Source of the DNA: a virus
Reading direction: 5' to 3' (one strand)
Virus record (IMG/VR): IMGVR_UViG_3300046011_006646
Location: 1-64,000 of that record
Length of the DNA stretch: 64,000 bases
The translations under genes were made by a program, and so were the position numbers. Below are positions 1-64,000 of the stretch, piece after piece (position 1 is the stretch's first letter; every line of letters begins with the position of its first letter). Under the pieces are notes generated by a model. That model worked only from the letters and a program-made list of their open reading frames with translations. It was not told the origin of the DNA and searched no databases.

Positions 1-873
1 GGAAATATCAAATTTTGAGTAGTTTTTAGCATAAGAGTTTACAGGTCTTGTCCAAACCCTAACATAATTTTCTTTTTCAACACCAGGATAATCATTTTCA
101 ACAAAAGTGTCTAAATATTCTTTATACTTTGGTGTTATAATATTGTAGTTTGCTGTAAAAATTTCCTCATATTTAACCCAAACAGTTTCTTCTGGTTTAA
201 TTGTTCTTTGTGTTTTTTCACCAGTTTGTTTATTAATTTCTGTTACAGTTCCACGAATATCAAAACCACAAACATAATATTGTAACTTATCTTGTACTTG
301 TGATAATTTTGAAACCATACCGTCAAGTAATTTTAAATCGTGTAAGTGAGAAGAACCACCTAACCAACCAATTCTAATTTTATCAGAAGGTAATGTTGGT
401 TCATTAAATTGTGGGTCATTTGGGTCTACAGCATTTGGTAATACAATAACATTTTTATTGAATCTTTTAATTTCGTTTGCAAAAAGTTCTGTTGTTGTTG
501 TCACATAATTACAAACTTTTAGATTTGCAACTATTTTTTCGTGAATTTTATTCTGAACAATAAGTTGGTGTATTGGGTGTTCTTTTGTTGGTAACCAATA
601 ATCATCAATGTCACCAATTACAACAATACCAATTGACCTTAATTTTTTAATAAACTCAACCGAAGCATCATAATCGGTTCCAATAATTCTATGAAAATGA
701 ACAATTTGATATTTTTTCCAAAATTCTAAATCGTTTATATTAACACTATATTCAATATCTACGTGGAACTCTTCCGGATATAAATTTTGTAACTTAACAT
801 GGGGGTCAACAGATCTAAATTTACCAACTCCACTACCATCTGATGGTAGTACTAAAACATTTATTTTACTCAT
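1..873 (-). CDS. Glycosyltransferase, GT-B fold, group 1/GT4-like (partial; C-terminus beyond the window)
   Basis: An open frame reads leftward from an ATG at 873 through the window edge without a stop, giving 291 codons. The N-terminus (MSKINVLVLPSDGSGVGKFR) looks like the first Rossmann strand and glycine loop of a GT-B enzyme. The segment IRIGWLGGSSHLHDLKLL, about residue 175 onward, resembles the start of the second Rossmann domain of family 4 glycosyltransferases. The reaction would be sugar transfer from a nucleotide sugar; donor and acceptor cannot be told. A terminator lies just upstream (925-963), so it is probably transcribed separately from the operon to its right. It may belong with the glycan enzymes at 14-27 kb. 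Family call fairly safe, specificity unknown. Confidence 0.7.
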   Translation of the reverse strand, partial: MSKINVLVLPSDGSGVGKFRSVDPHVKLQNLYPEEFHVDIEYSVNINDLEFWKKYQIVHFHRIIGTDYDASVEFIKKLRSIGIVVIGDIDDYWLPTKEHPIHQLIVQNKIHEKIVANLKVCNYVTTTTELFANEIKRFNKNVIVLPNAVDPNDPQFNEPTLPSDKIRIGWLGGSSHLHDLKLLDGMVSKLSQVQDKLQYYVCGFDIRGTVTEINKQTGEKTQRTIKPEETVWVKYEEIFTANYNIITPKYKEYLDTFVENDYPGVEKENYVRVWTRPVNSYAKNYSKFDIS

Positions 874-924
874 TTAATAATTTTTATTTAAAATATATCA
901 AACTACATTTTAAATATCAATATA

Positions 925-963
925 TAAAAAAACAAAAAATCCCCCCAATTAATTTTGAGAGGA
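925..963 (-). terminator. Rho-independent terminator of the leftward operon
   Basis: On the minus strand a TCCTCTC arm (963-957) pairs, with two G-U pairs, with GGGGGGA (946-940) across a 10-base loop. A T-rich run follows at 939-925. It lies just after the stop of the 989-1564 gene. Confidence 0.7.
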
Positions 964-988
964 CTTTACTTTATCGATGACACTTAAA

Positions 989-1564
989 TTATTTTGCTAT
1001 TTTTTTTATCTTTGTTACTCTACCTTCAAAGATATGTTGACCAACTCTAAATTTAAACTGATCGTTTGATTTTGTTTCTGATTCTGTTAATAAACCATTT
1101 TCTCTTAAAACATCTTCTACTGTTTCTCTAACAATTTGCCTAATATCATTATTTGATTGTTTAGGGATTGATTTTTGTTTTGGTATATTAGAATTCTCTT
1201 CACTAACATTATTATTCATTAATCTTGACGCTCTCTCAACTAAATCATTACTTAACCCAACACCAGAATGTACACCCATTGTTGGTTGATCAATTGGGTG
1301 TTCAATCATTAATCTTTTAATTTCATCAGGTAATTTTGAATTTAAAATTCTATCTTTTGTTGGTATTTCTGTGTTATATTGTTTTGGTGTTGCTTCTTGA
1401 AGGAATTCTTGTGGTAAATTATAAGTTGCATTTGGTGTTTGGAACTGTTGTAACTCAGGTACATTAGGTATATTCTTAGCCTGACCCCTATCCATATTAT
1501 TGTGTTTATCCATTATTTTTTTGGATATTAATAATTTGTTAATTAAATCTTGTTCTGAATTCAT
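989..1564 (-). CDS. Hypothetical protein with candidate prohead-protease sites
   Basis: 191 aa, hydrophilic, rich in Gln/Asn/Pro, no signal peptide or membrane segment. The N-terminal two thirds look disordered. About residues 140-160 form a charged amphipathic stretch (DIRQIVRETVEDVLRENG, then LLTES) carrying L-x-E sequences of the kind cut by T4-type prohead proteases. The C-terminus (residues ~170-191, VGQHIFEGRVTKIKKI) looks like a small beta domain. It is the last gene of a leftward operon; its start overlaps the stop of the upstream gene by 4 bases. A head-associated or scaffold-like role is possible but only inferred. I do not recognise a named family. Confidence 0.7.
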   Translation of the reverse strand: MNSEQDLINKLLISKKIMDKHNNMDRGQAKNIPNVPELQQFQTPNATYNLPQEFLQEATPKQYNTEIPTKDRILNSKLPDEIKRLMIEHPIDQPTMGVHSGVGLSNDLVERASRLMNNNVSEENSNIPKQKSIPKQSNNDIRQIVRETVEDVLRENGLLTESETKSNDQFKFRVGQHIFEGRVTKIKKIAK

Positions 1565-1977
1565 ATTTCTTCTATATTTTGTTCTTCTGGTCTATTATCA
1601 AAGACCGCGTTAATTATTACTCTTGTCATACTTTTATCACCATTTGGGTTATAACCAGGTCTAACTTCATTAAAGTTTTCCATAGTTGGTTTATAATTTA
1701 TTATTTTATCAACTCTAAACATTCTCCAACTAGGCAATGGTTTTTTACCCAAATACGCTCTATGTGACGCACCCTCAACATCCCAAGCTCTCAATACTGG
1801 GTTTCCAGCTTTACTATAACCATAACAAACAGGTTCAATAATTCTTAATCCTTTTCCTCCTGGTTCATCACCATCATAATAAACAATAACCCTTCGTTTT
1901 TTTTTAATAGAATCTACGATAGCATCAATAGAAGCTACTTCAACAATAAGGTCTTTTAATGTATTGTAAAGTTTCAT
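1561..1977 (-). CDS. WYL-like domain protein
   Basis: 138 aa. Residues ~25-95 read like a compact WYL domain: a beta strand RRVIVYYDGDEPGG, then RIIEPVCYGYSKAGNPVLRA, then WRMFRVDKI, matching the usual order I-x-Y, R-x-IEP-G, YL-A, FR-x-D-I. WYL domains are ligand-sensing regulators in bacterial transcription factors and defence systems; here there is no attached DNA-binding domain. The N-terminus MKLYNTLKDLIVEVAS is a short amphipathic helix containing a possible I-x-E cleavage site. The gene is joined by 4-base or 1-base overlaps to its neighbours. A regulatory or ligand-sensing role is inferred; a structural role cannot be excluded. Confidence 0.6.
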   Translation of the reverse strand: MKLYNTLKDLIVEVASIDAIVDSIKKKRRVIVYYDGDEPGGKGLRIIEPVCYGYSKAGNPVLRAWDVEGASHRAYLGKKPLPSWRMFRVDKIINYKPTMENFNEVRPGYNPNGDKSMTRVIINAVFDNRPEEQNIEEI

Positions 1978-2264
1978 TAAGCTGTTGGTGTGGTATAAGG
2001 TTTGTCTCTTTGATATTCGTTAATTTTAATTTCATTGATTCTTTCAATTATGTCAATAGAAGAACCACCATTTGCTGTATCAAGAAAACCACCGGTACCT
2101 TTACCTTGTTCATCACCATCAGAAATAGCATCTTTATTTGTTGCAGAATAAGGGTTAACAGCTTTGTAATCGTTTTTTGGAATCAACCTATTTCTTTGTT
2201 GTTCACCCACCATACCCAACTCATTCATTGGTTGGCTAAAATCTAATCTTTCACTTACTGGCAT
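1977..2264 (-). CDS. Small hypothetical protein
   Basis: 95 aa, acidic and Gly/Asn-rich, with no Cys, signal peptide or membrane segment. The middle (about residues 45-70) looks disordered and the C-terminal third (SSIDIIERINEIKINEYQRD) is a probable helix. The gene sits inside the overlapping leftward operon, touching the WYL-like gene by one base and separated from the next by one base, so it is very likely translated. No family recognised. Confidence 0.6.
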   Translation of the reverse strand: MPVSERLDFSQPMNELGMVGEQQRNRLIPKNDYKAVNPYSATNKDAISDGDEQGKGTGGFLDTANGGSSIDIIERINEIKINEYQRDKPYTTPTA

Positions 2265-2265
2265 T

Positions 2266-2736
2266 TTAAATTATTTTTTTAATTAAATCGTTTATCCTTA
2301 CTATACTTTCTTGTATTTTAAGGTCATCCACTTGACTTTTGTGTTCTTGTGAGGGTCTATTTAAATCTGCTAACCAACCCATATCATCAATTAATTGTTG
2401 ATTAACATCATCTGGCATATACTCTCTATTTATCTGTTGGGTTTGTTCATCACCTCTTCTTAATGAATCCAAAGTTTGGTCCACCCAATTTCTCATATAA
2501 TCACCACCGTTTAATATAAACGGAGCATCTTCTTTATTTCCATTGTAGTTATCAAAATAATTTTTAATTCTACCCAACTGTTGATATGTTACTTGACCAT
2601 TTGTTCTTAAATCAGTATTTCTATTGTGACCTTCAACCGATGAATCAGAATTAGGTACCTGTTGAAAACACACTGTAAGGTGGTCAATCATTTCTTTTGG
2701 TATTTGAATTATTTTTCCGTAAAGACTACTATTCAC
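2266..2736 (-). CDS. Hypothetical protein of the leftward operon
   Basis: 156 aa. Residues ~1-25 (GKIIQIPKEMIDHL) and ~50-75 are predicted helices. A flexible Asp/Gln-rich middle follows, and the C-terminus is an amphipathic helix (KIQESIVRINDLIKKII). It has no catalytic motif I can name. Its start overlaps the end of the upstream 325-aa gene by 8 bases, which supports translational coupling. Tightly packed with proteins that look virion-associated, so a structural or accessory morphogenesis role is plausible but unproven. Confidence 0.6.
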   Translation of the reverse strand: MNSSLYGKIIQIPKEMIDHLTVCFQQVPNSDSSVEGHNRNTDLRTNGQVTYQQLGRIKNYFDNYNGNKEDAPFILNGGDYMRNWVDQTLDSLRRGDEQTQQINREYMPDDVNQQLIDDMGWLADLNRPSQEHKSQVDDLKIQESIVRINDLIKKII

Positions 2737-3706
2737 CGCTCTTTAAGTATTTTACAAGTTTATCAATACTAATACCTTCTTTCTCTGCAATAGCTCTAAT
2801 TGACTCTAAATTTTTTTTAATTATTTTCCCAACTACATTTCCTTCGGTTTCTTTTTTTATTACATCAGTATCTTTTTTCTTTTTTGTTAATAAAATTTCA
2901 TCAAGAAGATGATTCATTTTTTGTTCTTCCAATTCAGATAATCTTCTTTTTGTAAAACAATTTTTACATCTACCTCTTTTTTTTTCTTGTTTTAATTCTT
3001 TATCCAATTTTTTGTCAAAACCAAATGATTTACATCTTTCATCTCTTTCTAAAAATTCATCAATACCCATATCTTTCATTGTACCCATACAATCTTTATA
3101 AGATTTATCATCTTCTGTTTCGTCATAGGCAAAAGCATCTGAATAATCAACTTCGTCAATAATGTTATCACCTTTATCTTCAGATTCACCATAATAAACT
3201 CTAATAAACGGCCACTGACTTGTTCTGGTCATTCTTGTTGTTTGATCCAAAGTTTTATGTGGGTGCATATTTTGTTGAAGTATTGGAATATTTGAACCTA
3301 AAAAACTACCGTCGCTATCAACTAACTCGTCTAATTCTCCATCCGGTTTATTAGGTTCTTCTTTTTCATATTTTTTAGGTACTTTACTATTAAGTTTTAT
3401 TCCTAATTTTTCACCTAATTTAATAATGAATGGTGTTGCAATTGTTGAACCTGGAAATATTTGAAAAGCAATTAAAGGTAATATTTTTAAAATATCTGCA
3501 GACTGATCTTTTATAAATTTTTTATCTTCATCCGACAATTCAAAATCTTTATCTTTTAAATAATCTTTTGCTGCGGACATTACTATTCTAACTAAAAGTC
3601 TAGTCTCTTTAAATTCTTTAACCACAGTGTCTTTATATTTCTTTAATTCCGAAGTAATATCAGAGATACTATTTTTTTTCAAACCTATTTTGTTTTTATT
3701 TTCCAT
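2729..3706 (-). CDS. Hypothetical protein with a hydrophobic segment; first gene of the leftward operon
   Basis: 325 aa, strongly charged. Residues ~70-105 form one hydrophobic stretch (KILPLIAFQIFPGSTIATPF) flanked by Lys-rich helices. The arrangement is faintly like the membrane-anchored part of LETM1-type proteins, but too weakly to name it. The middle is acidic, and a CKNC pair lies at about residue 245. The C-terminal 70 residues are Lys/Glu-rich helices ending in a small helical unit (IRAIAEKEGISIDKLVKYLK). It is the promoter-proximal gene, with a TATTTAT motif 32 bases upstream on its strand. Membrane association is inferred. Confidence 0.65.
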   Translation of the reverse strand: MENKNKIGLKKNSISDITSELKKYKDTVVKEFKETRLLVRIVMSAAKDYLKDKDFELSDEDKKFIKDQSADILKILPLIAFQIFPGSTIATPFIIKLGEKLGIKLNSKVPKKYEKEEPNKPDGELDELVDSDGSFLGSNIPILQQNMHPHKTLDQTTRMTRTSQWPFIRVYYGESEDKGDNIIDEVDYSDAFAYDETEDDKSYKDCMGTMKDMGIDEFLERDERCKSFGFDKKLDKELKQEKKRGRCKNCFTKRRLSELEEQKMNHLLDEILLTKKKKDTDVIKKETEGNVVGKIIKKNLESIRAIAEKEGISIDKLVKYLKSGE

Positions 3707-3738
3707 TTTAATATTAAATTCTATTTTGGCTTTTTAAT

Positions 3739-3745
3739 ATAAATA
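3739..3745 (-). promoter_or_regulatory. Candidate late-promoter motif TATTTAT (leftward)
   Basis: TATTTAT on the minus strand ends 32 bases before the ATG of the 325-aa gene. It lies back to back with the rightward motif at 3759. Confidence 0.45.
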
Positions 3746-3758
3746 CTTTGATATGTAG

Positions 3759-3765
3759 TATTTAT
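3759..3765 (+). promoter_or_regulatory. Candidate late-promoter motif TATTTAT
   Basis: TATTTAT followed by an A-rich leader, 11 bases before the ATG at 3777; no Shine-Dalgarno sequence. Confidence 0.5.
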
Positions 3766-3776
3766 CTATAAAAGAA

Positions 3777-6746
3777 ATGGCTTACCAAAATATTAATCAA
3801 TATGTCTATCAAAAAAATAGAATTGGTCTAGAATATGATAGTATGGATATGTCACTAGCCTCTGACGAAAGAGACTATAGTGAAGAAGTTGTATTCTCGC
3901 CTTTTATAATTGCTGAAACATACGGTAAAAAACTACCAATAAATATTGATATTGATAATCCATTAACAGTACAACCGTTAAATCTTAGTTATAAAAATTA
4001 TAATCAAAATAATATTTTTGTTTCTCAAAATTATTATAACCCAAATGATGAATTATTAAATTGTTTAACAGCTGATACTGTTTGTGATATTGGTTTAACT
4101 GGTATCGATAATGGTTTAGTAAATAAAATGACTGGTGAAACATTAAATTTTACTGAAGGTATTTTTGAAGATTCTGTAAAGTTTAATAGAATGTACTACG
4201 ATAGAAGAATGAAAATGATACAAGTAACCGGATATACCGGAACTTATAGTCGTTTTTCTGGATTTACAAAACAAACATTATATGAAGTTGTAAGTAAAAA
4301 TCATCCACAATTTGGAAAATATCATGAACTATATGGTGGGTTTTACCAAGGGTTTTATAAACTATTTGGGTATGACTATGAAATTTTACCAGAAAGAGTT
4401 ACAAAAGGTTGGTCTGTTGAAATGGTTTTAAAACCAAGGTTATCAAATGAGTTTAGTCCTGGACCAAATGAAACAACTTTAAACTTATTATATCCTCAAA
4501 ATAAAAATACGTTTTTTTATATGGGGACAAGAGCTGAAAATAAATTTTATCATCACGCAGATGGTAGTCCAAAATGTTTTACAGGTTACACAAGAGTTAC
4601 AACACCACTTGCAAATTGTTTACAAACTTGTGCTTGTTGTAATAAAGCTATAACAAATAGTAGATGTATATTTGTTTACCCACCAAGGTCAAAAAATAAT
4701 CAACACGACCCACACGCAAATTATGGTTGTGATAAATGTAATGGTGTTAATAGTGTTAAAATAAGTTGTGGTTGCGGTTGTAATGAATCACCTTGTGATA
4801 CTTGCGGTTGGGAATGTCAAACACACCAATGTGAAACAATATTCTACCCAACACCAACACCAACACCAACACCAAGTCCAACACCGACTTGTCAAGATGT
4901 AACACCTATTTGTACACCTAGTTGTGCAACTTGTAATGATTGTGTTGATTGTGTTGATTGTGGAACAACTGGTTATACATCAATAGAAGATACTTGTGAG
5001 AAAGATCCGTTATTTGATTTAATGTCAAATAATATTTCATTTAAATTATGTGGTGACCCAAAAAACCCATCAATTGGTGTTAAAGTTTTAAGATTTACCG
5101 GTGGATGTGAAACAACAGGAACTTGTGTTACCGGACAAACCTATATGACCGGATATACAATTCAAGAATATTGTTCACCACCAATATACCCAAGATGTGA
5201 AAAAGAAAATCCTTCTTGGTTAAATTTGGAACATTGGTTTCAAGTCGATGTTGTTTGGAGAAGGTATACAAATTATGATTTTTGTGATTTAAAATATTTT
5301 GGTGGACTTGCGGATATAACAGAAATTAAATATTTAGATTCTTTAGCAAATAATACCGTCAATTTAATTAAGCCACCTTTAACTCATACAAATGAATTTG
5401 GAGAAACAATTGAAATTGTTAATTTAAATAAAAAGTGGTTAGATGAGAAAAAGGATAGACTTGGCAGATTACGAATTTATGTTAATGGAAAACCAATATA
5501 TACTTTAGAAAATTTTGAAGAGGTTATTCCAAGAGCACTAAATACAGATAAAGAAAGACAATTAGCGGTACCATTTAATATTTCTTGGGGTGGAGGAACA
5601 CAAGGTCTTCACGAAAATTTAACATTTTCATCTTGTACCGGTTTAACCTCAAATTATATCCAAGACCCTGAATGTTTTCCAACATCAGTTTTAAGTGGGA
5701 CAACATTATCTGGGTTAACAACAAATATATTATTAGAAAAAGAATTTGGTGGAACGTTTGAAGGTGGTATTTCACAATTTAGAATGTATGTTGAACCTTT
5801 AACTGGTGATGAAATTAAACACAACTTTTTATTGTTAAAAGATAAATTTGCAATGTTTGACCCAGATTGTCCAGATTGTGGTGATGATTTCTGTGAGGTT
5901 GATGATTTTACTTATGTTATTAATGATGTAACAACAACCACAACAACAATACCGGTTACAACAACCACAACAACATTTAATCCATATCTTTTAATAACGC
6001 AAGATTTTGAACCAATTATAACTCAAGATAACGATAATATTATTTGGTATTGGCCAACACCAATGGTTGGTGGATTTAGTCCTGATAGTATTTTATTTGG
6101 TAGAACGTATATTCAAGATAACAGAGATCAAAATTATTTAATTCAAAATCATTTTAATCAAAAATTAAATTCAAAAACATTAACACAAAGATATTGGGAC
6201 GACAATGGATGGTGGGGTGACCAAGGATATTTACCACATTGTGTTGGTTATGCTTGGGCTCATTGGTTAGAAGATGGTCCAGTTGAACAGTCTGGTATTC
6301 CACCAATTATAAAACCAATAGACATTTATAAAAATGCACAAAAACTTGACGAATGGTACGGTGAAAATTATGATGGAACTTCTGTAAGGGGTGGTGTTAA
6401 ATTTTTACAACAACAAAAGAAAGTAAAATCATATTATTGGACATATGATTTAAACACACTTATAAATACTGTTTTAAATGTAGGACCAGTTGTTGTTGGT
6501 ACAAACTGGTATTATGGAATGTTTTATCCGGATAAAAATGGTTTAATTAAAGTTAGGGGTGCTTTAGCTGGTGGACATGCTTATATAATTAATGGTATTG
6601 ATACCAAAACAAAACAGTTTAGAATAAAAAATAGTTGGGGTAAAAGTTGGGGAAAACAAGGTCGCGCATTTATTTCATTTACTGATATGACAAGATTAAT
6701 TAGAGAACAAGGTGAAATTTGTTTAGCAACAGAAATAAAATCATAA
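3777..6746 (+). CDS. Adhesin-like structural protein with C-terminal papain-like (C1) peptidase
   Basis: 989 aa. Residues ~140-260 and ~480-680 have the look of a LamG/concanavalin-like beta sandwich (VEMVLKPR; ISWGGG). A Cys-rich stretch with many CxxC pairs (~275-390) encloses a Thr-Pro linker (~355-365). A Thr-rich linker (two runs of T around TIPVT) leads to a papain-type peptidase at ~760-989. Cys822 lies in PHCVGYAWA, His934 in GGHAYIINGID and Asn952 in IKNSWGKSWG, the order and spacing expected of family C1A, so the triad is intact. There is no signal peptide; it opens the fibre region after a TATTTAT motif. Likely an exposed virion protein that cuts a surface protein or matures a neighbour. 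The target is unknown. Confidence 0.8.
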   Translation: MAYQNINQYVYQKNRIGLEYDSMDMSLASDERDYSEEVVFSPFIIAETYGKKLPINIDIDNPLTVQPLNLSYKNYNQNNIFVSQNYYNPNDELLNCLTADTVCDIGLTGIDNGLVNKMTGETLNFTEGIFEDSVKFNRMYYDRRMKMIQVTGYTGTYSRFSGFTKQTLYEVVSKNHPQFGKYHELYGGFYQGFYKLFGYDYEILPERVTKGWSVEMVLKPRLSNEFSPGPNETTLNLLYPQNKNTFFYMGTRAENKFYHHADGSPKCFTGYTRVTTPLANCLQTCACCNKAITNSRCIFVYPPRSKNNQHDPHANYGCDKCNGVNSVKISCGCGCNESPCDTCGWECQTHQCETIFYPTPTPTPTPSPTPTCQDVTPICTPSCATCNDCVDCVDCGTTGYTSIEDTCEKDPLFDLMSNNISFKLCGDPKNPSIGVKVLRFTGGCETTGTCVTGQTYMTGYTIQEYCSPPIYPRCEKENPSWLNLEHWFQVDVVWRRYTNYDFCDLKYFGGLADITEIKYLDSLANNTVNLIKPPLTHTNEFGETIEIVNLNKKWLDEKKDRLGRLRIYVNGKPIYTLENFEEVIPRALNTDKERQLAVPFNISWGGGTQGLHENLTFSSCTGLTSNYIQDPECFPTSVLSGTTLSGLTTNILLEKEFGGTFEGGISQFRMYVEPLTGDEIKHNFLLLKDKFAMFDPDCPDCGDDFCEVDDFTYVINDVTTTTTTIPVTTTTTTFNPYLLITQDFEPIITQDNDNIIWYWPTPMVGGFSPDSILFGRTYIQDNRDQNYLIQNHFNQKLNSKTLTQRYWDDNGWWGDQGYLPHCVGYAWAHWLEDGPVEQSGIPPIIKPIDIYKNAQKLDEWYGENYDGTSVRGGVKFLQQQKKVKSYYWTYDLNTLINTVLNVGPVVVGTNWYYGMFYPDKNGLIKVRGALAGGHAYIINGIDTKTKQFRIKNSWGKSWGKQGRAFISFTDMTRLIREQGEICLATEIKS
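4848..4888 (+). repeat. CCAACA hexamer microsatellite encoding Pro-Thr repeats
   Basis: Tandem CCAACA-type units code for alternating Thr and Pro in the Cys-rich region of the papain-fusion protein. In-frame hexamers can change length by slippage without breaking the frame. Confidence 0.8.
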
Positions 6747-6755
6747 TATAAAACA

Positions 6756-6762
6756 TATTTAT
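6756..6762 (+). promoter_or_regulatory. Candidate late-promoter motif TATTTAT
   Basis: TATTTAT then an A-rich leader, 15 bases before the ATG at 6778. Confidence 0.5.
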
Positions 6763-6777
6763 TAAATAAAAAAAACT

Positions 6778-9700
6778 ATGGCAGATAAAAGAATAACCGA
6801 CTTACCTTTAATATTATCTGGTGATATATCAACACAAGATGTATTACCAATAGTAGATGTCAATCTAGACATTACAAATAAAATTGAGGTAGATCAATTA
6901 AAATCATATATATTAACAGGTGTTAATGATTATTATGTTACTGGTGGTACCTATTCTAATGGAACAATAACATTAGGGAGACAAAATGGTTCTTTATCAA
7001 TTAGCGGTTTATACACTGGATCAACAGATGTTTTTGTAACTGGTGGTACCTATGATAACACAACTGGAACATTAACTTTAAAAGATAATAACGGAACGTC
7101 ATTTGGTGTAACTGGATTTACAACTGGTGGTACTGGGACTTCTTTATATGAAGTTGGTTCTGGAACTGACTCAACACAAAGGGTTGGTGTTAATAATGTT
7201 GCAATCGGTAATTGTTCTGCTGTTTTAGCTGGATCCGGAAACACTGTAATATCAGAATTTTCTTTTATTGGTGGAGGTTATAATAATACTGCTGGTTTTA
7301 GTGGTGGTGTTAATTTTGTTTATAATGAAACATTTACAGGTAATATACCTTCATCAGGATTTTACGGTTCAATTCCACCATCATCAACACTTTCCGGTCT
7401 TGGTTCTGGTTCAACTTTTTCATTTTATTTTTCAACTCAAACAACTTTAAGTAATGTTTATGTTGACAATCAAGGTAGTGGATATGTTAGTGGTGATACA
7501 TTAACATTTAACGGTTCAAATTTTGGTGGTGTAACACCTGCCGATAATGTTACAGTTCAAATCAACACATTAGGTGGTTCAAACATCGTTATTGGTGGTG
7601 GTCAAGGAAATACTGCAAATAGAGACTCATCAACAATTAGTGGTGGTTATATAAATAAAAGTAACGCAAACTGCTCAACAATCGGTGGTGGTTGTCGTAA
7701 CATTATTTCAAATGATTCTTGTTACTCAACAATTAGTGGTGGTAGAAGAAATACCGGATACGGTTGTTACGGAGTAATTAGTGGTGGTCGTTGTAATGAA
7801 ACTGGTGCTTATGGTACAATAACTGGAACATTTAATCAAGTGTATACCGGTGGTACTTTAAATGGAACTTTTTCTGGTGGTTATAACCCAACATCAACGA
7901 CATCTGGTTATGGATTTGATGCTTCTTTTGGTTTTGTTTTTAATTTTGGTACTTTATCTAGTGTTAATATTCTTGGTGGTGGTAATCGATATATTGGAAA
8001 TGATACTTTATTTTTTAATGGTAATATATTTCCTGGTGGAACAACTGGTATTGATGATGTAACATTTCAAGTTAGTACATCAATAAATAACTATGCAACA
8101 GTAGCTGGTGGATGTTGTAATACTGCATCTGGTGAATACTCAACAATTAGTGGTGGGTATGAAAATACAGTATCCGGTGATTATTCAACTATTGGTGGGG
8201 GTTCTTGTAACACAATTAATACTAATTCGTGCTATTCAACTATTGGTGGTGGTGATGATAATACTATCCTTCAAGGTGATGTTGCAACAATCAGTGGTGG
8301 TGAAAATAATACGATAAGTGGTGCTTATTCATTTATTGGTGGTGGTTATAATAATATAATAACAAGTTCTGATGCAACAATTGGTGGTGGTTGTAATAAC
8401 ACTGCAAGTGGTTACAAATCATTTATTGGTGGTGGAGAAAATAACGTTTCTGGACGAAATAATTTTGTTAGTGGAATAAATAGTTCTGTATATACTGGTG
8501 GTACTTTAAATAATACTTACGGTGGTATCTCACCAACATCAACATCAAGTGGTACTGGATCTGGGGTATTATTTAGTTTTGATTTTGTTCTTGGTGTATT
8601 ACAAACCATCCAAATACAAAACGGAGGTTCTGGTTATTCTAATGGTGAAACACTATATTTTAACGGTGGATTATTTGGTGGTGGTTCATCTCCTTTAGAT
8701 GATGTTTGGTTAAACATCCAAACAGAAAATAGCACACATACAACCGTAAGTGGCGGCTATTGTAACACATCAAGTGGGGATTACTCAACCGTAAGTGGTG
8801 GATATAGAAACACATCAAGTTGTTATAGTTCAACAGTAAGTGGAGGTATTAATAACAAATCAAGTGGTAATTCTTCAACCGTAGGAGGTGGTCTTGAAAA
8901 TACATCAAGTTGTTGTTATTCAACAGTAAGTGGGGGACGTAGAAATACATCAAGTGGTTATCATTCAACCGTAAGTGGTGGATACCGTAATACATCAAGT
9001 GGTCAATATTCAACCGTAAGTGGCGGACAATTTAACACATCAAGTGGTAATTATTCATTTGTTGGTGGTGGACAATGTAACGCGTCAAACTCTATTAACT
9101 CAACCGTAAGTGGTGGATTTTGTAATACAACAAGTGGAACTTACTCAACAATAGGTGGAGGTAATAATAATAAGTCTAGTGGTGGTTATTCAACACTAAG
9201 TGGTGGTCAAAATAATGTTGCCGGTGGTACACATTCATTTATTGGTAGTGGTTTTGGTAACGTTTCAGGTGTTAATGGATTTGTTACTGGTGTTACAGGT
9301 TTTGTATATACTGGAGGAACATTTAATAGTACATTCACCGGTGTTAGTCCAACTTCAACAAGTAGTGGATTAGGATCCAATGCGTTTTTTAACTTTAGTT
9401 TCCTTGGTGGTGTATTACAAAGTGTTACAGTACAATCAGCAGGATCTGATTATGTAAACGGAGATATACTATATTTTAATGCCGCTTCATTTTTTAGTAC
9501 ATCACCTCTTAATGATGTTTGGATAACAATATCAAGTGCTAGTAATTCATTTACAACAGTAGTTGGTGGTAGTCAAAACACATCAAGTGGATATCTATCA
9601 ATTGTTGGTGCTGGTTATCAAAATACATCAAGTGGTTGTTATTCATTTATTGGTGGTGGATGGTGTAACACAACGGTAGGTGATTGCTCAATGATACTTG

Positions 9701-9936
9701 GTGGTTATGCAAATAAATCTATCGGTACAAGAAGTGCTGTTGTGGGTGGTCAGAATATTGTAGCAACAGAAGATGATATGACATATATGCCAAGTGCGAA
9801 CATCCAATCAACCGGATATATTTATTTTGGAGACGTTAACACAAATGGTTCTTGGAGAATGAGTATATCTGGCGCAACATTTATAATTGAAAAAAGAGTC
9901 GGAGGTGTTTGGGTTGTGTCCGGAACATTCGTATAA
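6778..9936 (+). CDS. Giant tail fibre with YadA-head-type repeats (fibre 1)
   Basis: 1052 aa. The N-terminus (MADKRITDLPLIL, then PIVDV and LKSYI) matches the starts of the fibres at 27546 and 30009 and is probably the tail-attachment part. After LYEVGSGTDSTQR come dozens of ~14-residue units of the form NTSSGxYSTVSGG, the pattern of trimeric autotransporter (YadA) head repeats, so a trimeric beta-solenoid shaft is expected. Four divergent copies of a ~75-residue Ser/Gly-rich beta domain interrupt the shaft (about 7300-7590, 7815-8090, 8450-8730, 9258-9540). The C-terminus (GSWRMSISGATFIIEKR) looks like a small cap or receptor-binding tip. Very Ser/Thr-rich, hence a good glycosylation substrate. 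Confidence 0.82.
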   Translation: MADKRITDLPLILSGDISTQDVLPIVDVNLDITNKIEVDQLKSYILTGVNDYYVTGGTYSNGTITLGRQNGSLSISGLYTGSTDVFVTGGTYDNTTGTLTLKDNNGTSFGVTGFTTGGTGTSLYEVGSGTDSTQRVGVNNVAIGNCSAVLAGSGNTVISEFSFIGGGYNNTAGFSGGVNFVYNETFTGNIPSSGFYGSIPPSSTLSGLGSGSTFSFYFSTQTTLSNVYVDNQGSGYVSGDTLTFNGSNFGGVTPADNVTVQINTLGGSNIVIGGGQGNTANRDSSTISGGYINKSNANCSTIGGGCRNIISNDSCYSTISGGRRNTGYGCYGVISGGRCNETGAYGTITGTFNQVYTGGTLNGTFSGGYNPTSTTSGYGFDASFGFVFNFGTLSSVNILGGGNRYIGNDTLFFNGNIFPGGTTGIDDVTFQVSTSINNYATVAGGCCNTASGEYSTISGGYENTVSGDYSTIGGGSCNTINTNSCYSTIGGGDDNTILQGDVATISGGENNTISGAYSFIGGGYNNIITSSDATIGGGCNNTASGYKSFIGGGENNVSGRNNFVSGINSSVYTGGTLNNTYGGISPTSTSSGTGSGVLFSFDFVLGVLQTIQIQNGGSGYSNGETLYFNGGLFGGGSSPLDDVWLNIQTENSTHTTVSGGYCNTSSGDYSTVSGGYRNTSSCYSSTVSGGINNKSSGNSSTVGGGLENTSSCCYSTVSGGRRNTSSGYHSTVSGGYRNTSSGQYSTVSGGQFNTSSGNYSFVGGGQCNASNSINSTVSGGFCNTTSGTYSTIGGGNNNKSSGGYSTLSGGQNNVAGGTHSFIGSGFGNVSGVNGFVTGVTGFVYTGGTFNSTFTGVSPTSTSSGLGSNAFFNFSFLGGVLQSVTVQSAGSDYVNGDILYFNAASFFSTSPLNDVWITISSASNSFTTVVGGSQNTSSGYLSIVGAGYQNTSSGCYSFIGGGWCNTTVGDCSMILGGYANKSIGTRSAVVGGQNIVATEDDMTYMPSANIQSTGYIYFGDVNTNGSWRMSISGATFIIEKRVGGVWVVSGTFV

Positions 9937-9961
9937 ATAAAATAAAAAAATAAAATAAAAA

Positions 9962-12900
9962 ATGGGATTTAATACAGACATATTAAGTGCAACAACAATA
10001 AGTGGTGGAACATTCTATGGTGATGGTTCCGGATTAGTTGATAACACAATTACCGAAATTATAAATTCACCAACACAGAATCCACTTAATGTTAACACAA
10101 GTAATGATTATTTACCAATTACTGGTAATGACCAATATCAAGATGAAGCAAGTAACTATATTTCTTGGACAAATGGGTCAAATAATGGGACAGGATTTAA
10201 TCCTTGGACCATAACTACACAACCAAATACTGGTGTGTTTTTAGGTAATCCAGCGTCGGATGGTATGGGAACCGCCGGTATTGGAACAAACGCATTTGCT
10301 CTTTTTGCAACTGACGGATCAAATTATGTATCAACATCAAGAACATTTACATCTGGAATGAATGTTGGTGATGTATTTAGTTTTTATTGGGCGATAAATT
10401 TTGACGCAAATGGTGGTAATAAAGGTTTTGATTTAAAAGCTGGTGGTACAACAATTTTTAATGCTAATAATAATAATTCTGCAACAATAACATCAAACTT
10501 ATCTTCACCTAATAACATTATTGATAGTGGTTATGGTACAACACCAATGTTAGTTACTCTAACTAGAACAAGTGATATTCTTTATAATATAACAATAACA
10601 TCTAGAAGTGGTGGACCAACTTATTCTGCATCAATAAATTCACCATTGGTTGTCAATGAAATTAATTTTTATTGTGGTGCTCAAGGTGATGGTTTAGGAC
10701 AAAGGAATTTATTTTTTAATCAACTTTTAATTACAAAAACAACAGAGTTATTAAAAATAACAGTTGATGATTTGGGAAGTTTGTTTGGTGGTGGGTCTTT
10801 ATATGAAGTTGGTTCCGGTACAGACTCAACACAAAGATGTGGTGTTAATAATGTTGCTAGTGGCAATTGTTCTATTGTTGCAGGTGGTGATTATAACACA
10901 TCATTATCACCTTCTTCAGTTATAAGTGGTGGTAAATGTAATACAGCAGACTGTAATTTTTCAACCGTAAGTGGTGGTTATTCTAATAAAACTTATGGTG
11001 GTTGTTCATTTGTAGGTGGCGGTGTTCGTAACACAGCAAGTAATAACTTTTCAATAGTTGGTGGTGGTTGTATCAACACATCAAGTGGTAACTACTCAAC
11101 AATAAGTGGTGGTCGTCAAAATACATCAAGTGATTATTATTCAACCGTAAGTGGCGGTCGTCAAAATACATCAAGTAGTTGTTATTCAACTATAAGTGGT
11201 GGTCGTCAAAATACATCAAGTAGTTGTTATTCAACTATAAGTGGTGGTTATCGTAATGTTTCAGGAATAAACGGAACCGTAAGTGGTGTTTACAATCAAA
11301 CATATTTAGGTAGCACATTAAATGGAACATTTAATTCAATATCTCCATCATCAACATCTTCTGGTTATGGTAATGGTGCAATATTTAATTTTGTTTTTAA
11401 CACCGGAAGTTTATCTACTGTTACTCTTGTAACAATTGGTTCTGGATATGTAAACGGAAATTTATTAACCTTTGACGGAACTTTATTTGGTGGATCAAGT
11501 GGAACCGACGATGTTACATTAAATATTAATACACAAAACATAGGAAATAGTTCAACCGTAAGTGGAGGTCGTGGTAACACATCAATTGGTGGATATTCAA
11601 CCGTAAGTGGGGGTGTTGGTAACACATCAAGTGCGTGTTATTCAACAATAAGTGGTGGAGTAAATAACACATCAAGTTGTAATTATTCATTTGTTGGTGG
11701 AGGTCGCCAAAACACATCAAGTGGTGACCTTTCAACGATTGCCGGTGGTCTTCAAAACGCATCAAGTTGTAAATATTCAACCGTAAGTGGTGGTGCTTTT
11801 AATACATCAAGTAGTGATAATTCATTTATTGGTGGTGGACTTAGAAATACAACAAGTGGACAATATTCAACTATAAGTGGTGGTTATTGTAATGTTTCAG
11901 GAATAAATGGAATCGTAAGTAGTTTTTCTAATCAAACATATTTAGGAAGTACATTAAATGGAACATTTAATTCAATATCTCCATCATCAACATCTTCTGG
12001 TTATGGTAATGGTGCAACATTTAATTTTGTGTTTAACACAGGGAGTTTATCTACTGTTACTCTTGTAACAATTGGTTCTGGATATGTAAATGGAGATTTA
12101 TTAACCTTTGACGGAACTTTATTTGGCGGATCAAGTGGAACCGATGATGTCACTTTAACTATTAACACATCAACAATAGGAAATTGCTCAACCGTAAGTG
12201 GAGGTCGTGGTAACACATCAAGTGGAGATATATCAACCGTTGGTGGTGGTCGTTTTAACACATCAAGTGGAGATATATCAACCGTAAGTGGTGGTTGGCA
12301 AAACACGTCAAGTGGATATAACTCAACAATAAGTGGGGGATATTGTAATACATCAAGTGGATATAACTCAACCGTAAGTGGGGGATGTTGTAATACATCA
12401 AATGGTTGTGGATCATTTATTGGTGGTGGACGAAATAACACAATAAATTGTTTTTTTAATACAATTGGTGGTGGTCAAAATAACACATCAATTGGACAAC
12501 AGTCTATAATTGGTGGTGGTTCTAGTAATGTGGCATTTGGTAGTGCTTCATTTATCGGTGGTGGTAGTCAAAACACATCAAATGGCGGTGGGTCAACTAT
12601 TAGTGGTGGAGTCGCTAACACATCAAGTGGTGATTCTTCAACCGTAAGTGGTGGTCGTTTTAACACATCAATTGGCTGTTGCTCAACCGTAAGTGGTGGT
12701 TATTGTAATGTTTCAGGAATAAATGGAACCGTAAGTGGATTGTATAATCAAACATATTTAGGAAGCACATTAAATGGAACATTTAATTCAATATCTCCAT
12801 CATCAACATCTTCTGGTTATGGTAATGGTGCAACATTTAATTTTTTGTTTAACACAGGAAGTTTATCTACTGTTACTCTTGTAACAATTGGTTCTGGATA

Positions 12901-13555
12901 TGTAAACGGTGATCAATTATTATTTGATGGTACTTTATTTGGTGGATCAAGTGGAACCGATGATGTTACTTTAAATATTAATACACAAACAATAGGAAAT
13001 TGCTCAACAATAGGTGGAGGTCACCAAAACACATCAAACGGAAATTCTTCAACAGTAAGTGGTGGTTATAGAAACACATCAAGTGGTAATTACTCAACCG
13101 TAAGTGGTGGAGTAAATAACACATCAAGTGGAGATATATCAACCGTAAGTGGTGGAGTAAATAACACATCAAGTTGTAATTATTCATTTGTTGGTGGAGG
13201 TTATAATAACACATCAAGTGGTCAATATTCAACAATAAGTGGTGGAGGTTGTAACACATCAAGTAGTGATAATTCATTTATTGGTGGTGGACTTAGAAAT
13301 ACAACAAGTGGACAATATTCAACTATAAGTGGTGGATATCGTAACACGTCAATAAATGTTTATTCGGCAATACTTGGAGGACAAAGTAATACATCCCAAC
13401 ACGATTGTTCATTTATTGTTGGTAGCGGAATTTTTAGTACAGCGGCAAACACAACACACGTAAATTGTTTACACTTTAGTAATATACCAACAAGTTCAGC
13501 GGGTCTTGCTCCAGGAACAGTATGGAATAATGGTGGTGTATTAAACATAGCATAA
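9962..13555 (+). CDS. Giant tail fibre with YadA-head-type repeats (fibre 2)
   Basis: 1197 aa. Its N-terminus (MGFNTDILSATTISGGTFYG) differs from the other fibres. Residues ~60-260 form a lectin-like beta domain (SNYISWTNGSNNGTGFNPWT). After the shared LYEVGSGTDSTQR junction come YadA-head-type NTSSG/STVSGG repeats, broken by three nearly identical copies of the inserted Ser/Gly-rich domain (11254-11545, 11891-12182, 12707-12995). The protein ends in a short cap (GSGIFSTAANTTHVN). It starts 25 bases after fibre 1 and is probably co-transcribed; the two may form one composite fibre or alternative tips. Adhesion role inferred from repeat architecture. Confidence 0.82.
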   Translation: MGFNTDILSATTISGGTFYGDGSGLVDNTITEIINSPTQNPLNVNTSNDYLPITGNDQYQDEASNYISWTNGSNNGTGFNPWTITTQPNTGVFLGNPASDGMGTAGIGTNAFALFATDGSNYVSTSRTFTSGMNVGDVFSFYWAINFDANGGNKGFDLKAGGTTIFNANNNNSATITSNLSSPNNIIDSGYGTTPMLVTLTRTSDILYNITITSRSGGPTYSASINSPLVVNEINFYCGAQGDGLGQRNLFFNQLLITKTTELLKITVDDLGSLFGGGSLYEVGSGTDSTQRCGVNNVASGNCSIVAGGDYNTSLSPSSVISGGKCNTADCNFSTVSGGYSNKTYGGCSFVGGGVRNTASNNFSIVGGGCINTSSGNYSTISGGRQNTSSDYYSTVSGGRQNTSSSCYSTISGGRQNTSSSCYSTISGGYRNVSGINGTVSGVYNQTYLGSTLNGTFNSISPSSTSSGYGNGAIFNFVFNTGSLSTVTLVTIGSGYVNGNLLTFDGTLFGGSSGTDDVTLNINTQNIGNSSTVSGGRGNTSIGGYSTVSGGVGNTSSACYSTISGGVNNTSSCNYSFVGGGRQNTSSGDLSTIAGGLQNASSCKYSTVSGGAFNTSSSDNSFIGGGLRNTTSGQYSTISGGYCNVSGINGIVSSFSNQTYLGSTLNGTFNSISPSSTSSGYGNGATFNFVFNTGSLSTVTLVTIGSGYVNGDLLTFDGTLFGGSSGTDDVTLTINTSTIGNCSTVSGGRGNTSSGDISTVGGGRFNTSSGDISTVSGGWQNTSSGYNSTISGGYCNTSSGYNSTVSGGCCNTSNGCGSFIGGGRNNTINCFFNTIGGGQNNTSIGQQSIIGGGSSNVAFGSASFIGGGSQNTSNGGGSTISGGVANTSSGDSSTVSGGRFNTSIGCCSTVSGGYCNVSGINGTVSGLYNQTYLGSTLNGTFNSISPSSTSSGYGNGATFNFLFNTGSLSTVTLVTIGSGYVNGDQLLFDGTLFGGSSGTDDVTLNINTQTIGNCSTIGGGHQNTSNGNSSTVSGGYRNTSSGNYSTVSGGVNNTSSGDISTVSGGVNNTSSCNYSFVGGGYNNTSSGQYSTISGGGCNTSSSDNSFIGGGLRNTTSGQYSTISGGYRNTSINVYSAILGGQSNTSQHDCSFIVGSGIFSTAANTTHVNCLHFSNIPTSSAGLAPGTVWNNGGVLNIA
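11254..11545 (+). repeat. Inserted fibre domain, near-identical copy A
   Basis: About 290 bases starting at NVSGINGTVSG and ending at DDVTLNINTQ. It is very similar at the nucleotide level to copies at 11891, 12707 and 31866. Confidence 0.8.
11891..12182 (+). repeat. Inserted fibre domain, near-identical copy B
   Basis: Same ~290-base unit as copy A with scattered, mostly silent differences. Confidence 0.8.
12707..12995 (+). repeat. Inserted fibre domain, near-identical copy C
   Basis: Third copy within the same gene. Differences from copies A and B cluster near the end (GDQLLFDG in place of GDLLTFDG). Confidence 0.8.
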
Positions 13556-13572
13556 AATTAAATAAATTTAAA

Positions 13573-14094
13573 ATGAAAAAAGTATTTAAAGATTTTTTAA
13601 ACAAGTATTATAAAGAAAGTTTAGTCAGAAAAAAAGATAAAAATCAAAAAGATTTTGGGTCAAAAGTTAATGATTGTATAGTACAAGTCTACAATAAAAA
13701 TTCTGATAAACAAATAACAAGTAAGGACGTTATTTTACCGTCAGGTTGTTACTCAATGATGTTAGAAACTGAAGATGAAAATGTATTTACAAAATGTTTG
13801 TCTATTTTACCAAATATGAACGATATAATTGTGAGTCAAATTAAAACTTGTATAAAAGGTCAAAACGTTACTTGTGTTAAAGGTGTTGGTTTTACAATAG
13901 AAAAAGCTGGTGATATAATATATACGGATTGTTGTGGTCAAACTAATGCAAATTTTTACAATGAAAATAAATATTTTCTTGATGTTTGTATAAAGAGTGG
14001 TTCACTTTTACCTTATGATAAAAAGGGTAAACCGGCTAGCATTATTAAAATAGAATATGAAAATCAAAAATGTATTTGTGATAGTAAACAATAA
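13573..14094 (+). CDS. Hypothetical Cys-containing protein downstream of fibre 2
   Basis: 173 aa. The N-terminal 30 residues are a Lys-rich helix; the rest is predicted beta-rich, with about ten cysteines (for example TDCCGQ and KCICD near the end). It begins 17 bases after fibre 2 and continues the same transcript. No family recognised. A fibre chaperone, cap or small structural protein would suit the position, but nothing in the sequence proves it. Confidence 0.6.
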   Translation: MKKVFKDFLNKYYKESLVRKKDKNQKDFGSKVNDCIVQVYNKNSDKQITSKDVILPSGCYSMMLETEDENVFTKCLSILPNMNDIIVSQIKTCIKGQNVTCVKGVGFTIEKAGDIIYTDCCGQTNANFYNENKYFLDVCIKSGSLLPYDKKGKPASIIKIEYENQKCICDSKQ

Positions 14095-14112
14095 ATCAAA
14101 AATAAAACAAAA

Positions 14113-14295
14113 ATGGAAATTAAATTATTATTTAAGTATGAAGAACCAAAACAAATTGGTGAACACAAGGTAATTGCAATTAGACAAGTACCAAGAGGAA
14201 TTAGATTTAGAACTGAAAATGGACCAATCCTTAAAGAAGTTGCATTTAAAGAAACTTGGACTGAAGAAGAATTGCACGCATTATTATTAAGTTAA
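14113..14295 (+). CDS. Small hypothetical protein
   Basis: 60 aa with a beta-strand-rich core (HKVIAIRQVPRGIRFRTENG) and an acidic C-terminal helix (TWTEEELHALLLS). It starts after an A-rich leader 18 bases from the previous stop and is followed at once by a strong terminator, which supports it as the last gene of the fibre 1 to 14295 transcript. Function not recognised. Confidence 0.6.
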   Translation: MEIKLLFKYEEPKQIGEHKVIAIRQVPRGIRFRTENGPILKEVAFKETWTEEELHALLLS

Positions 14296-14300
14296 TAAAC

Positions 14301-14330
14301 AAAACCCCACCTTTAAAAGTGGGGTTTTTT
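14301..14330 (+). terminator. Rho-independent terminator after the first fibre transcript
   Basis: AACCCCAC (14303-14310) pairs with GTGGGGTT (14319-14326) and a T run follows. It separates the fibre genes from the glycan-enzyme genes. Confidence 0.88.
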
Positions 14331-14365
14331 ATACACTTTTTTGTTACAAATAATATAATTGTATT

Positions 14366-15106
14366 ATGTTTGTAACAGTATGTAATAAAGAATACCTCAT
14401 AGGATTTGAGGTAATGTTAAAATCTTTAATAGATAATAATCCAAGAGTTGTTACTGATAATTTACCATTTGTAATTATTACAAACGATTTAAACCCTGAA
14501 GATTTAGTCACCTCAAGAACAATTTATAATAATATACATATAAAAAGATTTGACGAATCAAAATATTCACAAATAGAGGAATTAAAAAAACAACAAATGG
14601 CATTTGGTGATTATACCAAATATGAAATTTTTTCTTTGACCGAATTTAAAAAAATTATATTTTTAGACTCCGATACAATAATATTAGGAAACATTGATTA
14701 CCTTATTGATTTTAAAGAACCATTTGGTTGTGTGAGAGAATTATTTATTGATCAATATAACACCGGTGTTATGGTAATCGAAAATAAATATTTAAATCCA
14801 AAAATTACAGAAGATTTAATCAATCTAACAAACATTTATGGTATTACAGAACATTTAGATCAGGACATAATAAATAATTATTTTATTGATGTTATCACGC
14901 CAATTCCATTGGAATACAACTATCTTAAAATATATTCAAAACAAATTTTTCAAAACACCGGACTTCCGGAGTATATTAAAATAATTCATTATGTTGTTAA
15001 AAAACCTTGGCAACAAAAACCATTGGTAATATTAGAAGAAGGAACACTATGGACCGAAAGATATTGGTTTGAGTATTATTCAAAAGTACTAAAGTTAAAA
15101 ATATAA
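14366..15106 (+). CDS. Glycosyltransferase family 8-like (glycogenin-type)
   Basis: 246 aa, GT-A fold. The metal- and nucleotide-sugar-binding DxD is D101-S-D103 in IIFLDSDTIILGNID. Further GT8 hallmarks are the first strand MFVTVCNKEYLIGFEVMLKS, the acceptor-side YNTGVMVIENK, HLDQDIIN, and the C-terminal HYVVKKPWQ with the His-x-Lys-Pro-Trp element. It would transfer a sugar, retaining its configuration, from a UDP-sugar to a glycan or protein. First gene of a six-gene run whose neighbours overlap or are a few bases apart. Acceptor unknown; the adjacent Ser/Thr-rich fibres are the favoured inference. Confidence 0.82.
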   Translation: MFVTVCNKEYLIGFEVMLKSLIDNNPRVVTDNLPFVIITNDLNPEDLVTSRTIYNNIHIKRFDESKYSQIEELKKQQMAFGDYTKYEIFSLTEFKKIIFLDSDTIILGNIDYLIDFKEPFGCVRELFIDQYNTGVMVIENKYLNPKITEDLINLTNIYGITEHLDQDIINNYFIDVITPIPLEYNYLKIYSKQIFQNTGLPEYIKIIHYVVKKPWQQKPLVILEEGTLWTERYWFEYYSKVLKLKI

Positions 15107-16014
15107 TGGTTAAAAGACATTACGGACAACACGAGCTATTGGAGTATGTTGAATTAGATAAAGACGCTCAAACATTAGAAGGAAAAGTAATTTTAATGCA
15201 CTTTGATTCTTTTTGTCTTGGCGATACAATTTGTTTTTCCTCTTTTATTGACGCTTTTCTTGATTATCACAAACCAAAAAAAGTAATTATCTCAACATTT
15301 TTTATACACTTATTCAAATCAACGGATGAAAGATATGAATTTATTAACGCAAATCAAAAATTAAAATTAACTGTTGATAAATTAATTGATGTTGGTTACG
15401 ATAAAAATAGTTTAGAAGATACAAAAGGTGGTATGATGTGGGCAACAAAAAGAACAATGATGTTACCACAAGAAACAAAACCTAGAAAATGTCCGGTTAT
15501 TCCATATGAAAGAAAAATAATCCCAAATAAAATAACAATTGCACCAGAGTCATTAAAAAAAATTGCTCAGTGGAACCATTTTGGAAATTACGGTTGGCAA
15601 TCATTGGTAAATGAAATTGTAAATTCTGGATTTGTGGTTTCAAATGTTTCATACGAAAATACAATGAATTTACAAAATGTAACTGGTTTTCACGGTCACG
15701 ATGATATTAGGGTTGCATTAAATGAAATTTTATCATCACGAGTATTTGTGGGATTATCTTCTGGACTTGCTTGGCTTGCTTGGGCTTACGGTGTTCCGGT
15801 TGTTATGATTTCTGGCTTTACAAAAGAACATAATGAATTTAATTGTTATAGAGTTACAAATAAACTTTCTTGTAATGGTTGTTTTAATTTATTTCAAAAT
15901 ATACAATCAACTTGTCCTTTATTTTTGGGTACCGATAGAGAAAATGAGTGTCATAAATCAATTACACCACAAATGGTTATTGACAAAATAAACGAAGCTC
16001 TTAAATTTAATTAA
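15106..16014 (+). CDS. TibC/BAHT-like autotransporter O-heptosyltransferase (GT9-related)
   Basis: 302 aa. The C-terminal half carries the signature of the bacterial autotransporter heptosyltransferase family (TibC, AAH). It has GWQSLVNEI, VSYENT, the donor-site block RVFVGLSSGLAWLAWAYGVP followed by VVMISGFTKEHNEFN, a four-cysteine metal finger (C256, C259, C270, C282) and SITPQMVIDKI. In known members the finger binds iron and the enzyme adds heptose to Ser in strand-loop-strand repeats of adhesins such as TibA and AIDA-I. It is shorter at the N-terminus than TibC. The start overlaps the GT8 stop by one base. Its location beside adhesin-type phage fibres suggests they are the acceptors; the actual donor sugar is not known. 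Confidence 0.8.
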   Translation: MVKRHYGQHELLEYVELDKDAQTLEGKVILMHFDSFCLGDTICFSSFIDAFLDYHKPKKVIISTFFIHLFKSTDERYEFINANQKLKLTVDKLIDVGYDKNSLEDTKGGMMWATKRTMMLPQETKPRKCPVIPYERKIIPNKITIAPESLKKIAQWNHFGNYGWQSLVNEIVNSGFVVSNVSYENTMNLQNVTGFHGHDDIRVALNEILSSRVFVGLSSGLAWLAWAYGVPVVMISGFTKEHNEFNCYRVTNKLSCNGCFNLFQNIQSTCPLFLGTDRENECHKSITPQMVIDKINEALKFN

Positions 16015-16019
16015 AAATT

Positions 16020-16904
16020 ATGGAAAAAAAATATAGTGTATTTCACATAGAGGGTGGTCTTGGTAAACATGTTTTAGCAACAGCAGTTGCAAGATGTATT
16101 AAAAATAATCATCCGGATAGAGAACTAATTGTTGTTTGTGCTTATCCAGAAATTTATCTTAATTTAGATTTTGTTAATCGTGTGTATAGATTAGGTAACA
16201 CACCTTATTTTTATGACGATTATATAAATGAAAAAGATAGTTTAATTTTCAAACACGAACCGTACTTTACTGAAGATCATATTCATAAAAAATTATCATT
16301 AATCCAAAACTGGTGTAAATTATTTAACCTTGAGTATAGTAATGAAAAACCAGAACTTGTTTTTAATTTAAGACAACAACAAATTGGTATTAATAAATGG
16401 CAAAGACAAAGACCAATTATGGTTATTCAAACAAACGGTGGACCATTAAATGACCAACCGTATCCGTATTCTTGGACAAGAGATATACCTATGGACACTG
16501 CTCAACAAATTGTAAATTCATTTAAAGACTATTATCATATAATTCAAATTTGTAGACACGAATCAAATGCTCTTCAAGGTGTTGAGGTAATTAAAGAACC
16601 GATGTCAAATATGGAATTATTTTCACTTCTTTTATTTTCACAAAAAAGATTGTTAATTGATTCTTGTTTACAACATGCCGCAGCAGCGCTTGGTTTACAA
16701 TCAACAGTTCTTTGGGTTGGTACATCACCAAAAGTATTTGGTTATAATTTACATAATAATATTGTAGCACAACTACCAAACACAGTCAAACTTCCGGATA
16801 GTTATTTATTTGACTATAACTTTAATGGAATGGTTCACGAATGTCCGTTATTTGACACAAACATCTTTAACATAAACGAAATAATAGAATCACTAAAAAA
16901 TTAA
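16020..16904 (+). CDS. GT9-like glycosyltransferase (GT-B fold)
   Basis: 294 aa. The N-terminus FHIEGGLGKHVLATAVARCI is the glycine-rich first loop of heptosyltransferase-like GT-B enzymes, and the region LLIDSCLQHAAAALGLQSTVLWVGTSP (about residues 215-240) matches the GT9 donor-binding segment (D-S-x-x-x-H-A-A-A). It lacks the four-cysteine finger of the preceding gene. Five bases separate it from the upstream stop, so both enzymes are probably made together. Likely role: a second transfer step on the same glycan. Donor and acceptor unknown. Confidence 0.72.
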   Translation: MEKKYSVFHIEGGLGKHVLATAVARCIKNNHPDRELIVVCAYPEIYLNLDFVNRVYRLGNTPYFYDDYINEKDSLIFKHEPYFTEDHIHKKLSLIQNWCKLFNLEYSNEKPELVFNLRQQQIGINKWQRQRPIMVIQTNGGPLNDQPYPYSWTRDIPMDTAQQIVNSFKDYYHIIQICRHESNALQGVEVIKEPMSNMELFSLLLFSQKRLLIDSCLQHAAAALGLQSTVLWVGTSPKVFGYNLHNNIVAQLPNTVKLPDSYLFDYNFNGMVHECPLFDTNIFNINEIIESLKN

Positions 16905-16905
16905 A

Positions 16906-17724
16906 ATGGTACAAAAAATTTTCTTTCAAAGCTCACTACCTAGAGCAGGGTCTACATTACTACAAAATGTAATGGGTCAAAATCCAGATTTTTACGTTAC
17001 ACCAACATCAGGTGTATTAGAACTTGTATATGCCGCAAGAGCAAATTACACTTCATCACCAGAATTTAAAGCACAAGATACTCAACTAATGAGAGAAGGG
17101 TTTTTAAATTTTTGTAATCAAGGTGTTCAAGGTTTTTTTAATGCTGTAACGGATAAACCCTATGTTTTAGATAAAAGTAGGGGTTGGGGTGTTCATTACG
17201 GATTTTTAAATTCATTTTATCCTAACCCAAAAGTAATTTGTATGGTTAGAGATTTAAGAGGAATTTTTGCATCTATGGAAAAAAACTTTAGAAAAAATCA
17301 ACATATGGATTCTGGAATTGTAAATCACGCACAAATGCAAGGAACAACAACAGAAAAAAGAATTGATATTTGGGCACAGTCACAACCGGTAGGATTAGCA
17401 ATAGAAAGGTTACATCAAATTTTTAAAGAAGGTAACAATCAAAAAATGTTATTTGTTAAGTTTGAGGATTTTTCATCAAACCCAAAAAAAGAAATGGAAC
17501 GTATCTATCAATACTTGGAATTACCTTATTATGAACATGATTTTAATAATGTTCAACAAATTACACAAGAAGATGACAGTGTGTATGGAATTTATGGTGA
17601 CCATAAAATAAAAAGTAAAATAGAACCATTAAAACCAGATTATAAAGAAGTTTTGGGTGTTAACGCATCTAACTGGGTTAAATCTAATTATCAATGGTTT
17701 TATGATCAATTTGGATATTTTTGA
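16906..17724 (+). CDS. PAPS-dependent sulfotransferase
   Basis: 272 aa. The 5'-phosphosulfate loop is SLPRAGSTLLQNVM (residues ~10-23, R13-x-G-S-T). The 3'-phosphate site is CMVRDLRGIFASM (R115 and S123). FEDF and the following helix fit the family fold. It would move a sulfuryl group from PAPS to a hydroxyl, most likely on a carbohydrate. One base separates it from the GT9-like gene and three from APS kinase, which makes PAPS, so a dedicated sulfation step is well supported by context. There is no membrane anchor, so it acts in the host cytoplasm before virion release. The acceptor is not shown by the sequence. Confidence 0.85.
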   Translation: MVQKIFFQSSLPRAGSTLLQNVMGQNPDFYVTPTSGVLELVYAARANYTSSPEFKAQDTQLMREGFLNFCNQGVQGFFNAVTDKPYVLDKSRGWGVHYGFLNSFYPNPKVICMVRDLRGIFASMEKNFRKNQHMDSGIVNHAQMQGTTTEKRIDIWAQSQPVGLAIERLHQIFKEGNNQKMLFVKFEDFSSNPKKEMERIYQYLELPYYEHDFNNVQQITQEDDSVYGIYGDHKIKSKIEPLKPDYKEVLGVNASNWVKSNYQWFYDQFGYF

Positions 17725-17727
17725 TTT

Positions 17728-18183
17728 ATGAAAGAGAAAAAAATATATTGGTTTACCGGACAACCTGGTGCTGGAAAAACGGTGTTATCTTTAAGATTAA
17801 AAAAGTATTTAGAACAAGAATATGGACAAGAAGTATTCCATATTGATGGTGATGAGTTAAGAGTTTTATTTAAAAACATAAACTACGGTAGAGAAGGTCG
17901 TGAGGAAAATATAAAAAGAGCTCAAGATATTGCAAAATTTATTCACTCACAAGGTTATGATGTAATTGTTAGTTTAGTTGCACCATATAAAGAAATGAGG
18001 GAAAGTTTTAAGTATGATTTAAAAAATTTACTAGTTGAGTTTTATGTTCACACAACAGACATTAGAGGTAGAGAACATTTTCACACGGATGAATATGAAG
18101 GTCCTACAGAAAATTTTGTAGATATTGATACAACAAATGTTGATCCACAAATATCATTAAACGAAATAATCAAACACATATGA
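17728..18183 (+). CDS. cysC: Adenylylsulfate (APS) kinase
   Basis: 151 aa, slightly shorter than usual (~175-200). Walker A is GQPGAGKT (residues 11-18); HIDGDELR and the NYGREGREENIKRAQDIAKF block are typical of CysC, as is VSLVAPYKEMRE. The residues around the end of the usual Lys-Asp-x-Lys-Gly-Leu segment are missing or replaced (HTDEYEGPTENFVDI), as in other short members. It catalyses ATP + APS to ADP + PAPS, the donor for the sulfotransferase immediately upstream. APS must come from the host or another gene, since no CysD/CysN is in the window. Its TGA overlaps the next ATG by 4 bases. Confidence 0.85.
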   Translation: MKEKKIYWFTGQPGAGKTVLSLRLKKYLEQEYGQEVFHIDGDELRVLFKNINYGREGREENIKRAQDIAKFIHSQGYDVIVSLVAPYKEMRESFKYDLKNLLVEFYVHTTDIRGREHFHTDEYEGPTENFVDIDTTNVDPQISLNEIIKHI

Positions 18184-18632
18184 GTTGGGAAAAGAAAAAT
18201 TATGGGGGGGATCCAACAACAAATGAAAGTAAAAAATATGCAATTTTTATTGGCCGTTATCAACCACCACATTTTGGGCATTTAGAGTTATTTGAACAAA
18301 AACTAAAACAAGGAGTTCCAATTTTAATTATGGTTAGGGATATTGAACCAGATGAAAAAAATCCTTTTACAACAGAGCAAACAGTGTTTTTATTGGAAAA
18401 ATATTTTTCAAATAAAAAATTAGATGTTAAGGTTATGGTTATTCCTGATATTGAGTCGGTAAATTTTGGTCGTGGTGTTGGTTATGAGGTTAATGAATTT
18501 ATACCACCAAAAGACATTGGTGGGATTTCAGCAACTGGAATTAGAAATTCCATTAAAAATAAAGATGATTATTGGAAAAAAATGATAGACGAATCAATCC
18601 AAAACGATATTTTTAATTTTTTGACTAATTAA
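18180..18632 (+). CDS. HxGH nucleotidyltransferase (NMNAT/cytidylyltransferase-like)
   Basis: 150 aa. The N-terminal FIGRYQPPHFGHLELFEQ contains the T/HxGH-type nucleotide site, and GGISATGIRNSI is the C-terminal ISxTxIR element of NMN adenylyltransferase-like enzymes. The fold activates a phosphate-containing substrate by adding AMP or CMP. It overlaps the APS kinase gene by 4 bases, which points to the same pathway: making an activated sugar or a step near sulfate activation. A role in NAD synthesis is the main alternative. It is not a classical ATP sulfurylase. The last 39 bases overlap the end of the convergent endonuclease gene. Confidence 0.72.
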   Translation: MSWEKKNYGGDPTTNESKKYAIFIGRYQPPHFGHLELFEQKLKQGVPILIMVRDIEPDEKNPFTTEQTVFLLEKYFSNKKLDVKVMVIPDIESVNFGRGVGYEVNEFIPPKDIGGISATGIRNSIKNKDDYWKKMIDESIQNDIFNFLTN

Positions 18633-19448
18633 ACTATCAAACTCTGAAAAATTATTATCTTTTATTACAATATAATTATAAATTTTTTCAGATGTTTCTT
18701 TTTTAAGTTCATTAATTCTTTGGTTTTTTTGCCACATATATGATGATTTTATTTCTATTACAATATTGGTATTTTTAATTTTAAAATCCGAAAAATAATT
18801 GTGTGTTAAACCATTATCATCTACGTATTCAATTACCGGACCTCTTTCTAACATCGTAAACAGTCCAATTTTTTCACAGTATTTAATAAATTCTAACTCA
18901 TAAGTACTTTGATAATCAATTCCTTTATATTGTTTAATTATGGTTTTTCCCCATCTGTTTTGTGGTTTTAATATACCAGTTTTATACGCCTTTTTAATTG
19001 ACTCACTTAATTTTTTTTTAGTTTCTTCTGATCTTTTTGTACCCTTGTTTTTTTTAGCAATCTTTTTCCAAACTTGTTTATTAATATTATTTTGTTTTGT
19101 TGAGTCCCAGGTAAATGGATTACCACGTTCTTCTAACATCTTATTTCGTGCTTTAATAAAATTTTCATTTGGTTCTACACCATACATACCATTTCTATTA
19201 CCTTTATTCATACATTTAAAACAATAATCAATATTACCATTTATTCCACAAATTCTTTTTTCAAATGTGGCACCACAATCATCACATTTTATTTTTAATT
19301 TTATTCTTCTGTATGATGTTGTTTTCAATAACGACCAATTTATAAAAAAAGGTTTATTTATTTCTGGAGTAAAACCTAGTTTTGTTTCCCAAGTTTTAAG
19401 TTTTAATTTAGATTTAATTTTTATTTCTACCATTTCATTTAGTACCAT
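18594..19448 (-). CDS. Free-standing homing endonuclease-like protein (NUMOD3 plus PD-(D/E)xK-type nuclease)
   Basis: 284 aa. A zinc-ribbon-like pair (CDDCG ... CFKC) occupies ~55-80. A NUMOD3-type DNA-binding stretch (GTKRSEETKKKLSESIKKAY) follows at ~135-155. The C-terminus has a nuclease core: YELEFIKYCEKIG, then YFSDFKIKNTNIVIEIKSSY, fitting E...D...ExK. Oriented against every neighbour and overlapping the end of the nucleotidyltransferase gene by 39 bases, it looks like a mobile gene that settled inside the glycan cassette. It has its own TATTTAT motif 14 bases upstream. Class of nuclease (VSR/EDxHD-like) is a guess. Confidence 0.72.
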   Translation of the reverse strand: MVLNEMVEIKIKSKLKLKTWETKLGFTPEINKPFFINWSLLKTTSYRRIKLKIKCDDCGATFEKRICGINGNIDYCFKCMNKGNRNGMYGVEPNENFIKARNKMLEERGNPFTWDSTKQNNINKQVWKKIAKKNKGTKRSEETKKKLSESIKKAYKTGILKPQNRWGKTIIKQYKGIDYQSTYELEFIKYCEKIGLFTMLERGPVIEYVDDNGLTHNYFSDFKIKNTNIVIEIKSSYMWQKNQRINELKKETSEKIYNYIVIKDNNFSEFDSLISQKIKNIVLD

Positions 19449-19462
19449 AATCTTTTTTTATT

Positions 19463-19469
19463 ATAAATA
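19463..19469 (-). promoter_or_regulatory. Candidate late-promoter motif TATTTAT (leftward)
   Basis: TATTTAT on the minus strand, 14 bases before the endonuclease start at 19448. Confidence 0.45.
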
Positions 19470-19568
19470 CTACAAAATACAGATTAATACCAAGACAATT
19501 TGGTCACATTTAATTTTCTATTAATTTACATATAAATAATACATAATATTTTTATAAAAAAATGACTT

Positions 19569-20009
19569 ATGAAAACGCAGAGCAAAACATATCAAATTAG
19601 ATATAATACAATTTCAAAAAACGATACCGAAAGGTGGAGATTAATAGAAAATGGAAATGAAATTTTAGTTTCTGATATTATAATTGATGGTCATACGTAC
19701 ACAACAAAAGACTGGATACCGGAAATAAATGATTATAAGTGGCACATAAGTTGTGTTGGTTATTGTGTTGTTAAAAACAATATTGCATATATCACAACAA
19801 TAAAAGAAGAATCTGTTGTTATTAGACATATATTAAAAACACTAACATATAGATTTTTTGCAACAATTACAACAATTACAACAGCATTATTATTAGGTGC
19901 ATCAATTGAGGTTTCGTCATTAATTGGTTTAGGTGAATTACTAATAAAACCTATAATTTATTTTTTCCACGAACGAGTTTGGTATAAATTTATAAAAGTT
20001 AAAAAATAG
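19569..20009 (+). CDS. DUF2061 membrane protein with N-terminal phage domain
   Basis: 146 aa. Residues ~20-75 form a small beta domain (ERWRLIENGNEILVSDIIID). Residues ~88-143 are a DUF2061 domain: RHILKTLTYRFFATITT, a hydrophobic helix TTALLLGASIEVSSLIGLGE, then KPIIYFFHERVWYK with the conserved HERVW. DUF2061 proteins are small predicted membrane proteins. From memory they often sit beside sulfate-activation genes in Bacteroidota, which would fit the APS kinase and sulfotransferase nearby; I could not check this. Function unknown. Upstream is the AT-rich divergent region 19449-19568, which holds no further gene I can see. Confidence 0.72.
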   Translation: MKTQSKTYQIRYNTISKNDTERWRLIENGNEILVSDIIIDGHTYTTKDWIPEINDYKWHISCVGYCVVKNNIAYITTIKEESVVIRHILKTLTYRFFATITTITTALLLGASIEVSSLIGLGELLIKPIIYFFHERVWYKFIKVKK

Positions 20010-20021
20010 TCTTATTTGTTG

Positions 20022-20028
20022 TATTTAT
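20022..20028 (+). promoter_or_regulatory. Candidate late-promoter motif TATTTAT
   Basis: TATTTAT followed by TGTAAAACAATAG, 13 bases before the ATG at 20042. Almost the same leader precedes the gene at 27066. Confidence 0.5.
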
Positions 20029-20041
20029 TGTAAAACAATAG

Positions 20042-20461
20042 ATGAGTCAAAGTATTACAATAAATAGTGTTTTATATGATGGTGAGTTAGCAAGTATATT
20101 ATTCAAACCAGACAATTCTGACGATGTAATTAATCTTGGTCTTGTTGAGTTACCTTTTACATTTTATCCTAATTTATTAAGTCCACCAAGAGAAGTATAT
20201 GGTAGTTATACAATTTTGGTTCAAGGTTCAAGTTGTTCAAAAACATTAAATGTTCCAAGACCAACACCTACACCTACACCAACAGTTACTCCTACAAGGA
20301 CCCAAACACCAACACCCACACCAACTAATACACCAACACCATCTTTTGATCCGTGTAAAGTACCAACACCAACACCAACTAATACACCAACACCAACTAA
20401 TACACCAACAGTAACACCAACACCAACAGTTTCTTGTACAAATCCATGTGGTTGTTTTTAA
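20042..20461 (+). CDS. Mucin-like Thr/Pro-repeat structural protein
   Basis: 139 aa. Residues ~1-72 form a small beta domain ([20 protein letters not shown]). Residues ~74-128 are almost entirely Thr-Pro repeats with Asn and Val, and the end is SCTNPCGCF. No signal peptide. The extended Thr/Pro tail resembles the linkers in the adjacent 1193-aa adhesin and in the papain-fusion and sheath proteins. Such sequences are typical substrates of protein O-glycosyltransferases. Likely a minor virion or fibre-linker protein. Confidence 0.68.
20261..20429 (+). repeat. Long Thr-Pro-coding hexamer/nonamer microsatellite
   Basis: Repeated CCAACA and ACACCA-type units with interspersed AAT (Asn) codons. 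The array is in frame and likely length-variable. Confidence 0.8.
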
Positions 20462-20502
20462 CAACAACTTTATAATAAAGACAAATGTTTTATAATTAAT
20501 TA

Positions 20503-23500
20503 ATGCAACAAATAGAAATTACAGGAGTTACCGGAACAGGACCTTATCAAGTCGAAGTTTGTGATATAACAAACACAACTTGTGTTGTTGTAACTGGATC
20601 AACAATTATTCCGCCAACATATACTTTTGATGTTCCACCACCATTTGTTGGTACAAACTCTTTATTAATCAAAATTACAGATTCATTAGGTTGTGAGGTA
20701 TTCCAATACTACTCTTGTCCACCAACTCCCACACCAACACCAACTCCGACATTAACTCCAACACCTACACCAACATATCTTTGTTATTGTATTACAGCAA
20801 TTAACACAACAAATAATAATGGATATTTTAATTACATAGATTGTAATGGAAATTTACAATCATCTGTATTTGTTGCAAGTGGAACAACATATTATACTTG
20901 TGGGATTCACCCATCAAGTCAAATTAATGTAAAAACAACTGTTGGTGGGTTTTGTGATTCAAATCAGTCTTGTCCGACACCATCTTGTACTCCAACACCA
21001 ACAAATACACCAACACCAACACCAACACAAAAAGGTAGGTTTAAAGCGTTATATAGAACAACAAATACCTCATCTGGTTCATCTGGAGCAAGTCAATTAA
21101 GATTACCATTAGAATCAACTGGTAATTATAACTTTACGGTTTATTGGGGTGACGCGTCAAGTGATGTAATTACAGTATGGAATGATCCATTAACAACACA
21201 TACCTATGCAGCGCCTGGTGATTATCTTGTTGAGATTGATGGAACAATAGAAGGTTTTAGATTTGCAAATACCGGTGATAGGAAAAAGATATTAAGTGTT
21301 TCAGATTGGGGTATTTTAAAATTTGGAAACAACGGTGATTACTTTTATGGTTGCTCAAATTTGACATTAAATTCAGTTAATGATACTCCAGATGTTTCAT
21401 TAACAACAAATATGTCTCAAGCATTTAGGGAATGTTCATCACTTACATCATTTAATAATTTAAATTCTTGGAATATGTCCCAAGTAACTGATACATCATA
21501 TATGTTTGCAATATGCCCAACATTTAATCAAAACATTGGTTCTTGGGATGTATCGTCTGTTACAAATATGCAATCAATGTTTTATAATTGTTCTTTATTT
21601 AATCAAGATATTACAAACTGGAATGTATCAAATGTTGATGATATGTCGTATATGTTTTGTGAAGCGGCATTATTTGATCAACCAATAACCGGTTGGTCGG
21701 TATCTGCTGTAACAAATATGGCTGGAATGTTTTCTGATGCAATATCATTTGACCAAAACATCGGAACTTGGGATGTTTCAAATGTTAGTTTTATGAACAA
21801 TATGTTTGAGGGTGTTGTATTATCAACACAAAATTATGATTCAATATTATGTGGTTGGTCTAACTTACCAACACTACAATCAAACGTTGTCTTTGATGGT
21901 GGTAACTCTCAATATACAACTTCAGCAGTAACTTGCATTGTAACATTGTCGACATCACCATATGATTGGACAATACTAAATGGTGGTCAATCAAGATTTG
22001 AATCAACTTGGGATACAACATTAACCTCATTAGGTTCTTCATTAGGAAATCAAGTTATGTTACCTTTAGAATTAACAGGGATATACAACTTTTTTGTTGA
22101 TTGGGGTGATGGAAATTCGGATAATATTACGGTATGGAACGATCCGGCAACAACACATACATATGTGACATCAGGAATTTACACAATAAAAATATATGGG
22201 CAAATAGAAGGCTGGAGATTTAATAACACCGGTGATAGATTAAAACTGTTAAGCATTCAAAGCTGGGGGTCTGATTTCAGATTAGGTAATAATGGTTCAT
22301 ATTTTAATGGTTGTACTAATTTAGACTTAAGTGGTGTTTCAGATATTTTAGATTTACAAGGAACAACTACTTTATTTAGGACATTTAGAAACTGTGGTTC
22401 TTTAACAACTGTTTCTAATATGAATTTATGGGACACATCAAATGTCACAAATATGTCAGAAATGTTTATTAATTCATCATTTAATCAACCAATTGGAACT
22501 TGGGACACATCTTCTGTTACAGATATGAGTAGTACATTTTTTAATGCCGCATCATTTAACCAACCAATTGGAACTTGGGACACATCTTCTGTTACAACAA
22601 TGTTTCAAATGTTTGCTTTTGCAACATTATTTAACCAACCAATTGGAACTTGGGACACATCTTTTGTTCTAACTATGGGTGGTATGTTTGCCAACGCAAC
22701 ATCGTTTAATCAAAATCTTGGATCTTGGAACATAATATCTGTTACAGATATGAATGGTATGTTGAACAGTTGTGGAATGAGTTCAACAAACTACGATTCA
22801 ACATTATGTGGTTGGTCATTACTACCAACATTACAAACTGGGGTTTTATTAGGCGCTTTAGGTTTATTTTATTCACCAGCCGGTCTTACTTGTAGAAATA
22901 TATTAACCGGAACATATTCTTGGGTAATAACCGGTGACAACCCTTTAGTAGTAACACCGTTTGTCTCAAATTGGGACACAACTCAAACAAGTGGTGGTTC
23001 ATCATTAGCAAACCAAGTACAGTTACCATTAGATTTTAGTGGTACATATAACTTTACCGTAGATTGGGGTGATGGGTCACCAATTGATACAATAACGGTA
23101 TGGAATGATCCATTAACTTTACATACTTATGGTGTGTCTGGAACATATACAATAACAATTACAGGACAAATAGAAGGATTTAGATTTAATAATACTGGTG
23201 ATAGAGATAAATTATTAAATATTACAAGTTGGGGTCCTAATTTTAGATTAGGTAATAATAATAGTTATTTTTATGGTTGTACAAATTTAGATTTAAGTTT
23301 TGTTTCAGATATTTTGGATTTAACAGGTACAATATCAATGACTAATACTTTTAGAGATTGTACATCATTAACAACAGTAAATAATATGAACTTGTGGGAC
23401 ACATCTTCAATTGTAAGTATGTCTAGTATGTTTCGTAACGCAACATCATTTAATCAACCAATTGGAACCTGGGATACCTCTTCCGTTACAACTATGGGTA

Positions 23501-24084
23501 GTATGTTTAATAATGCAACATTATTTAACCAACCAATTGGTACTTGGATTACATCTTTAGTTACAAATATGACTCTTATGTTTGCTGGCGCAACATCATT
23601 TAACCAACCAATTGGAACCTGGGATGTATCTTCGGTTATAACTATAAATGCTATGTTTGATACTGCAATATCATTTAACCAACCAATTGGAACCTGGGAT
23701 GTGTCAAATATTACAGATATGAGCGGTATGTTTCAAAGTGCTACATCATTTAACCAACCAATTGGAACTTGGAATACATCGTTAGTTACAAATATGATTA
23801 GTATGTTTAATAATGCAACATTATTTAACCAACCAATTGGTACTTGGGACGTTTCATTAGTGACAAGTATGAATAATATGTTAGATAATTGTGGGTTAAG
23901 TCAAGCAAATTATGATAACTTACTTATAGGTTGGTCAATATTACCATCACTACAACTTGGTGTTACACTTGGTGCTTTAAATATACAATATACACAACCA
24001 CCAAGTGCTGTGGCTTTAGCTAGAAATACAGTTTTAATTGGAACTTATGGATGGACAATTGTTGGTGATATTCCGGTACCATAA
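20503..24084 (+). CDS. Large adhesin with PKD-like and BspA/DUF285 repeats in three blocks
   Basis: 1193 aa. An N-terminal beta domain is followed by two Thr-Pro linkers (~75-90 and ~165-180). Then come three homologous blocks of ~310-370 residues. Each starts with a PKD-like unit ([32 protein letters not shown]) and continues with ~25-residue BspA-like leucine-rich repeats of the type [20 protein letters not shown] (DUF285). BspA repeats mediate surface adhesion in Bacteroidota and other host-associated bacteria. Here the protein is probably a virion adhesin or fibre tip. The third block has the most repeats. Signs of tandem duplication are strong at both protein and DNA level. Confidence 0.8.
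20719..20775 (+). repeat. Thr-Pro-coding microsatellite, first linker of the BspA-like adhesin
   Basis: ACACCA/ACTCCA units in frame, coding for (T-P)n. Confidence 0.75.
20990..21029 (+). repeat. Thr-Pro-coding microsatellite, second linker of the BspA-like adhesin
   Basis: CCAACA units with one AAT codon, in frame, just before the first PKD-like block. Confidence 0.75.
21043..24070 (+). repeat. Three tandem ~1-kb blocks (PKD-like plus BspA repeats)
   Basis: Blocks begin near 21043, 22000 and 22965. Each contains WNDP-THTY and FRFNNTGDR-type landmarks, followed by [11 protein letters not shown]-type units that are nearly identical in DNA between blocks 2 and 3. Confidence 0.75.
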
Positions 24085-24133
24085 CCATTTATTTATTTAT
24101 TTCATTTTTTATTTTTATCTTAAAAAATATTAG

Positions 24134-25378
24134 ATGAATACCATATTTGTTCAAATCGCATCATTTAGAGATCCCCAACTTAATCCGACAATTAAAGATA
24201 TGTTGGAAAATGCCAAATACCCAGAGAATTTAAGAATAGGAATTTGTAATCAATATAATCCGGAAGACGAATTTAATTTAGATAAATTCAGAGATGATGA
24301 TAGATTTAGAATTGATGATGTTTTAGATAAAGATTCACAAGGTGTTTGTTGGGCTCGCCACAAAGTACAACAAATGTATAGTGGAGAAACTTACACATTA
24401 CAGATTGATTCTCATATGCGTTTTGAAAAAGATTGGGACAAGACTCTAATTGAAATGTTAAAGGGGTTACAAGATAAAGGATATAAGAAACCATTACTTA
24501 CAGGTTATGTATCTTCTTTTGATCCGGAAAATGACCCAAAAGGAAGAGTAACGGAACCTTGGAGAATGGCTTTTGATAGATTTACACCGGAAGGTTGTGT
24601 TTTCTTTTTACCTGAAACAATACCAGGATGGAAAGAATTAAAAGAACCAATTACATCAAGATTTTATTCAGCACATTTTTGTTTTACATTAGGTGAATTT
24701 TCAGTTGAGGTTCAACACGATCCAAATTATTATTTTCACGGAGAAGAAATATCAATTGCTGTTAGGGCATACACTTACGGATATGATTTGTTTCACCCAC
24801 ATAAAGTTGTTATCTGGCACGAATATACAAGAAAGGGAAGAACAAAACATTGGGATGTTGATTCGGAGTGGTATAAGAAAAATGACGCATCACATAAAAG
24901 AAATAGAGAACTATTGGGAATTGATGGTTTAGTATTTTCTGGTGATAGTTCATTATATTTTGGTACCGAAAGAACAATTAGAGATTATGAAAAATATTCC
25001 GGAATTCTTTTTGAGAAAAGAGCTGTACAACAATATACAATAGATAAAAAATACTCACCAAATCCATACGAATATAAAACAGAAGAAGAATGGAAGGATA
25101 GTTTCCTTTCAATATTTAAACATTGTATTGACCTTTCATTTGATATGGTTAAAGAAACAGATTATGATTTTTGGGTTGTTGCATTTCATAATGGTAAAGA
25201 TGAAACATTATATAGAAGAGATGCCGACCAAAATGAGATTGCAATGATGATGAAAGATCCAGATAGATATTGTAAAATATGGAGAGAGTTTAATACAACG
25301 GAAAGACCAAAGTATTGGGTGGTTTGGCCACATAGTACATCAAAAGGTTGGTGTGATAGAATAACTGGGAATTTATGA
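24134..25378 (+). CDS. GT60-like polypeptide/glycan GlcNAc transferase
   Basis: 414 aa. The N-terminal 110 residues match the GlcNAc (GT60, Skp1-type) family: IFVQIASFRDPQLNPTIKDM, then RIGICNQYN, VCWARHKVQQMYSGE, and TLQIDSHMRF with the D-x-H metal site at residues 92-94. Known eukaryotic members add GlcNAc to hydroxyproline or Thr of proteins. The C-terminal ~110 residues (SPNPYEYKTEEEWKDSFLS onward) are a separate unknown domain. Its TGA overlaps the next ATG. The gene follows three proteins with Thr-Pro linkers, so these are attractive acceptors. Family call good; donor and acceptor inferred. Confidence 0.8.
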   Translation: MNTIFVQIASFRDPQLNPTIKDMLENAKYPENLRIGICNQYNPEDEFNLDKFRDDDRFRIDDVLDKDSQGVCWARHKVQQMYSGETYTLQIDSHMRFEKDWDKTLIEMLKGLQDKGYKKPLLTGYVSSFDPENDPKGRVTEPWRMAFDRFTPEGCVFFLPETIPGWKELKEPITSRFYSAHFCFTLGEFSVEVQHDPNYYFHGEEISIAVRAYTYGYDLFHPHKVVIWHEYTRKGRTKHWDVDSEWYKKNDASHKRNRELLGIDGLVFSGDSSLYFGTERTIRDYEKYSGILFEKRAVQQYTIDKKYSPNPYEYKTEEEWKDSFLSIFKHCIDLSFDMVKETDYDFWVVAFHNGKDETLYRRDADQNEIAMMMKDPDRYCKIWREFNTTERPKYWVVWPHSTSKGWCDRITGNL

Positions 25379-27039
25379 TTACATTAGTAACTGGTCTTTG
25401 GGATATTGGTAGAGGTGAATTATCTGATGGGTGGTCAAGATCATTTGATCACTATTTAGATAAATTTTCACAACTATTAAAGGTTGATAACAATATGATA
25501 ATTTTTGGTGATCAGAAATTAAAAGAGTTTGTTTTTAAATATAGAACAGAGGAAAATACTCAATTTATATTAAAACCAGTTGATTGGTTTAAAAACAACG
25601 AGTTTTATGAATTAATCCAAAACATTAGAAAAAATCCATCTTGGTATAATCAAGTAGGTTGGTTAAAAGAGTCAACACAAGCAAGACTTGAGATGTATAA
25701 TCCACTTGTTATGTCAAAGATGTTTTTATTACACGACGCAAAACTTTTAGATAAGTTTGATTCAAAATTATTATACTGGATTGATGCCGGACTAACAAAC
25801 ACGGTACATCCTGGATATTTTACACACGACAAAGTTTTAGATAAGATACCAAAATTATTTAAAAAATTCACATTTGTTTGTTTTCCATATAAAGCAGAAA
25901 CAGAAGTTCACGGATTTAAATATGATAAGATGTGTGAGTTATCCGGAAAAAATACAGAAATAGTTGCTCGTGGTGGATTTTTTGGTGGAGATAAAGATTC
26001 AATATCACAGATGAATGTTCTTTATTATAACTTGATGATGGAAACATTAAAGTCTGGTTTAATGGGAACAGAAGAATCTTTATTTACAATTCTTCTATAT
26101 CAAAATCCATCACTTATTGATTATTGTGAAATAGAATCAAATGGATTACTATATAAATTTTTTGAGGATGTTAAAAATGATAAGGTTGTATTAAAAAATA
26201 AAGGAAAGAAAATTGTGACAAATTATAATGGTGACGTTGGTTTATATGTAATTACATTTAACTCACCAAAACAATTTGAAGTTTTAATAAAATCAATGTT
26301 GGATTATGATTCAAATTTTATTCATAAGACCAAAAAGTTTTTACTGGATAATTCAACCGATCTTTCAACAACTCCGAGGTATAGAGAACTATGTGAAAAT
26401 TACAATTTTCAACACATTAAAAAGAATAACATTGGTATAACCAGAGGTAGAGTTTTTGTTGCCGAACATTTTAACGAACAAGAAAATTTATCACATTATT
26501 TTTTCTTTGAGGATGATTTTGGTTTCTATTCCGGAAAAGATATTACCTGTAAAAACGGTTTTATAAGAAAAATTAATAATATATATGAAAAAACTTTAGA
26601 AATAATTAAAAAAGAAAATTTTGACTATTTAAAATTGAATTTTACCGAATTTTATGGTTCTCACAATAAACAATGGAGTTGGTATAATGTAAGTCAACAA
26701 TATAGAGAAAGTCACTGGCCAAACAACCCAAAGTTACCAAAACAAGGACTTGACCCAAATTCACCAAATCTTGAATTTAAACATATACAATCACATAAAG
26801 GATTGGCCTATGTTTCTGGTGAAATTTATTTATCCAACTGGCCAATATTAATGACAAAGGAAGGAAATTATAATTGTTATATTAAAACAAAATTCCAACA
26901 TCCATACGAACAGACTTTAATGTCAAATTGTTATCAAGAAATAATTAAAGGAAATATTAATCCAGGATTACTTCTTGCAACACCAACAGAACACAATCGT
27001 TTTGATTTTTATGAATCTTCATTAAGAAAAGAGTGTTAA
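25375..27039 (+). CDS. Two-domain glycosyltransferase: HtrL/YibB-like plus GT-A
   Basis: 554 aa. Residues ~1-275 resemble the HtrL/YibB family (ITLVTGLWDIGRGELSDGWS, YLDKFSQLLKVDNNMIIFGD, LLYWIDAGLTN with W-x-DAG, and MGTEESLFTILLY). Residues ~280-554 start a second, GT2-like domain (GLYVITFNSPKQFEVLIKSM) with an acidic EDDF in YFFFEDDFGFYSG as the probable metal site. Overlaps the GT60-like gene by 4 bases and is surely co-translated with it. Two catalytic domains in one chain suggest two successive sugar additions. Nothing identifies the sugars. Confidence 0.7.
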   Translation: MITLVTGLWDIGRGELSDGWSRSFDHYLDKFSQLLKVDNNMIIFGDQKLKEFVFKYRTEENTQFILKPVDWFKNNEFYELIQNIRKNPSWYNQVGWLKESTQARLEMYNPLVMSKMFLLHDAKLLDKFDSKLLYWIDAGLTNTVHPGYFTHDKVLDKIPKLFKKFTFVCFPYKAETEVHGFKYDKMCELSGKNTEIVARGGFFGGDKDSISQMNVLYYNLMMETLKSGLMGTEESLFTILLYQNPSLIDYCEIESNGLLYKFFEDVKNDKVVLKNKGKKIVTNYNGDVGLYVITFNSPKQFEVLIKSMLDYDSNFIHKTKKFLLDNSTDLSTTPRYRELCENYNFQHIKKNNIGITRGRVFVAEHFNEQENLSHYFFFEDDFGFYSGKDITCKNGFIRKINNIYEKTLEIIKKENFDYLKLNFTEFYGSHNKQWSWYNVSQQYRESHWPNNPKLPKQGLDPNSPNLEFKHIQSHKGLAYVSGEIYLSNWPILMTKEGNYNCYIKTKFQHPYEQTLMSNCYQEIIKGNINPGLLLATPTEHNRFDFYESSLRKEC

Positions 27040-27044
27040 CGATA

Positions 27045-27051
27045 TATTTAT
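27045..27051 (+). promoter_or_regulatory. Candidate late-promoter motif TATTTAT
   Basis: TATTTAT followed by TGTAAAAACAATAA, 14 bases before the ATG at 27066. Confidence 0.5.
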
Positions 27052-27065
27052 TGTAAAAACAATAA

Positions 27066-27530
27066 ATGGAGTTCTTTATAAAGAAAAATGCGACACTTCC
27101 GGTTTTAAAAATTACAGTCGTAAAAGACGGACGAAGTGATTATAATAATTTTATGGATTTTATTGAGGAATCTTCCATTTTTTTCTCAATGATTGATACC
27201 GAAACCGGTATTCCGAAAATACTAACAAGACCAGCAGGATTTGTAAAAAAAGAATTTATGGACCTAAACACTCCGGTTGAGTACTATGTCTATTATCAAT
27301 TTACATCAAAAGATACAAGAAAAGTTGGAAGATTTGAGGGTCAATTTTTATTTAGAAATGATGATGGAGTTTTAATCCTTCCAATAAGAGATAAACTATT
27401 TATAAACATACAAGAAAGTTTCATCGCAGATGATCTTCCTTATGAGAGTTGTTATGTTTCAGAATTTCCTTGTTGTGTAAAAACACCAGTAATTCCAGTT
27501 ACAACAACCACAACAACATTACTATTTTAA
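27066..27530 (+). CDS. Small structural protein, BppU N-terminal-like, with Thr-rich tail
   Basis: 154 aa. Residues ~1-125 look like one immunoglobulin-like beta domain of the sort at the N-terminus of phage baseplate or fibre adaptors (ATLPVLKITVVKDGRS, then FFSMIDTETGIPKI and YYVYYQFTSKDTRKVGRFEG). The C-terminus ends VIPVTTTTTTLLF, nearly the same Thr-rich element as the linker before the papain domain of the 3777 protein. It starts the transcript leading into fibre 3. An adaptor linking fibres to the baseplate is a reasonable inference. Confidence 0.65.
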   Translation: MEFFIKKNATLPVLKITVVKDGRSDYNNFMDFIEESSIFFSMIDTETGIPKILTRPAGFVKKEFMDLNTPVEYYVYYQFTSKDTRKVGRFEGQFLFRNDDGVLILPIRDKLFINIQESFIADDLPYESCYVSEFPCCVKTPVIPVTTTTTTLLF

Positions 27531-27545
27531 AAAAAATAATTAACT

Positions 27546-29972
27546 ATGGCAAATTTACCAATATCAGTATTACCTAATGTAAATGCAAGTGGTGTTACAC
27601 AAAATGACTTACTTGTTATTGTAAACTATGATGTATTAACTGGGAACACAAAAAACATAACAGCATTAGATTTTAAAACTTATATAAATTCCGGATCAAC
27701 ACAATTATATGAAGTTGGTTCTGGTACAGACTCAACACAAAGAATTGGTGTTAACGCAAATGCTATTGGTGATTACTCTGTTGTTAGTGGTGGACAAAAC
27801 AATTTTGCAAATAGTGGTTACACTTTTGTTGGTGGTGGTTTAAATAATACAGCATCTGGCGAATATTCAACAATTGGTGGTGGAGCTTTTAACACATCAG
27901 ATGGTGTTTATTCAACAGTAGGTGGTGGAACAAATAACATATCAATTGGGCCTACATCATTTATTGGTGGCGGACAACAAAATACATCAAGTGGGGATAA
28001 TTCAACAGTAAGCGGTGGGTACAAAAACACATCAAGTTGTAATGGTTCAACCGTAAGTGGGGGTATTCAAAATACATCAAGTGGACAATACTCAACAGTA
28101 AGTGGTGGTCGTGGTAATACACCAAATGGATTTGCATCAACCATTAGTGGAGGTTTTAGTAATACATCAAGTGCGTACTATTCTTTTGTTGGTGGTGGGT
28201 GTGCAAATACTATTGACAGCATCATCGCTTCAAGTAGTTATTCTGTCTTTGGTTCAACAATCGGTGGAGGTTCTTATAACACAATATCATCTTATAGTAG
28301 TTGCTACGATTCATATGGTAATACAATTGCTGGAGGAACTTGTAACACAACAGTTTCATCATATTATAATGGACAAACAATTGGTGGGGGTGTATGTAAT
28401 GTAACCTCCAATGATTTTTCAACAGTAAGTGGGGGTTATCTTAACACATCAAGTGGTTCTGTTTCAACCGTAAGTGGTGGACTTAGAAACACATCAAACG
28501 GAAATTCTTCAACTATAAGTGGTGGTCAGTGTAACACATCAAGTGATTGTAACTCAACCGTAAGTGGCGGTTTTGCCAACACGGCTTCAAATAGTTATTC
28601 AACAGTAGGTGGTGGTGGTCAAAATAGGTCAATCGGATGTTCATCAACAGTAAGTGGTGGACTACAAAATACTGCAAGTTGTAGTTCTTCAACCGTAAGT
28701 GGTGGTCGTTTAAACACATCAAGTGGTCAATATTCATTTATTGGTGGTGGATCTGGTAATACAGCATTTAATCTTTATTCAACAGTTGTTGGTGGTAGAG
28801 AAAATACATCAAGTGATGATTACTCATTTATTGGTGGTGGTTGTGGTAATAAATCAATTGGTTGTTATTCAACCGTAAGTGGTGGTTTGCTTAACACATC
28901 AAGTAGTTCTTGTTCATTTGTTGGTGGTGGTCAGACAAACACAACAATTGGTGGTGTATCGTTTATTGGTAGTGGAAGTCAAAATACTTCATCTGGATGT
29001 AATTCAGTTGTCACTGGTGGGTTCTGTAATAGAACAATAGGTGTATGTAACTTCATTGGTGGTGGACAATCAAATATAACATCAGGTAGTACATCAACAG
29101 TAGTCGGCGGCCTTGAAAATAATTCAATAAACAATATGACATTTGTTGGTGGAGGTTTTCAAAATACATCAAGTGGAGTTTATTCAACAATTGGTGGTGG
29201 TCGTCAAAATACATCAAGTGGTTGTTATTCAACAATTGGTGGTGGTTATAAAAACACAACAAATAATAATTCAGTAACTGTAAGTGGTGGAGTACGTAAC
29301 ACATCAAGTGGTTATAGCTCAACAATTAGTGGGGGGCAACGTAATACTAGTTCAGCCTATGGTTCATTTGTTGGTGGAGGTAGACTTAACGTTAGTGCAA
29401 ACTCATCTTCAGTTGTTACTGGAGGTGATTCAAATACCGCTTTAGATTTTTACTCATCAATTAATGGTGGAAATCAAAACACAACAAATGGTTTTGCCTC
29501 AACTATTGGTGGTGGTTGGAAAAATACGTCTAACGGTATTTGTTCTGTTATTGGTGGTGGTTCATTTAATATTTCTAGTACAGATTTTTCAGCAATACTT
29601 GGTGGATCTGGAAACACAGCAAATGGTGCTTGTAGTTTTATTGGTGGAGGTCTTAATAATGTAACAAACGATAAAGCAATTGTTATTGGTGGTGGTAGAG
29701 CTAATCAAGTTACTGCACCATGTTCTGTAATTTTAGGTGGGCAAAATAATTCAATTTGTACAATTTATTCTGGTATATTGGGTGGGTGCGGAAACTCTGT
29801 TGGTCACAACTGTTCATTTATTGTTGGTCATGGTATATCAACATCATGCCCAAATACAACATATGTCAATTGTTTAAATATTGTAAGTTTACCAACAGAA
29901 GCAAGTTTACCTCTCCCAACAGGAACATTATATAGATGTACATCGGATAATTCAATTTATTCGGTACCATAA
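27546..29972 (+). CDS. Giant tail fibre with YadA-head-type repeats (fibre 3)
   Basis: 808 aa. The N-terminus (MANLPISVLPNVNASGVTQN, VIVNYDV, DFKTYI) is homologous to fibres 1 and 4. After LYEVGSGTDSTQRIGVNANA the rest is almost pure YadA-head-type repeat. It has none of the ~75-residue insert domain but contains a special ~65-residue block (NTISSYSSCYDSYGNTIAGG) shared with fibre 4. The end (FIVGHGISTSCPNTTYVN) matches the end of fibre 2. Separated from the upstream gene by 15 bases. Expected to be a trimeric shaft. Confidence 0.8.
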   Translation: MANLPISVLPNVNASGVTQNDLLVIVNYDVLTGNTKNITALDFKTYINSGSTQLYEVGSGTDSTQRIGVNANAIGDYSVVSGGQNNFANSGYTFVGGGLNNTASGEYSTIGGGAFNTSDGVYSTVGGGTNNISIGPTSFIGGGQQNTSSGDNSTVSGGYKNTSSCNGSTVSGGIQNTSSGQYSTVSGGRGNTPNGFASTISGGFSNTSSAYYSFVGGGCANTIDSIIASSSYSVFGSTIGGGSYNTISSYSSCYDSYGNTIAGGTCNTTVSSYYNGQTIGGGVCNVTSNDFSTVSGGYLNTSSGSVSTVSGGLRNTSNGNSSTISGGQCNTSSDCNSTVSGGFANTASNSYSTVGGGGQNRSIGCSSTVSGGLQNTASCSSSTVSGGRLNTSSGQYSFIGGGSGNTAFNLYSTVVGGRENTSSDDYSFIGGGCGNKSIGCYSTVSGGLLNTSSSSCSFVGGGQTNTTIGGVSFIGSGSQNTSSGCNSVVTGGFCNRTIGVCNFIGGGQSNITSGSTSTVVGGLENNSINNMTFVGGGFQNTSSGVYSTIGGGRQNTSSGCYSTIGGGYKNTTNNNSVTVSGGVRNTSSGYSSTISGGQRNTSSAYGSFVGGGRLNVSANSSSVVTGGDSNTALDFYSSINGGNQNTTNGFASTIGGGWKNTSNGICSVIGGGSFNISSTDFSAILGGSGNTANGACSFIGGGLNNVTNDKAIVIGGGRANQVTAPCSVILGGQNNSICTIYSGILGGCGNSVGHNCSFIVGHGISTSCPNTTYVNCLNIVSLPTEASLPLPTGTLYRCTSDNSIYSVP
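28200..28405 (+). repeat. Fibre block shared with fibre 4 (copy 1)
   Basis: About 200 bases coding for the NTIDS to NGQTIGGG block; a closely similar DNA copy is at 31395-31595. Confidence 0.7.
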
Positions 29973-29986
29973 TTAAAACTAAAACA

Positions 29987-29993
29987 TATTTAT
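29987..29993 (+). promoter_or_regulatory. Candidate late-promoter motif TATTTAT
   Basis: TATTTAT then an A/T-only leader, 15 bases before the ATG at 30009. Confidence 0.5.
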
Positions 29994-30008
29994 AAATAAA
30001 AATAAAAA

Positions 30009-33000
30009 ATGGCAAATAAAAGAATATCACAATTACCTTATGTAGGAAACACTGGTTATACATCAAATGATATAATGCCAATTGTAAATTATGATGTATC
30101 AAGTGGTACAACAAAAAATACACCTCTTGTTGATTTAAAAGCTTATATTTTAAGTGGTTCAACAGATTATTATGTAACAGGTGGAACTTATTCTGGTGGA
30201 ACATTAGTTTTGGATAGACAAAATGGTTCAGTAACAATAAATGGTTTTACAACTGGAACAACATTATATGAAGTTGGTTCTGGAGTTGACTCAACACAAA
30301 GAATAGGTGTTAATAATGATGCAAGTGGGGATTACTCAACCGTAAGTGGTGGTCGTCAAAACACATCAAGTGGTTATTATTCTTTTATTGGTGGTGGACA
30401 ACAAAATCTAATAACAGGATATACAGCAACAATAAGTGGTGGGTATTTAAACACATCAAGTGGTTGTTATTCATTTATTGGTGGAGGAGTTGCTAATAAT
30501 GTAACAAATATTAAATCGACCGTAGGTGGTGGTGGTTGTAATACCTCAAGTGGTTATTATTCAACCATAAGTGGTGGAAGATTAAATAAATCAAGTAATT
30601 GTGGATCAACAGTAAGCGGTGGAGGACGTAACACATCAAGTAATTATAATTCAACCGTAAGTGGTGGTTATTGTAACACATCAAGTGGGGATAATTCAAC
30701 CGTAAGTGGTGGACGTAGTAACACAGCAAGTAATTATAATTCAACTGTAAGTGGTGGTTATAGTAACACATCAAGTGGTTACGCCTCATTTGTTGGTGGT
30801 GGAGTAAATAACACATCAAGTGGTGATTGCTCAACCGTAGGTGGAGGTCGTAATAACACGTCAAATGGACCTGGAAACTTTATTGGTGGTGGACTTGCTA
30901 ACTTTACCGACAATAAATTTTCAACTGTAAGTAGTGGATATCGTAACACATCAAGTGGTGGATATGCAACAGTAGGTGGGGGTTTTTGTAACACATCAAA
31001 TGGTGATTTTTCTGTAATTGGTGGTGGTCGTGAAAACACATCACAAAATGATTTTGCGTCAGTTTTTGCTGGATCTGGTAATACAGCATCAGGGTACTAT
31101 AGTATTATTGGTAGTGGTATCAAAAATACAAATAATAGTGATCTTGGTTTTCTTGGTGGTGGTTTTTGTAATACATCAAGTGGTTACGATGGAGTACTTG
31201 GTGGTGGTGGATGTAATACATTAAATAATTTACTTGGTGGTGTAATTGCCGGTGGTAGATTAAATACTGTTGTTGGTATCGCCCCAAATACAATTGGGGG
31301 TGGTTTTGGAAATAATATATTTGCTTTTGGTCCATCAACAATTAGTGGTGGATACTTAAACACAACAAGAAGTGACTACTCTACAGTAGGTGGTGGTTCA
31401 TTAAATACAATAGATTCAATAACAACACAATCTGGTTATTATGTCTTTGGTTCATCAATAGGTGGGGGTTCTTGTAATACAATATCATCTTATAGTGCAT
31501 CTTATGATTCTTTTGGTAATACAATTGCCGGAGGAACTTGTAATGTAACTGTATCATCATATAGCAATGGTCAAACAATTGGTGGAGGATATCGTAATAC
31601 AACATTGTGTGATTACGCAACCGTAAGTGGTGGTTATCGTAACACATCAAGCGGTAATATCTCAACCGTAAGTGGAGGTATTAATAACGCATCAAGCGGT
31701 AATATCTCAACCGTAAGTGGCGGTCGTTGTAACACATCAAGTGGTAATTCTTCAACCGTAAGTGGTGGTCGTAATAACACATCAAGTGGGGATTACTCAA
31801 CCGTAAGTGGTGGTTATCGTAACACATCAAGCGGAAGTGGTTCATTTATTGGTGGGGGAGAAAATAATGTTTCAGGAATAAATGGAACCGTAAGTGGTGT
31901 TTATAATCAAACATACACTGGTGGAACTTTAAATGGAACATTTAATTCAATATCTCCATCATCAACATCTTCTGGTTATGGTAATGGTGCAACATTTAAT
32001 TTTGTTTTTAACACAGGAATTTTAACTACTGTTAATCTTGTAACAATTGGTTCTGGATATGTAAACGGAGATTTGTTAACATTTGATGGAACTTTATTTG
32101 GTGGATCAAGTGGAACCGATGATGTTACTTTAAATATTAATACACAAACAATTGGACCATTCTCAACTGTAAGTGGTGGTGTTAATAACACATCAAGTGG
32201 TAAATATTCAACCGTAAGTGGTGGAGTAAATAACACATCAAGTGGTGATAATTCATTTATTGGCGGTGGTGTATGTAATACATCAATTGGTGCCGCTTCA
32301 TTTATTGGTGGTGGCGTTCGAAACACATCAAGTGGTCAATATTCATTTATTGGTGGTGGACTTAGAAACACATCAAACGGAAATTCTTCAACAATAAGTG
32401 GTGGATATCGTAACACATCAAGTGGTATATATTCATTTATTGGTACCGGAGAATGTAACACTATTGATTCTGCTTATTCAGTTGTAAACGGCGGAGTAAA
32501 TAATACTTCACTTAATATATATAATAGTATATTAGGTGGTTCCGGAAATACAATAAATCACGACTTCTCAAGTGCCGTTGGTAAAGATGTCACGTCAGTT
32601 TCAGCTTGTACATTCCACGTAAATTATTTGGCGTTACAAAATACGCCAGAAACAGATAGTACTAATAACAATTTCTTGGTTAGAGACACATCAACAGGTA
32701 TTTTAAAAACAAGAGATATTTCTCAATCAGCAAACTACTCAACAAGTGCTATAACATCCTCACAAACCTTAACTTGGGATAAAGTATATTGGGGTGTTAG
32801 TGGATCATCAAATGTTGATTTAACATTACCAACAACAACGTCAAAAGATGGTTACTTTTTAATAATTAAAGACGAATCCGGAACCTCCGGATCTTTTAGA
32901 ATAAGATTAACACCGGCATCGGGTTTGATTGATGGGAATTCATACGTTGATATGAATATAAACTATATGTCTCTTACCATTATGGTGAGAAACGGAAATT

Positions 33001-33014
33001 GGTATTTAATTTAA
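30009..33014 (+). CDS. Giant tail fibre with YadA-head-type repeats (fibre 4)
   Basis: 1001 aa. Attachment-type N-terminus (MANKRISQLPYVGNTGYTSN, PIVNYDV, LKAYI), then DYYVTGGTYSGGTLVLDRQN shared with fibre 1, then YadA-head-type repeats. It carries the block shared with fibre 3 and one copy of the inserted domain (31866-32155) almost identical in DNA to those of fibre 2. The C-terminal ~110 residues (ITSSQTLTWDKVYWGVSGSS onward) form a distinct beta cap resembling cap domains of other phage fibres. Likely host-binding. Confidence 0.82.
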   Translation: MANKRISQLPYVGNTGYTSNDIMPIVNYDVSSGTTKNTPLVDLKAYILSGSTDYYVTGGTYSGGTLVLDRQNGSVTINGFTTGTTLYEVGSGVDSTQRIGVNNDASGDYSTVSGGRQNTSSGYYSFIGGGQQNLITGYTATISGGYLNTSSGCYSFIGGGVANNVTNIKSTVGGGGCNTSSGYYSTISGGRLNKSSNCGSTVSGGGRNTSSNYNSTVSGGYCNTSSGDNSTVSGGRSNTASNYNSTVSGGYSNTSSGYASFVGGGVNNTSSGDCSTVGGGRNNTSNGPGNFIGGGLANFTDNKFSTVSSGYRNTSSGGYATVGGGFCNTSNGDFSVIGGGRENTSQNDFASVFAGSGNTASGYYSIIGSGIKNTNNSDLGFLGGGFCNTSSGYDGVLGGGGCNTLNNLLGGVIAGGRLNTVVGIAPNTIGGGFGNNIFAFGPSTISGGYLNTTRSDYSTVGGGSLNTIDSITTQSGYYVFGSSIGGGSCNTISSYSASYDSFGNTIAGGTCNVTVSSYSNGQTIGGGYRNTTLCDYATVSGGYRNTSSGNISTVSGGINNASSGNISTVSGGRCNTSSGNSSTVSGGRNNTSSGDYSTVSGGYRNTSSGSGSFIGGGENNVSGINGTVSGVYNQTYTGGTLNGTFNSISPSSTSSGYGNGATFNFVFNTGILTTVNLVTIGSGYVNGDLLTFDGTLFGGSSGTDDVTLNINTQTIGPFSTVSGGVNNTSSGKYSTVSGGVNNTSSGDNSFIGGGVCNTSIGAASFIGGGVRNTSSGQYSFIGGGLRNTSNGNSSTISGGYRNTSSGIYSFIGTGECNTIDSAYSVVNGGVNNTSLNIYNSILGGSGNTINHDFSSAVGKDVTSVSACTFHVNYLALQNTPETDSTNNNFLVRDTSTGILKTRDISQSANYSTSAITSSQTLTWDKVYWGVSGSSNVDLTLPTTTSKDGYFLIIKDESGTSGSFRIRLTPASGLIDGNSYVDMNINYMSLTIMVRNGNWYLI
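31395..31595 (+). repeat. Fibre block shared with fibre 3 (copy 2)
   Basis: Counterpart of 28200-28405, with frequent identical stretches around TCATATAGCAATGGTCAAAC. Confidence 0.7.
31866..32155 (+). repeat. Inserted fibre domain, near-identical copy D
   Basis: Same unit as 11254, 11891 and 12707, about 19 kb away in a different fibre gene. Confidence 0.8.
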
Positions 33015-33018
33015 TATT

Positions 33019-34239
33019 ATGTCATTTATTTTTAACAACTCAATAAAGTACGCGGACGGTCCAAATATGGACGCATTTGGAAGATTAAGAACCGCTGCTG
33101 TCACAAATCTTTTGGATATAAAACACGTTTACGATAAAAATCCATTACAAATTAGTGAAGTAACTGCAGGTACTGCAACATCAATATTCAATCAACAATA
33201 TGCGAGAGTTAGAATGTCAACATCAGCAAATAATGATTTGGTTATTAGACAAACTAAAACACACCCAATTTATCAACCAGGTAAAAGTCAACTATTTGAA
33301 GGCAGTTTTTCAAACTTCCAAATAGAAACAAATATAATTAAACGAATTGGATGTTTCACATCAACAACGGCATCCACGTACAATTCGGTATTTGATGGGT
33401 TCTTTTTAGAAAGTAATGGTGTAACAAGTGCGATAACATTTAACATTTATTTAAGTGGTTCTTGTACTTATAGTGCCGATACAACAACTTGGAATAATAC
33501 AGACTTTGATGTAAACAATTTTGATTGGAGTAACACAAATCTAATGACAGTAGATTATCAATGGTTAGGTGTTGGTAGGATGAGGTTTGGAATGGTATTA
33601 TCGGGCCAAACATTTTATTTTTTAGACTATACTGCGGCAAATAATATACCTACCGTTTACATGTCATCACCAAATCAACCAATTAGGTATGAAATAAGAC
33701 AAGTAGGTGTTGGTTCAGGATACTTTGATATGTTATGTAGTCAAGTATCGACCGAAGGTGCGTTAAACGGACTTTACTCAACCGTTGGTGTTATAAACTC
33801 AACAACCGCAAATTTAGGAACTTCAGGTACAAAATATCCGTATATTGGTTATAGGCTTAAAGAAAGTTATAAATCAGTGACATCACAATATAGTAGTTTA
33901 TCCATTTTAAACACCTCAAATGATAATTACTTAGTAACCATTGAATATAACCCTACATTATCCGCAACCCCAAGTTGGACTGACATACCAAATTCACCAT
34001 TTCAATACTCGGAATATAATGGGACCGTCACAACAACAATAACATCACCAGGACACATTATGTCATCACTTATTGGTGAATCAGGAACATCAGCAATTAC
34101 AACACTTAAGGTGGATGATAATCAAATTAGAGTTGGATCTAATGTTAACGGAACACTTGACGAAATGTGGATATGTATAACACCACTAAGCAACTCAGCA
34201 ACATTTTTAGGTACTGTGGAGGTATTATATTATTTATAA
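33019..34239 (+). CDS. Phage structural protein of the DAFGRLR type
   Basis: 406 aa. The N-terminus DGPNMDAFGRLRTAAVTNLL is a recurrent phage structural-protein signature. The rest is beta-rich (YARVRMSTSANNDLVIRQTK, FDGFFLESNGVTSAI) without catalytic motifs. It starts five bases after fibre 4 and ends the fibre block. Homologues known to me are virion or tail-associated proteins of environmental phages. An exact place in the particle cannot be given. Confidence 0.65.
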   Translation: MSFIFNNSIKYADGPNMDAFGRLRTAAVTNLLDIKHVYDKNPLQISEVTAGTATSIFNQQYARVRMSTSANNDLVIRQTKTHPIYQPGKSQLFEGSFSNFQIETNIIKRIGCFTSTTASTYNSVFDGFFLESNGVTSAITFNIYLSGSCTYSADTTTWNNTDFDVNNFDWSNTNLMTVDYQWLGVGRMRFGMVLSGQTFYFLDYTAANNIPTVYMSSPNQPIRYEIRQVGVGSGYFDMLCSQVSTEGALNGLYSTVGVINSTTANLGTSGTKYPYIGYRLKESYKSVTSQYSSLSILNTSNDNYLVTIEYNPTLSATPSWTDIPNSPFQYSEYNGTVTTTITSPGHIMSSLIGESGTSAITTLKVDDNQIRVGSNVNGTLDEMWICITPLSNSATFLGTVEVLYYL

Positions 34240-34254
34240 TTACAAAATTTTCAT

Positions 34255-34283
34255 TTGACAATTTTTAGAGTATTAAATATATT
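34255..34283 (+). promoter_or_regulatory. Sigma70-like promoter of the DNA polymerase gene
   Basis: TTGACA (34255-34260), 17 bases, then TATATT (34278-34283), overlapping a TATTTAT at 34280-34286. It is the only near-consensus -35/-10 pair I noticed, which fits early expression of a replication gene. Confidence 0.5.
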
Positions 34284-34300
34284 TATTGAGGTAAGGTAAA

Positions 34301-34317
34301 TTTCGTAAACTACGAAA
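34301..34317 (+). promoter_or_regulatory. Leader hairpin upstream of the DNA polymerase gene
   Basis: TTTCGTA and TACGAAA form a perfect 7-bp stem with a 3-base loop (AAC), 28 bases before the ATG. In T4, gp43 represses its own translation by binding a leader hairpin; a similar operator is possible here. Confidence 0.45.
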
Positions 34318-34345
34318 GCTAATACACCACTCAAAAAATATATTT

Positions 34346-37162
34346 ATGATTACAGCAGAAGAAATTAAATCGTTTCTAGAAGGAAACGACCCTGAAGAAC
34401 ACATTGTGGCAATTGAATTTGATTATCAAAAAGACCACATCTATAAAATAAAAGAAGTTCCAGGAAAAGGAAAATCAATCGTAAGAGACAATCTAATTGC
34501 ATTTGCTTGGGTTGGTGACCTAAGAGGTCTTAATTTCTATCAAGGATCAAAGGCGTTACAAAAAGAAGCAATGTCAAAATATGGTATTGTTATTGAGAAA
34601 TTAAGAACTGATGGAAATGAACAGTTAGAAAATGGTTTAACATTCCTAGTTAAATCACTAAAAGGGTATAGAGCTCTTTCACAATTTTTCCGTGACGGTG
34701 GGATAGATCCTTGGGGTGAAAAAGTAAAAGACAAATTCTTAATGCTTACACCGGTAGAACAATTCCTAATCTCAAAAGAGAAAAGACTATTTAAGGGTTT
34801 TGAAGATTACAATGATATTACAAGGCTTGTATTTGACCTTGAGACGACCTCTTTAGAACCTAAAGATGGTCGTATATTTATGATTGGAATTAAAACAAAT
34901 AAAGGTTATAGAAAAGTAATTGAGTGTACAAACGATGATGAGGAAAGAAGAGGCATTGTTGAATTCTTTAAAATTATAGACGAAATAAAACCTTCAATAG
35001 TATCTGGTTATAACTCGGCAAACTTTGACTGGTACTGGATTTATGAAAGATGTAAAATCTTAAATCTAGATATTAAAAAAGTTGCAAAGTCACTTCACGG
35101 TGAAAGATCAATAACACAAAAAGAATCAATATTAAAATTAGGAAACGAAGTTGAAAGTTTTACCCAAACTCAAATGTGGGGTTATAACATTATTGATATT
35201 ATCCATTCAGTTCGTAGAGCCCAAGCAATTAACTCATCAATAAAAGAAGCGGGTCTTAAATACATTACAAAATTTATTGATGCTGAAGCCAGTGACCGAG
35301 TATATATCGATCACGACAAAATTGGATCAATGTATAGAGAAAAGAATTTGTACTGGTTAAACATTGAGAATGGTAAGTATAAAAAAGTTGGTGTTGACGA
35401 AAAAATAGATGAGGTATGTTCAAGAAGAACTGATATCTATATTCAAACAACCGGTGATGATATTGTTGAGCGTTATCTTGACGATGACTTAGAAGAAACC
35501 CTACTTGTTGACGAAGAGTTTAACCAAGGGTCGTTTCTTCTTGCATCACTTCTTCCAACGACATATGAAAGAGTTTCAACAATGGGAACAGCAACAATCT
35601 GGAAACTTGTAATGCTTGCTTGGTCCTATAAGAATGGTCTTGCAATTCCAGCAAAAAAAGAAAAAAGAAACTTTGTTGGTGGATTATCAAGATTACTTAA
35701 AACCGGTTATTCAAAAGATGTATTAAAACTTGACTACTCATCACTATACCCATCAATTCAATTAACACACGATGTTTTTCCGGATTCAGATATTACTGGA
35801 GTAATGAAAGGTTTATTATCTTATTTTAGGGATACTCGTATTTTGTATAAGAATTTATCGGCCGAATGGAAAACAAAAGATAAGAAAATTTCACAAAAAT
35901 ATGATAATTTCCAATTACCGGTAAAAATCTTTATCAACTCACTTTTTGGTGCTTTATCCGCTCCACAAGTTTTTCCTTGGGGGGATATGGACAGAGGTGA
36001 AATGATAACCTGTACTGGGAGACAATACCTTCGTATTATGATTGATTTTTTCACTAAAAGAGGGTATTCAAGTTTGGTTTGTGATACAGATGGTGTCAAT
36101 TTCTCATTACCAGAAGGTGGTGTTGATGATAGAAAATACGTTGGTAAGGGATTAAATTGGTTGGTTAAAGAAGGAAAAGAATATATTGGGTATGACGCAG
36201 ATGTTGCCGAATTTAATGACCTATATATGCGTGGTGTCGCAGGGCTTGATTGCGATGGGACGTGGAAATCTTGTATAAATCTAGCTCGTAAAAACTATGC
36301 AACATTAGAACATAATGGTAAAGTTAAATTAACAGGTAACTCAATTAAATCTAAAAAAATGCCAAAATATATTGAGGTATTTTTAGATAAAGCAATTAAA
36401 TTACTTCTTAATGGTGATGGACAAGGTTTTGTTGAGTGGTATTATGAATACCTACAAAGAATATTCGACCAAAAAATCCCCCTTATTGATATAGCAAACA
36501 AAGCAAAGGTTAAGCAAACAGTTGATGATTATATTAAACGAAGTAAGACAACAACTAAAGCTGGGTCTTTAATGTCAAGACAGGCACATATGGAACTTGT
36601 AATTAAAGAAAATTTAAATGTTAGTCTTGGTGATATAATCTATTATGTTAATAATGGCGTGAAAGCATCACACGGTGATGTACAAAAAGTTAATAAACCA
36701 AAAAAAGGGTGGAATGAAGAACAATTAAACACCTTCTTTTCAAATACAAAAATAAATCCAGATACTATAGAATCAGTAATTCAACTTAATTGTTATAGAA
36801 TTAACCCACAAGAATTAGAGAGTAACCCAGGATTAACCGGCGAATATAATATTCAAAGAGCAATTGCAACTTTTAATAAGAGAGTGGAACCACTACTTGT
36901 TTGTTTTAAAGAAGAAGTTAGAGACGGATTATTAGTTAAAAACCCAGAAGAACGACCTTTCTTCACTAAAGATCAGTGTGAACTAATAAATGGTGTTCCG
37001 TTTGAGGAGGAGGATCAAGATAAGTTAGAAGATGTTATGGCAATATCGGATGAGGAAGTTGTGTTTTGGGAAAAGGTTAATATTTCTCCTTATCATATGT
37101 ATAAAAATATTGATGAAAATACTGAAAAATTTTATGATAAAAGTAGAACTTTTACTATTTAA
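34346..37162 (+). CDS. 43: Family B DNA polymerase, T4 gp43-like
   Basis: 938 aa (T4 gp43 is 898). The 3'-5' exonuclease has ExoI LVFDLETTSL (D164, E166), ExoII GYNSANFDW (D228) and an ExoIII-type YIDHD. Polymerase motif A is LDYSSLYPSIQ (about 463), motif B is KIFINSLFGAL and motif C is LVCDTDGVNF (about 579), with Gly in place of the usual Ser after DTD. All metal-binding Asp residues are present. It replicates the phage genome. Preceded by a sigma70-like promoter and leader hairpin, unlike the structural genes. The C-terminus (SPYHMYKNIDENTEKF) could hold the clamp-binding tail. Confidence 0.93.
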   Translation: MITAEEIKSFLEGNDPEEHIVAIEFDYQKDHIYKIKEVPGKGKSIVRDNLIAFAWVGDLRGLNFYQGSKALQKEAMSKYGIVIEKLRTDGNEQLENGLTFLVKSLKGYRALSQFFRDGGIDPWGEKVKDKFLMLTPVEQFLISKEKRLFKGFEDYNDITRLVFDLETTSLEPKDGRIFMIGIKTNKGYRKVIECTNDDEERRGIVEFFKIIDEIKPSIVSGYNSANFDWYWIYERCKILNLDIKKVAKSLHGERSITQKESILKLGNEVESFTQTQMWGYNIIDIIHSVRRAQAINSSIKEAGLKYITKFIDAEASDRVYIDHDKIGSMYREKNLYWLNIENGKYKKVGVDEKIDEVCSRRTDIYIQTTGDDIVERYLDDDLEETLLVDEEFNQGSFLLASLLPTTYERVSTMGTATIWKLVMLAWSYKNGLAIPAKKEKRNFVGGLSRLLKTGYSKDVLKLDYSSLYPSIQLTHDVFPDSDITGVMKGLLSYFRDTRILYKNLSAEWKTKDKKISQKYDNFQLPVKIFINSLFGALSAPQVFPWGDMDRGEMITCTGRQYLRIMIDFFTKRGYSSLVCDTDGVNFSLPEGGVDDRKYVGKGLNWLVKEGKEYIGYDADVAEFNDLYMRGVAGLDCDGTWKSCINLARKNYATLEHNGKVKLTGNSIKSKKMPKYIEVFLDKAIKLLLNGDGQGFVEWYYEYLQRIFDQKIPLIDIANKAKVKQTVDDYIKRSKTTTKAGSLMSRQAHMELVIKENLNVSLGDIIYYVNNGVKASHGDVQKVNKPKKGWNEEQLNTFFSNTKINPDTIESVIQLNCYRINPQELESNPGLTGEYNIQRAIATFNKRVEPLLVCFKEEVRDGLLVKNPEERPFFTKDQCELINGVPFEEEDQDKLEDVMAISDEEVVFWEKVNISPYHMYKNIDENTEKFYDKSRTFTI

Positions 37163-37166
37163 TAGA

Positions 37167-37173
37167 TATTTAT
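37167..37173 (+). promoter_or_regulatory. Candidate late-promoter motif TATTTAT
   Basis: TATTTAT 4 bases before the ATG at 37178; if used, the transcript would be leaderless. Confidence 0.35.
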
Positions 37174-37177
37174 AGAT

Positions 37178-37333
37178 ATGGGAAGACCAAAAAAAGAAGA
37201 CCAAGATAAGAAAATTAAAATTGGTATTAGTTTGGATAGAAAACTTTTTAATCATATGATGAAAGATGGTGGTAAAGCTTCCCGTATAATAGAGAATATT
37301 ATTAGGGAGTATTATGGAAACAAAAATTTGTAG
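37178..37333 (+). CDS. Small ribbon-helix-helix DNA-binding protein
   Basis: 51 aa. MGRPKKEDQDKKIKIGISLD gives a basic arm and the beta strand; RKLFNHMMKD and KASRIIENIIREYYG are the two helices of a CopG/Arc-like ribbon-helix-helix fold. It would bind DNA as a dimer and probably acts as a repressor. The ATG at 37178 has a TATTTAT 4 bases upstream. The 3' end overlaps the HNH gene by 20 bases in another frame, so they may be translated together. A second, similar small protein is encoded at 45407-45571. Confidence 0.6.
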   Translation: MGRPKKEDQDKKIKIGISLDRKLFNHMMKDGGKASRIIENIIREYYGNKNL

Positions 37334-37964
37334 TAAATGTAAAGAAGAAAAAGAACTATGTTTATTTGGTATTTCTAAAGATGGTAAATATGGTCGTAAA
37401 TCAATTTGTAATGCGTGTAGAAAAATAGAAAGTAAACAATATAGAGAGAATAATAAGGAGAAAAGAAAAGAAACAATAAAAAAATATTATGAGAATAATA
37501 AAGAAAAGATTAAAGAAAAAACTATAATTAGGTTTTTAGAAAACCCAGAAAAAGTTAGGGGTGTTAAATTAAAATCGTATCATAAAAATAAAAACAAAGA
37601 CGAAAAAATTGAGAGGAAAAGAGAATATCGTAGATATAGACGAAAAAATGATGAGACATTTAAGATGTCGGAATATATTAGAAATAGAGTAAGACACTAT
37701 ATACGAATAAACAACATAACAAAAAAGAATAAAACTTTTGATATTGTCGGTTGTACTCCAGAATTTTTAAAAGAATACATAGAAAAACAATTTAAAGAAG
37801 GGATGTCTTGGGATAATTATGGTTTTTATGGGTGGCACATTGATCATAAAATACCATTATCTTCAGCTAAAACCGATGAAGAATTATATAAGTTGTGCCA
37901 CTATTCAAACCTACAACCATTGTGGGCTAATGAAAATTTAAGTAAAGGTTCTAAAATCTTATGA
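37314..37964 (+). CDS. HNH endonuclease (homing-type) with zinc ribbon
   Basis: 216 aa. An N-terminal CSKCKEEKEL...CNACRK zinc ribbon (residues ~4-34) is followed by a long Lys/Arg/Glu helical region (~40-120). The C-terminal HNH domain has WHIDHKIPLSSA, then LCHYSNLQPLWANENLSKGS, with the catalytic His in HIDHK and the Asn of SNLQPLW. This layout is common in free-standing phage homing endonucleases. It overlaps the ribbon-helix-helix gene at its start and the convergent 123-aa gene by 6 bases at its end. Probably a selfish element next to the DNA polymerase gene. Confidence 0.82.
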   Translation: METKICSKCKEEKELCLFGISKDGKYGRKSICNACRKIESKQYRENNKEKRKETIKKYYENNKEKIKEKTIIRFLENPEKVRGVKLKSYHKNKNKDEKIERKREYRRYRRKNDETFKMSEYIRNRVRHYIRINNITKKNKTFDIVGCTPEFLKEYIEKQFKEGMSWDNYGFYGWHIDHKIPLSSAKTDEELYKLCHYSNLQPLWANENLSKGSKIL

Positions 37965-38330
37965 CATTTTAAGACCGTCACTAGAAATTATATACCAATT
38001 ACCCTCAACAAATTGAAATTGAACACAGGCTCCTTTTTCTAAAAGAAGTTCATCCCATTCTTCATCAATTGAGCCGGTGTCTGATTTAATTAAAGTTTGT
38101 GTAAGAGATTTTACTGTAATCTTTTTTACAGTAGTAGAATTTAGTGTTACTTCGGAATAGTCAATACCTCTAACAATTAAAATTGTTTCGTCATTTGTTT
38201 TATAATTAGATTCCGAAATTATTTTATGAATCTCAACCGGCTTTTCAATAACGACTTTTGGTTCAACCACGGTTTGTGTCTGATACCTAACCACATTTTT
38301 TCTTTCTGTTGTGTTAACTCTATTAATCAT
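37959..38330 (-). CDS. Small virion-like protein
   Basis: 123 aa. An extended N-terminus (VVEPKVVIEKPVEIHKI) is followed by a beta-rich C-terminal half (TILIVRGIDYSEVTLN, EKGACVQFQFVEGNWYIISS) that resembles the cap unit at the end of fibre 4 (NGNWYLI). Its ATG overlaps the stop of the upstream gp13-like gene by 4 bases, so it is made with that neck protein. A short neck or head fibre is plausible. Not assigned to a family. Confidence 0.6.
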   Translation of the reverse strand: MINRVNTTERKNVVRYQTQTVVEPKVVIEKPVEIHKIISESNYKTNDETILIVRGIDYSEVTLNSTTVKKITVKSLTQTLIKSDTGSIDEEWDELLLEKGACVQFQFVEGNWYIISSDGLKMS

Positions 38331-39451
38331 ATTACATATATTTGTCTTGGCATTGCTCGGAACTTTAAACCTTTATTTAAATTTTCAGCAATTTGAGCTT
38401 CCCTCTCCATAACTTTTTCTGGTTTCAATCTAGTAAGTCTTCCTTCAGCACCAATAAGTTCTTCAATTAGTTTTGTCTTTTCATCTTTACCTTCTGTTGC
38501 TAAAGATTGCCATTCCATAGTAAGATCACCATCTGGTGTCTTTAAATTACCACTAAACTTACCTCTAACTTTTGAGAGTACTTCTTTACAGTAAGCAATA
38601 AACCATCTTCTAACCCAGATTTGTGCTGGGTTATTTAAATCTTGCCAACTAATTTTATCAAAAGGAACATCAGAAGGTAATTTGATAATATCTGGATTAT
38701 CTTTTAAACATTTATCTCTATCTTCTGGTCCAACATCATAATACCAATACCAAACTCTTCCTTTTGTTAAAGCGGTATTACCAAAGTCAAATTTACCACC
38801 TGGTGTATTCATTAAGTGAATTGCTTTTTTTCCGTCTGGTAATGCTGTAATTCTGTATGTTAAATCACCTAGTATAATTCTTTTTTGTATGTTTATTTCT
38901 TGCATTCTCAATAAAGTATCAAAAGCTGGTGTTAAAAAATAACTACCTGCCATGTTACCCATTTGAGCGTATCCACCAACACCACCAAGACCACCACCAC
39001 CAATACCACCAAACGACCAAGGATCAAATAAAAGATTATTCATTGTTGGTGGTGTAAACCACAACAATTCATTTATTTCTCTGTTTGCTGGAATTTCATA
39101 GATCTGTTGTCCTTTTTGTAATTGAATATAATCTTTTTTTAGAACGTAATCACCACCAGCCTGTAAACCGACAATCTTTGAATAAGCATAAGTATATCTT
39201 GTTTCATAATCCAAACTTCTAGTTGTAAAAGCTTTAGATAAAGATTGTGTATCTAAATTCAAGTTATATAGATTAGTCCATTGAGACTCAATTAACCAAT
39301 CCTGAACATACTGAGAATACTCATCAATAGAAAACTCTAAAAGAGTGTCCATTTGTTCATCCTCAAGTTCAACAGATCTTAATGGTGCACCAAGTAGATG
39401 TCTTATTTTTTTATAAAGATTACTTCTTTCTGGTTCATTAATTATTGACAT
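38327..39451 (-). CDS. Neck protein, T4 gp13-like
   Basis: 374 aa (T4 gp13 is 309). The N-terminal region KKIRHLLGAPLRSVELEDEQ with EFSIDEYSQYVQDWLIE and LDYETRYTYAYSKIVGLQAG is the conserved part of gp13-type head-completion proteins as I know them from environmental T4-like phages. A Gly-rich loop (GGIGGGGLGGVGGY, ~148-161) is unusual. Role: closing the filled head and joining it to the tail. It has its own TATTTAT motif 15 bases upstream. Call by recognition of sequence pattern; not verified by search. Confidence 0.62.
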   Translation of the reverse strand: MSIINEPERSNLYKKIRHLLGAPLRSVELEDEQMDTLLEFSIDEYSQYVQDWLIESQWTNLYNLNLDTQSLSKAFTTRSLDYETRYTYAYSKIVGLQAGGDYVLKKDYIQLQKGQQIYEIPANREINELLWFTPPTMNNLLFDPWSFGGIGGGGLGGVGGYAQMGNMAGSYFLTPAFDTLLRMQEINIQKRIILGDLTYRITALPDGKKAIHLMNTPGGKFDFGNTALTKGRVWYWYYDVGPEDRDKCLKDNPDIIKLPSDVPFDKISWQDLNNPAQIWVRRWFIAYCKEVLSKVRGKFSGNLKTPDGDLTMEWQSLATEGKDEKTKLIEELIGAEGRLTRLKPEKVMEREAQIAENLNKGLKFRAMPRQIYVI

Positions 39452-39466
39452 AATGATTGTTTCTAT

Positions 39467-39473
39467 ATAAATA
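39467..39473 (-). promoter_or_regulatory. Candidate late-promoter motif TATTTAT (leftward)
   Basis: TATTTAT on the minus strand, 15 bases before the gp13-like gene start at 39451. Confidence 0.5.
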
Positions 39474-41573
39474 TCACAATCGTCGATTTAAAATTCTTCC
39501 AATATCTAATTTAAAACTATTATTTTTTGATAAATTTTTAATAACGTCTTGTGGGATATTATCACCAAATTTACTAACACCATATTTTTCACCAAATAAA
39601 TTCAATAAATTTAGAGTTTGTTTCGTTGTTTCATCACCAATTAAAAATTCTTCATATTCTTCTGGTTTTATTATTGGAAATTGTATTTTTCCTTTTAAAA
39701 TTGGTACATCTGGATTATTTAATTTTAAAATTTTTGTTGAAAATCTTATTTGTTGTGACCCTTTTATTTTTGGTTGAACTGTCATACCTGGGACCTTTAA
39801 AAGGTTTTTTAAAGAATTTTTATCATAATAAAATAATAAAAGTTCAAAGTTATTATTTGGTACTCCAAGTAACATCCCATCAATATCTTCCAATAAATGA
39901 TCAATTAAATCTTCAGCAATATTTTTAATGTCTTGGTTTGGGTTGTTAATTAAATTTTTTATTAAATTTGATTCATTTGATAATGTAATTAATGTATTTT
40001 TATTTTCCTCACTACCATTATATTTTTCTATATAGTTATAAACAGAACCTTTTATATTTTTTAAAACCGGAGATTCATTAAGATTTCTAACTATTTTACA
40101 AGAAATTTTTAAACCGTCTGATGATATAATATCATAAGGAGTACTAAGACCTGTTGATAACGAACCATTAAGTAAACCAGAAATTAAAGCTTCAAAATCT
40201 AAACCCCTTGATTTACTTTTAATAAATCTATCATAATAATTATTAAATCTAAATCTTGATCTTTCGGATGTTTTTGATAAATCTAAAGTCATAAGACCAC
40301 TAATTTTTCTATTAAAATTTAAACCTCTATCAATTTCAGCCGTTATAATATTATTTATTGCTTTATCTGCGGCTTCAGCATCTAATGGAATCAATCTAAT
40401 TTTTTGTAATTCTCTGGACATCACTTTTTTCATATCCATATCAATAACTTCTGTCATTTCTCTTAATAAATTTTCTTCTTTGTTTTTTATTTTTGACAGA
40501 TATAATTTGTTTACAAATTCCCAATTAACACAATCCCAAAAGTTTTTAATGTACTCATCTCTTTTATTTTTGTATCTTAAATAATATGCGTGTTCCCAAA
40601 CATCAAGACCAAGTAATGGATAACCACCATCTTTTATTATATTCATTAATGGATTATCTTGATTTGGTGTTGACATAATTTTTAAACGATTTGATTTTGT
40701 TAAAACTAACCAAGCCCAACCAGAACCAAATCTATCTTTAGCAACCTCATTAAATTCATCTTTTAATTTTTTTATATTACCATATTGTTTTATAATTTTT
40801 TGATAAATTTCTCCAGACGGTTTTTGTTTTTTCGGTGAAAGCATCTTCCAGAATAATGCGTGATTAAATGCACCACCAGCATTGTTTCTAATTTTTTCAT
40901 CGTATCTACTAATAGATTTTATAATATCTTCTAATTCAACATCACCGTATTTTTTCTTTGATAATGCGTCGTTTAATTTTTTAACATATCCTTTGTAATG
41001 TTTATTATAATGAACATCCATTGTTTCTGGATCGACAAATTGTTTTATTGCAGAATAAGCATACGGCAATTTTTCAATACCGATTTTTTTCATTTCATTA
41101 ATAAATTCTTCTCTTAATACTTTTTTTTCCTCAATTAAAATTTGTTCATTAAGTAGTTTTATATTATTTACTAATTTTTCTGTCGATTCAAATACCAATT
41201 TATTATAATTTGGGTAATCATTTTCAAACATTTTTACTAACCTACCAGCAAAAGCGTTTGCCTCATCTTCATTTTGACCACCAATATCAGGACCTCTCTC
41301 TCTACCCAAAACGAATCTTTGGTGTGCGTGAACCCACTCATGGGCTAAGGTTCTCATTATATCCCTATTTAAACGATTTTTTGATAATACTTTAATTTCA
41401 CCATTTAAATTTTGACTACCGGTTGACATTACTCCATTTTTTTTACCAAGAAAATAAATTTTTAATTCATTTGGTACTGGATAATGCTGGTTTATAAATC
41501 TGATAAAATCATTATACATTTTTTTATCTTCTGACGTAAGACCAGAATCAATATGTTTTACTGTTACTTTCAT
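39474..41573 (-). CDS. Polyvalent-type protein: zinc metallopeptidase, Mn-type superoxide dismutase, nuclease-like domain
   Basis: 699 aa. Residues 1-125 are a zincin with H78-E-W-V-H82 and a likely third ligand E104. Residues ~166-362 are a complete Fe/Mn superoxide dismutase: LPYAYSAIKQF, then ligands H188, H238 (FNHALFW), D324 and H328 (GLDVWEHAYY). Gly in NNAGG and Gln305 in STPNQDNPLM are of the manganese type. Residues ~390-699 hold a probable PD-(D/E)xK nuclease core (FEALISGLL, YDIIS, ISCKIV). Linkers contain L/I-x-E sites (LLNE at 140-143, FINE at 157-160, LLRE at 369-372). No signal peptide. It is probably packaged in the head, cut there and injected; domain calls are strong, delivery is inferred. 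Confidence 0.85.
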   Translation of the reverse strand: MKVTVKHIDSGLTSEDKKMYNDFIRFINQHYPVPNELKIYFLGKKNGVMSTGSQNLNGEIKVLSKNRLNRDIMRTLAHEWVHAHQRFVLGRERGPDIGGQNEDEANAFAGRLVKMFENDYPNYNKLVFESTEKLVNNIKLLNEQILIEEKKVLREEFINEMKKIGIEKLPYAYSAIKQFVDPETMDVHYNKHYKGYVKKLNDALSKKKYGDVELEDIIKSISRYDEKIRNNAGGAFNHALFWKMLSPKKQKPSGEIYQKIIKQYGNIKKLKDEFNEVAKDRFGSGWAWLVLTKSNRLKIMSTPNQDNPLMNIIKDGGYPLLGLDVWEHAYYLRYKNKRDEYIKNFWDCVNWEFVNKLYLSKIKNKEENLLREMTEVIDMDMKKVMSRELQKIRLIPLDAEAADKAINNIITAEIDRGLNFNRKISGLMTLDLSKTSERSRFRFNNYYDRFIKSKSRGLDFEALISGLLNGSLSTGLSTPYDIISSDGLKISCKIVRNLNESPVLKNIKGSVYNYIEKYNGSEENKNTLITLSNESNLIKNLINNPNQDIKNIAEDLIDHLLEDIDGMLLGVPNNNFELLLFYYDKNSLKNLLKVPGMTVQPKIKGSQQIRFSTKILKLNNPDVPILKGKIQFPIIKPEEYEEFLIGDETTKQTLNLLNLFGEKYGVSKFGDNIPQDVIKNLSKNNSFKLDIGRILNRRL

Positions 41574-41578
41574 TAATA

Positions 41579-41585
41579 ATAAATA
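41579..41585 (-). promoter_or_regulatory. Candidate late-promoter motif TATTTAT (leftward)
   Basis: TATTTAT on the minus strand only 5 bases before the superoxide dismutase polyprotein ATG; transcript would be leaderless. Confidence 0.4.
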
Positions 41586-41602
41586 TTAAATAGTCCTAAA
41601 AA

Positions 41603-43390
41603 CTATTTTCTTTTATTAATTAGATTAAGGATTTCTTCCACAACATCAACTGATTCGGAAACCTCATCACCCATAACGGTACCAATGATTTTCTTTTTGG
41701 TATTTAATATATCATAAATAACACCCTCAATTGTGTTTTCAAAGATTGGGTAATATACAAGAACGTTATTTTTTTGTCCATATCTGTAAGCTCTATCTTC
41801 TGCTTGTGCGTGTTCTGCTGGAACAAAAGATAAATCATTCATAATTACAACTTCAGCTGAAGTTAATGTAAGACCAACACCGGCGGCTTTTAAGTTCCCA
41901 ACAAATACTTTTATTTTTTCATTATCTTGAAATTGGTCAACAGCATATTGTCTTTGGACTTTATTACAACTACCGTCCAAATAAACAGATTGTTTCCCAA
42001 AGTGATTGTGAATAAGTTGTAGTGTATCTGTAAAATTTGTAAAAATAATAACTTTCTTTCCTTGTTCGATAATATTTTCGGCAAACTCAATTGTTTGTTT
42101 TACTTTTTCATTTGCAATTACTTTTCTTACCTTCATTAATTTTGAAAACTGAACGGTAAGTGATGATGATTCTTCTTTTTTATTTTCTAACCACTCGTAG
42201 TATTCACCCATCAAATCCTTATATTCTTTTGATGAGGTTCTTAAATAAACTGGTGTAATAATTTTATCTGGTAAATCTAAAACATCTTCTTTTAATCTAC
42301 GAAGAATTTGACCTGATGTTCGGTCCCTTAATTCTTCTAGGTTTGAAGCTCCAGTTACATTCCACACTTTTCTATTTCCAGCTCTAAATTGATAACCTTG
42401 ACAATAGCGAATTGCATAAGCCATCCAGTTTTGAGCAACAGGACTTTCAATTATGTTTAAAAGATTATAATAATTCATTGGACGAGATGTCATTGGTGTT
42501 CCGGTTAACAACCAAACTCTTTTAATATCTTTAACAAAATTATTTATGATTTTTGTTCTTTGAGCTTGAGCGTTTGAAATCATATGGGCCTCATCTAATA
42601 TTACTAACTCAAATCCGGATTTTACAAGTAATGAATTTTCTTTATCCTTTTGGTCGTGAAAGTTTTTTAATATATCATAATTTACAATAACAAAATCGTG
42701 TTCAGTTGAAAATTTTTTACCTTCTGCAATATATACGGTTCTATCTGAATAATTTGCAATTTCTCTTTCCCAATTTATTTTAAGTGATGCCGGACAAATA
42801 ATTAAAATCTTTTTTGCTCCGGTCTCAAGTGCTGCAATAATTGTTGATGTCGTTTTACCAAGACCCATATCATCAGCTAATATAAATCTTTTTGAACCGA
42901 CAAGTTTTTCAACAGCTTCTTTTTGATGTGTTAGTGGTGGGCGGTGATTGTATTTAGAATAATCAATCTCAACCTTCTCAACCGAATGTGTTTTAATTAA
43001 AGATGACTTTGGGACCCAAAATTCTGATAAATTATCTTTCTCAAAAAATTTTCCCCAGATATGATACGACTTATCTTTCTCAACTAATAATTTTTCAATA
43101 TATACTTTTTGTGGAATCTCAAGTAGATAACGTTCAGTTGCAAACTTTTTTGCAAAGTAAGTATCAAGAAAAACCCACTTACGTGCAACTTTTGGTTTTG
43201 TATCAAAATAGTTAACAATGTAGTCAGCTTGAGTTCTAGTAGGATAAAACTTTTTGTTATTTTCCTTTTTGGATTTCATATATAGAATATAGTTGTTAGC
43301 CCCACTATATGAGTCTAACAATTCTAATGCCTTTTGTTCTATTATTTGTTTTTGAAGTTCCAAAATTATAGTTATATATAAAAATAACAA
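41603..43390 (-). CDS. SNF2-family helicase/ATPase
   Basis: Up to 595 aa. Walker A is LADDMGLGKTTST (~171-183); ICPASLKINWE, DEAH, WLLTGTPMTSRPMNYY, VIIFTNFTDT and the C-terminal GVGLTLTSAEVVIMNDLSF with QAEDRAYRYGQ are helicase motifs I to VI of SNF2 proteins, closest in style to SMARCAL1-like fork-remodelling enzymes. T4-like phages use such helicases in recombination and fork restart. The extreme 5' codon at 43390 is TTG. A second TTG at 43363, giving a protein starting ELQKQIIEQK, is equally possible, so the start is uncertain. Confidence 0.85.
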   Translation of the reverse strand: MLFLYITIILELQKQIIEQKALELLDSYSGANNYILYMKSKKENNKKFYPTRTQADYIVNYFDTKPKVARKWVFLDTYFAKKFATERYLLEIPQKVYIEKLLVEKDKSYHIWGKFFEKDNLSEFWVPKSSLIKTHSVEKVEIDYSKYNHRPPLTHQKEAVEKLVGSKRFILADDMGLGKTTSTIIAALETGAKKILIICPASLKINWEREIANYSDRTVYIAEGKKFSTEHDFVIVNYDILKNFHDQKDKENSLLVKSGFELVILDEAHMISNAQAQRTKIINNFVKDIKRVWLLTGTPMTSRPMNYYNLLNIIESPVAQNWMAYAIRYCQGYQFRAGNRKVWNVTGASNLEELRDRTSGQILRRLKEDVLDLPDKIITPVYLRTSSKEYKDLMGEYYEWLENKKEESSSLTVQFSKLMKVRKVIANEKVKQTIEFAENIIEQGKKVIIFTNFTDTLQLIHNHFGKQSVYLDGSCNKVQRQYAVDQFQDNEKIKVFVGNLKAAGVGLTLTSAEVVIMNDLSFVPAEHAQAEDRAYRYGQKNNVLVYYPIFENTIEGVIYDILNTKKKIIGTVMGDEVSESVDVVEEILNLINKRK

Positions 43391-43396
43391 TAAAAA

Positions 43397-43415
43397 GAAT
43401 ATTTATCAATAAAAG
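43397..43415 (+). promoter_or_regulatory. Copy of a TATTTAT promoter-like sequence
   Basis: GAATATTTATCAATAAAAG, repeated exactly at 43833-43851 before the gene at 43855. Here it lies about 65 bases upstream of the gene at 43482, which also has its own TATTTAT. Confidence 0.4.
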
Positions 43416-43456
43416 TGATTTTTAAATAAAAAAGTTGTTTTTTTTTTATATTAATA

Positions 43457-43463
43457 TATTTAT
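43457..43463 (+). promoter_or_regulatory. Candidate late-promoter motif TATTTAT
   Basis: TATTTAT and an A-rich leader, 18 bases before the ATG at 43482. Confidence 0.5.
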
Positions 43464-43481
43464 TAATAAAATATAAAAATT

Positions 43482-43754
43482 ATGAAAAGAATAGTTAGAT
43501 TAACAGAATCAGATCTTGCAAGAATTGTGAGAAGAGTAATTAATGAACAAGCATCAGGTTTTGCAGCTACGACACCTGGAGTAGAAATTGCTTTTCAACT
43601 ACCAGGTATGAATAATTTATATTATGATTGTAAATCTGGAAAAGTATTTGACGCATCTAGTAATGACGTTTCAGATAGAGCAACATTATCATCAGGTGAT
43701 AGAGCAACGCTAACCAAATGGTGTACACATAAAGGAACCGGACCTGTAAAATAA
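43482..43754 (+). CDS. Small protein with an N-terminal basic helix tag; candidate internal head protein
   Basis: 90 aa. The first 22 residues (MKRIVRLTESDLARIVRRVI, then N-E) form a basic amphipathic helix ending in I-N-E before Gln. This resembles capsid-targeting sequences of T4 internal proteins, cut after L/I-x-E by the prohead protease. The remainder (~23-90) has two Cys that could pair (YDCKSG, KWCTHKG) and looks like a small secreted or injected module. It is a single-gene transcript with its own motif and terminator. Function unknown; the tag is the informative part. Confidence 0.7.
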   Translation: MKRIVRLTESDLARIVRRVINEQASGFAATTPGVEIAFQLPGMNNLYYDCKSGKVFDASSNDVSDRATLSSGDRATLTKWCTHKGTGPVK

Positions 43755-43790
43755 TAAAAAATTATTAAAAGAATATAATTTACCAAAATC

Positions 43791-43817
43791 ACCCCAATCT
43801 AAAGTTGGGGTTTTTTT
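43791..43817 (+). terminator. Rho-independent terminator
   Basis: CCCCAA (43792-43797) pairs with TTGGGG (43805-43810), followed by seven T. Confidence 0.85.
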
Positions 43818-43835
43818 ATAAAATAATCATCTGAA

Positions 43836-43842
43836 TATTTAT
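43836..43842 (+). promoter_or_regulatory. Candidate late-promoter motif TATTTAT
   Basis: TATTTAT 12 bases before the ATG at 43855, within the 19-base sequence that also occurs at 43397. Confidence 0.5.
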
Positions 43843-43854
43843 CAATAAAAGAAT

Positions 43855-44367
43855 ATGCAAAACAGAGTTCCAATAACACGACTTGGTAAATTTTTTGGTG
43901 ATAGTGACTTTAAACTTGAGATTGAGATGGGTCAAGAGTGGTTAATTGGTGATATGAACTACACTTGTGTTTTATATCGTGTTGATAGATATAAAACCAA
44001 AACAGATGATGTTTATGGTGAAGCGGTATCAGATGGTATTAAGTTTTTACCACCAGTTGAGTTTAACGCTTATGTTGCAATTGCGGCACCAGAAAATAAA
44101 TTTCTTGGGTCGACAAAAATGGATCAAGCAGAACCTGGAAATATCACAATGTCAGTTTATTTAAAAACACTAGAAGATTTAAAAATTGATATAGAATTTG
44201 GTGATTATGTTGGTTATTATGATACGGAATCTTTTGTTAGATATTATACAGTTGTAAATGACGGACGTGTAACTTCAGATATAAAACATACATACAAAGG
44301 TTTCAAACCATTTTATAGAACAATAATTGCTGCTCCTGTTGGACCTAACGAATTTAAAGGATTATAA
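43855..44367 (+). CDS. Neck/tail-completion structural protein
   Basis: 170 aa, beta-rich, no catalytic motifs. The start MQNRVPITRLGKFFGDSDFK, the middle DVYGEAVSDGIKFLPPVEF and the end FKPFYRTIIAAPVGPNEFKG recur in structural proteins of environmental T4-like phages, as far as I remember. It is two bases before the gp15-like gene and leads the head-tail joining cluster. T4 gp14-like neck function is my best guess; the exact counterpart is not established. Confidence 0.6.
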   Translation: MQNRVPITRLGKFFGDSDFKLEIEMGQEWLIGDMNYTCVLYRVDRYKTKTDDVYGEAVSDGIKFLPPVEFNAYVAIAAPENKFLGSTKMDQAEPGNITMSVYLKTLEDLKIDIEFGDYVGYYDTESFVRYYTVVNDGRVTSDIKHTYKGFKPFYRTIIAAPVGPNEFKGL

Positions 44368-44369
44368 AA

Positions 44370-45410
44370 ATGCCATTACCTAAAAAAATAAAAAAGGATA
44401 TTAACCTAATTGAAAAGAAAACTCTTTTACCTAGGAGACATGAAATTGCTAATATGATTTCACAAGACGGTACGTATTTACCAAAATCATTATTACATCC
44501 GGATTTAGATAGAGGGTTTTTAGATTTTGTTCGTGATGAATTAAAGTGTGTTGTTGAAGGTAATACAATACCTATGGTTGACATTTTAATAACAACACAA
44601 AATTGGTCGCAATTTACTGAAACTTGGGATTTTCAAAATATAGATAAGAATGTTGAACCACCATTCATTGGTGTTATAAGAACTCCTGAAGTAACATTTG
44701 GTGCCGCACCTTTTATCGCTGCAGGTAATATACCAAATAGAAGACAATATTTTTATGCAAAGGTACCAACTTGGGACGGACAAAGGCATGGGTTTGATAT
44801 CTACAAAATACCACAACCAATTTCTATTGATATAAAATATACAGTAGTAATTGTTTGTAATAGAATGAGAGAGTTAAATAAATTTAATCAAACTGTTTTA
44901 ACAAAATTTGCATCAAAACAAGCCTACCAAGTAATTAAAGGACACTACATACCAATTATTATGGGTGATGTACAAGATGAATCAATTTTAGATCTTGAGA
45001 AGAGAAAAGTATATCTACAAAAATATACATTTACATTACAAGGATTTTTATTGGACGAGGATGAGTTTGAAGTATCACCAGCTGTAACAAGAACTTTCCA
45101 AATTTTTGAAACTGAAAGTACTATTAAAAAAAGAAAACAAAAAAAACCGCAACCACAAATACCACCAACTTATATCCCAACATATGGAGTTGGCAATTTA
45201 GTTAACGTTCAAAAATTTGATTACACAGTAAATTTAAAATTATCAAGTAATGAAAATGTTGACAGTTTCCAGGTTTTTATAAATGATGATTTTTATGGTA
45301 CAAGTGTTACTGAAATACAAATTAATACCGGAGACGAATTAAGGATTGTAATTACAAAAGACGATAACACAAAAGAATCAAATATAATATTCAATCAAGA
45401 GTTAATTTAA
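44370..45410 (+). CDS. Tail completion/sheath stabiliser, T4 gp15-like
   Basis: 346 aa. Residues ~45-240 (MVDILITTQNWSQFTETWDF, VPTWDGQRHGFDIYKIPQP, YTVVIVCNRMRELNKFNQ, GHYIPIIMGDVQDES) fit the conserved core of gp15-like tail terminators in this phage group. A basic Lys/Pro linker (RKQKKPQPQIPP) joins a C-terminal ~80-residue beta domain absent from T4 gp15. It caps the tail tube and sheath for head attachment. Position just before the sheath gene supports this. The last 4 bases overlap the convergent 54-aa gene. Confidence 0.6.
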   Translation: MPLPKKIKKDINLIEKKTLLPRRHEIANMISQDGTYLPKSLLHPDLDRGFLDFVRDELKCVVEGNTIPMVDILITTQNWSQFTETWDFQNIDKNVEPPFIGVIRTPEVTFGAAPFIAAGNIPNRRQYFYAKVPTWDGQRHGFDIYKIPQPISIDIKYTVVIVCNRMRELNKFNQTVLTKFASKQAYQVIKGHYIPIIMGDVQDESILDLEKRKVYLQKYTFTLQGFLLDEDEFEVSPAVTRTFQIFETESTIKKRKQKKPQPQIPPTYIPTYGVGNLVNVQKFDYTVNLKLSSNENVDSFQVFINDDFYGTSVTEIQINTGDELRIVITKDDNTKESNIIFNQELI

Positions 45411-45571
45411 TTCTCACCATATATATCTTTTTTTTCTTTACATTTTTCAATAATTAAGTTTTCTAAAAACTTATACATTTTAATTCCTCTCTTATCACAA
45501 TACTTTTTTAATATCTCGTGACTTTCTATTGAGATTTTTAAATTTTTAATTTTTTTTGGTTCTTTATCCAT
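45407..45571 (-). CDS. Small ribbon-helix-helix-like protein
   Basis: 54 aa, starting MDKEPKKIKNLKISIESHEI. KNLKISIESHEILKKYCDKR is a beta strand plus first helix and GIKMYKFLENLIIEKC the second helix of a ribbon-helix-helix fold. It is encoded opposite to the tail genes, between the gp15-like and sheath genes, and its stop overlaps the gp15-like stop by 4 bases. Two 11-base direct repeats lie immediately upstream of its start (45573-45594), a plausible autoregulatory operator. Probably a repressor of itself or of tail genes. Confidence 0.6.
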   Translation of the reverse strand: MDKEPKKIKNLKISIESHEILKKYCDKRGIKMYKFLENLIIEKCKEKKDIYGEN

Positions 45572-45572
45572 A

Positions 45573-45594
45573 GGTAGAAAAAAGGTAGAAAAAA
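45573..45594. promoter_or_regulatory. Two direct repeats GGTAGAAAAAA, one helical turn apart
   Basis: Copies begin at 45573 and 45584, 11 bp apart, touching the start codon of the divergent 54-aa ribbon-helix-helix gene. Tandem sites at this spacing are typical of ribbon-helix-helix operators. Confidence 0.5.
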
Positions 45595-45650
45595 ATCATA
45601 CCAATATATAAATAGTTTTATTTAAGTAAAGTTTTTGGGTAAAATGTCAA

Positions 45651-45657
45651 TATTTAT
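45651..45657 (+). promoter_or_regulatory. Candidate late-promoter motif TATTTAT
   Basis: TATTTAT followed by a 36-base A/T leader before the sheath ATG at 45694, longer than most. Confidence 0.5.
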
Positions 45658-45693
45658 ATATAAAAATAAAATATTAAATAAAATTTAAAACCT

Positions 45694-53621: not shown

Positions 53622-56600
53622 ATGTCAGAGAGTACTTTATCATTTGCATCATCCTCAAGTTTCAGAAACCAACTAATGGTTAGAAACTTGAAACCTTATA
53701 CTGTACCTGGTGTTTTTTCACCACCAAGTAGTAATGTAAATTATGAAACAAATTTGACAGTATCTAGTGTTATTGACTCACCAGATACTTTAATTTCATC
53801 AAACAATTTTGCAAATACATTATATCCATTAAATGAGTATGGACCTGATGGTGGATTTGAAGGTAAATATTCATTACCTGCTGCACCATATCCGGTTGAA
53901 TCTAATTCAGGTCCGTATAGTCCAAATGACACACAACTTGATATTATTAATGAATTTTTTATTGATGCAGCTTATGTACAGAATATTTATGGTCCGGAAG
54001 GCGGATATAATGATTTAGTTGTTATTACCGATGTTGTTGGTAATCCTAAACTATACCAACCATATTGGGACCCATCATCATTTGTCGCATCATCATATTC
54101 AACTTATGATTTAATATTTAGTCAAAACCCAACCGGTTCAAACGGACCCTTATCGCAGGATACTTATCTTGCTAGACTTGGAGCTAGTACTTTAAAAAGT
54201 TTGTTTGAAGAAAGAATTGCAGCAGAAATTACACAGAATACAATTGGTAGAGTAAATTTAGATTCGTTACAAGATCCGTTTACTGCAACACTAGTTGCTA
54301 GTGGTAAAGAACCTTTTGTTGAAAAAAATTGGAAAATTACAGAACCAGAAAATCCATTAGGCGCTGCAGTATCATTAGGAAATAGATTGAGTGGTACGTA
54401 TTTCCCAGTTTCGTTAATTCCAGGTGACTATTTCAATGGAACGGAAATACAAGCACCTAGACTTGAGAAAGCACTTGAAGTTATTAATCCGTTAACTGGC
54501 GGACTATTAGGACCAGTTTTAGATGTTTTTAGAAATCCGTCTGAAACATTTGTTGCTAATACCGGTAACGGACAAAGATCAATATTATTTTCTACATTAG
54601 ATTATAACAAATATAGACCAAAATACACAAGAGGACCAATACAATCAATAACAACTGGTCTTGATAGAATTTTAGATCCGGATAAACCAAATACAGGTGG
54701 TTATTATGTTGGTAGCCCACAAGCGGAACCATCAAGAATTGATTCACCGGCAAATCAAGTTCCAGTTGGTCCTGGTGGTAAACAACTTACAACAATTGTT
54801 TATGGACCACAAGAATTGGGTATATTATATGAAGGTAACCAAAATAAAATACAAAATGGATTGGCCGGAAAATCTTTAACCGATGGCGGTGGTATTGCCG
54901 GACAGTTTGTTTGGACATCACCAAAATATAAACCAAATGCTGGTTTTAAAGTAGGTGTTGGAGGAAAAGTAACCGAACAAGATAAAGAATATGAAGTTGT
55001 TAAAACAGATTATGAAAAATATCAATCAACAGATATTAATTTTAAGGAAGGTTCAATATTAGATCAAACACAAAGATTAATAAATTCTGCTGATAACGTA
55101 CAAGGTGGTACAAGATTAAAACACGTTGGTAATGCAATTAACCAGGTATCAAAAGTATTTAATGATGGTTATAAAGAAATAACAAAAGGCTCAAAAGTAC
55201 TATCATATAAAAATGATTCTGATGGTACTGAAGCTGGAATTGAATATTGTAGAATTTTTACAAAAGATACGCCGTATTTCACATATGCTGATTTACAAAA
55301 AAGTGATGGTATTACAAAATCAGGTAGAAAATTCTCATATTCAGTATTTGATAATACATATAATTTAAATATTGCACCATTAAAAAATCCAGGTTCAACA
55401 AATATAGTTGACAATAAAGTTAAAAAATATATGTTCTCAATTGAGAACTTAGCTTGGAGGACATCAGATAGACCTGGTTATACTTATGATGATTTACCGG
55501 TTTGTGAAAGAGGACCAAATGGTGGTAGAATAATGTGGTTCCCCCCATATAGCTTAACTTTTAGTGATGATAGTTCACCACAATTTAATCCAACAACATT
55601 TTTAGGAAGACCAGAACCAATTTATACTTATAAAAATACAACAAGAAAAGGTAGTATAAGTTGGAAAATGATTGTTGACCACCCTGCGGTAATGAATACA
55701 ATTGTACAGAAACAATTAAAAAACATACCAAAAGAAAGAGTTGATTCTATGTTAGATTCATTTTTTGCTGGATGTTTAAAATATGATTTATATGAATTAG
55801 GTATTAAATTTAATACAATACCAACAAGAGATTTATTTACTTACCAACAAGTATTAAACAACCCAAGATTGACAGCTGAAGAACTTGGACAAGTTGCTTT
55901 TGAAATACCACAAACACCTGAAAGCTCAACAGTAACACAAGGTAGCGGTACAAACTCCGATAATAGTAATAATGCAAATTCAACAACAAGCACCGTTCAA
56001 AATCAAACCTCAACAGAATTAGTCGCAACACAAGACTTAGATAAGTTTGTAGGATATGGTTGGTATTTTGATAATAATTCACCAAATTCAAGAACAGGAG
56101 CCAACACATATGGACCAACAGCAACAAACGATTTTGATTTTTGGTATGAAGGATATATGGGTAGAAAAAATGTAGAATATGTAAATAATGCACCAGAAAA
56201 AGCTTATTTAACAAATGATATAACAGAAGGACCAAGAGGTGGTGTAATAACATATAATGGTGCTGTTAAAGAATATACAAGATCTGCAATTCCAGATTTT
56301 TTTACTCAAGTTGTTGAAGGTAACTTTTCCGTATTAAAAGGTGGGTTTCTTGAAAAAGTTAGAGAAATATTAACCCAAGGTGGTAAAATAGAAATTGATT
56401 TAGTTGGTTCAGCTTCAGCAACAGCTAGTGTTCAGTATAATGTTGACATATCAAAAAGAAGAAATGATTCTGTATTAAAATGGTTAGGAAAACAAGAAGT
56501 ATCTGGAAAAACAATACAAAATTATATTGACGATAAAAGCCTTATTTTAAAATTTACACCAAGAGGTGAAGAAATTGTTATACCTAAAACAAATTCAGAA

Positions 56601-58847
56601 GCACAACAATCTTCTGACACTAATGATATTGCATTAGTTAATAGTAGTGGTAAGGATAGTTTTTTAACTGATAGTGTTGATTGTAGAGTGAATGTTAGGG
56701 AAAAAGTTGGAACAAACCAATATAAAAGGACAAGTTTTGCTGAGTGGTATTCTATACCACCTATGGCCTGTAGAAGGGTGGCGATTCAATCGATTAGAGC
56801 TAAAGTCCCACCAAAGCCACCAGTAAAAGAAGAAGTTACCGTTAATGAAGGTGGTGGTGGTGAGAATGTAATAGTTGTTGAAGATCCACAAACAAAACCA
56901 TCTAACGCAATTAAACCATCACCAAATATTACTGTAGAACAAAAAATAAAAGACGGTATTTCTAAAAAAATACTAAGATTTTTATTTTCAGAGTGTGACT
57001 ATTTTGAAGTATTAAAGGAAAATGACCCAATGATATTCCAATCAATAAAAGATAAAATTAAATATTTTAATCCGGCATTCCACTCAACAACACCTGAAGG
57101 TCTAAATGCTAGACTTACATTTTTAAATCAATGTGTTAGACCAGGACAAACAATACCTATAATTGGTGCTGATGGTAGACCAAAATACAATGACGCTTTA
57201 AACACATCATTTGGGGCACCACCAATATTAGTATTGAGAGTTGGTGATTTTTATCATAGTAAAATTGTACCTAATAATTTATCATTTAAATATGATGATG
57301 CTAAATATGATTTAAACCCAGAAGGTATAGGTATACAACCAATGATTGTTGATGTTAGTTTAAGTTTTGATTTTATTGGTGGTCACGGATTAAGAGGTCC
57401 TGTTGAGGAATTACAAAACGCTTTATCTTTTAATTTTTATGCAAATACCGAAATTTACGATGAAAGAGCAACAGCAACCGAAGATGTTAGTGAAAGAGAT
57501 AAGTATGTTGTTGAGAAAATATTAGCAAATCAACCACCGGTTAAAACAAATCAAGTAGAAAACCCAATACCTAAAAAAGGTGGTTCGACTATTGGTAATA
57601 TATTAAATGACACTGAAATTGATTATACAAAAAATCTTAATTCTTTTTGGACCAAAACCGTTGAATATTTTGATGCCGTAATAAACACAAATAATACATT
57701 AGTTAAAACAAATAATATCGGAATTATAAATTTATTATTTTTAGAAAAAGATTATTTAAAAGGTAGTTTTGATGAGTACGGAACAAAAGAACAAGTTTCA
57801 ATATACGGTAAACCAAAGAATGTTGAAGAAAAATTAAATAAACTTTTTGATAGAGTATTAGATGATGTATCAAAAAGGGAAGATCCTTTTATGCAACAAA
57901 TAATTAAAAATGATGATTTAAGATTAAAAGATAAGAGAGAAATTGAAAATAGACTTAAAGATTATATTACAAAAACTAAAGATGATTTTATATTAAATGT
58001 TACAAATAATTTAACAAGTCTTGTTACTTTACAACAAGAGTATATACAATATTTTAGACAATTTAATTTAATATTAACAAAAACAGATGGCTCATTAAAT
58101 AGTAATAACCTAACAAATATATATAACTTGTCCGGTGTAACCTTTAGCCCAACTGTAGGCGGAGATACTCCTCCACCACCACCTAGTGCCGCACCAGCAC
58201 CAGCAGATACTTTTGAATTAATTAAACAAACTTATGGTAAAATAAAAGATAAACATAAAGAATTTTTTGATGAAAAAAATGGTATTGTTAAAGCATGGTT
58301 GTTTTTAGGTTTAGATTTAGCTGATGACATATATAATAAAGGTAATTCAACTTTTAATGATAAAGGGGTTGAAAATAACCCAAATAACAAAAATGAAGAA
58401 TTAGGTAAAATTAGTTTTACTTATAATACATCAATAAAATATAATAAAGAAACTAACCGATTTTACCAAGTAATGGCACAAGTAATTTTTGATGAAAATA
58501 AAAGAAATGATTTTAAAAATTATTTATTAGATAGTACACTATATGGTGATAATAAAACAAATGTTGAGAAAAGTATTAATGATGCAACTCAAGGATTAGT
58601 AAATCAATGGGATAAGTATACAAAATATAATTCAGAACAAAGATTTACTGAAAAAAATATAAAAGAAAGTGAAACATATAAAAAATTAACAACATCACCA
58701 ATAGATCCGGCAGTTACTTATAAACTAAATTATGTGTTTACAACAAACGCAACAAATGACCAGAAAAAAAGAATATTAGACTTATATTCAACAAATAACA
58801 TTAATACAAAAGTAGAAACTTTTGATGGTAAAATTAAATTTAATTAA
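53622..58847 (+). CDS. Giant baseplate protein with an OmpA-like domain
   Basis: 1741 aa. The N-terminal ~600 residues are low-complexity structural sequence (YGPDGGFEGKYSLPAAPYPV). At ~920-960 is an OmpA-C-like stretch: KIEIDLVGSASATASVQYNV then DISKRRNDSVLKWLG, matching the G-x-x-S/D ... YN-x-x-LS-x-x-RA element that binds peptidoglycan. At ~1205-1280, SKIVPNNLSFKYDDAKYDLN and VDVSLSFDFIGGHGLRGPVE resemble tail-tube-cap or hub proteins. A PPPPP linker (~1518) precedes the last helical part. It probably spans the baseplate around the tube end and contacts the cell wall. Several T4 genes may be fused here. Confidence 0.7.
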   Translation: MSESTLSFASSSSFRNQLMVRNLKPYTVPGVFSPPSSNVNYETNLTVSSVIDSPDTLISSNNFANTLYPLNEYGPDGGFEGKYSLPAAPYPVESNSGPYSPNDTQLDIINEFFIDAAYVQNIYGPEGGYNDLVVITDVVGNPKLYQPYWDPSSFVASSYSTYDLIFSQNPTGSNGPLSQDTYLARLGASTLKSLFEERIAAEITQNTIGRVNLDSLQDPFTATLVASGKEPFVEKNWKITEPENPLGAAVSLGNRLSGTYFPVSLIPGDYFNGTEIQAPRLEKALEVINPLTGGLLGPVLDVFRNPSETFVANTGNGQRSILFSTLDYNKYRPKYTRGPIQSITTGLDRILDPDKPNTGGYYVGSPQAEPSRIDSPANQVPVGPGGKQLTTIVYGPQELGILYEGNQNKIQNGLAGKSLTDGGGIAGQFVWTSPKYKPNAGFKVGVGGKVTEQDKEYEVVKTDYEKYQSTDINFKEGSILDQTQRLINSADNVQGGTRLKHVGNAINQVSKVFNDGYKEITKGSKVLSYKNDSDGTEAGIEYCRIFTKDTPYFTYADLQKSDGITKSGRKFSYSVFDNTYNLNIAPLKNPGSTNIVDNKVKKYMFSIENLAWRTSDRPGYTYDDLPVCERGPNGGRIMWFPPYSLTFSDDSSPQFNPTTFLGRPEPIYTYKNTTRKGSISWKMIVDHPAVMNTIVQKQLKNIPKERVDSMLDSFFAGCLKYDLYELGIKFNTIPTRDLFTYQQVLNNPRLTAEELGQVAFEIPQTPESSTVTQGSGTNSDNSNNANSTTSTVQNQTSTELVATQDLDKFVGYGWYFDNNSPNSRTGANTYGPTATNDFDFWYEGYMGRKNVEYVNNAPEKAYLTNDITEGPRGGVITYNGAVKEYTRSAIPDFFTQVVEGNFSVLKGGFLEKVREILTQGGKIEIDLVGSASATASVQYNVDISKRRNDSVLKWLGKQEVSGKTIQNYIDDKSLILKFTPRGEEIVIPKTNSEAQQSSDTNDIALVNSSGKDSFLTDSVDCRVNVREKVGTNQYKRTSFAEWYSIPPMACRRVAIQSIRAKVPPKPPVKEEVTVNEGGGGENVIVVEDPQTKPSNAIKPSPNITVEQKIKDGISKKILRFLFSECDYFEVLKENDPMIFQSIKDKIKYFNPAFHSTTPEGLNARLTFLNQCVRPGQTIPIIGADGRPKYNDALNTSFGAPPILVLRVGDFYHSKIVPNNLSFKYDDAKYDLNPEGIGIQPMIVDVSLSFDFIGGHGLRGPVEELQNALSFNFYANTEIYDERATATEDVSERDKYVVEKILANQPPVKTNQVENPIPKKGGSTIGNILNDTEIDYTKNLNSFWTKTVEYFDAVINTNNTLVKTNNIGIINLLFLEKDYLKGSFDEYGTKEQVSIYGKPKNVEEKLNKLFDRVLDDVSKREDPFMQQIIKNDDLRLKDKREIENRLKDYITKTKDDFILNVTNNLTSLVTLQQEYIQYFRQFNLILTKTDGSLNSNNLTNIYNLSGVTFSPTVGGDTPPPPPSAAPAPADTFELIKQTYGKIKDKHKEFFDEKNGIVKAWLFLGLDLADDIYNKGNSTFNDKGVENNPNNKNEELGKISFTYNTSIKYNKETNRFYQVMAQVIFDENKRNDFKNYLLDSTLYGDNKTNVEKSINDATQGLVNQWDKYTKYNSEQRFTEKNIKESETYKKLTTSPIDPAVTYKLNYVFTTNATNDQKKRILDLYSTNNINTKVETFDGKIKFN

Positions 58848-58849
58848 AT

Positions 58850-59173
58850 ATGAATTTACAATATTACAATAGATATAGTCAATTTTTAGTTAATGGACAA
58901 CAAGAAGTTGTTCCCTATATAATATTACCATCTAAAGCAACCGATAAAAATTACATTTATAGGATTGGTCAATCAAGGTTAGATAAAATATCTACACAGT
59001 ACTATAATTCACCATTTTTTGGTTGGTTAATATTACAAGCAAACCCACAGTATAGTGGTTCTGAATGGAGTATACCGGATGGTGCTATATTGACAATTCC
59101 ATTTCCTTTACTAACATCATTACAGGATTATAACAATGAATTAAATAATTACTTTTTTTATTATGGTAGATAA
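58850..59173 (+). CDS. Baseplate wedge protein with LysM-like fold, T4 gp53-like
   Basis: 107 aa. YIYRIGQSRLDKISTQYYNS followed by PFFGWLILQANPQYSGSEWS and IPDGAILTIPFPL is a LysM-type unit of the gp53/baseplate kind (D-x-I/A ... YY ... WLI-x-x-AN ... I-x-x-G). T4 gp53 completes the wedge. Two bases separate it from the giant gene upstream, and its stop overlaps the next start by 11 bases, so translation is coupled. Confidence 0.7.
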   Translation: MNLQYYNRYSQFLVNGQQEVVPYIILPSKATDKNYIYRIGQSRLDKISTQYYNSPFFGWLILQANPQYSGSEWSIPDGAILTIPFPLLTSLQDYNNELNNYFFYYGR

Positions 59174-62100
59174 CGGAGAAAATATATTAGTTGAATTTGA
59201 TTATGACAACATAACTCTCGTTGACCCAAATAAAGTAATAGATGAAGAAGGAAAGGTTAGAGAAAGATATGTTAAACAAGAAAATTTAATGATGTATGCT
59301 AACTTGGAATGTAGTGTTGTTCCAAGAACAAAATTAGCAATTGGTGCACCACTAAATGATAATGTAAGGACAATTTCTGTTGGTAAAATTAATTTCCTAA
59401 ATCCAGGTTTTAAAAAATTTATGAGCACATCTTGGTCCGATGAGTTAACCGGAAAAGATACAGTAAAAGGTGAAGGGGTAAATCAACCAAAATTAAATGC
59501 CGTACAAAATCCAAAAAAATCTGACGACTATTATATAACACAAAGTCAATACTCAAATGGTACACCGGGATCTGTTGATACTGGTTTATTAGGTATTAAA
59601 TCAATTAATATTGATATTAACACAGCATTTTATCCAACTGTTAGTATAACATTAGAGGATGTTAAAGGTAGAGCATTATTTGAAGCTGGTAATAATTCAC
59701 CATATGCTGCATTCTTCCAATTACCATATCCAATTTTTTATTTAACTATTAAAGGATTTTATGGTAAAGCAGTAAGATATCCATTAATGTTACAGACGTT
59801 TTCATCAACTTTTGATGGTTCTTCTGGAAATTTTAAAATTAGTTTAAAATTACACGGATATAAATATGGTATAATGTCTTATGTAAATTGGGGTCAAATG
59901 TTAGCGGTACCTCATATGTATAATACATTTGTTAATAAAAATTTACCAACAAATAATTCTGGGACACAAACAAGTGTTTCTGTTGATAATGGTGAAGTTA
60001 CAATTACTGCAACAAGAAATCGTAATAGAAAACCAGAACTAGTTAGTAGAGGTTATCAAAAAATGAAAGAAGTTTATTCTGAGTACAAAACAAAAGGTTT
60101 AATTGATGATGATTTTCCTGAATACACAGTAACAAAACTTAAAAGTAAATTAGATAATTTTATAAAAGAAATTTTAGAAAAATTCTCAAAAGAAAATCTA
60201 GGTACATTAACAGAGTTAGATAATTTTCAAACACTACTAACCGAGTTCCAAAAGAAAGTATTCTTTAATACAAATTCTTGGTATAGAACTTATCTAGATG
60301 AAAAAACACCATTTGTTTTAACAAATGAAAGTAAAGTTTATACATATAAAAAAGATTATAATACACCAGAAAAAAGAACTGCAGCAGAAACAGAACTAGA
60401 TGGTATTTTAAAAGATTTTGTACAAAAACTATCGGCTAATAGTGTTGCCGGTACAAATGGTAGTTATACTGTATCAGGAAAAGTAACTAAAAGTCAAGTA
60501 CCAATAGATGTTGATTTGAAAAAAATAAAAATTGATGTAACAGATAAGGACGTTAATTTTTCTGAATCATACAAAGAAATATTTGGTAAAAACGCATCTA
60601 AAAGTGCAACAACAGCAACAACTGTTGTTGATGAATTTAAACAAAATTATACATCAATAATTAATAATTCCTTATTCTATTCTTTTGATGGTAAAGGTAG
60701 ATTTAATGAAATTATTGAAATAGCATCAAAAAATGTTACAACATTAAGATCTGAAATTGAAAAAAAAATAACAGAAAGTTTAGCCGAACAATTATCAAGA
60801 AAAGATAGTGGTATTGGTTTTAAACCAACAATAAGAAATATTTTAGCACCATTTTTTGCACAAGGTGAAGCATTCATTAGATTAATGGATGATGTACACA
60901 CAAAAGCTTGGGAAGTAAGAGAAAATCCATATAGAAAAGCGGCGGTGATTGGTGGTTCATCAACAGCACAAAGTGTTGATGTTAAAGTACCTGGACAGAC
61001 AACTGAACCAATTTATCCTTGGCCACAAGTATTAAGAGAATACACTGCCGAAGATGGTAACGAAAAATTTGAACAAAAATATCCTGGTGATCCGTCAATA
61101 TCTTCATTAACAAAAGCATATATTCCGGAACTATGGCCAGAAATTGAATTTGTTGAAGAATATATTAAAGGTTTTATTGAAAGAGAACAACCAGAACCAG
61201 ATATTGGTGATACAAATAACGGTGAACTTAAACCTAATAGATTAAGTTTAAATTCTGTTGATTTCCCTATAACAAATGAAGTCTTTCAAAATAAAGAGGA
61301 GTCTAAATTTTATTATGAAATTTACGAAAGAGTAATGGTAAATGCTTTTTATTCTAAATTAAGTAGACAATCTGGTTATCAATCAAGTGTTTATTTGGTT
61401 GAATCTGAAAATGAAAAATTAAATGTTTTAAAAAGTTTAGGTTCCGAATCACCATTTTTACAAAAGAAATTAAAACAATACTTAATTGATGGTGGTAATT
61501 TTACAACATTTTTAAGACACATATCAAATCAAGGTGAGGGTGAAAGCTGGCAAAAATTTATTAGAGGTGAAATAGTTACACCGTATCTAAAAAATAAAGT
61601 AGACAACCCAGCCCAAATATTTAATAGAGGTTTATTAAGTAGTGAAAAATCACAACCTAGTTTATCTTTAACTCAAGCAAATAAAATTACAGACTATATT
61701 CAAAACTTAACGTCAAGTAATGAATTTGATTTTACAGATATGTACCCAATCACAAATTTAGATTGGTCAAAAAAATATTTAGCAAATGGAAAATCAGTAA
61801 ATGGAGATAAAGAAATCTTTAATACTAATAAAGTGTTAAAATATAACACTGTCCATAAAACTATAACAAATTTTTCAATTGACGATACAACAACAACTAA
61901 AAGACCAGTAACAAATTATAACTATACAACAAATATTTTTAATCAAACAATTAATACAAATTTAAAACAGTTTTATAATAATAGAAAAATCGAAGAACAG
62001 TTTATAACTGAAGGTAATGTAAATTATTCAAACTACGAAGCTTATTTGACGGATACTCAAACAACATCAATATTAAATACACCATTTTTTATAAACTCAA

Positions 62101-64000
62101 TACAAAATGGATTATTTAACTTTAGATATAAATCAAATGATTTATCACCTTATAAATCCGCAGCTTACTATTTTATTAATAGTTTACCACTCGCAACTTT
62201 AAGAGAAAAATATAAAGATTTAGAAAGTAATACCGAACTTGATTATATAATATCAACTTTAAAAAAGTTTGGTGGTGTACATAGAATGCCATATGCTTGG
62301 ATTTTAAAGTACGGTTCGATATGGCACAGATATAAAACTTGGAATAGAAAAGGTACTGACGTTTTAGATGAATCTTGGAATAACTTTAATTATTTAGCAA
62401 ATTATGATCCATCAAATTCAGCGTCAACTAAAACCTTTACATTAAATATAAATAATCAACCAAAAAATATTGTATTAACTGATAATATAACAAATGGTTC
62501 AAATACGGTAACAACAATGAATGTTGGATTTTATCCAAAATTAATTGATGATATGAATGTTTTTCTACAAGGTTTAAAATTATTTTCTGGAACAACACAA
62601 TTAAATGGTACCGCAACAGCATATAATGATATTTTAGTTGTTGAAACAATTAATGATAACAACTTATTACCTGGACAAATATTGGCTGGACCAGGTGTTG
62701 AATTAAACACAACAATAGTTTCACAATTAAGTGGTACAACTGGAGGTATTGGAATTTATAAAGTAAACCTAGCTCAAAACCCAACAGTTTTAAATGGTGT
62801 TTGCTCTATAACTGGAACAACAATGGATGTATTAAGTATCACTGGTGGTACACTTTCAGTTAACCAAAAAATTGTAGGACAAAGTCTTGAAATAAATACA
62901 AAAATATTATCACAAGTTAGTGGTACAACTGGTGGTGTTGGTAGATACACAATTGACATACCACAGAATGTAACATCATCTAATTTCTTTTTGTCAAATC
63001 CACAAATTTTTTATGTGACAAACGCATCAACAGCTGGTTATTCACAAGGTGAAGTACAAACTTTATTGGACGATGGTAAATTGATATTATCAACAACAAT
63101 TGAAAGTAAAATTGTCAAACCAACTGGATTTGATAATTCAGATAATGGTAGGTCATTAAATCTTTCTACTTGGTCAGTTTTAACAAAAAATAATACCGAT
63201 GATAAATATTTTATTATACCATCATTTGGTAATACAATAAATCAGATAAATGATGAATGTTTTAAAAACAATAATTTAAAAATTGAAATTACAAATAATC
63301 CGGCATTATTTAATGGTTCAGTTAGAATGTTTTGGGGTGCACCTAATTACGGTTATTTTGATTTAACAAAAATAACTAAACCAGACCCAAGTTCTTATAT
63401 GAAAGAAATATTCCCAGATAAGGCAATACAACAAAATTTTTCATTGAATGGTGATAATAAAAAATATAATAAAATATCTGAAATATTTACAACATTTGAA
63501 ACCGAAGTTTTAGACTATTTTGAAGAAGAATTTTTAAATTTTAGTAGATCGATATATGATTATAATACTTTAATTGCTGGAGAACCAGGTGAGGAAACCG
63601 AACTTGAGATTGCATTTAAAAATTTTCAATATCTAATGAGACAACTTATGGTTATTGAAAAACCAACAAATTTACAGAATGAGACTTTAGTTGATGAGGT
63701 CATTAAAAAACAAAATGAAAACTTCCAAAAAGTTTTAAATAAGTTTATGGAATATGACGTTGTACTTAAAATGGGTAATCCAACAATGTACGATAAAAGA
63801 TTATTTTATACTTTCTCAACTAAATTTATTGAAGACCCAATTTCATATCAAGGTTATAATCAAGGTGCACCAGGTTCTTTACCGACAAATGGTGGTTCAA
63901 TAACTTTAGCACAGTCAAAAAGTGCAAACCCACAGACTTGGAAAGACCTTGAGTATTATGTTGGTTTTTCTGAAATACCAGAATTAGTTTATTCTGATAA
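59163..64000 (+). CDS. Giant baseplate protein (partial; runs past the window end)
   Basis: An open frame from the ATG at 59163 continues without a stop to 64000, at least 1612 codons. It starts MVDNGENILVEFDYDNITLV. Residues ~130-240 (INIDINTAFYPTVSITLEDV, SPYAAFFQLPYPIFYLTIKG, FYGKAVRYPLMLQTFSSTFD) look like a beta domain common to hub/wedge proteins. Later come long Lys/Glu helical stretches. About residues 1150-1290 hold two Thr/Gly repeats (VSQLSGTTGGIGIYKV and LSQVSGTTGGVGRYTI). The start overlaps the gp53-like gene by 11 bases. Baseplate role from context. Confidence 0.75.
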   Translation, partial: MVDNGENILVEFDYDNITLVDPNKVIDEEGKVRERYVKQENLMMYANLECSVVPRTKLAIGAPLNDNVRTISVGKINFLNPGFKKFMSTSWSDELTGKDTVKGEGVNQPKLNAVQNPKKSDDYYITQSQYSNGTPGSVDTGLLGIKSINIDINTAFYPTVSITLEDVKGRALFEAGNNSPYAAFFQLPYPIFYLTIKGFYGKAVRYPLMLQTFSSTFDGSSGNFKISLKLHGYKYGIMSYVNWGQMLAVPHMYNTFVNKNLPTNNSGTQTSVSVDNGEVTITATRNRNRKPELVSRGYQKMKEVYSEYKTKGLIDDDFPEYTVTKLKSKLDNFIKEILEKFSKENLGTLTELDNFQTLLTEFQKKVFFNTNSWYRTYLDEKTPFVLTNESKVYTYKKDYNTPEKRTAAETELDGILKDFVQKLSANSVAGTNGSYTVSGKVTKSQVPIDVDLKKIKIDVTDKDVNFSESYKEIFGKNASKSATTATTVVDEFKQNYTSIINNSLFYSFDGKGRFNEIIEIASKNVTTLRSEIEKKITESLAEQLSRKDSGIGFKPTIRNILAPFFAQGEAFIRLMDDVHTKAWEVRENPYRKAAVIGGSSTAQSVDVKVPGQTTEPIYPWPQVLREYTAEDGNEKFEQKYPGDPSISSLTKAYIPELWPEIEFVEEYIKGFIEREQPEPDIGDTNNGELKPNRLSLNSVDFPITNEVFQNKEESKFYYEIYERVMVNAFYSKLSRQSGYQSSVYLVESENEKLNVLKSLGSESPFLQKKLKQYLIDGGNFTTFLRHISNQGEGESWQKFIRGEIVTPYLKNKVDNPAQIFNRGLLSSEKSQPSLSLTQANKITDYIQNLTSSNEFDFTDMYPITNLDWSKKYLANGKSVNGDKEIFNTNKVLKYNTVHKTITNFSIDDTTTTKRPVTNYNYTTNIFNQTINTNLKQFYNNRKIEEQFITEGNVNYSNYEAYLTDTQTTSILNTPFFINSIQNGLFNFRYKSNDLSPYKSAAYYFINSLPLATLREKYKDLESNTELDYIISTLKKFGGVHRMPYAWILKYGSIWHRYKTWNRKGTDVLDESWNNFNYLANYDPSNSASTKTFTLNINNQPKNIVLTDNITNGSNTVTTMNVGFYPKLIDDMNVFLQGLKLFSGTTQLNGTATAYNDILVVETINDNNLLPGQILAGPGVELNTTIVSQLSGTTGGIGIYKVNLAQNPTVLNGVCSITGTTMDVLSITGGTLSVNQKIVGQSLEINTKILSQVSGTTGGVGRYTIDIPQNVTSSNFFLSNPQIFYVTNASTAGYSQGEVQTLLDDGKLILSTTIESKIVKPTGFDNSDNGRSLNLSTWSVLTKNNTDDKYFIIPSFGNTINQINDECFKNNNLKIEITNNPALFNGSVRMFWGAPNYGYFDLTKITKPDPSSYMKEIFPDKAIQQNFSLNGDNKKYNKISEIFTTFETEVLDYFEEEFLNFSRSIYDYNTLIAGEPGEETELEIAFKNFQYLMRQLMVIEKPTNLQNETLVDEVIKKQNENFQKVLNKFMEYDVVLKMGNPTMYDKRLFYTFSTKFIEDPISYQGYNQGAPGSLPTNGGSITLAQSKSANPQTWKDLEYYVGFSEIPELVYSD

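Follow-up and report, generated by a model that had tools for sequence, protein, structure and literature searches.

Which molecule is modified by the sugar- and sulfate-transfer enzymes of an uncultured phage whose genes sit between those of adhesin-like tail fibres? The question is raised by the virus record IMGVR_UViG_3300046011_006646, of which a stretch of 64,000 nucleotides (hereafter the window) was analysed. The features that matter here are the following.

6778..9936, + strand: tail fibre with UspA1/YadA-head-like beta-roll repeats, candidate acceptor (1052 aa, 31 GG..N motifs, LbR_Ice_bind 1.1e-9)
9962..13555, + strand: second fibre of the same type, candidate acceptor (1197 aa, 39 GG..N motifs)
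13573..14094, + strand: 173-aa ORF between fibre and GT8, function not assigned (present in few relatives)
14366..15106, + strand: GT8 glycosyltransferase (PF01501 E 5e-22, DxD as LDSD)
15106..16014, + strand: BAHT/TibC-like GT9-fold protein, 302 aa (four-Cys finger, divergent donor site, N-terminal barrel absent, thumb shortened)
16020..16904, + strand: GT9L, a second GT9-fold enzyme, assigned by fold (together with the sulfotransferase, the gene most often found near such fibres in other phages)
16906..17724, + strand: sulfotransferase (PF13469 E 1.5e-21, PAPS 5' motif PRAGST)
17728..18183, + strand: APS-kinase family protein, probable PAPS supply (PF01583 E 2.5e-20, P-loop/Walker A GQPGAGKT, DGD)
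18180..18632, + strand: HxGH nucleotidyltransferase, NMNAT-like (fused to a kinase in some relatives; perhaps sulfate or nucleotide activation)
24134..25378, + strand: GlcNAc-transferase family protein, farther along the same fibre module (PF11397 E 2.6e-67)
25375..27039, + strand: HtrL/YibB family protein (PF09612 E 9.8e-22)
27546..29972, + strand: third beta-roll fibre (808 aa, 43 GG..N motifs)
30009..33014, + strand: fourth beta-roll fibre (1001 aa, 39 GG..N motifs)

Further large tail proteins (at 3777 and 20503) and P/T-rich proteins belong to the same module, whose other tail proteins include PTPTPT-rich and PKD/DUF285 types.

A sequence-only reading of this DNA had described two giant fibres of YadA-head type followed by a BAHT-like enzyme together with a GT8 and a second GT9-like enzyme, and this description holds. 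That reading passed over the two further fibres at 27546 and 30009 and the sulfate half of the set, the sulfotransferase and the APS kinase, as well as the nucleotidyltransferase, the GlcNAc-transferase-family protein and the HtrL/YibB protein. Exact 15-residue GG..N units number 22 in the first fibre and 36 in the second, for which 0.05 would be expected from shuffled sequence, and the beta-roll fibres of the window have 22-41 units each. The second fibre matches the head of the trimeric autotransporter adhesin UspA1 (PDB 3PR7; E 2.9e-24), and beta-roll head repeats are thus common to the phage proteins and to adhesins of the YadA type. Unlike trimeric autotransporters, it is a phage fibre, and the Pfam scan detected no C-terminal YadA membrane anchor family, as expected for such a protein. 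A tblastn search of isolate phages with the fibre repeat gave no match, although the low-complexity filter may hide matches, and the fibres proved too variable in alignment to be scanned for with a profile.

The sulfotransferase (78.1 bits against a PF13469 cut-off of 27) and the APS kinase (73.5 bits against a PF01583 cut-off of 21.1; under the TIGR00455 equivalog cut-off) belong to the same families as NoeE-type carbohydrate sulfotransferases and the APS kinases of PAPS synthesis, with the nucleotide motifs kept. The 5' PAPS motif is retained in 32 of 33 relatives of the sulfotransferase. In contrast to their known counterparts, the phage pair is linked to fibres. In an alignment made by eye, GT9L has a lysine at the position of the GT9 catalytic aspartate.

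Most members of the window's clade retain the order fibre, GT8, BAHT, GT9L, sulfotransferase, APS kinase, individual parts being lost in some. An in-locus permutation within this clade alone was weak, since its loci consist largely of fibre genes. A fibre-first search, with the fibre repeat as query and hence blind to the enzymes, returned 12 other records. Eight of them have GT9L, 8 have a sulfotransferase, in one case at the end of a contig, and 3 have a BAHT gene; the enzymes lie mostly close to the fibre, at times on the opposite strand. Among 16 tail-sheath relatives lacking beta-roll fibres, neither GT9L nor the sulfotransferase was found (0/16 each). After removal of a near-duplicate the comparison is 8/15 versus 0/16 (Fisher p 0.0008), for records with and without fibres that are not matched for ancestry. 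Three sheath relatives that are fragments (G002, G003, G016) carry beta-roll fibres, and GT9L, sulfotransferase and BAHT were not detected in them. In a search that started from GT9L, 22 of the 41 dereplicated loci had a beta-roll fibre no more than 4 kb away (11.9 expected) and 32 had a sulfotransferase (20.4 expected). Contiguous fibre-GT9L-sulfotransferase runs were seen at L395, L401, L405, L411, L416, L419 and L421, and such runs occur also in phages without BAHT. The constant partner of these fibres is therefore the pair of GT9L and sulfotransferase, and the BAHT gene is an add-on; an obligate BAHT partnership is ruled out by the 3 of 12 in the fibre-first search.

Since similar sets recur beside the same fibre type in many uncultured phages, phages with such sets probably decorate their own fibres with sugars, which may be sulfated. 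For the window, we give roughly even odds (about 0.5) to the reading that 14366-18632 is a cytoplasmic cassette modifying the phage's own beta-roll tail fibres. What is observed are the genes present, their families, folds and motifs, the conservation of their order, and their repeated occurrence next to this kind of fibre in different phages. Weighing against the reading are the lysine of GT9L in place of the catalytic aspartate, the loss of the TibC donor residue Lys-230 in the BAHT-like protein, and the three fibre-bearing sheath relatives in which the enzymes were not detected. From the linkage we infer the fibre as acceptor; the order of steps, the donor sugar, the sulfation with its site and the benefit are put forward in the same conditional sense. 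In the host cytoplasm, GT9L and/or the BAHT-like enzyme would place a sugar on repeated Ser/Thr of fibre repeats that have just been synthesised, and the GT8 and the other GT9-fold enzyme would add or extend further sugars. The sulfotransferase, drawing on PAPS supplied with the help of the APS kinase, might then add a sulfate cap to the glycan (or to the protein) before the decorated fibres are assembled into the virion. Such a charged coat could stabilise the repeats, guard them against proteolysis or adjust how the fibre binds its receptor. More tentatively, and short of an even chance, many uncultured phages may carry a modular cassette of GT9L and sulfotransferase, joined by a BAHT-like protein, GT8, APS kinase and others, that makes sulfated glycans on adhesin-head-like fibres and in which an enzyme of the TibC family has been adapted to a new donor.

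Serine at repeat position 7 was considered as a signature of the acceptor. Its median is 0.41 in the BAHT-bearing clade versus about 0.07 in loci with GT9L and without BAHT. However, it is equally high at L345 and L350, where no BAHT was found, and low at other BAHT-bearing loci. We thus attribute the excess to descent, and the signature was dropped.

In temperate phages, genes that modify a receptor next to genes that bind it are a familiar pattern. It is therefore conceivable, though we consider it unlikely, that the cassette alters the host surface (LPS, capsule or a surface protein) and so blocks superinfection or rebinding of progeny, its place near the fibres reflecting that both concern the receptor. 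In phages, genes for changing the host surface are often neighbours of receptor-binding genes, and the GT8, GT9 and NoeE-like sulfotransferase families include enzymes of envelope or signal glycans. Nevertheless, in differing phage backgrounds, and whichever way they are oriented, the enzymes accompany a single structural type of fibre. Moreover, the cassette is without a transmembrane or flippase component, no convincing transmembrane helix being present in any of its enzymes, and one of them comes from a family whose substrates are adhesin beta-repeats: TibC glycosylates adhesin passengers built of repeated beta-strands (PMC4358343).

That family membership was claimed for the 302-aa protein at 15106 and is borne out by profile, sequence and fold. 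TIGR04414 (hepto_Aah_TibC) is by far its best family (123.7 bits, E 8.6e-36), under the curated equivalog cut-off of 200 bits, versus 11.5 bits (E 0.19) for generic Pfam GT9; TibC was the sole match in a phmmer search of the PDB (1e-16) and the closest structure to the predicted model in Foldseek (E 4e-18, TM 0.74-0.80), followed by LPS heptosyltransferase II (7e-8). A generic GT9 origin is thus ruled out. The cysteines C256, C259, C270 and C282 align with Cys-339/342/358/370 of the TibC iron finger and are invariant in the 136 of 136 representatives examined. The catalytic Asp-110 and the heptose-binding Trp-305 of TibC correspond to Asp-40 and Trp-223, which are kept in all members. With the TibC/AAH enzymes (PDB 4RAP, 4RB4) the protein therefore shares the GT9 fold, the finger, both of these residues and an adjoining gene for an adhesin-like protein of repeated beta-strands. 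Unlike them, it is encoded by a phage, its substrate would be a tail fibre, and the donor residues Thr-226, Lys-230 and Arg-286 are replaced by Leu-150, Ala-154 and Ala-204. The Lys-230 position is Ala/Ser in 12 of 12 representatives of the window clade and Lys in 123 of the 124 other members; the Arg-286 position varies in other phage members too. In TibC, changing Lys-230 to Ala abolished or largely diminished activity in cells. The N-terminal beta-barrel (residues 1-97 in TibC), which TibC requires for activity, is missing: the catalytic domain is preceded by about 23 residues, and PF21129 gave no match. Most of the beta-hairpin thumb, whose hydrophobic tip serves dodecamer assembly in TibC, is also missing (9 residues vs 17), and Phe-368 is Asn/His in the window clade.

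A TibC-type ADP-heptose site is not supported by these residues, and the donor is probably bound otherwise than ADP-heptose in TibC. The protein is a divergent BAHT relative and a candidate transferase rather than a demonstrated heptosyltransferase. Consequently, of the proposal that the phage turns an adhesin-glycosylating enzyme on its own fibres, the BAHT kinship stands, as does, for most of the clade, the conserved arrangement of the genes beside adhesin-head-like fibres, whereas TibC-type heptosyltransferase function and BAHT as a constant fibre partner do not.

These losses also suit a protein that has ceased to be a glycosyltransferase and serves as a fibre-binding chaperone or adaptor, with the sugar chemistry left to GT9L and GT8. 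There is precedent in BimC of Burkholderia, an iron-binding BAHT-family protein, reportedly without transferase activity, that binds its autotransporter BimA (PMC6439308). Both BimC and the phage protein are BAHT relatives encoded beside a YadA-related adhesin, with activity that may be altered or lost; the likeness is drawn from the description of BimC, and the phage setting differs in its other glycosyltransferases and sulfotransferase. Across most or all of the clade Lys-230 and Thr-226 have been lost, and its branch is long (2.23), yet the finger cysteines do not vary. In contrast, Asp-40 and Trp-223 are retained in all members, and a new conserved motif, E-S/T-x-K-x-I-A/S-x-W, in which a lysine stands three residues upstream, speaks for remodelling of the donor site and not for decay. 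We therefore regard an adaptor as improbable, slightly more so than a host-surface role. Least likely, the enzymes act on another virion or host molecule (for example the PTPTPT-rich or PKD/DUF285 tail proteins, or a small molecule) with the beta-roll fibres as bystanders, for which the other large tail proteins, the P/T-rich proteins and the downstream PF11397 protein could speak, but the GT9L-sulfotransferase pair accompanies the beta-roll fibre where these other proteins were not detected.

Glycosylation of phage virions as such is already known. According to PMC12619734, which cites Freeman et al. 2023, mycobacteriophage capsids and tail tubes bear glycans attributed to phage glycosyltransferases. 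The phage's own virion proteins would be the carriers in both cases, here as judged from the genes; unlike in the mycobacteriophages, fibres are the putative target, and for the mycobacteriophages the text consulted mentions neither a BAHT-type enzyme nor sulfation. In agreement with the sequence-only reading, which knew of no such phage system, we found no precedent in the openly licensed literature for a BAHT-type enzyme or a sulfotransferase acting on phage fibres, or for glycosylated phage fibres.

If own-fibre decoration is correct, the host-recognition fibres of these phages would be sulfated glycoproteins whose behaviour is not predictable from sequence alone, and recombinant fibres made without the cassette might behave differently than in the virion. 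It would also suggest what phage sulfotransferases and APS kinases are for, genes commonly classed as auxiliary metabolic ones. At least hundreds of viral contigs would be added to the TibC/AAH family, which is familiar from the adhesins of bacteria, and would provide a natural series of donor-site variants. In other phages, BAHT-type genes have a repeat-rich ORF within 3 kb in 35 of 88 cases (13.4 expected), and BAHT domains near Gly/Ser/Thr-rich ORFs frequently occur as fusions with GT4, GT2 or methyltransferase domains.

The virus record containing the window is 64.7 kb long and has a tail of myovirus type, with a sheath gene at 45694 (Pfam Phage_sheath) whose product resembles the sheaths of T4-like phages. 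Its fibre module occupies about 3.8-34 kb, largely on the + strand. Exact 15-residue GG..N beta-roll units number 22-41 per protein in 6778, 9962, 27546 and 30009 (ORFs are named by start position), against 0.05 in shuffled 9962 sequence, and fibre 9962 matches the head of UspA1, a trimeric autotransporter adhesin, with E 2.9e-24. The following genes lie among those of the fibres:

14366: GT8
15106-16014: protein like the bacterial autotransporter heptosyltransferases (BAHT), 302 aa
16020-16904, + strand: second GT9-like protein (GT9L)
16906: sulfotransferase
17728: APS-kinase family protein
18180: NMNAT-like nucleotidyltransferase
after the 18180 gene, still between fibres: PF11397 protein, then HtrL/YibB protein

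The reading that joins sequence, predicted structure and gene neighbourhood is that the cassette (14366-18632) may form a production line in the cytoplasm, decorating the fibres of the phage itself with sugars and sulfate. The GT9-fold enzymes would start or extend a glycan on the fibre, GT8 would extend it and the sulfotransferase would cap it, with PAPS partly supplied by the APS kinase. No convincing transmembrane segments were found in the cassette enzymes. The main rival is modification of the host surface, since receptor-modifying genes can also adjoin fibre genes. The neighbourhoods of related fibres bear on this choice. When other phages were searched with the fibre repeat alone, so that the enzymes played no part in the selection, GT9L was found in 8/12 other fibre records, the sulfotransferase in 8/12 (one a fragment at a contig end) and BAHT in 3/12, among the matches listed and with two near-duplicates (G030 and G031) in the twelve. 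Neither GT9L nor the sulfotransferase occurred in any of 16 tail-sheath relatives of this phage without beta-roll fibres. Five records from the sheath search did have fibres, including the window's own virus; two carried both enzymes, and the other three, all fragments, carried neither. The comparison of 8/15 with 0/16 gives p 0.0008 (Fisher's test) for records unmatched for ancestry. The enzymes thus track one fibre type and not tails generally, which argues against the host-surface explanation without settling the matter.

Among the matches listed in a search with GT9L, 41 loci after dereplication, 22 have a beta-roll fibre no more than 4 kb away (11.9 expected) and 32 have a sulfotransferase within that distance (20.4 expected); viral contigs are mainly fragments, related loci are not independent and the in-locus permutation expectations are crude. 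Seven of these loci have fibre, GT9L and sulfotransferase consecutively, without BAHT or GT8, and in loci L357-L359 fibre and enzymes lie on opposite strands. From both searches and this either-strand placement, it seems that fibre, GT9L and sulfotransferase have stayed together, or come together anew, in a variety of settings. In the window's clade (its BAHT-like protein and closest relatives, 12 representatives), BAHT and GT8 appear to have been added.

GT9L itself is a candidate glycosyltransferase predicted by fold. A PDB sequence search with it returned zero matches; its model (pLDDT 87.6) has a GT9 fold, matching a Veillonella GT9 (6e-10), heptosyltransferase II (2e-9) and TibC (3e-9), and profiles indicate distant kinship to the BAHT-like family (93% probability). 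Its chemistry is putative, because alignment by eye puts an invariant Lys-16 at the place of the GT9 catalytic Asp.

The sequence-only reading had assigned the 15106 protein to BAHT, and at family level this was right. It matches NCBIfam TIGR04414 over nearly the full chain (123.7 bits, E 8.6e-36, below the curated cut-off of 200), with only a noise-level score for Pfam GT9. The best structural match of its AlphaFold2 model (pLDDT 90.8) is TibC (E 4e-18, TM-score about 0.8); LPS heptosyltransferase II reaches only 7e-8. In 136/136 representatives the finger cysteines are invariant, and so are the catalytic Asp and the Trp that corresponds to Trp-305.

The donor site departs from that of TibC, which binds the beta-phosphate through Thr-226 and Lys-230 and the adenine through Arg-286; in TibC, alanine changes at 110, 230, 286 or 305 abolish or largely diminish glycosylation (PMC4358343). 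The Lys-230 position is Ala/Ser in 12/12 representatives of the window's clade, and Lys is retained in 78/79 other phage and 45/45 bacterial members; Thr-226 is replaced by Leu/Ile in 10/12. STxxAKxW gives way to a clade-specific E-S/T-x-K-x-I-A/S-x-W, with Lys three positions earlier. Compared with TibC, the protein also lacks the N-terminal barrel, having about 23 residues upstream, and its thumb has 9 residues instead of 17. In the tree, the clade forms one side of a long, fully supported branch. Judged from sequence, these changes could mean that the donor site was remodelled or that catalysis was lost. The latter would suit a second rival, a non-catalytic fibre partner, for which BimC is a precedent: this BAHT-family protein reportedly lacks transferase activity yet binds its autotransporter (PMC6439308).

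BAHT relatives are encoded on at least 540 and at least 557 viral stretches in two profile scans. All 60 diverse phage proteins scanned matched TIGR04414 (best E 4.6e-100); more than half also carry a GT4-type domain, and some methyltransferase or GT2 domains. Outside the window's clade, 35/88 dereplicated viral loci have, within 3 kb of the BAHT gene, an ORF in which Gly/Ser/Thr/Asn make up at least 50% of the residues (13.4 expected when drawing another ORF of the same locus), and sulfotransferase and APS kinase co-occur in six further BAHT phages. Phage locus L346 (G008, 3-8889) has a 1446-aa ORF of GTSGTN repeats (92% Gly/Ser/Thr/Asn) close to the gene of a BAHT-domain protein of 1219 aa. 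L348 (G009, 317-12347) has two BAHT-family genes adjoining what looks, by eye, like a pathway for amino-sugar nucleotides, with genes for an aminotransferase, an acetyltransferase and an oxidoreductase. The BAHT genes G030:C1:69368-70216 and G031:C1:5311-6159 are each listed with one in-frame TGA within the match; the genes may be frameshifted or broken, the assembly may be in error, or TGA may be recoded.

Within the window, the overlapping kinase and nucleotidyltransferase genes (17728-18632) both match one fused PHROG, phrog_10255. The nucleotidyltransferase, for which sulfate activation is a conceivable role, seems fused to a kinase in L424 and L434, and L008 and L026 have it and lack the sulfotransferase. 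The large tail protein at 3777-6746 contains a PTPTPT stretch and a C-terminal papain-like cysteine peptidase domain (PF00112 1.6e-5; PHROG peptidase 3e-55), and that at 20503-24084 (1193 aa) has DUF285 in six stretches (E 3.3e-160) and matches PKD weakly. Most relatives lack an oppositely oriented 284-aa ORF in the module (18594-19448, - strand), which by eye looks like an insertion of homing-endonuclease type; its one Pfam match, DUF7487, is below cut-off. Amid tail and neck genes, a 699-aa protein (39474-41573, - strand) combines an iron/manganese superoxide dismutase domain (Sod_Fe_C E 4.6e-39) with a weakly matching SprT-like metallopeptidase-like N-terminus, and a similar 699-aa ORF is present in L347.

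Follow-up and report, generated by a model that had tools for sequence, protein, structure and literature searches.

A viral sulfation operon with a compact HxGH adenylyltransferase predicted to act as an ATP sulfurylase

Our sequence, structural-model and gene-neighbourhood comparisons of a 64,000-nucleotide stretch of viral DNA (IMG/VR record IMGVR_UViG_3300046011_006646, positions 1 to 64,000; hereafter the window) suggest, with a probability that we place at roughly 0.77, that four of its genes form a sulfation arm. A compact HxGH adenylyltransferase (N) would act as an ATP sulfurylase, forming APS and pyrophosphate from sulfate and the AMP part of ATP, although its family is unrelated in sequence to the known ATP sulfurylases Sat and CysDN. 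A short APS kinase (K) would phosphorylate the APS to PAPS, so that K and N would make up a minimal PAPS synthase, which in some relatives is one polypeptide. A sulfotransferase (S) would then pass the sulfate of PAPS on, most likely to a sugar that the glycosyltransferases encoded next to it assemble, and a DUF2061 protein would act with sulfate activation at the membrane, in either sulfate entry or kinase anchoring.

All four genes lie on the plus strand, and their identities and order are clear from the computation: S (16906-17724, 272 aa; PF13469, 1.5e-21; PF00685, 1.7e-13) is followed after 3 bases by K (17728-18183, 151 aa; PF01583, 2.5e-20), which overlaps N (18180-18632, 150 aa, with the motif PPHFGH; PF01467, 1e-6) by 4 bases, and the DUF2061 gene (19569-20009; PF09834, 3.3e-14) stands further downstream. 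Coordinates and Pfam matches agree with the original prediction in gene set and spacing, in the S residues and in the GQPGAGKT motif of K. Between N and the DUF2061 gene is a minus-strand endonuclease gene (18594-19448; phrog_15137, 1.2e-8), mobile and not part of the arm, and its description as inserted is borne out by three relatives (L002, L005 and L015) in which it is missing at this junction, about 0.95 kb being absent exactly there while N overlaps or abuts the DUF2061 gene. In uninterrupted relatives the DUF2061 gene sits directly 3' of N. S, K, N and DUF2061 form one operon split by the insert. Conservation in related phages is strong: the gene order is repeated in dozens of viral contigs, so that its recurrence is far above chance. 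Upstream lie three plus-strand genes that had been called glycosyltransferases, a name that holds in Pfam for the first (14366-15106; PF01501, 5e-22), which is of GT8 type and kept 5' of S in close relatives; the other two have no Pfam match, the gene at 15106-16014 being a conserved neighbour that is glycosyltransferase-like by eye only, and that at 16020-16904 being GT9-like by eye and matching phrog_8954 (4.6e-7), a family of unknown function.

The central idea of the original prediction, that K supplies PAPS for S, is supported, and the two genes constitute a PAPS-making and PAPS-using arm. K scores well over the curated PF01583 cut-off (73.5 versus 21.1 bits), is matched by APS kinases in the PDB at 6e-15, and in alignment with canonical CysC keeps GQPGAGKT, IDGDELR, R58 and R91. 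It falls below the cut-off of the NCBI equivalog apsK (TIGR00455; 70.1 versus 138.7 bits) and is without the FTGIDxPYExP loop of canonical CysC; where N is paired with a canonical kinase elsewhere, that kinase has the loop. S is a PAPS-dependent sulfotransferase by PF13469 (78.1 bits against a cut-off of 27), with both the 5' and 3' PAPS-binding residues present; R13, G15, S16, T17, R115 and S123 are invariant among 35 relatives, A14 is not.

The most likely acceptor of S is a product of the nearby glycosyltransferases, a sugar carried on the virion or on a host-surface molecule. The most constant partner of S is the glycosyltransferase-like gene corresponding to that at 16020, found within 1 kb of it in 45 of 55 non-redundant loci, which fits a glycan acceptor and argues against the alternative that the arm sulfates protein, one example being tyrosines in the repeat-rich tail proteins encoded nearby. 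We consider a protein acceptor unlikely, while noting that the modelled fold of S (AF2 pLDDT 90.4) is closest to human tyrosylprotein sulfotransferase (Z 19.8), with carbohydrate 3-O-sulfotransferase well behind (Z 14.5), and that TPST1 is also its best sequence match in the PDB. However, the GEET segment of TPST, the site of its catalytic Glu, falls on TPT in S, as judged from the sequence alignment rather than from superposed structures. A protein acceptor would touch only the last step and is compatible with the role proposed for N.

The part of the nucleotidyltransferase in the arm had been left out of the earlier reading, and N is its most unusual component. It carries the signatures RDIEPDEKNP and PDIESVNxGRGVGY, and its model (AF2 pLDDT 90.6) has an NMNAT/PPAT-type fold (1f9a, Z 13.5, r.m.s.d. 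2.5, 128 aligned positions). Its nearest named families are the NadM NMN adenylyltransferases, yet it falls far below the NadM cut-off (TIGR01527; 35.1 versus 181.2 bits), and its profile alignment skips NadM residues ~77-109, part of a central segment that binds nicotinamide in NadM and is missing in N. In Pfam, N matches only PF01467, with no match to PF01747 (Sat), and neither Pfam nor the NCBI family profiles gave a match to the CysD PP-loop or CysN GTPase families. N may therefore share the activity of an ATP sulfurylase without being a Sat. Sat is not among its best structural matches either, though the two may be distantly related. In a tree built from 118 columns, which is short and poorly resolved, cellular and viral copies are mixed, with at least 10 changes between them.

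Additional support comes from the company that N keeps in viruses. Of the 103 non-redundant viral loci found with N as the only query, 94 have an APS kinase no more than 1 kb away, and in 65 the two genes overlap or abut. The two are fused as K::N in phages, archaea, Acidobacteria and others, and as N::K in Omnitrophota. Moreover, the type of kinase and the family of sulfotransferase vary around an N whose sequence is kept: canonical CysC proteins only 23-26% identical to the K of the window are paired with N proteins 65-71% identical to its N, and in L036, L044, L048 and L083 sulfotransferases of a different Pfam family, PF03567, stand beside K and N or between them. The recurrence, the two orders of fusion and the exchanges of partner lead us to reject chance adjacency of the genes. 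Sulfotransferases without N are common. Of 27 large virus records with N, 17 have PF13469 over its cut-off and 10 do not, and no recognised sulfotransferase was found within 5 kb of N in 66 of the 103 loci. The gene upstream in L180 and a neighbour in L053, both sulfotransferase-like by eye, are left out of account because neither has a Pfam sulfotransferase match. N is also found with DUF2061 and no K (L321-L330). Kinase-nucleotidyltransferase fusions of phrog_10255 in Xanthomonas and Stenotrophomonas phages were rejected as members of the same system; they lie among DNA-metabolism genes on long branches, with no sulfotransferase seen.

In cellular genomes N stands in the slot of the ATP sulfurylase. 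Among 46 Flavobacteriales genomes with an APS kinase, 44 carry CysD but lack N, and 2 have N beside cysC and neither CysD nor Sat, so that the operon reads either cysC-cysD-cysN or cysC-N, and no genome holds both. True APS kinase was found in only 5 of 79 Halobacteriales; four of these carry K::N with neither Sat nor CysD over cut-off, the fifth has Sat and no N, and N was found in none of the other 74. A SAR11-family genome has the operon siroheme-cysI-cysH-DUF2061-K-N. Overall, CysD and Sat were undetectable in 20 of 23 N-bearing cellular genomes, the remaining 3 also holding Sat or CysDN, and both were likewise absent, over cut-off, from the 27 N-bearing virus records. Because most of these genomes are MAGs or SAGs, the absences are soft, and kinship among the Halobacteriales carriers is probable.

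From this linkage and displacement, N is most likely a compact ATP sulfurylase non-homologous to the known ones, and K-N most likely a minimal PAPS synthase feeding sulfotransferases. We think it improbable that N is instead an auxiliary factor, such as an APS-binding regulator or a kinase scaffold, with APS supplied by the ATP sulfurylase of the host. Most bacteria do make APS themselves, and phage loci L014 and L125 have K-DUF2061-S without N. However, hardly any copy has lost a catalytic motif (of 277 copies, 275 have HxGH, 272 GR-VGY and 270 S/A-T--R), and N replaces cysD-cysN in flavobacteria and sits in a cysIH operon, in genomes where no other ATP sulfurylase was found. NAD salvage genes are known in phages, and the NMNAT-like fold of N would suit a nicotinamide riboside kinase and NMN adenylyltransferase rebuilding NAD, for example against an NAD-depleting defence, but this very improbable reading is contradicted by the identity of K as an APS kinase, replaced elsewhere by canonical CysC, by partners that are sulfotransferases, cysH, cysI and DUF2061, by the missing NMN segment and by the separate NadM-like gene that N-bearing Halobacteriales genomes keep. 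A phosphoramidate (Cj1415-like) pathway was also weighed, but none of its partners turned up.

The DUF2061 membrane protein (53.5 bits against the PF09834 cut-off of 23.1) is tied to sulfate activation, in line with the link to sulfate that had been suggested for it. DUF2061 occurs in 12 of 40 flavobacterial APS kinase loci, adjoining cysC of a cysC-cysD-cysN operon in 11 of the 12, and Ferruginibacter has a DUF2061::APS kinase fusion. Judged by titles and abstracts, none of the papers found to name DUF2061 is on sulfate, and as far as we could find the family is here given a pathway apparently for the first time.

In the published description, sulfate activation depends on either of two unrelated ATP sulfurylases, Sat and CysDN (PMC6286981). 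We consider it rather probable that N represents a third, non-homologous family with members in phages, Bacteroidota, SAR11/SAR86, Marinimicrobia, Omnitrophota, marine group II archaea and haloarchaea, that K and N together are the smallest known PAPS synthase, and that this family fills in the missing sulfate activation of genomes lacking CysDN and Sat. Our literature search, which covered openly accessible journal papers, found no report of an N-type enzyme. If correct, this third ATP sulfurylase would have ~120-150 aa, half the size of the ~300 aa CysD; it would alter the set of organisms credited with sulfate activation, SAR11 lineages and haloarchaea among them, correct annotations reading 'NMN adenylyltransferase' and be of use as a small enzyme in PAPS production. 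The findings also suggest that many phages of aquatic habitats bring a self-contained sulfation kit that is swapped as a unit between sulfotransferases.

As in K-N, sulfate activation and APS phosphorylation are joined in one operon or chain in the bifunctional PAPS synthases (PAPSS1/2 of animals, CysNC and Sat-CysC of bacteria), and in PAPSS the kinase comes first, as in most K/N fusions; however, their sulfurylase half is a PF01747 Sat or CysN/CysD, whereas in K-N it would be a NadM-like domain of 120-150 aa. With NadM (COG1056) N shares the fold and the motifs GRxQPxHxGH, KNPFT and S-A/G-T--R, but the middle of ~34 residues in NadM is reduced to 9-24 in N, which has the conserved PDIESVNxGRGVGY instead and sulfate genes as its partners. 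The sulfotransferase of Synechococcus phage S-SCSM1 belongs to the same family as S (27.6% identity), although no K, N or DUF2061 is annotated beside it and the record is without N. The flavobacterial DUF2061-cysC-cysD-cysN operons have the same adjacency of DUF2061 and APS kinase, with cysD-cysN where N stands here.

The five open reading frames of the original prediction are present where it placed them: a sulfotransferase, S (16906-17724; PF13469/PF00685), a short APS kinase, K (17728-18183; PF01583), an HxGH nucleotidyltransferase, N (18180-18632; PF01467), a phage-type endonuclease on the minus strand (18594-19448) and, as the last gene of this sulfation arm, a DUF2061 membrane protein (19569-20009; PF09834). 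The tight spacing claimed for these genes is confirmed, with S ending at 17724, K starting at 17728 and K and N overlapping by four bases (18180-18183). Alignment with three relatives likewise bears out that the endonuclease segment is an insertion at the N/DUF2061 junction, as in relatives lacking it DUF2061 directly follows N. The source virus record, of 64,663 bases, encodes a contractile-tail phage around the arm (tail sheath, tube, baseplate hub, DNA polymerase and helicase). The expected conservation among related phages also holds, the order of a GT8 glycosyltransferase gene (14366-15106), two further genes, S, K, N and DUF2061 being intact in close relatives. Of the compared loci, only the near-identical relative L001 shares the window's gene at 13573-14094, whose 173 aa product is of unknown family.

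Separate viral scans with K, N and S gave 21, 66 and 80 loci, respectively, and an N profile scan of viruses gave 80, mostly new. Among the 103 viral loci found by N once near copies were removed, an APS kinase lies within 1 kb on the same strand in 94 (overlapping or abutting N in 65), DUF2061 within 1 kb in 68, and a recognised sulfotransferase within 5 kb in 37; the N scans relied on motifs of N alone, so finding K alongside counts as an independent result. K and N form a single polypeptide in viral loci L032-L034, L039/L130 and L085. Kinase-nucleotidyltransferase fusions of phrog_10255 in Xanthomonas and Stenotrophomonas phages (L169:3578-4324, L170:3590-4321) lie within DNA-metabolism regions and may be a different enzyme. 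Other operons (L014:4959-5851, L125:3523-4438, L091:6001-7034) hold K-DUF2061 but lack N, or hold S-DUF2061 but neither K nor N, which shows that the arm can lose N or K-N.

When bacterial and archaeal genomes were scanned, N turned up in Bacteroidota, Dadabacteria, Nomurabacteria, Acidobacteria, Marinimicrobia and Omnitrophota, and also in SAR11, SAR86, marine group II archaea and one haloarchaeon, with an APS kinase fused or adjacent at most loci. Omnitrophota carry the reverse fusion order, N::K, in one case (L185) near a PF13469 sulfotransferase, and in haloarchaea a sulfotransferase gene adjoins the K::N fusion or stands one gene off. In haloarchaea (L353:1745-3465) the two are separated by a 286 aa gene that is uncharacterised, and in some of them argininosuccinate synthase comes after K::N; in a marine Bacteroidetes genome a small cytidylyltransferase-like gene (L177:7597-7995) separates cysC from N.

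Displacement of the classical ATP sulfurylases, Sat and CysD, by N was examined in two orders. Among 99 evenly drawn Flavobacteriales, a true APS kinase is present in 46, of which 44 have CysD (39 over cut-off, five lower, some of them broken or contig fragments). CysD is missing from G001, the chosen centre of the draw, and from G142, one of the genomes drawn, and strong N matches (236 bits) occur in precisely these two; neither genome, when searched, contains Sat, and both carry N directly 3' of cysC, the position of cysD-cysN in most other Flavobacteriales. Remaining matches there score below 26 bits, both inspected ones being CoaD-like. Among 79 Halobacteriales a true APS kinase occurs in five, of which one has Sat adjoining the kinase and no N, and four have K::N, no Sat and no CysD over cut-off. 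N scores 112-117 bits in these four and at most 48 in all others, where matches are NadM-like and end near position 91, which cleanly separates N from NadM. Pooled without the two centre genomes, 49 APS-kinase genomes remain, and the four lacking a classical ATP sulfurylase are the four with N; the odds of this arrangement are 1 in 211,876 assuming independent genomes, which the related haloarchaea are not. In a wider set of N-bearing cellular genomes, 20 of 23 have neither Sat nor CysD; of the other three, a Pelagibacter and an alphaproteobacterium possess Sat, and CysDN-like genes are found in an Omnitrophota genome.

The most telling of the cellular operons is that of a SAR11-family genome (L357:3267-8404, the same place as L226), an assimilatory sulfate reduction operon in which a sirohydrochlorin chelatase-like gene and uroporphyrinogen methyltransferase are followed by assimilatory sulfite reductase (cysI; 707 bits, cut-off 457), phosphoadenylyl-sulfate reductase (cysH; 248 bits, cut-off 154), DUF2061, K and N. 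Such a pathway cannot run without an ATP sulfurylase, for which the operon shows no candidate other than N. A search of the genome gave no match to CysD, Sat or PF13469 sulfotransferases, so the PAPS made there most likely feeds CysH. The SAR11 group is usually regarded as unable to reduce sulfate. K-N pairs recur across SAR11 and SAR86 loci (L191-L254), the SAR11-type kinase having NADEVR in place of DGDxxR. PF13469 sulfotransferases also occur in HTCC9565 and a SAR86 genome, which makes sulfation in SAR11 possible.

The confident AlphaFold2 model of N (pLDDT 90.6) is closest to solved NMN and phosphopantetheine adenylyltransferases (Z 13.5 to 12). These enzymes transfer AMP from ATP onto a phosphate oxyanion with release of pyrophosphate, and the same transfer with sulfate as acceptor would yield APS. 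In profile alignment with NadM, N stops after PDI and restarts at the S-A/T-x-x-R helix, the skipped middle comprising about 34 residues in NadM but about 9-24 in N. N instead has the invariant residues G97-R98-G99-x-G101-Y102 and R53-D54. H31 and H34 would hold the triphosphate of ATP, and R98 and R53 may assist in sulfate binding. As APS formation from ATP and sulfate is unfavourable, it is reasonable that N is coupled with K within a single operon or polypeptide, and animal PAPS synthases show a comparable sulfurylase-kinase coupling.

The partners of N are exchangeable. In L036, L040, L049 and L050 an N 65-71% identical to the window's is paired with a canonical CysC only 23-26% identical to the window's K. 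The sulfotransferase varies too: in L044 and L048 one of PF03567 type separates K from N, and L036 and L083 carry such a gene close by. PF13469 sulfotransferases score over cut-off in 17 of 27 large N-bearing virus records searched whole and in 2 of 14 reference genomes, which are far larger than those records. With kinase and sulfotransferase types swapped in this way, K-N together with DUF2061 acts like a unit for PAPS supply that is coupled to differing sulfotransferases. As to what S itself modifies, its model (pLDDT 90.4) most resembles tyrosylprotein sulfotransferases (Z 19.8), followed by bacterial polyketide (Z 16.4) and heparan (Z 14.5) sulfotransferases, and a protein acceptor is the main rival to a sugar; the catalytic glutamate region of the tyrosylprotein enzymes is not conserved in S by sequence alignment. 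A glycosyltransferase-like gene of the type at 16020-16904 lies within 1 kb of S in 45 of 55 non-redundant loci, and S is often near repeat-rich tail genes. Our leading guess is that S acts on a sugar attached to a molecule of the virion or of a surface. Several paralogous tail-like proteins with SGGxxNTSSG-type repeats (6778-13555 and 27546-33014) and proline-threonine-rich proteins (20042-24084) flank the arm and are candidate acceptors.

The suggested link of DUF2061 to sulfate is upheld by a flavobacterial neighbour survey, in which it occurs at 12 of 40 APS kinase loci; at 11 it adjoins cysC directly, within a cysC-cysD-cysN operon, and at the twelfth it lies about 2.4 kb off. In Ferruginibacter (L182) DUF2061 is fused to APS kinase (DUF2061::APS kinase), each domain scoring above its Pfam cut-off, and the fusion is followed by N and then by a gene with a weak sulfotransferase match, below its cut-off. 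One phage group (L321-L330) has N-DUF2061 with no K nearby, beside carbamoyltransferase- and UV-endonuclease-like genes. The fusion and the K-less pairs argue that DUF2061 is part of sulfate activation, where it may serve sulfate entry or enzyme anchoring.

Phage cysC genes have been named among viral auxiliary genes, and sulfotransferases annotated in cyanophages. Two unrelated ATP sulfurylases, Sat and CysDN, have been described (PMC6286981), and in the literature searched we found neither a NadM-like ATP sulfurylase nor K::N fusions reported, nor any mention of DUF2061 in connection with sulfate metabolism. The arm, as PAPS supply plus a sulfotransferase, is thus a known kind of system, within which the enzyme family of N is probably new.

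Follow-up and report, generated by a model that had tools for sequence, protein, structure and literature searches.

A phage GT60-family glycosyltransferase encoded beside Thr-Pro linker proteins: a proposed mucin-type O-glycosylation system for tail and adhesin linkers

Introduction

The first sugar of animal mucins is attached by mucin-type polypeptide GalNAc-transferases. Dictyostelium Gnt1 is a polypeptide alpha-GlcNAc-transferase of family GT60, whose characterised members act on Thr or hydroxyproline. Few cases of virion protein glycosylation are known in phages. TcOGNT-2 of Trypanosoma cruzi and Gnt2 of Dictyostelium are likewise protist GT60 polypeptide alpha-GlcNAc-transferases (excerpts of PMC3769586), and families GT27 and GT60 share both the DxH motif and O-glycosylation of Ser/Thr in polypeptides (excerpts of PMC7185993). 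Mycobacteriophages glycosylate their capsid and tail-tube subunits (Freeman 2023, as cited in excerpts of PMC12619734). For bacterial or phage GT60 proteins, no stated role was met in the portions of the literature covered by our search.

Here we analyse a GT60 locus in the window, i.e. the whole stretch of 64,000 nucleotides taken from the viral record IMGVR_UViG_3300046011_006646 (positions 1 to 64,000). Its two central genes are:

24134..25378, + strand: GT60-family (PF11397) glycosyltransferase, by Pfam profile, invariant D92-S93-H94 and H229, and structure model
25375..27039, + strand: two-domain glycosyltransferase, N-terminal HtrL_YibB (PF09612), C-terminal GT-A-like

With the protist enzymes the 24134-25378 protein shares the family, the DxH motif and Thr-rich (here putative) acceptors with Pro nearby (KPPTTTTTTTTKPP; excerpts of PMC3769586). 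Unlike them, it has no membrane anchor evident by eye, its acceptors would be tail and adhesin linkers, and alpha-GlcNAc is a putative product. As in mycobacteriophages, phage-encoded glycosyltransferases would target virion proteins, which is predicted here from genes; however, the mycobacteriophage glycans are C-terminal and sit on capsid and tail-tube subunits, whereas the window pairs GT60 with Thr-Pro and poly-Thr linkers (excerpts of PMC12619734). A relative of the autotransporter O-heptosyltransferases TibC and AAH is also encoded (15106-16014), but it is shorter, lacks the N-terminal part and is an enzyme distinct from GT60.

Results

The preliminary description had placed the 24134-25378 protein in GT60 by its motifs. 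F-R-D-P, C-W-A-R and I-D-S-H-M-R-F were all found in the translation, and a profile search bore the assignment out: PF11397 matched with 228 bits (curated cut-off 21; E 2.6e-67), while 0/14 control genomes gave a match. The protein covers positions 1–45 and 97–303 of the 352-position profile in two stretches, its relative ORF334 of phage XacN1 covers 1–350 in a single piece, and phrog_24687 (“glycosyltransferase”) matches over the full length (E 8.9e-161). By these profiles we consider it a complete GT60-family glycosyltransferase. D92, S93, H94 and the downstream H229 are invariant in 47/47 aligned sequences, and H229 is probably the metal-binding His.

The structure model (pLDDT 94) predicts a GT-A fold near that of GT27, which is a similarity of fold and not GT27 membership. 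The best 28 of 50 matches listed by Foldseek and the best 29 of 50 listed by VIA are polypeptide GalNAc-transferases, the VIA scores for this mucin-type group being Z 19.6–22.8 as compared to 17.8 for the next group. About 270 residues superimpose at 11–14% identity (top VIA rows). The DxH motif is common to both families (excerpts of PMC7185993), but the C-terminal ricin-type lectin domain, a GT27 trait, is absent: a Pfam scan at E ≤ 0.01 returned PF11397 only. Searches of solved structures revealed no relative, neither with the sequence nor with the profile, which gave 7 rows at the level of chance (E ≥ 0.23). Profile, fold and the invariant DxH/His residues support grouping the protein with polypeptide Ser/Thr O-glycosyltransferases, and we propose that it is an initiating enzyme of this kind.

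Phage glycosyltransferases often modify DNA (excerpts of PMC12619734), and GT60 could accordingly glycosylate hypermodified phage bases, with the Thr-Pro genes as mere neighbours. The record is linear and 64.7 kb long, so base-modification genes could fall outside it. However, the nearest folds among the matches listed are polypeptide transferases, bacterial GT60 relatives lie near VgrG, sheath and Thr-Pro (TP) proteins in several loci, and GT60 co-occurs with TP arrays when controls are included (see below). We therefore regard DNA as a highly improbable target.

The start of the partner gene 25375-27039 overlaps the GT60 stop. The partner occurs with GT60 in 94/99 phage loci (78/80 close and 16/19 distant ones), and three Myxococcales proteins are GT60-YibB-GT fusions. 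Its fold matches are the tandem GT-A enzymes LH3, chondroitin polymerase and LARGE1. Since the model has a low pTM (0.56) and whole-chain superposition is poor, we name it a two-domain glycosyltransferase and nothing further; as to its role, we propose an extension enzyme. A search of solved structures with the partner profile gave no relative, and comparison of the partner with the GT8 protein of the window found nothing.

The following features carry Thr-rich linkers, and several are candidate acceptors:

3777..6746, + strand: candidate acceptor with (TP)n, a pair of T6 tracts and, at the C-terminus, a papain-like (C1) domain
20042..20461, + strand: small protein, N-terminal domain and Thr-Pro tail (16 TP); candidate acceptor
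20261..20429, + strand: Thr-Pro array inside 20042-20461
20503..24084, + strand: candidate adhesin and acceptor, in which two Thr-Pro linkers precede three PKD-like and DUF285 (BspA repeat) modules
20719..20775, + strand: first Thr-Pro array of the 20503 protein
20975..21029, + strand: second Thr-Pro array of the 20503 protein
27066..27530, + strand: protein with poly-Thr C-tail
45694..49059, + strand: tail sheath with T/S- and TP-rich linkers in its long N-terminal part; candidate virion acceptor

The Thr-Pro arrays described earlier in the two genes directly upstream of GT60 are real and lie where they had been placed: the translations contain TPTPTP-type arrays, with 16 TP dipeptides in the 20042 protein and 15 in the two linkers of the 20503 protein. 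Calling both genes linker proteins went too far for the second, the bulk of which consists of the PKD-like and DUF285/BspA modules, with the TP linkers confined to the first ~180 residues. Similar linkers had also been reported for three further proteins. This held for the 3777 protein and for the sheath, in which TP and T/S tracts lie N-terminal to the core (residues 820–1118), but the 27066 protein contains no TP array and only the poly-Thr C-tail VTTTTTTLLF; 50/72 of its homologues have TP arrays or T/S runs. The window arrays are mucin-like, i.e. long Thr/Ser/Pro-rich low-complexity regions; the TP proteins of relatives reach up to 1792 aa with 240 TP. TPTPTP occurs twice each in the 3777 and 20042 proteins, four times in the 20503 protein and once in the 45694 protein, and for each of the four, 0/2000 residue shuffles matched or exceeded the observed number. 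By homology, the sheath is the sole candidate acceptor assigned to the virion. An origin of the TP arrays from the BspA/DUF285 repeats was rejected because phages PAU, D3 and LR756500, which have DUF285 proteins and no GT60, show no (TP)3.

The GT60/Thr-Pro link goes beyond local chance. Among 27 non-redundant phage representatives, the gene preceding GT60 (–1) carries a Thr-Pro array in 17, whereas genes +1 to +3 are TP-positive in 0/79 cases; in a length-weighted permutation for gene –1 (mean 6.07), 0/20,000 runs reached 17. These ORFs come from a simple longest-ORF script and not from a gene finder. Against the link, gene –1 lacks an array in 10/27 representatives, and among 81 loci two have no TP ORF and two more have their sole TP ORF on the opposite strand. 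In 23 chosen genomes, (TP)3 arrays were present in 3/3 GT60-positive phages (19–29 sites) and in 0/20 GT60-negative ones, the latter being hand-picked and not random (15 from polymerase matches, 5 others). In the reverse direction, among the matches listed, GT60 was found in 15/47 viral contigs of at least 43 kb selected by (TP)4 and in 0/27 contigs selected with the backward pattern (Fisher 4e-4; the sets are not length-matched).

Phylogenetic hitch-hiking would provide another explanation: one group of giant aquatic phages may simply carry both GT60 and low-complexity TP linkers, with no enzyme-substrate relation. Indeed, GT60-positive phage lineages are few and the sequences are thus not independent; the polymerases of XacN1 and RAS14 are 68% identical, and 32/47 (TP)4 contigs, which are fragments, had no GT60 among the matches listed. 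However, the cultured phage XacN1 encodes both GT60 (ORF334) and partner (ORF330). Its core genes are distant from those of the window, with 32% over 207 aa for the sheath and 25% over 211 aa for the polymerase, yet the two share GT60 (48% over 455 aa), the partner (40% over 553 aa) and TP arrays. The bacterial VgrG tails form a separate case. Hitch-hiking thus appears distinctly unlikely. Against the link, the XacN1 arrays are not next to its GT60. Contigs found with the XacN1 enzyme have TP arrays in 13/17 cases and in 6/6 above 70 kb; L098 (68% identical; 39.7 kb) has no (TP)3. Excerpts of PMC5852040 report “at least two glycoproteins” from XacN1 virion proteomics.

Eleven Burkholderiales loci encode a VgrG spike in the neighbourhood of GT60, and 11/11 of these VgrGs carry a tail of Ser/Thr-Pro repeats; the repeat units differ among the loci, each containing Ser/Thr and Pro. 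Such a tail was found in 0/28 other VgrGs of the same genomes, a set restricted to matches within phmmer reach (E 1e-20) and of at least 450 aa, from which L478 was dropped, being the GT60-neighbouring gene of L396 again. VgrG matches at L368, L372, L390 and L404 (E 4e-13 to 1e-6) and a J-like protein match at L405 were taken as low-complexity and dropped. TP adjacency at ±1 in bacteria is weakly enriched (6/140 versus 6/626, p 0.012).

Further sugar and sulfate genes of the window are:

14366..15106, + strand: glycosyltransferase family 8
15106..16014, + strand: TibC/AAH-like putative protein O-heptosyltransferase with C-terminal Cys motif; second candidate protein O-glycosyltransferase
16020..16904, + strand: heptosyltransferase-like by eye; phrog_8954 of unknown function
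16906..17724, + strand: sulfotransferase (PF13469, E 1.5e-21)
17728..18183, + strand: adenylyl-sulfate (APS) kinase; would supply the sulfate donor PAPS
18180..18632, + strand: nucleotidyltransferase (CTP_transf_like)

The 15106-16014 protein matches TibC chain 4rap (E 1.1e-16) and NCBIfam TIGR04414 (123.7 bits, E 8.6e-36, below the equivalog cut-off of 200), which marks it as a TibC/AAH relative, short of an equivalog assignment. Its presence was counted for a protein O-glycosylation reading. Family searches with the 16020-16904 protein gave no match.

The neighbouring GT8 and sulfotransferase could use free glycans, and for 63/80 GT60 loci of bacteria the examined flanks contain no TP ORF. 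Both facts would fit a GT60 and partner that modify surface glycans (LPS, capsule) of the host or encoded by the phage, for instance to block superinfection, with the Thr-Pro linkers as inert spacers. That GT60 is associated with TP or Ser/Thr-Pro tails, in phages as well as in VgrG loci with differing repeat units, argues against this model, which we consider unlikely.

Discussion

The earlier proposal of mucin-type O-glycosylation of flexible linkers gains computational support from family, fold and the two-way genomic association with controls. We put the probability at roughly 0.7 that the phage encodes a mucin-type system which, in the cytoplasm, O-glycosylates the Thr-Pro and poly-Thr linkers of tail and adhesin proteins, with the partner extending the glycan. 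GT60 would work in the cytoplasm of the infected cell and transfer a sugar to linker threonines of tail and adhesin proteins from neighbouring genes; to judge from known GT60 enzymes, GlcNAc is the most likely sugar and UDP-GlcNAc its donor. The partner would then lengthen the glycan. Acceptors other than the sheath would presumably also reside in the virion. The resulting linkers may be rod-like, protease-resistant and hydrophilic, and may keep adhesin domains and sheath decorations off the particle.

The pairing of GT60 with TP proteins in giant phages and in some bacterial injection-machine loci suggests machines with sugar-coated flexible linkers. A wider reading, for which we see about even odds, takes GT60 and YibB-GT as a dedicated mucin-type O-glycosylation system that serves mucin-like surface proteins as well as contractile tail machines, in phages and bacteria alike. 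It covers the tails of giant phages, VgrG spikes, baseplates and sheaths similar to those of extracellular injection systems, and also proteins bearing Tat-like signals, with optional sulfation as represented in the window by the sulfotransferase plus APS kinase. If so, bacteria and phages would therefore make “mucins” with the enzyme superfamily of animals.

Gene order connects a phage enzyme, whose predicted fold is related to that of the animal mucin initiators, with mucin-like linkers and with VgrG tails, which names a candidate acceptor class and makes GT60 function testable in the cultured phages XacN1, RAS14 and CM1 and in environmental Burkholderiales. Phage GT60 enzymes could also serve as compact cytoplasmic O-glycosylation tools for E. 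coli. Finally, GT60 glycosylation could account for the intact long flexible adhesin linkers of giant phages.

Family and fold of the GT60 enzyme

The window comes from a linear virus record of 64,663 bases and carries a T4-type sheath, a baseplate protein and a DNA polymerase. The following features are relevant to the putative glycosylation locus:

24134-25378, +: glycosyltransferase (GT60)
25375-27039, +: two-domain glycosyltransferase ("partner"; HtrL_YibB domain and a second GT-A-like domain)
20042-20461: candidate acceptor with Thr-Pro (TP) arrays
20503-24084: TP arrays in the first ~180 residues, then three PKD-like and DUF285 modules
3777-6746: (TP)n and two T6 tracts, C-terminal papain-like domain
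45694-49059: tail sheath, TP and T/S tracts in the long N-terminal part

The protein at 24134-25378, assigned to GT60 from short motifs in the preliminary description, indeed matched PF11397 (GlcNAc; E 2.6e-67), a Pfam family which we take to be CAZy GT60. Its AlphaFold2 model (mean pLDDT 94; 47-sequence alignment) was compared with solved structures, and mucin-type polypeptide GalNAc-transferases made up the first 28 of the 50 matches listed by Foldseek and the first 29 of the 50 listed by VIA. These aligned over about 270 residues with Z 19.6-22.8 and 11-14% identity, and the next VIA match listed had Z 17.8. Residues D92-S93-H94 and H229 are invariant in the alignment (47/47 sequences). According to one study, GT27 and GT60 group together, carry DxH in place of DxD and have polypeptide Ser/Thr O-glycosylation in common (PMC7185993). 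Another describes TcOGNT-2 as putting alpha-GlcNAc onto Thr; to measure the parasite activity, a KPP-T8-KPP peptide was used together with Mn2+ (PMC3769586).

In the reading we favour, GT60 would start O-glycosylation on the threonines of TP and poly-Thr linkers and the partner would lengthen the sugar. We give protein Ser/Thr as the substrate class a probability of about 0.75 and regard GlcNAc as the sugar as roughly an even call. In the literature searched, with most subscription journals outside its scope, no paper on phages and GT60 was found, nor, in the text portions available, an earlier statement of a GT60/Thr-Pro pairing; no study of mucin-type glycosylation of phage virions was found by title or abstract start.

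TP-rich genes often precede phage GT60

Viral contigs were scanned and yielded 179 relatives; 80 of them, at 68-91% identity, were retained. Counting the window, an ORF with four or more TP within 20 residues was present in 79 of 81 phage loci, L060 and L061 having theirs on the opposite strand only. Among 27 representatives (90% identity), the gene at position -1 was TP-positive in 17/27 and that at -2 in 12/25, as compared to 0/79 at +1 to +3. In length-weighted within-locus permutation the count at -1 averaged 6.07, and 17 was reached in 0 of 20,000 trials. Twelve of the 17 TP-positive upstream proteins have a homologous domain in common; the others form four further groups, one with two members.

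Further candidate acceptors lie elsewhere in the window. The 27066 protein ends C-terminally in poly-Thr, and TP arrays or T/S runs of at least five occur in 50/72 of its homologues versus 249/1715 of all ORFs in the loci. The tail sheath is very large (1121 aa), its core being confined to residues 820-1118. The papain-like domain of the 3777-6746 protein is homologous to the stand-alone ORF382 of phage XacN1 (36% over 217 aa).

Co-occurrence of GT60 and TP arrays

In 50,697 phage records, relatives at E <= 1e-5 were found in XacN1, RAS14 and CM1 only, with 29, 19 and 19 sites of the (TP)3 codon pattern, respectively, versus 0 sites in 20 chosen GT60-negative phage genomes, mostly jumbo phages. 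Since RAS14 and CM1 look nearly alike and their polymerases share 68% identity with that of XacN1, we count the three as one lineage. Of 17 contigs found via the XacN1 enzyme, 13 had (TP)3, including all six above 70 kb; the four lacking it are 20-40 kb long. In the reverse test, GT60 was present, among the matches listed, in 15/47 (TP)4-selected contigs of at least 43 kb and in 0/27 contigs selected by the backward-read pattern (Fisher p 4e-4; two contigs caught by both patterns counted only among the 47). L115, L153, L156, L201, L213 and other (TP)4 viral contigs have TP arrays, GT60 not being found; here another O-glycosyltransferase may serve, or GT60 may lie outside the fragment.

In XacN1, ORF350 has 48 and ORF372 52 TP, and the examined parts of ORF384 and ORF325 have 82 and 23. 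The neighbour of ORF350 is annotated as a structural protein, and the block that contains the sheath gene also includes ORF372. In the XacN1 report, proteomic analysis gave at least two glycoproteins, which its authors suggest are made by the phage's own glycosyltransferases (PMC5852040).

The partner and other modification genes

A partner homologue was present in 78/80 close and 16/19 distant phage loci, XacN1 (ORF330) and RAS14 included, and in three Myxococcales proteins GT60 is fused to both partner domains (L385:17-3649, L412:3652-6897, L414:2756-6019). The L385 fusion has a weak methyltransferase match besides. When XacN1 is compared with the window, identity is much higher for GT60 (48% over 455 aa) and for the partner (40% over 553 aa) than for the sheath (32% over 207 aa) or the polymerase (25% over 211 aa), which suggests an exchanged or strongly constrained pair.

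Upstream of GT60 lie genes for a GT8, a TibC-like O-heptosyltransferase, a sulfotransferase, an APS kinase and a nucleotidyltransferase, among them:

15106-16014: TibC/AAH-like protein O-heptosyltransferase with Cys motif (TIGR04414 E 8.6e-36; TibC structure E 1.1e-16)
16906-18183: sulfotransferase next to APS kinase

As a guess, the TibC-like enzyme could have as acceptors the large beta-roll-like proteins encoded at 6778, 9962 and 30009. Sulfotransferase and APS kinase would let the phage sulfate a glycan or a protein and make the donor itself; such sulfation would be an optional layer, since homologues of each occur near GT60 in 11/80 close phage loci.

Bacterial relatives

A scan of one bacterial genome per species gave 168 relatives, of which the best 80 were kept. 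A TP-rich ORF was present in the examined flanks of 17 loci and absent from those of 63; enrichment at +/-1 was weak (6/140 vs 6/626, p 0.012; 74/80 loci, GT ORF called). Some loci, e.g. L372 and L390, are probably phage contigs in bins, because their TP proteins are phage-like.

In 11 Burkholderiales loci (L382, L386, L388, L391, L392, L394, L396, L398, L399, L405, L410) a VgrG gene lies 2-4 genes from GT60 on the other strand. All 11 VgrGs have Ser/Thr-Pro repeat C-terminal tails of differing units ((TP)n, PPPTE, EEPPQT/EEPPET, EEPPPS, DETP, EPSTP, EQPEPSD, EEPAASD), and none of 28 other VgrG-like proteins from the same genomes has such a tail. The tails near GT60 change fast, yet every one keeps Ser/Thr and Pro.

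Near GT60, five loci (L397, L404, L411, L413, L418) encode related large proteins, each accompanied by a spike-like protein that, except in L404, matches VgrG weakly; the spike-like protein of L397, the sole one scanned, contains Phage_base_V/GPD domains. The large proteins of L397 and L404 carry a TP linker, which in L397 precedes a glycoside-hydrolase-like domain, and that of L411 matched the baseplate-assembly model TIGR02243 weakly (E 6e-5, below cut-off). In L400, a contractile sheath that carries TP linkers is encoded three genes from GT60, and L362, L368, L381 and L408 encode small TP-rich proteins with, by eye, twin-arginine-like N-termini.
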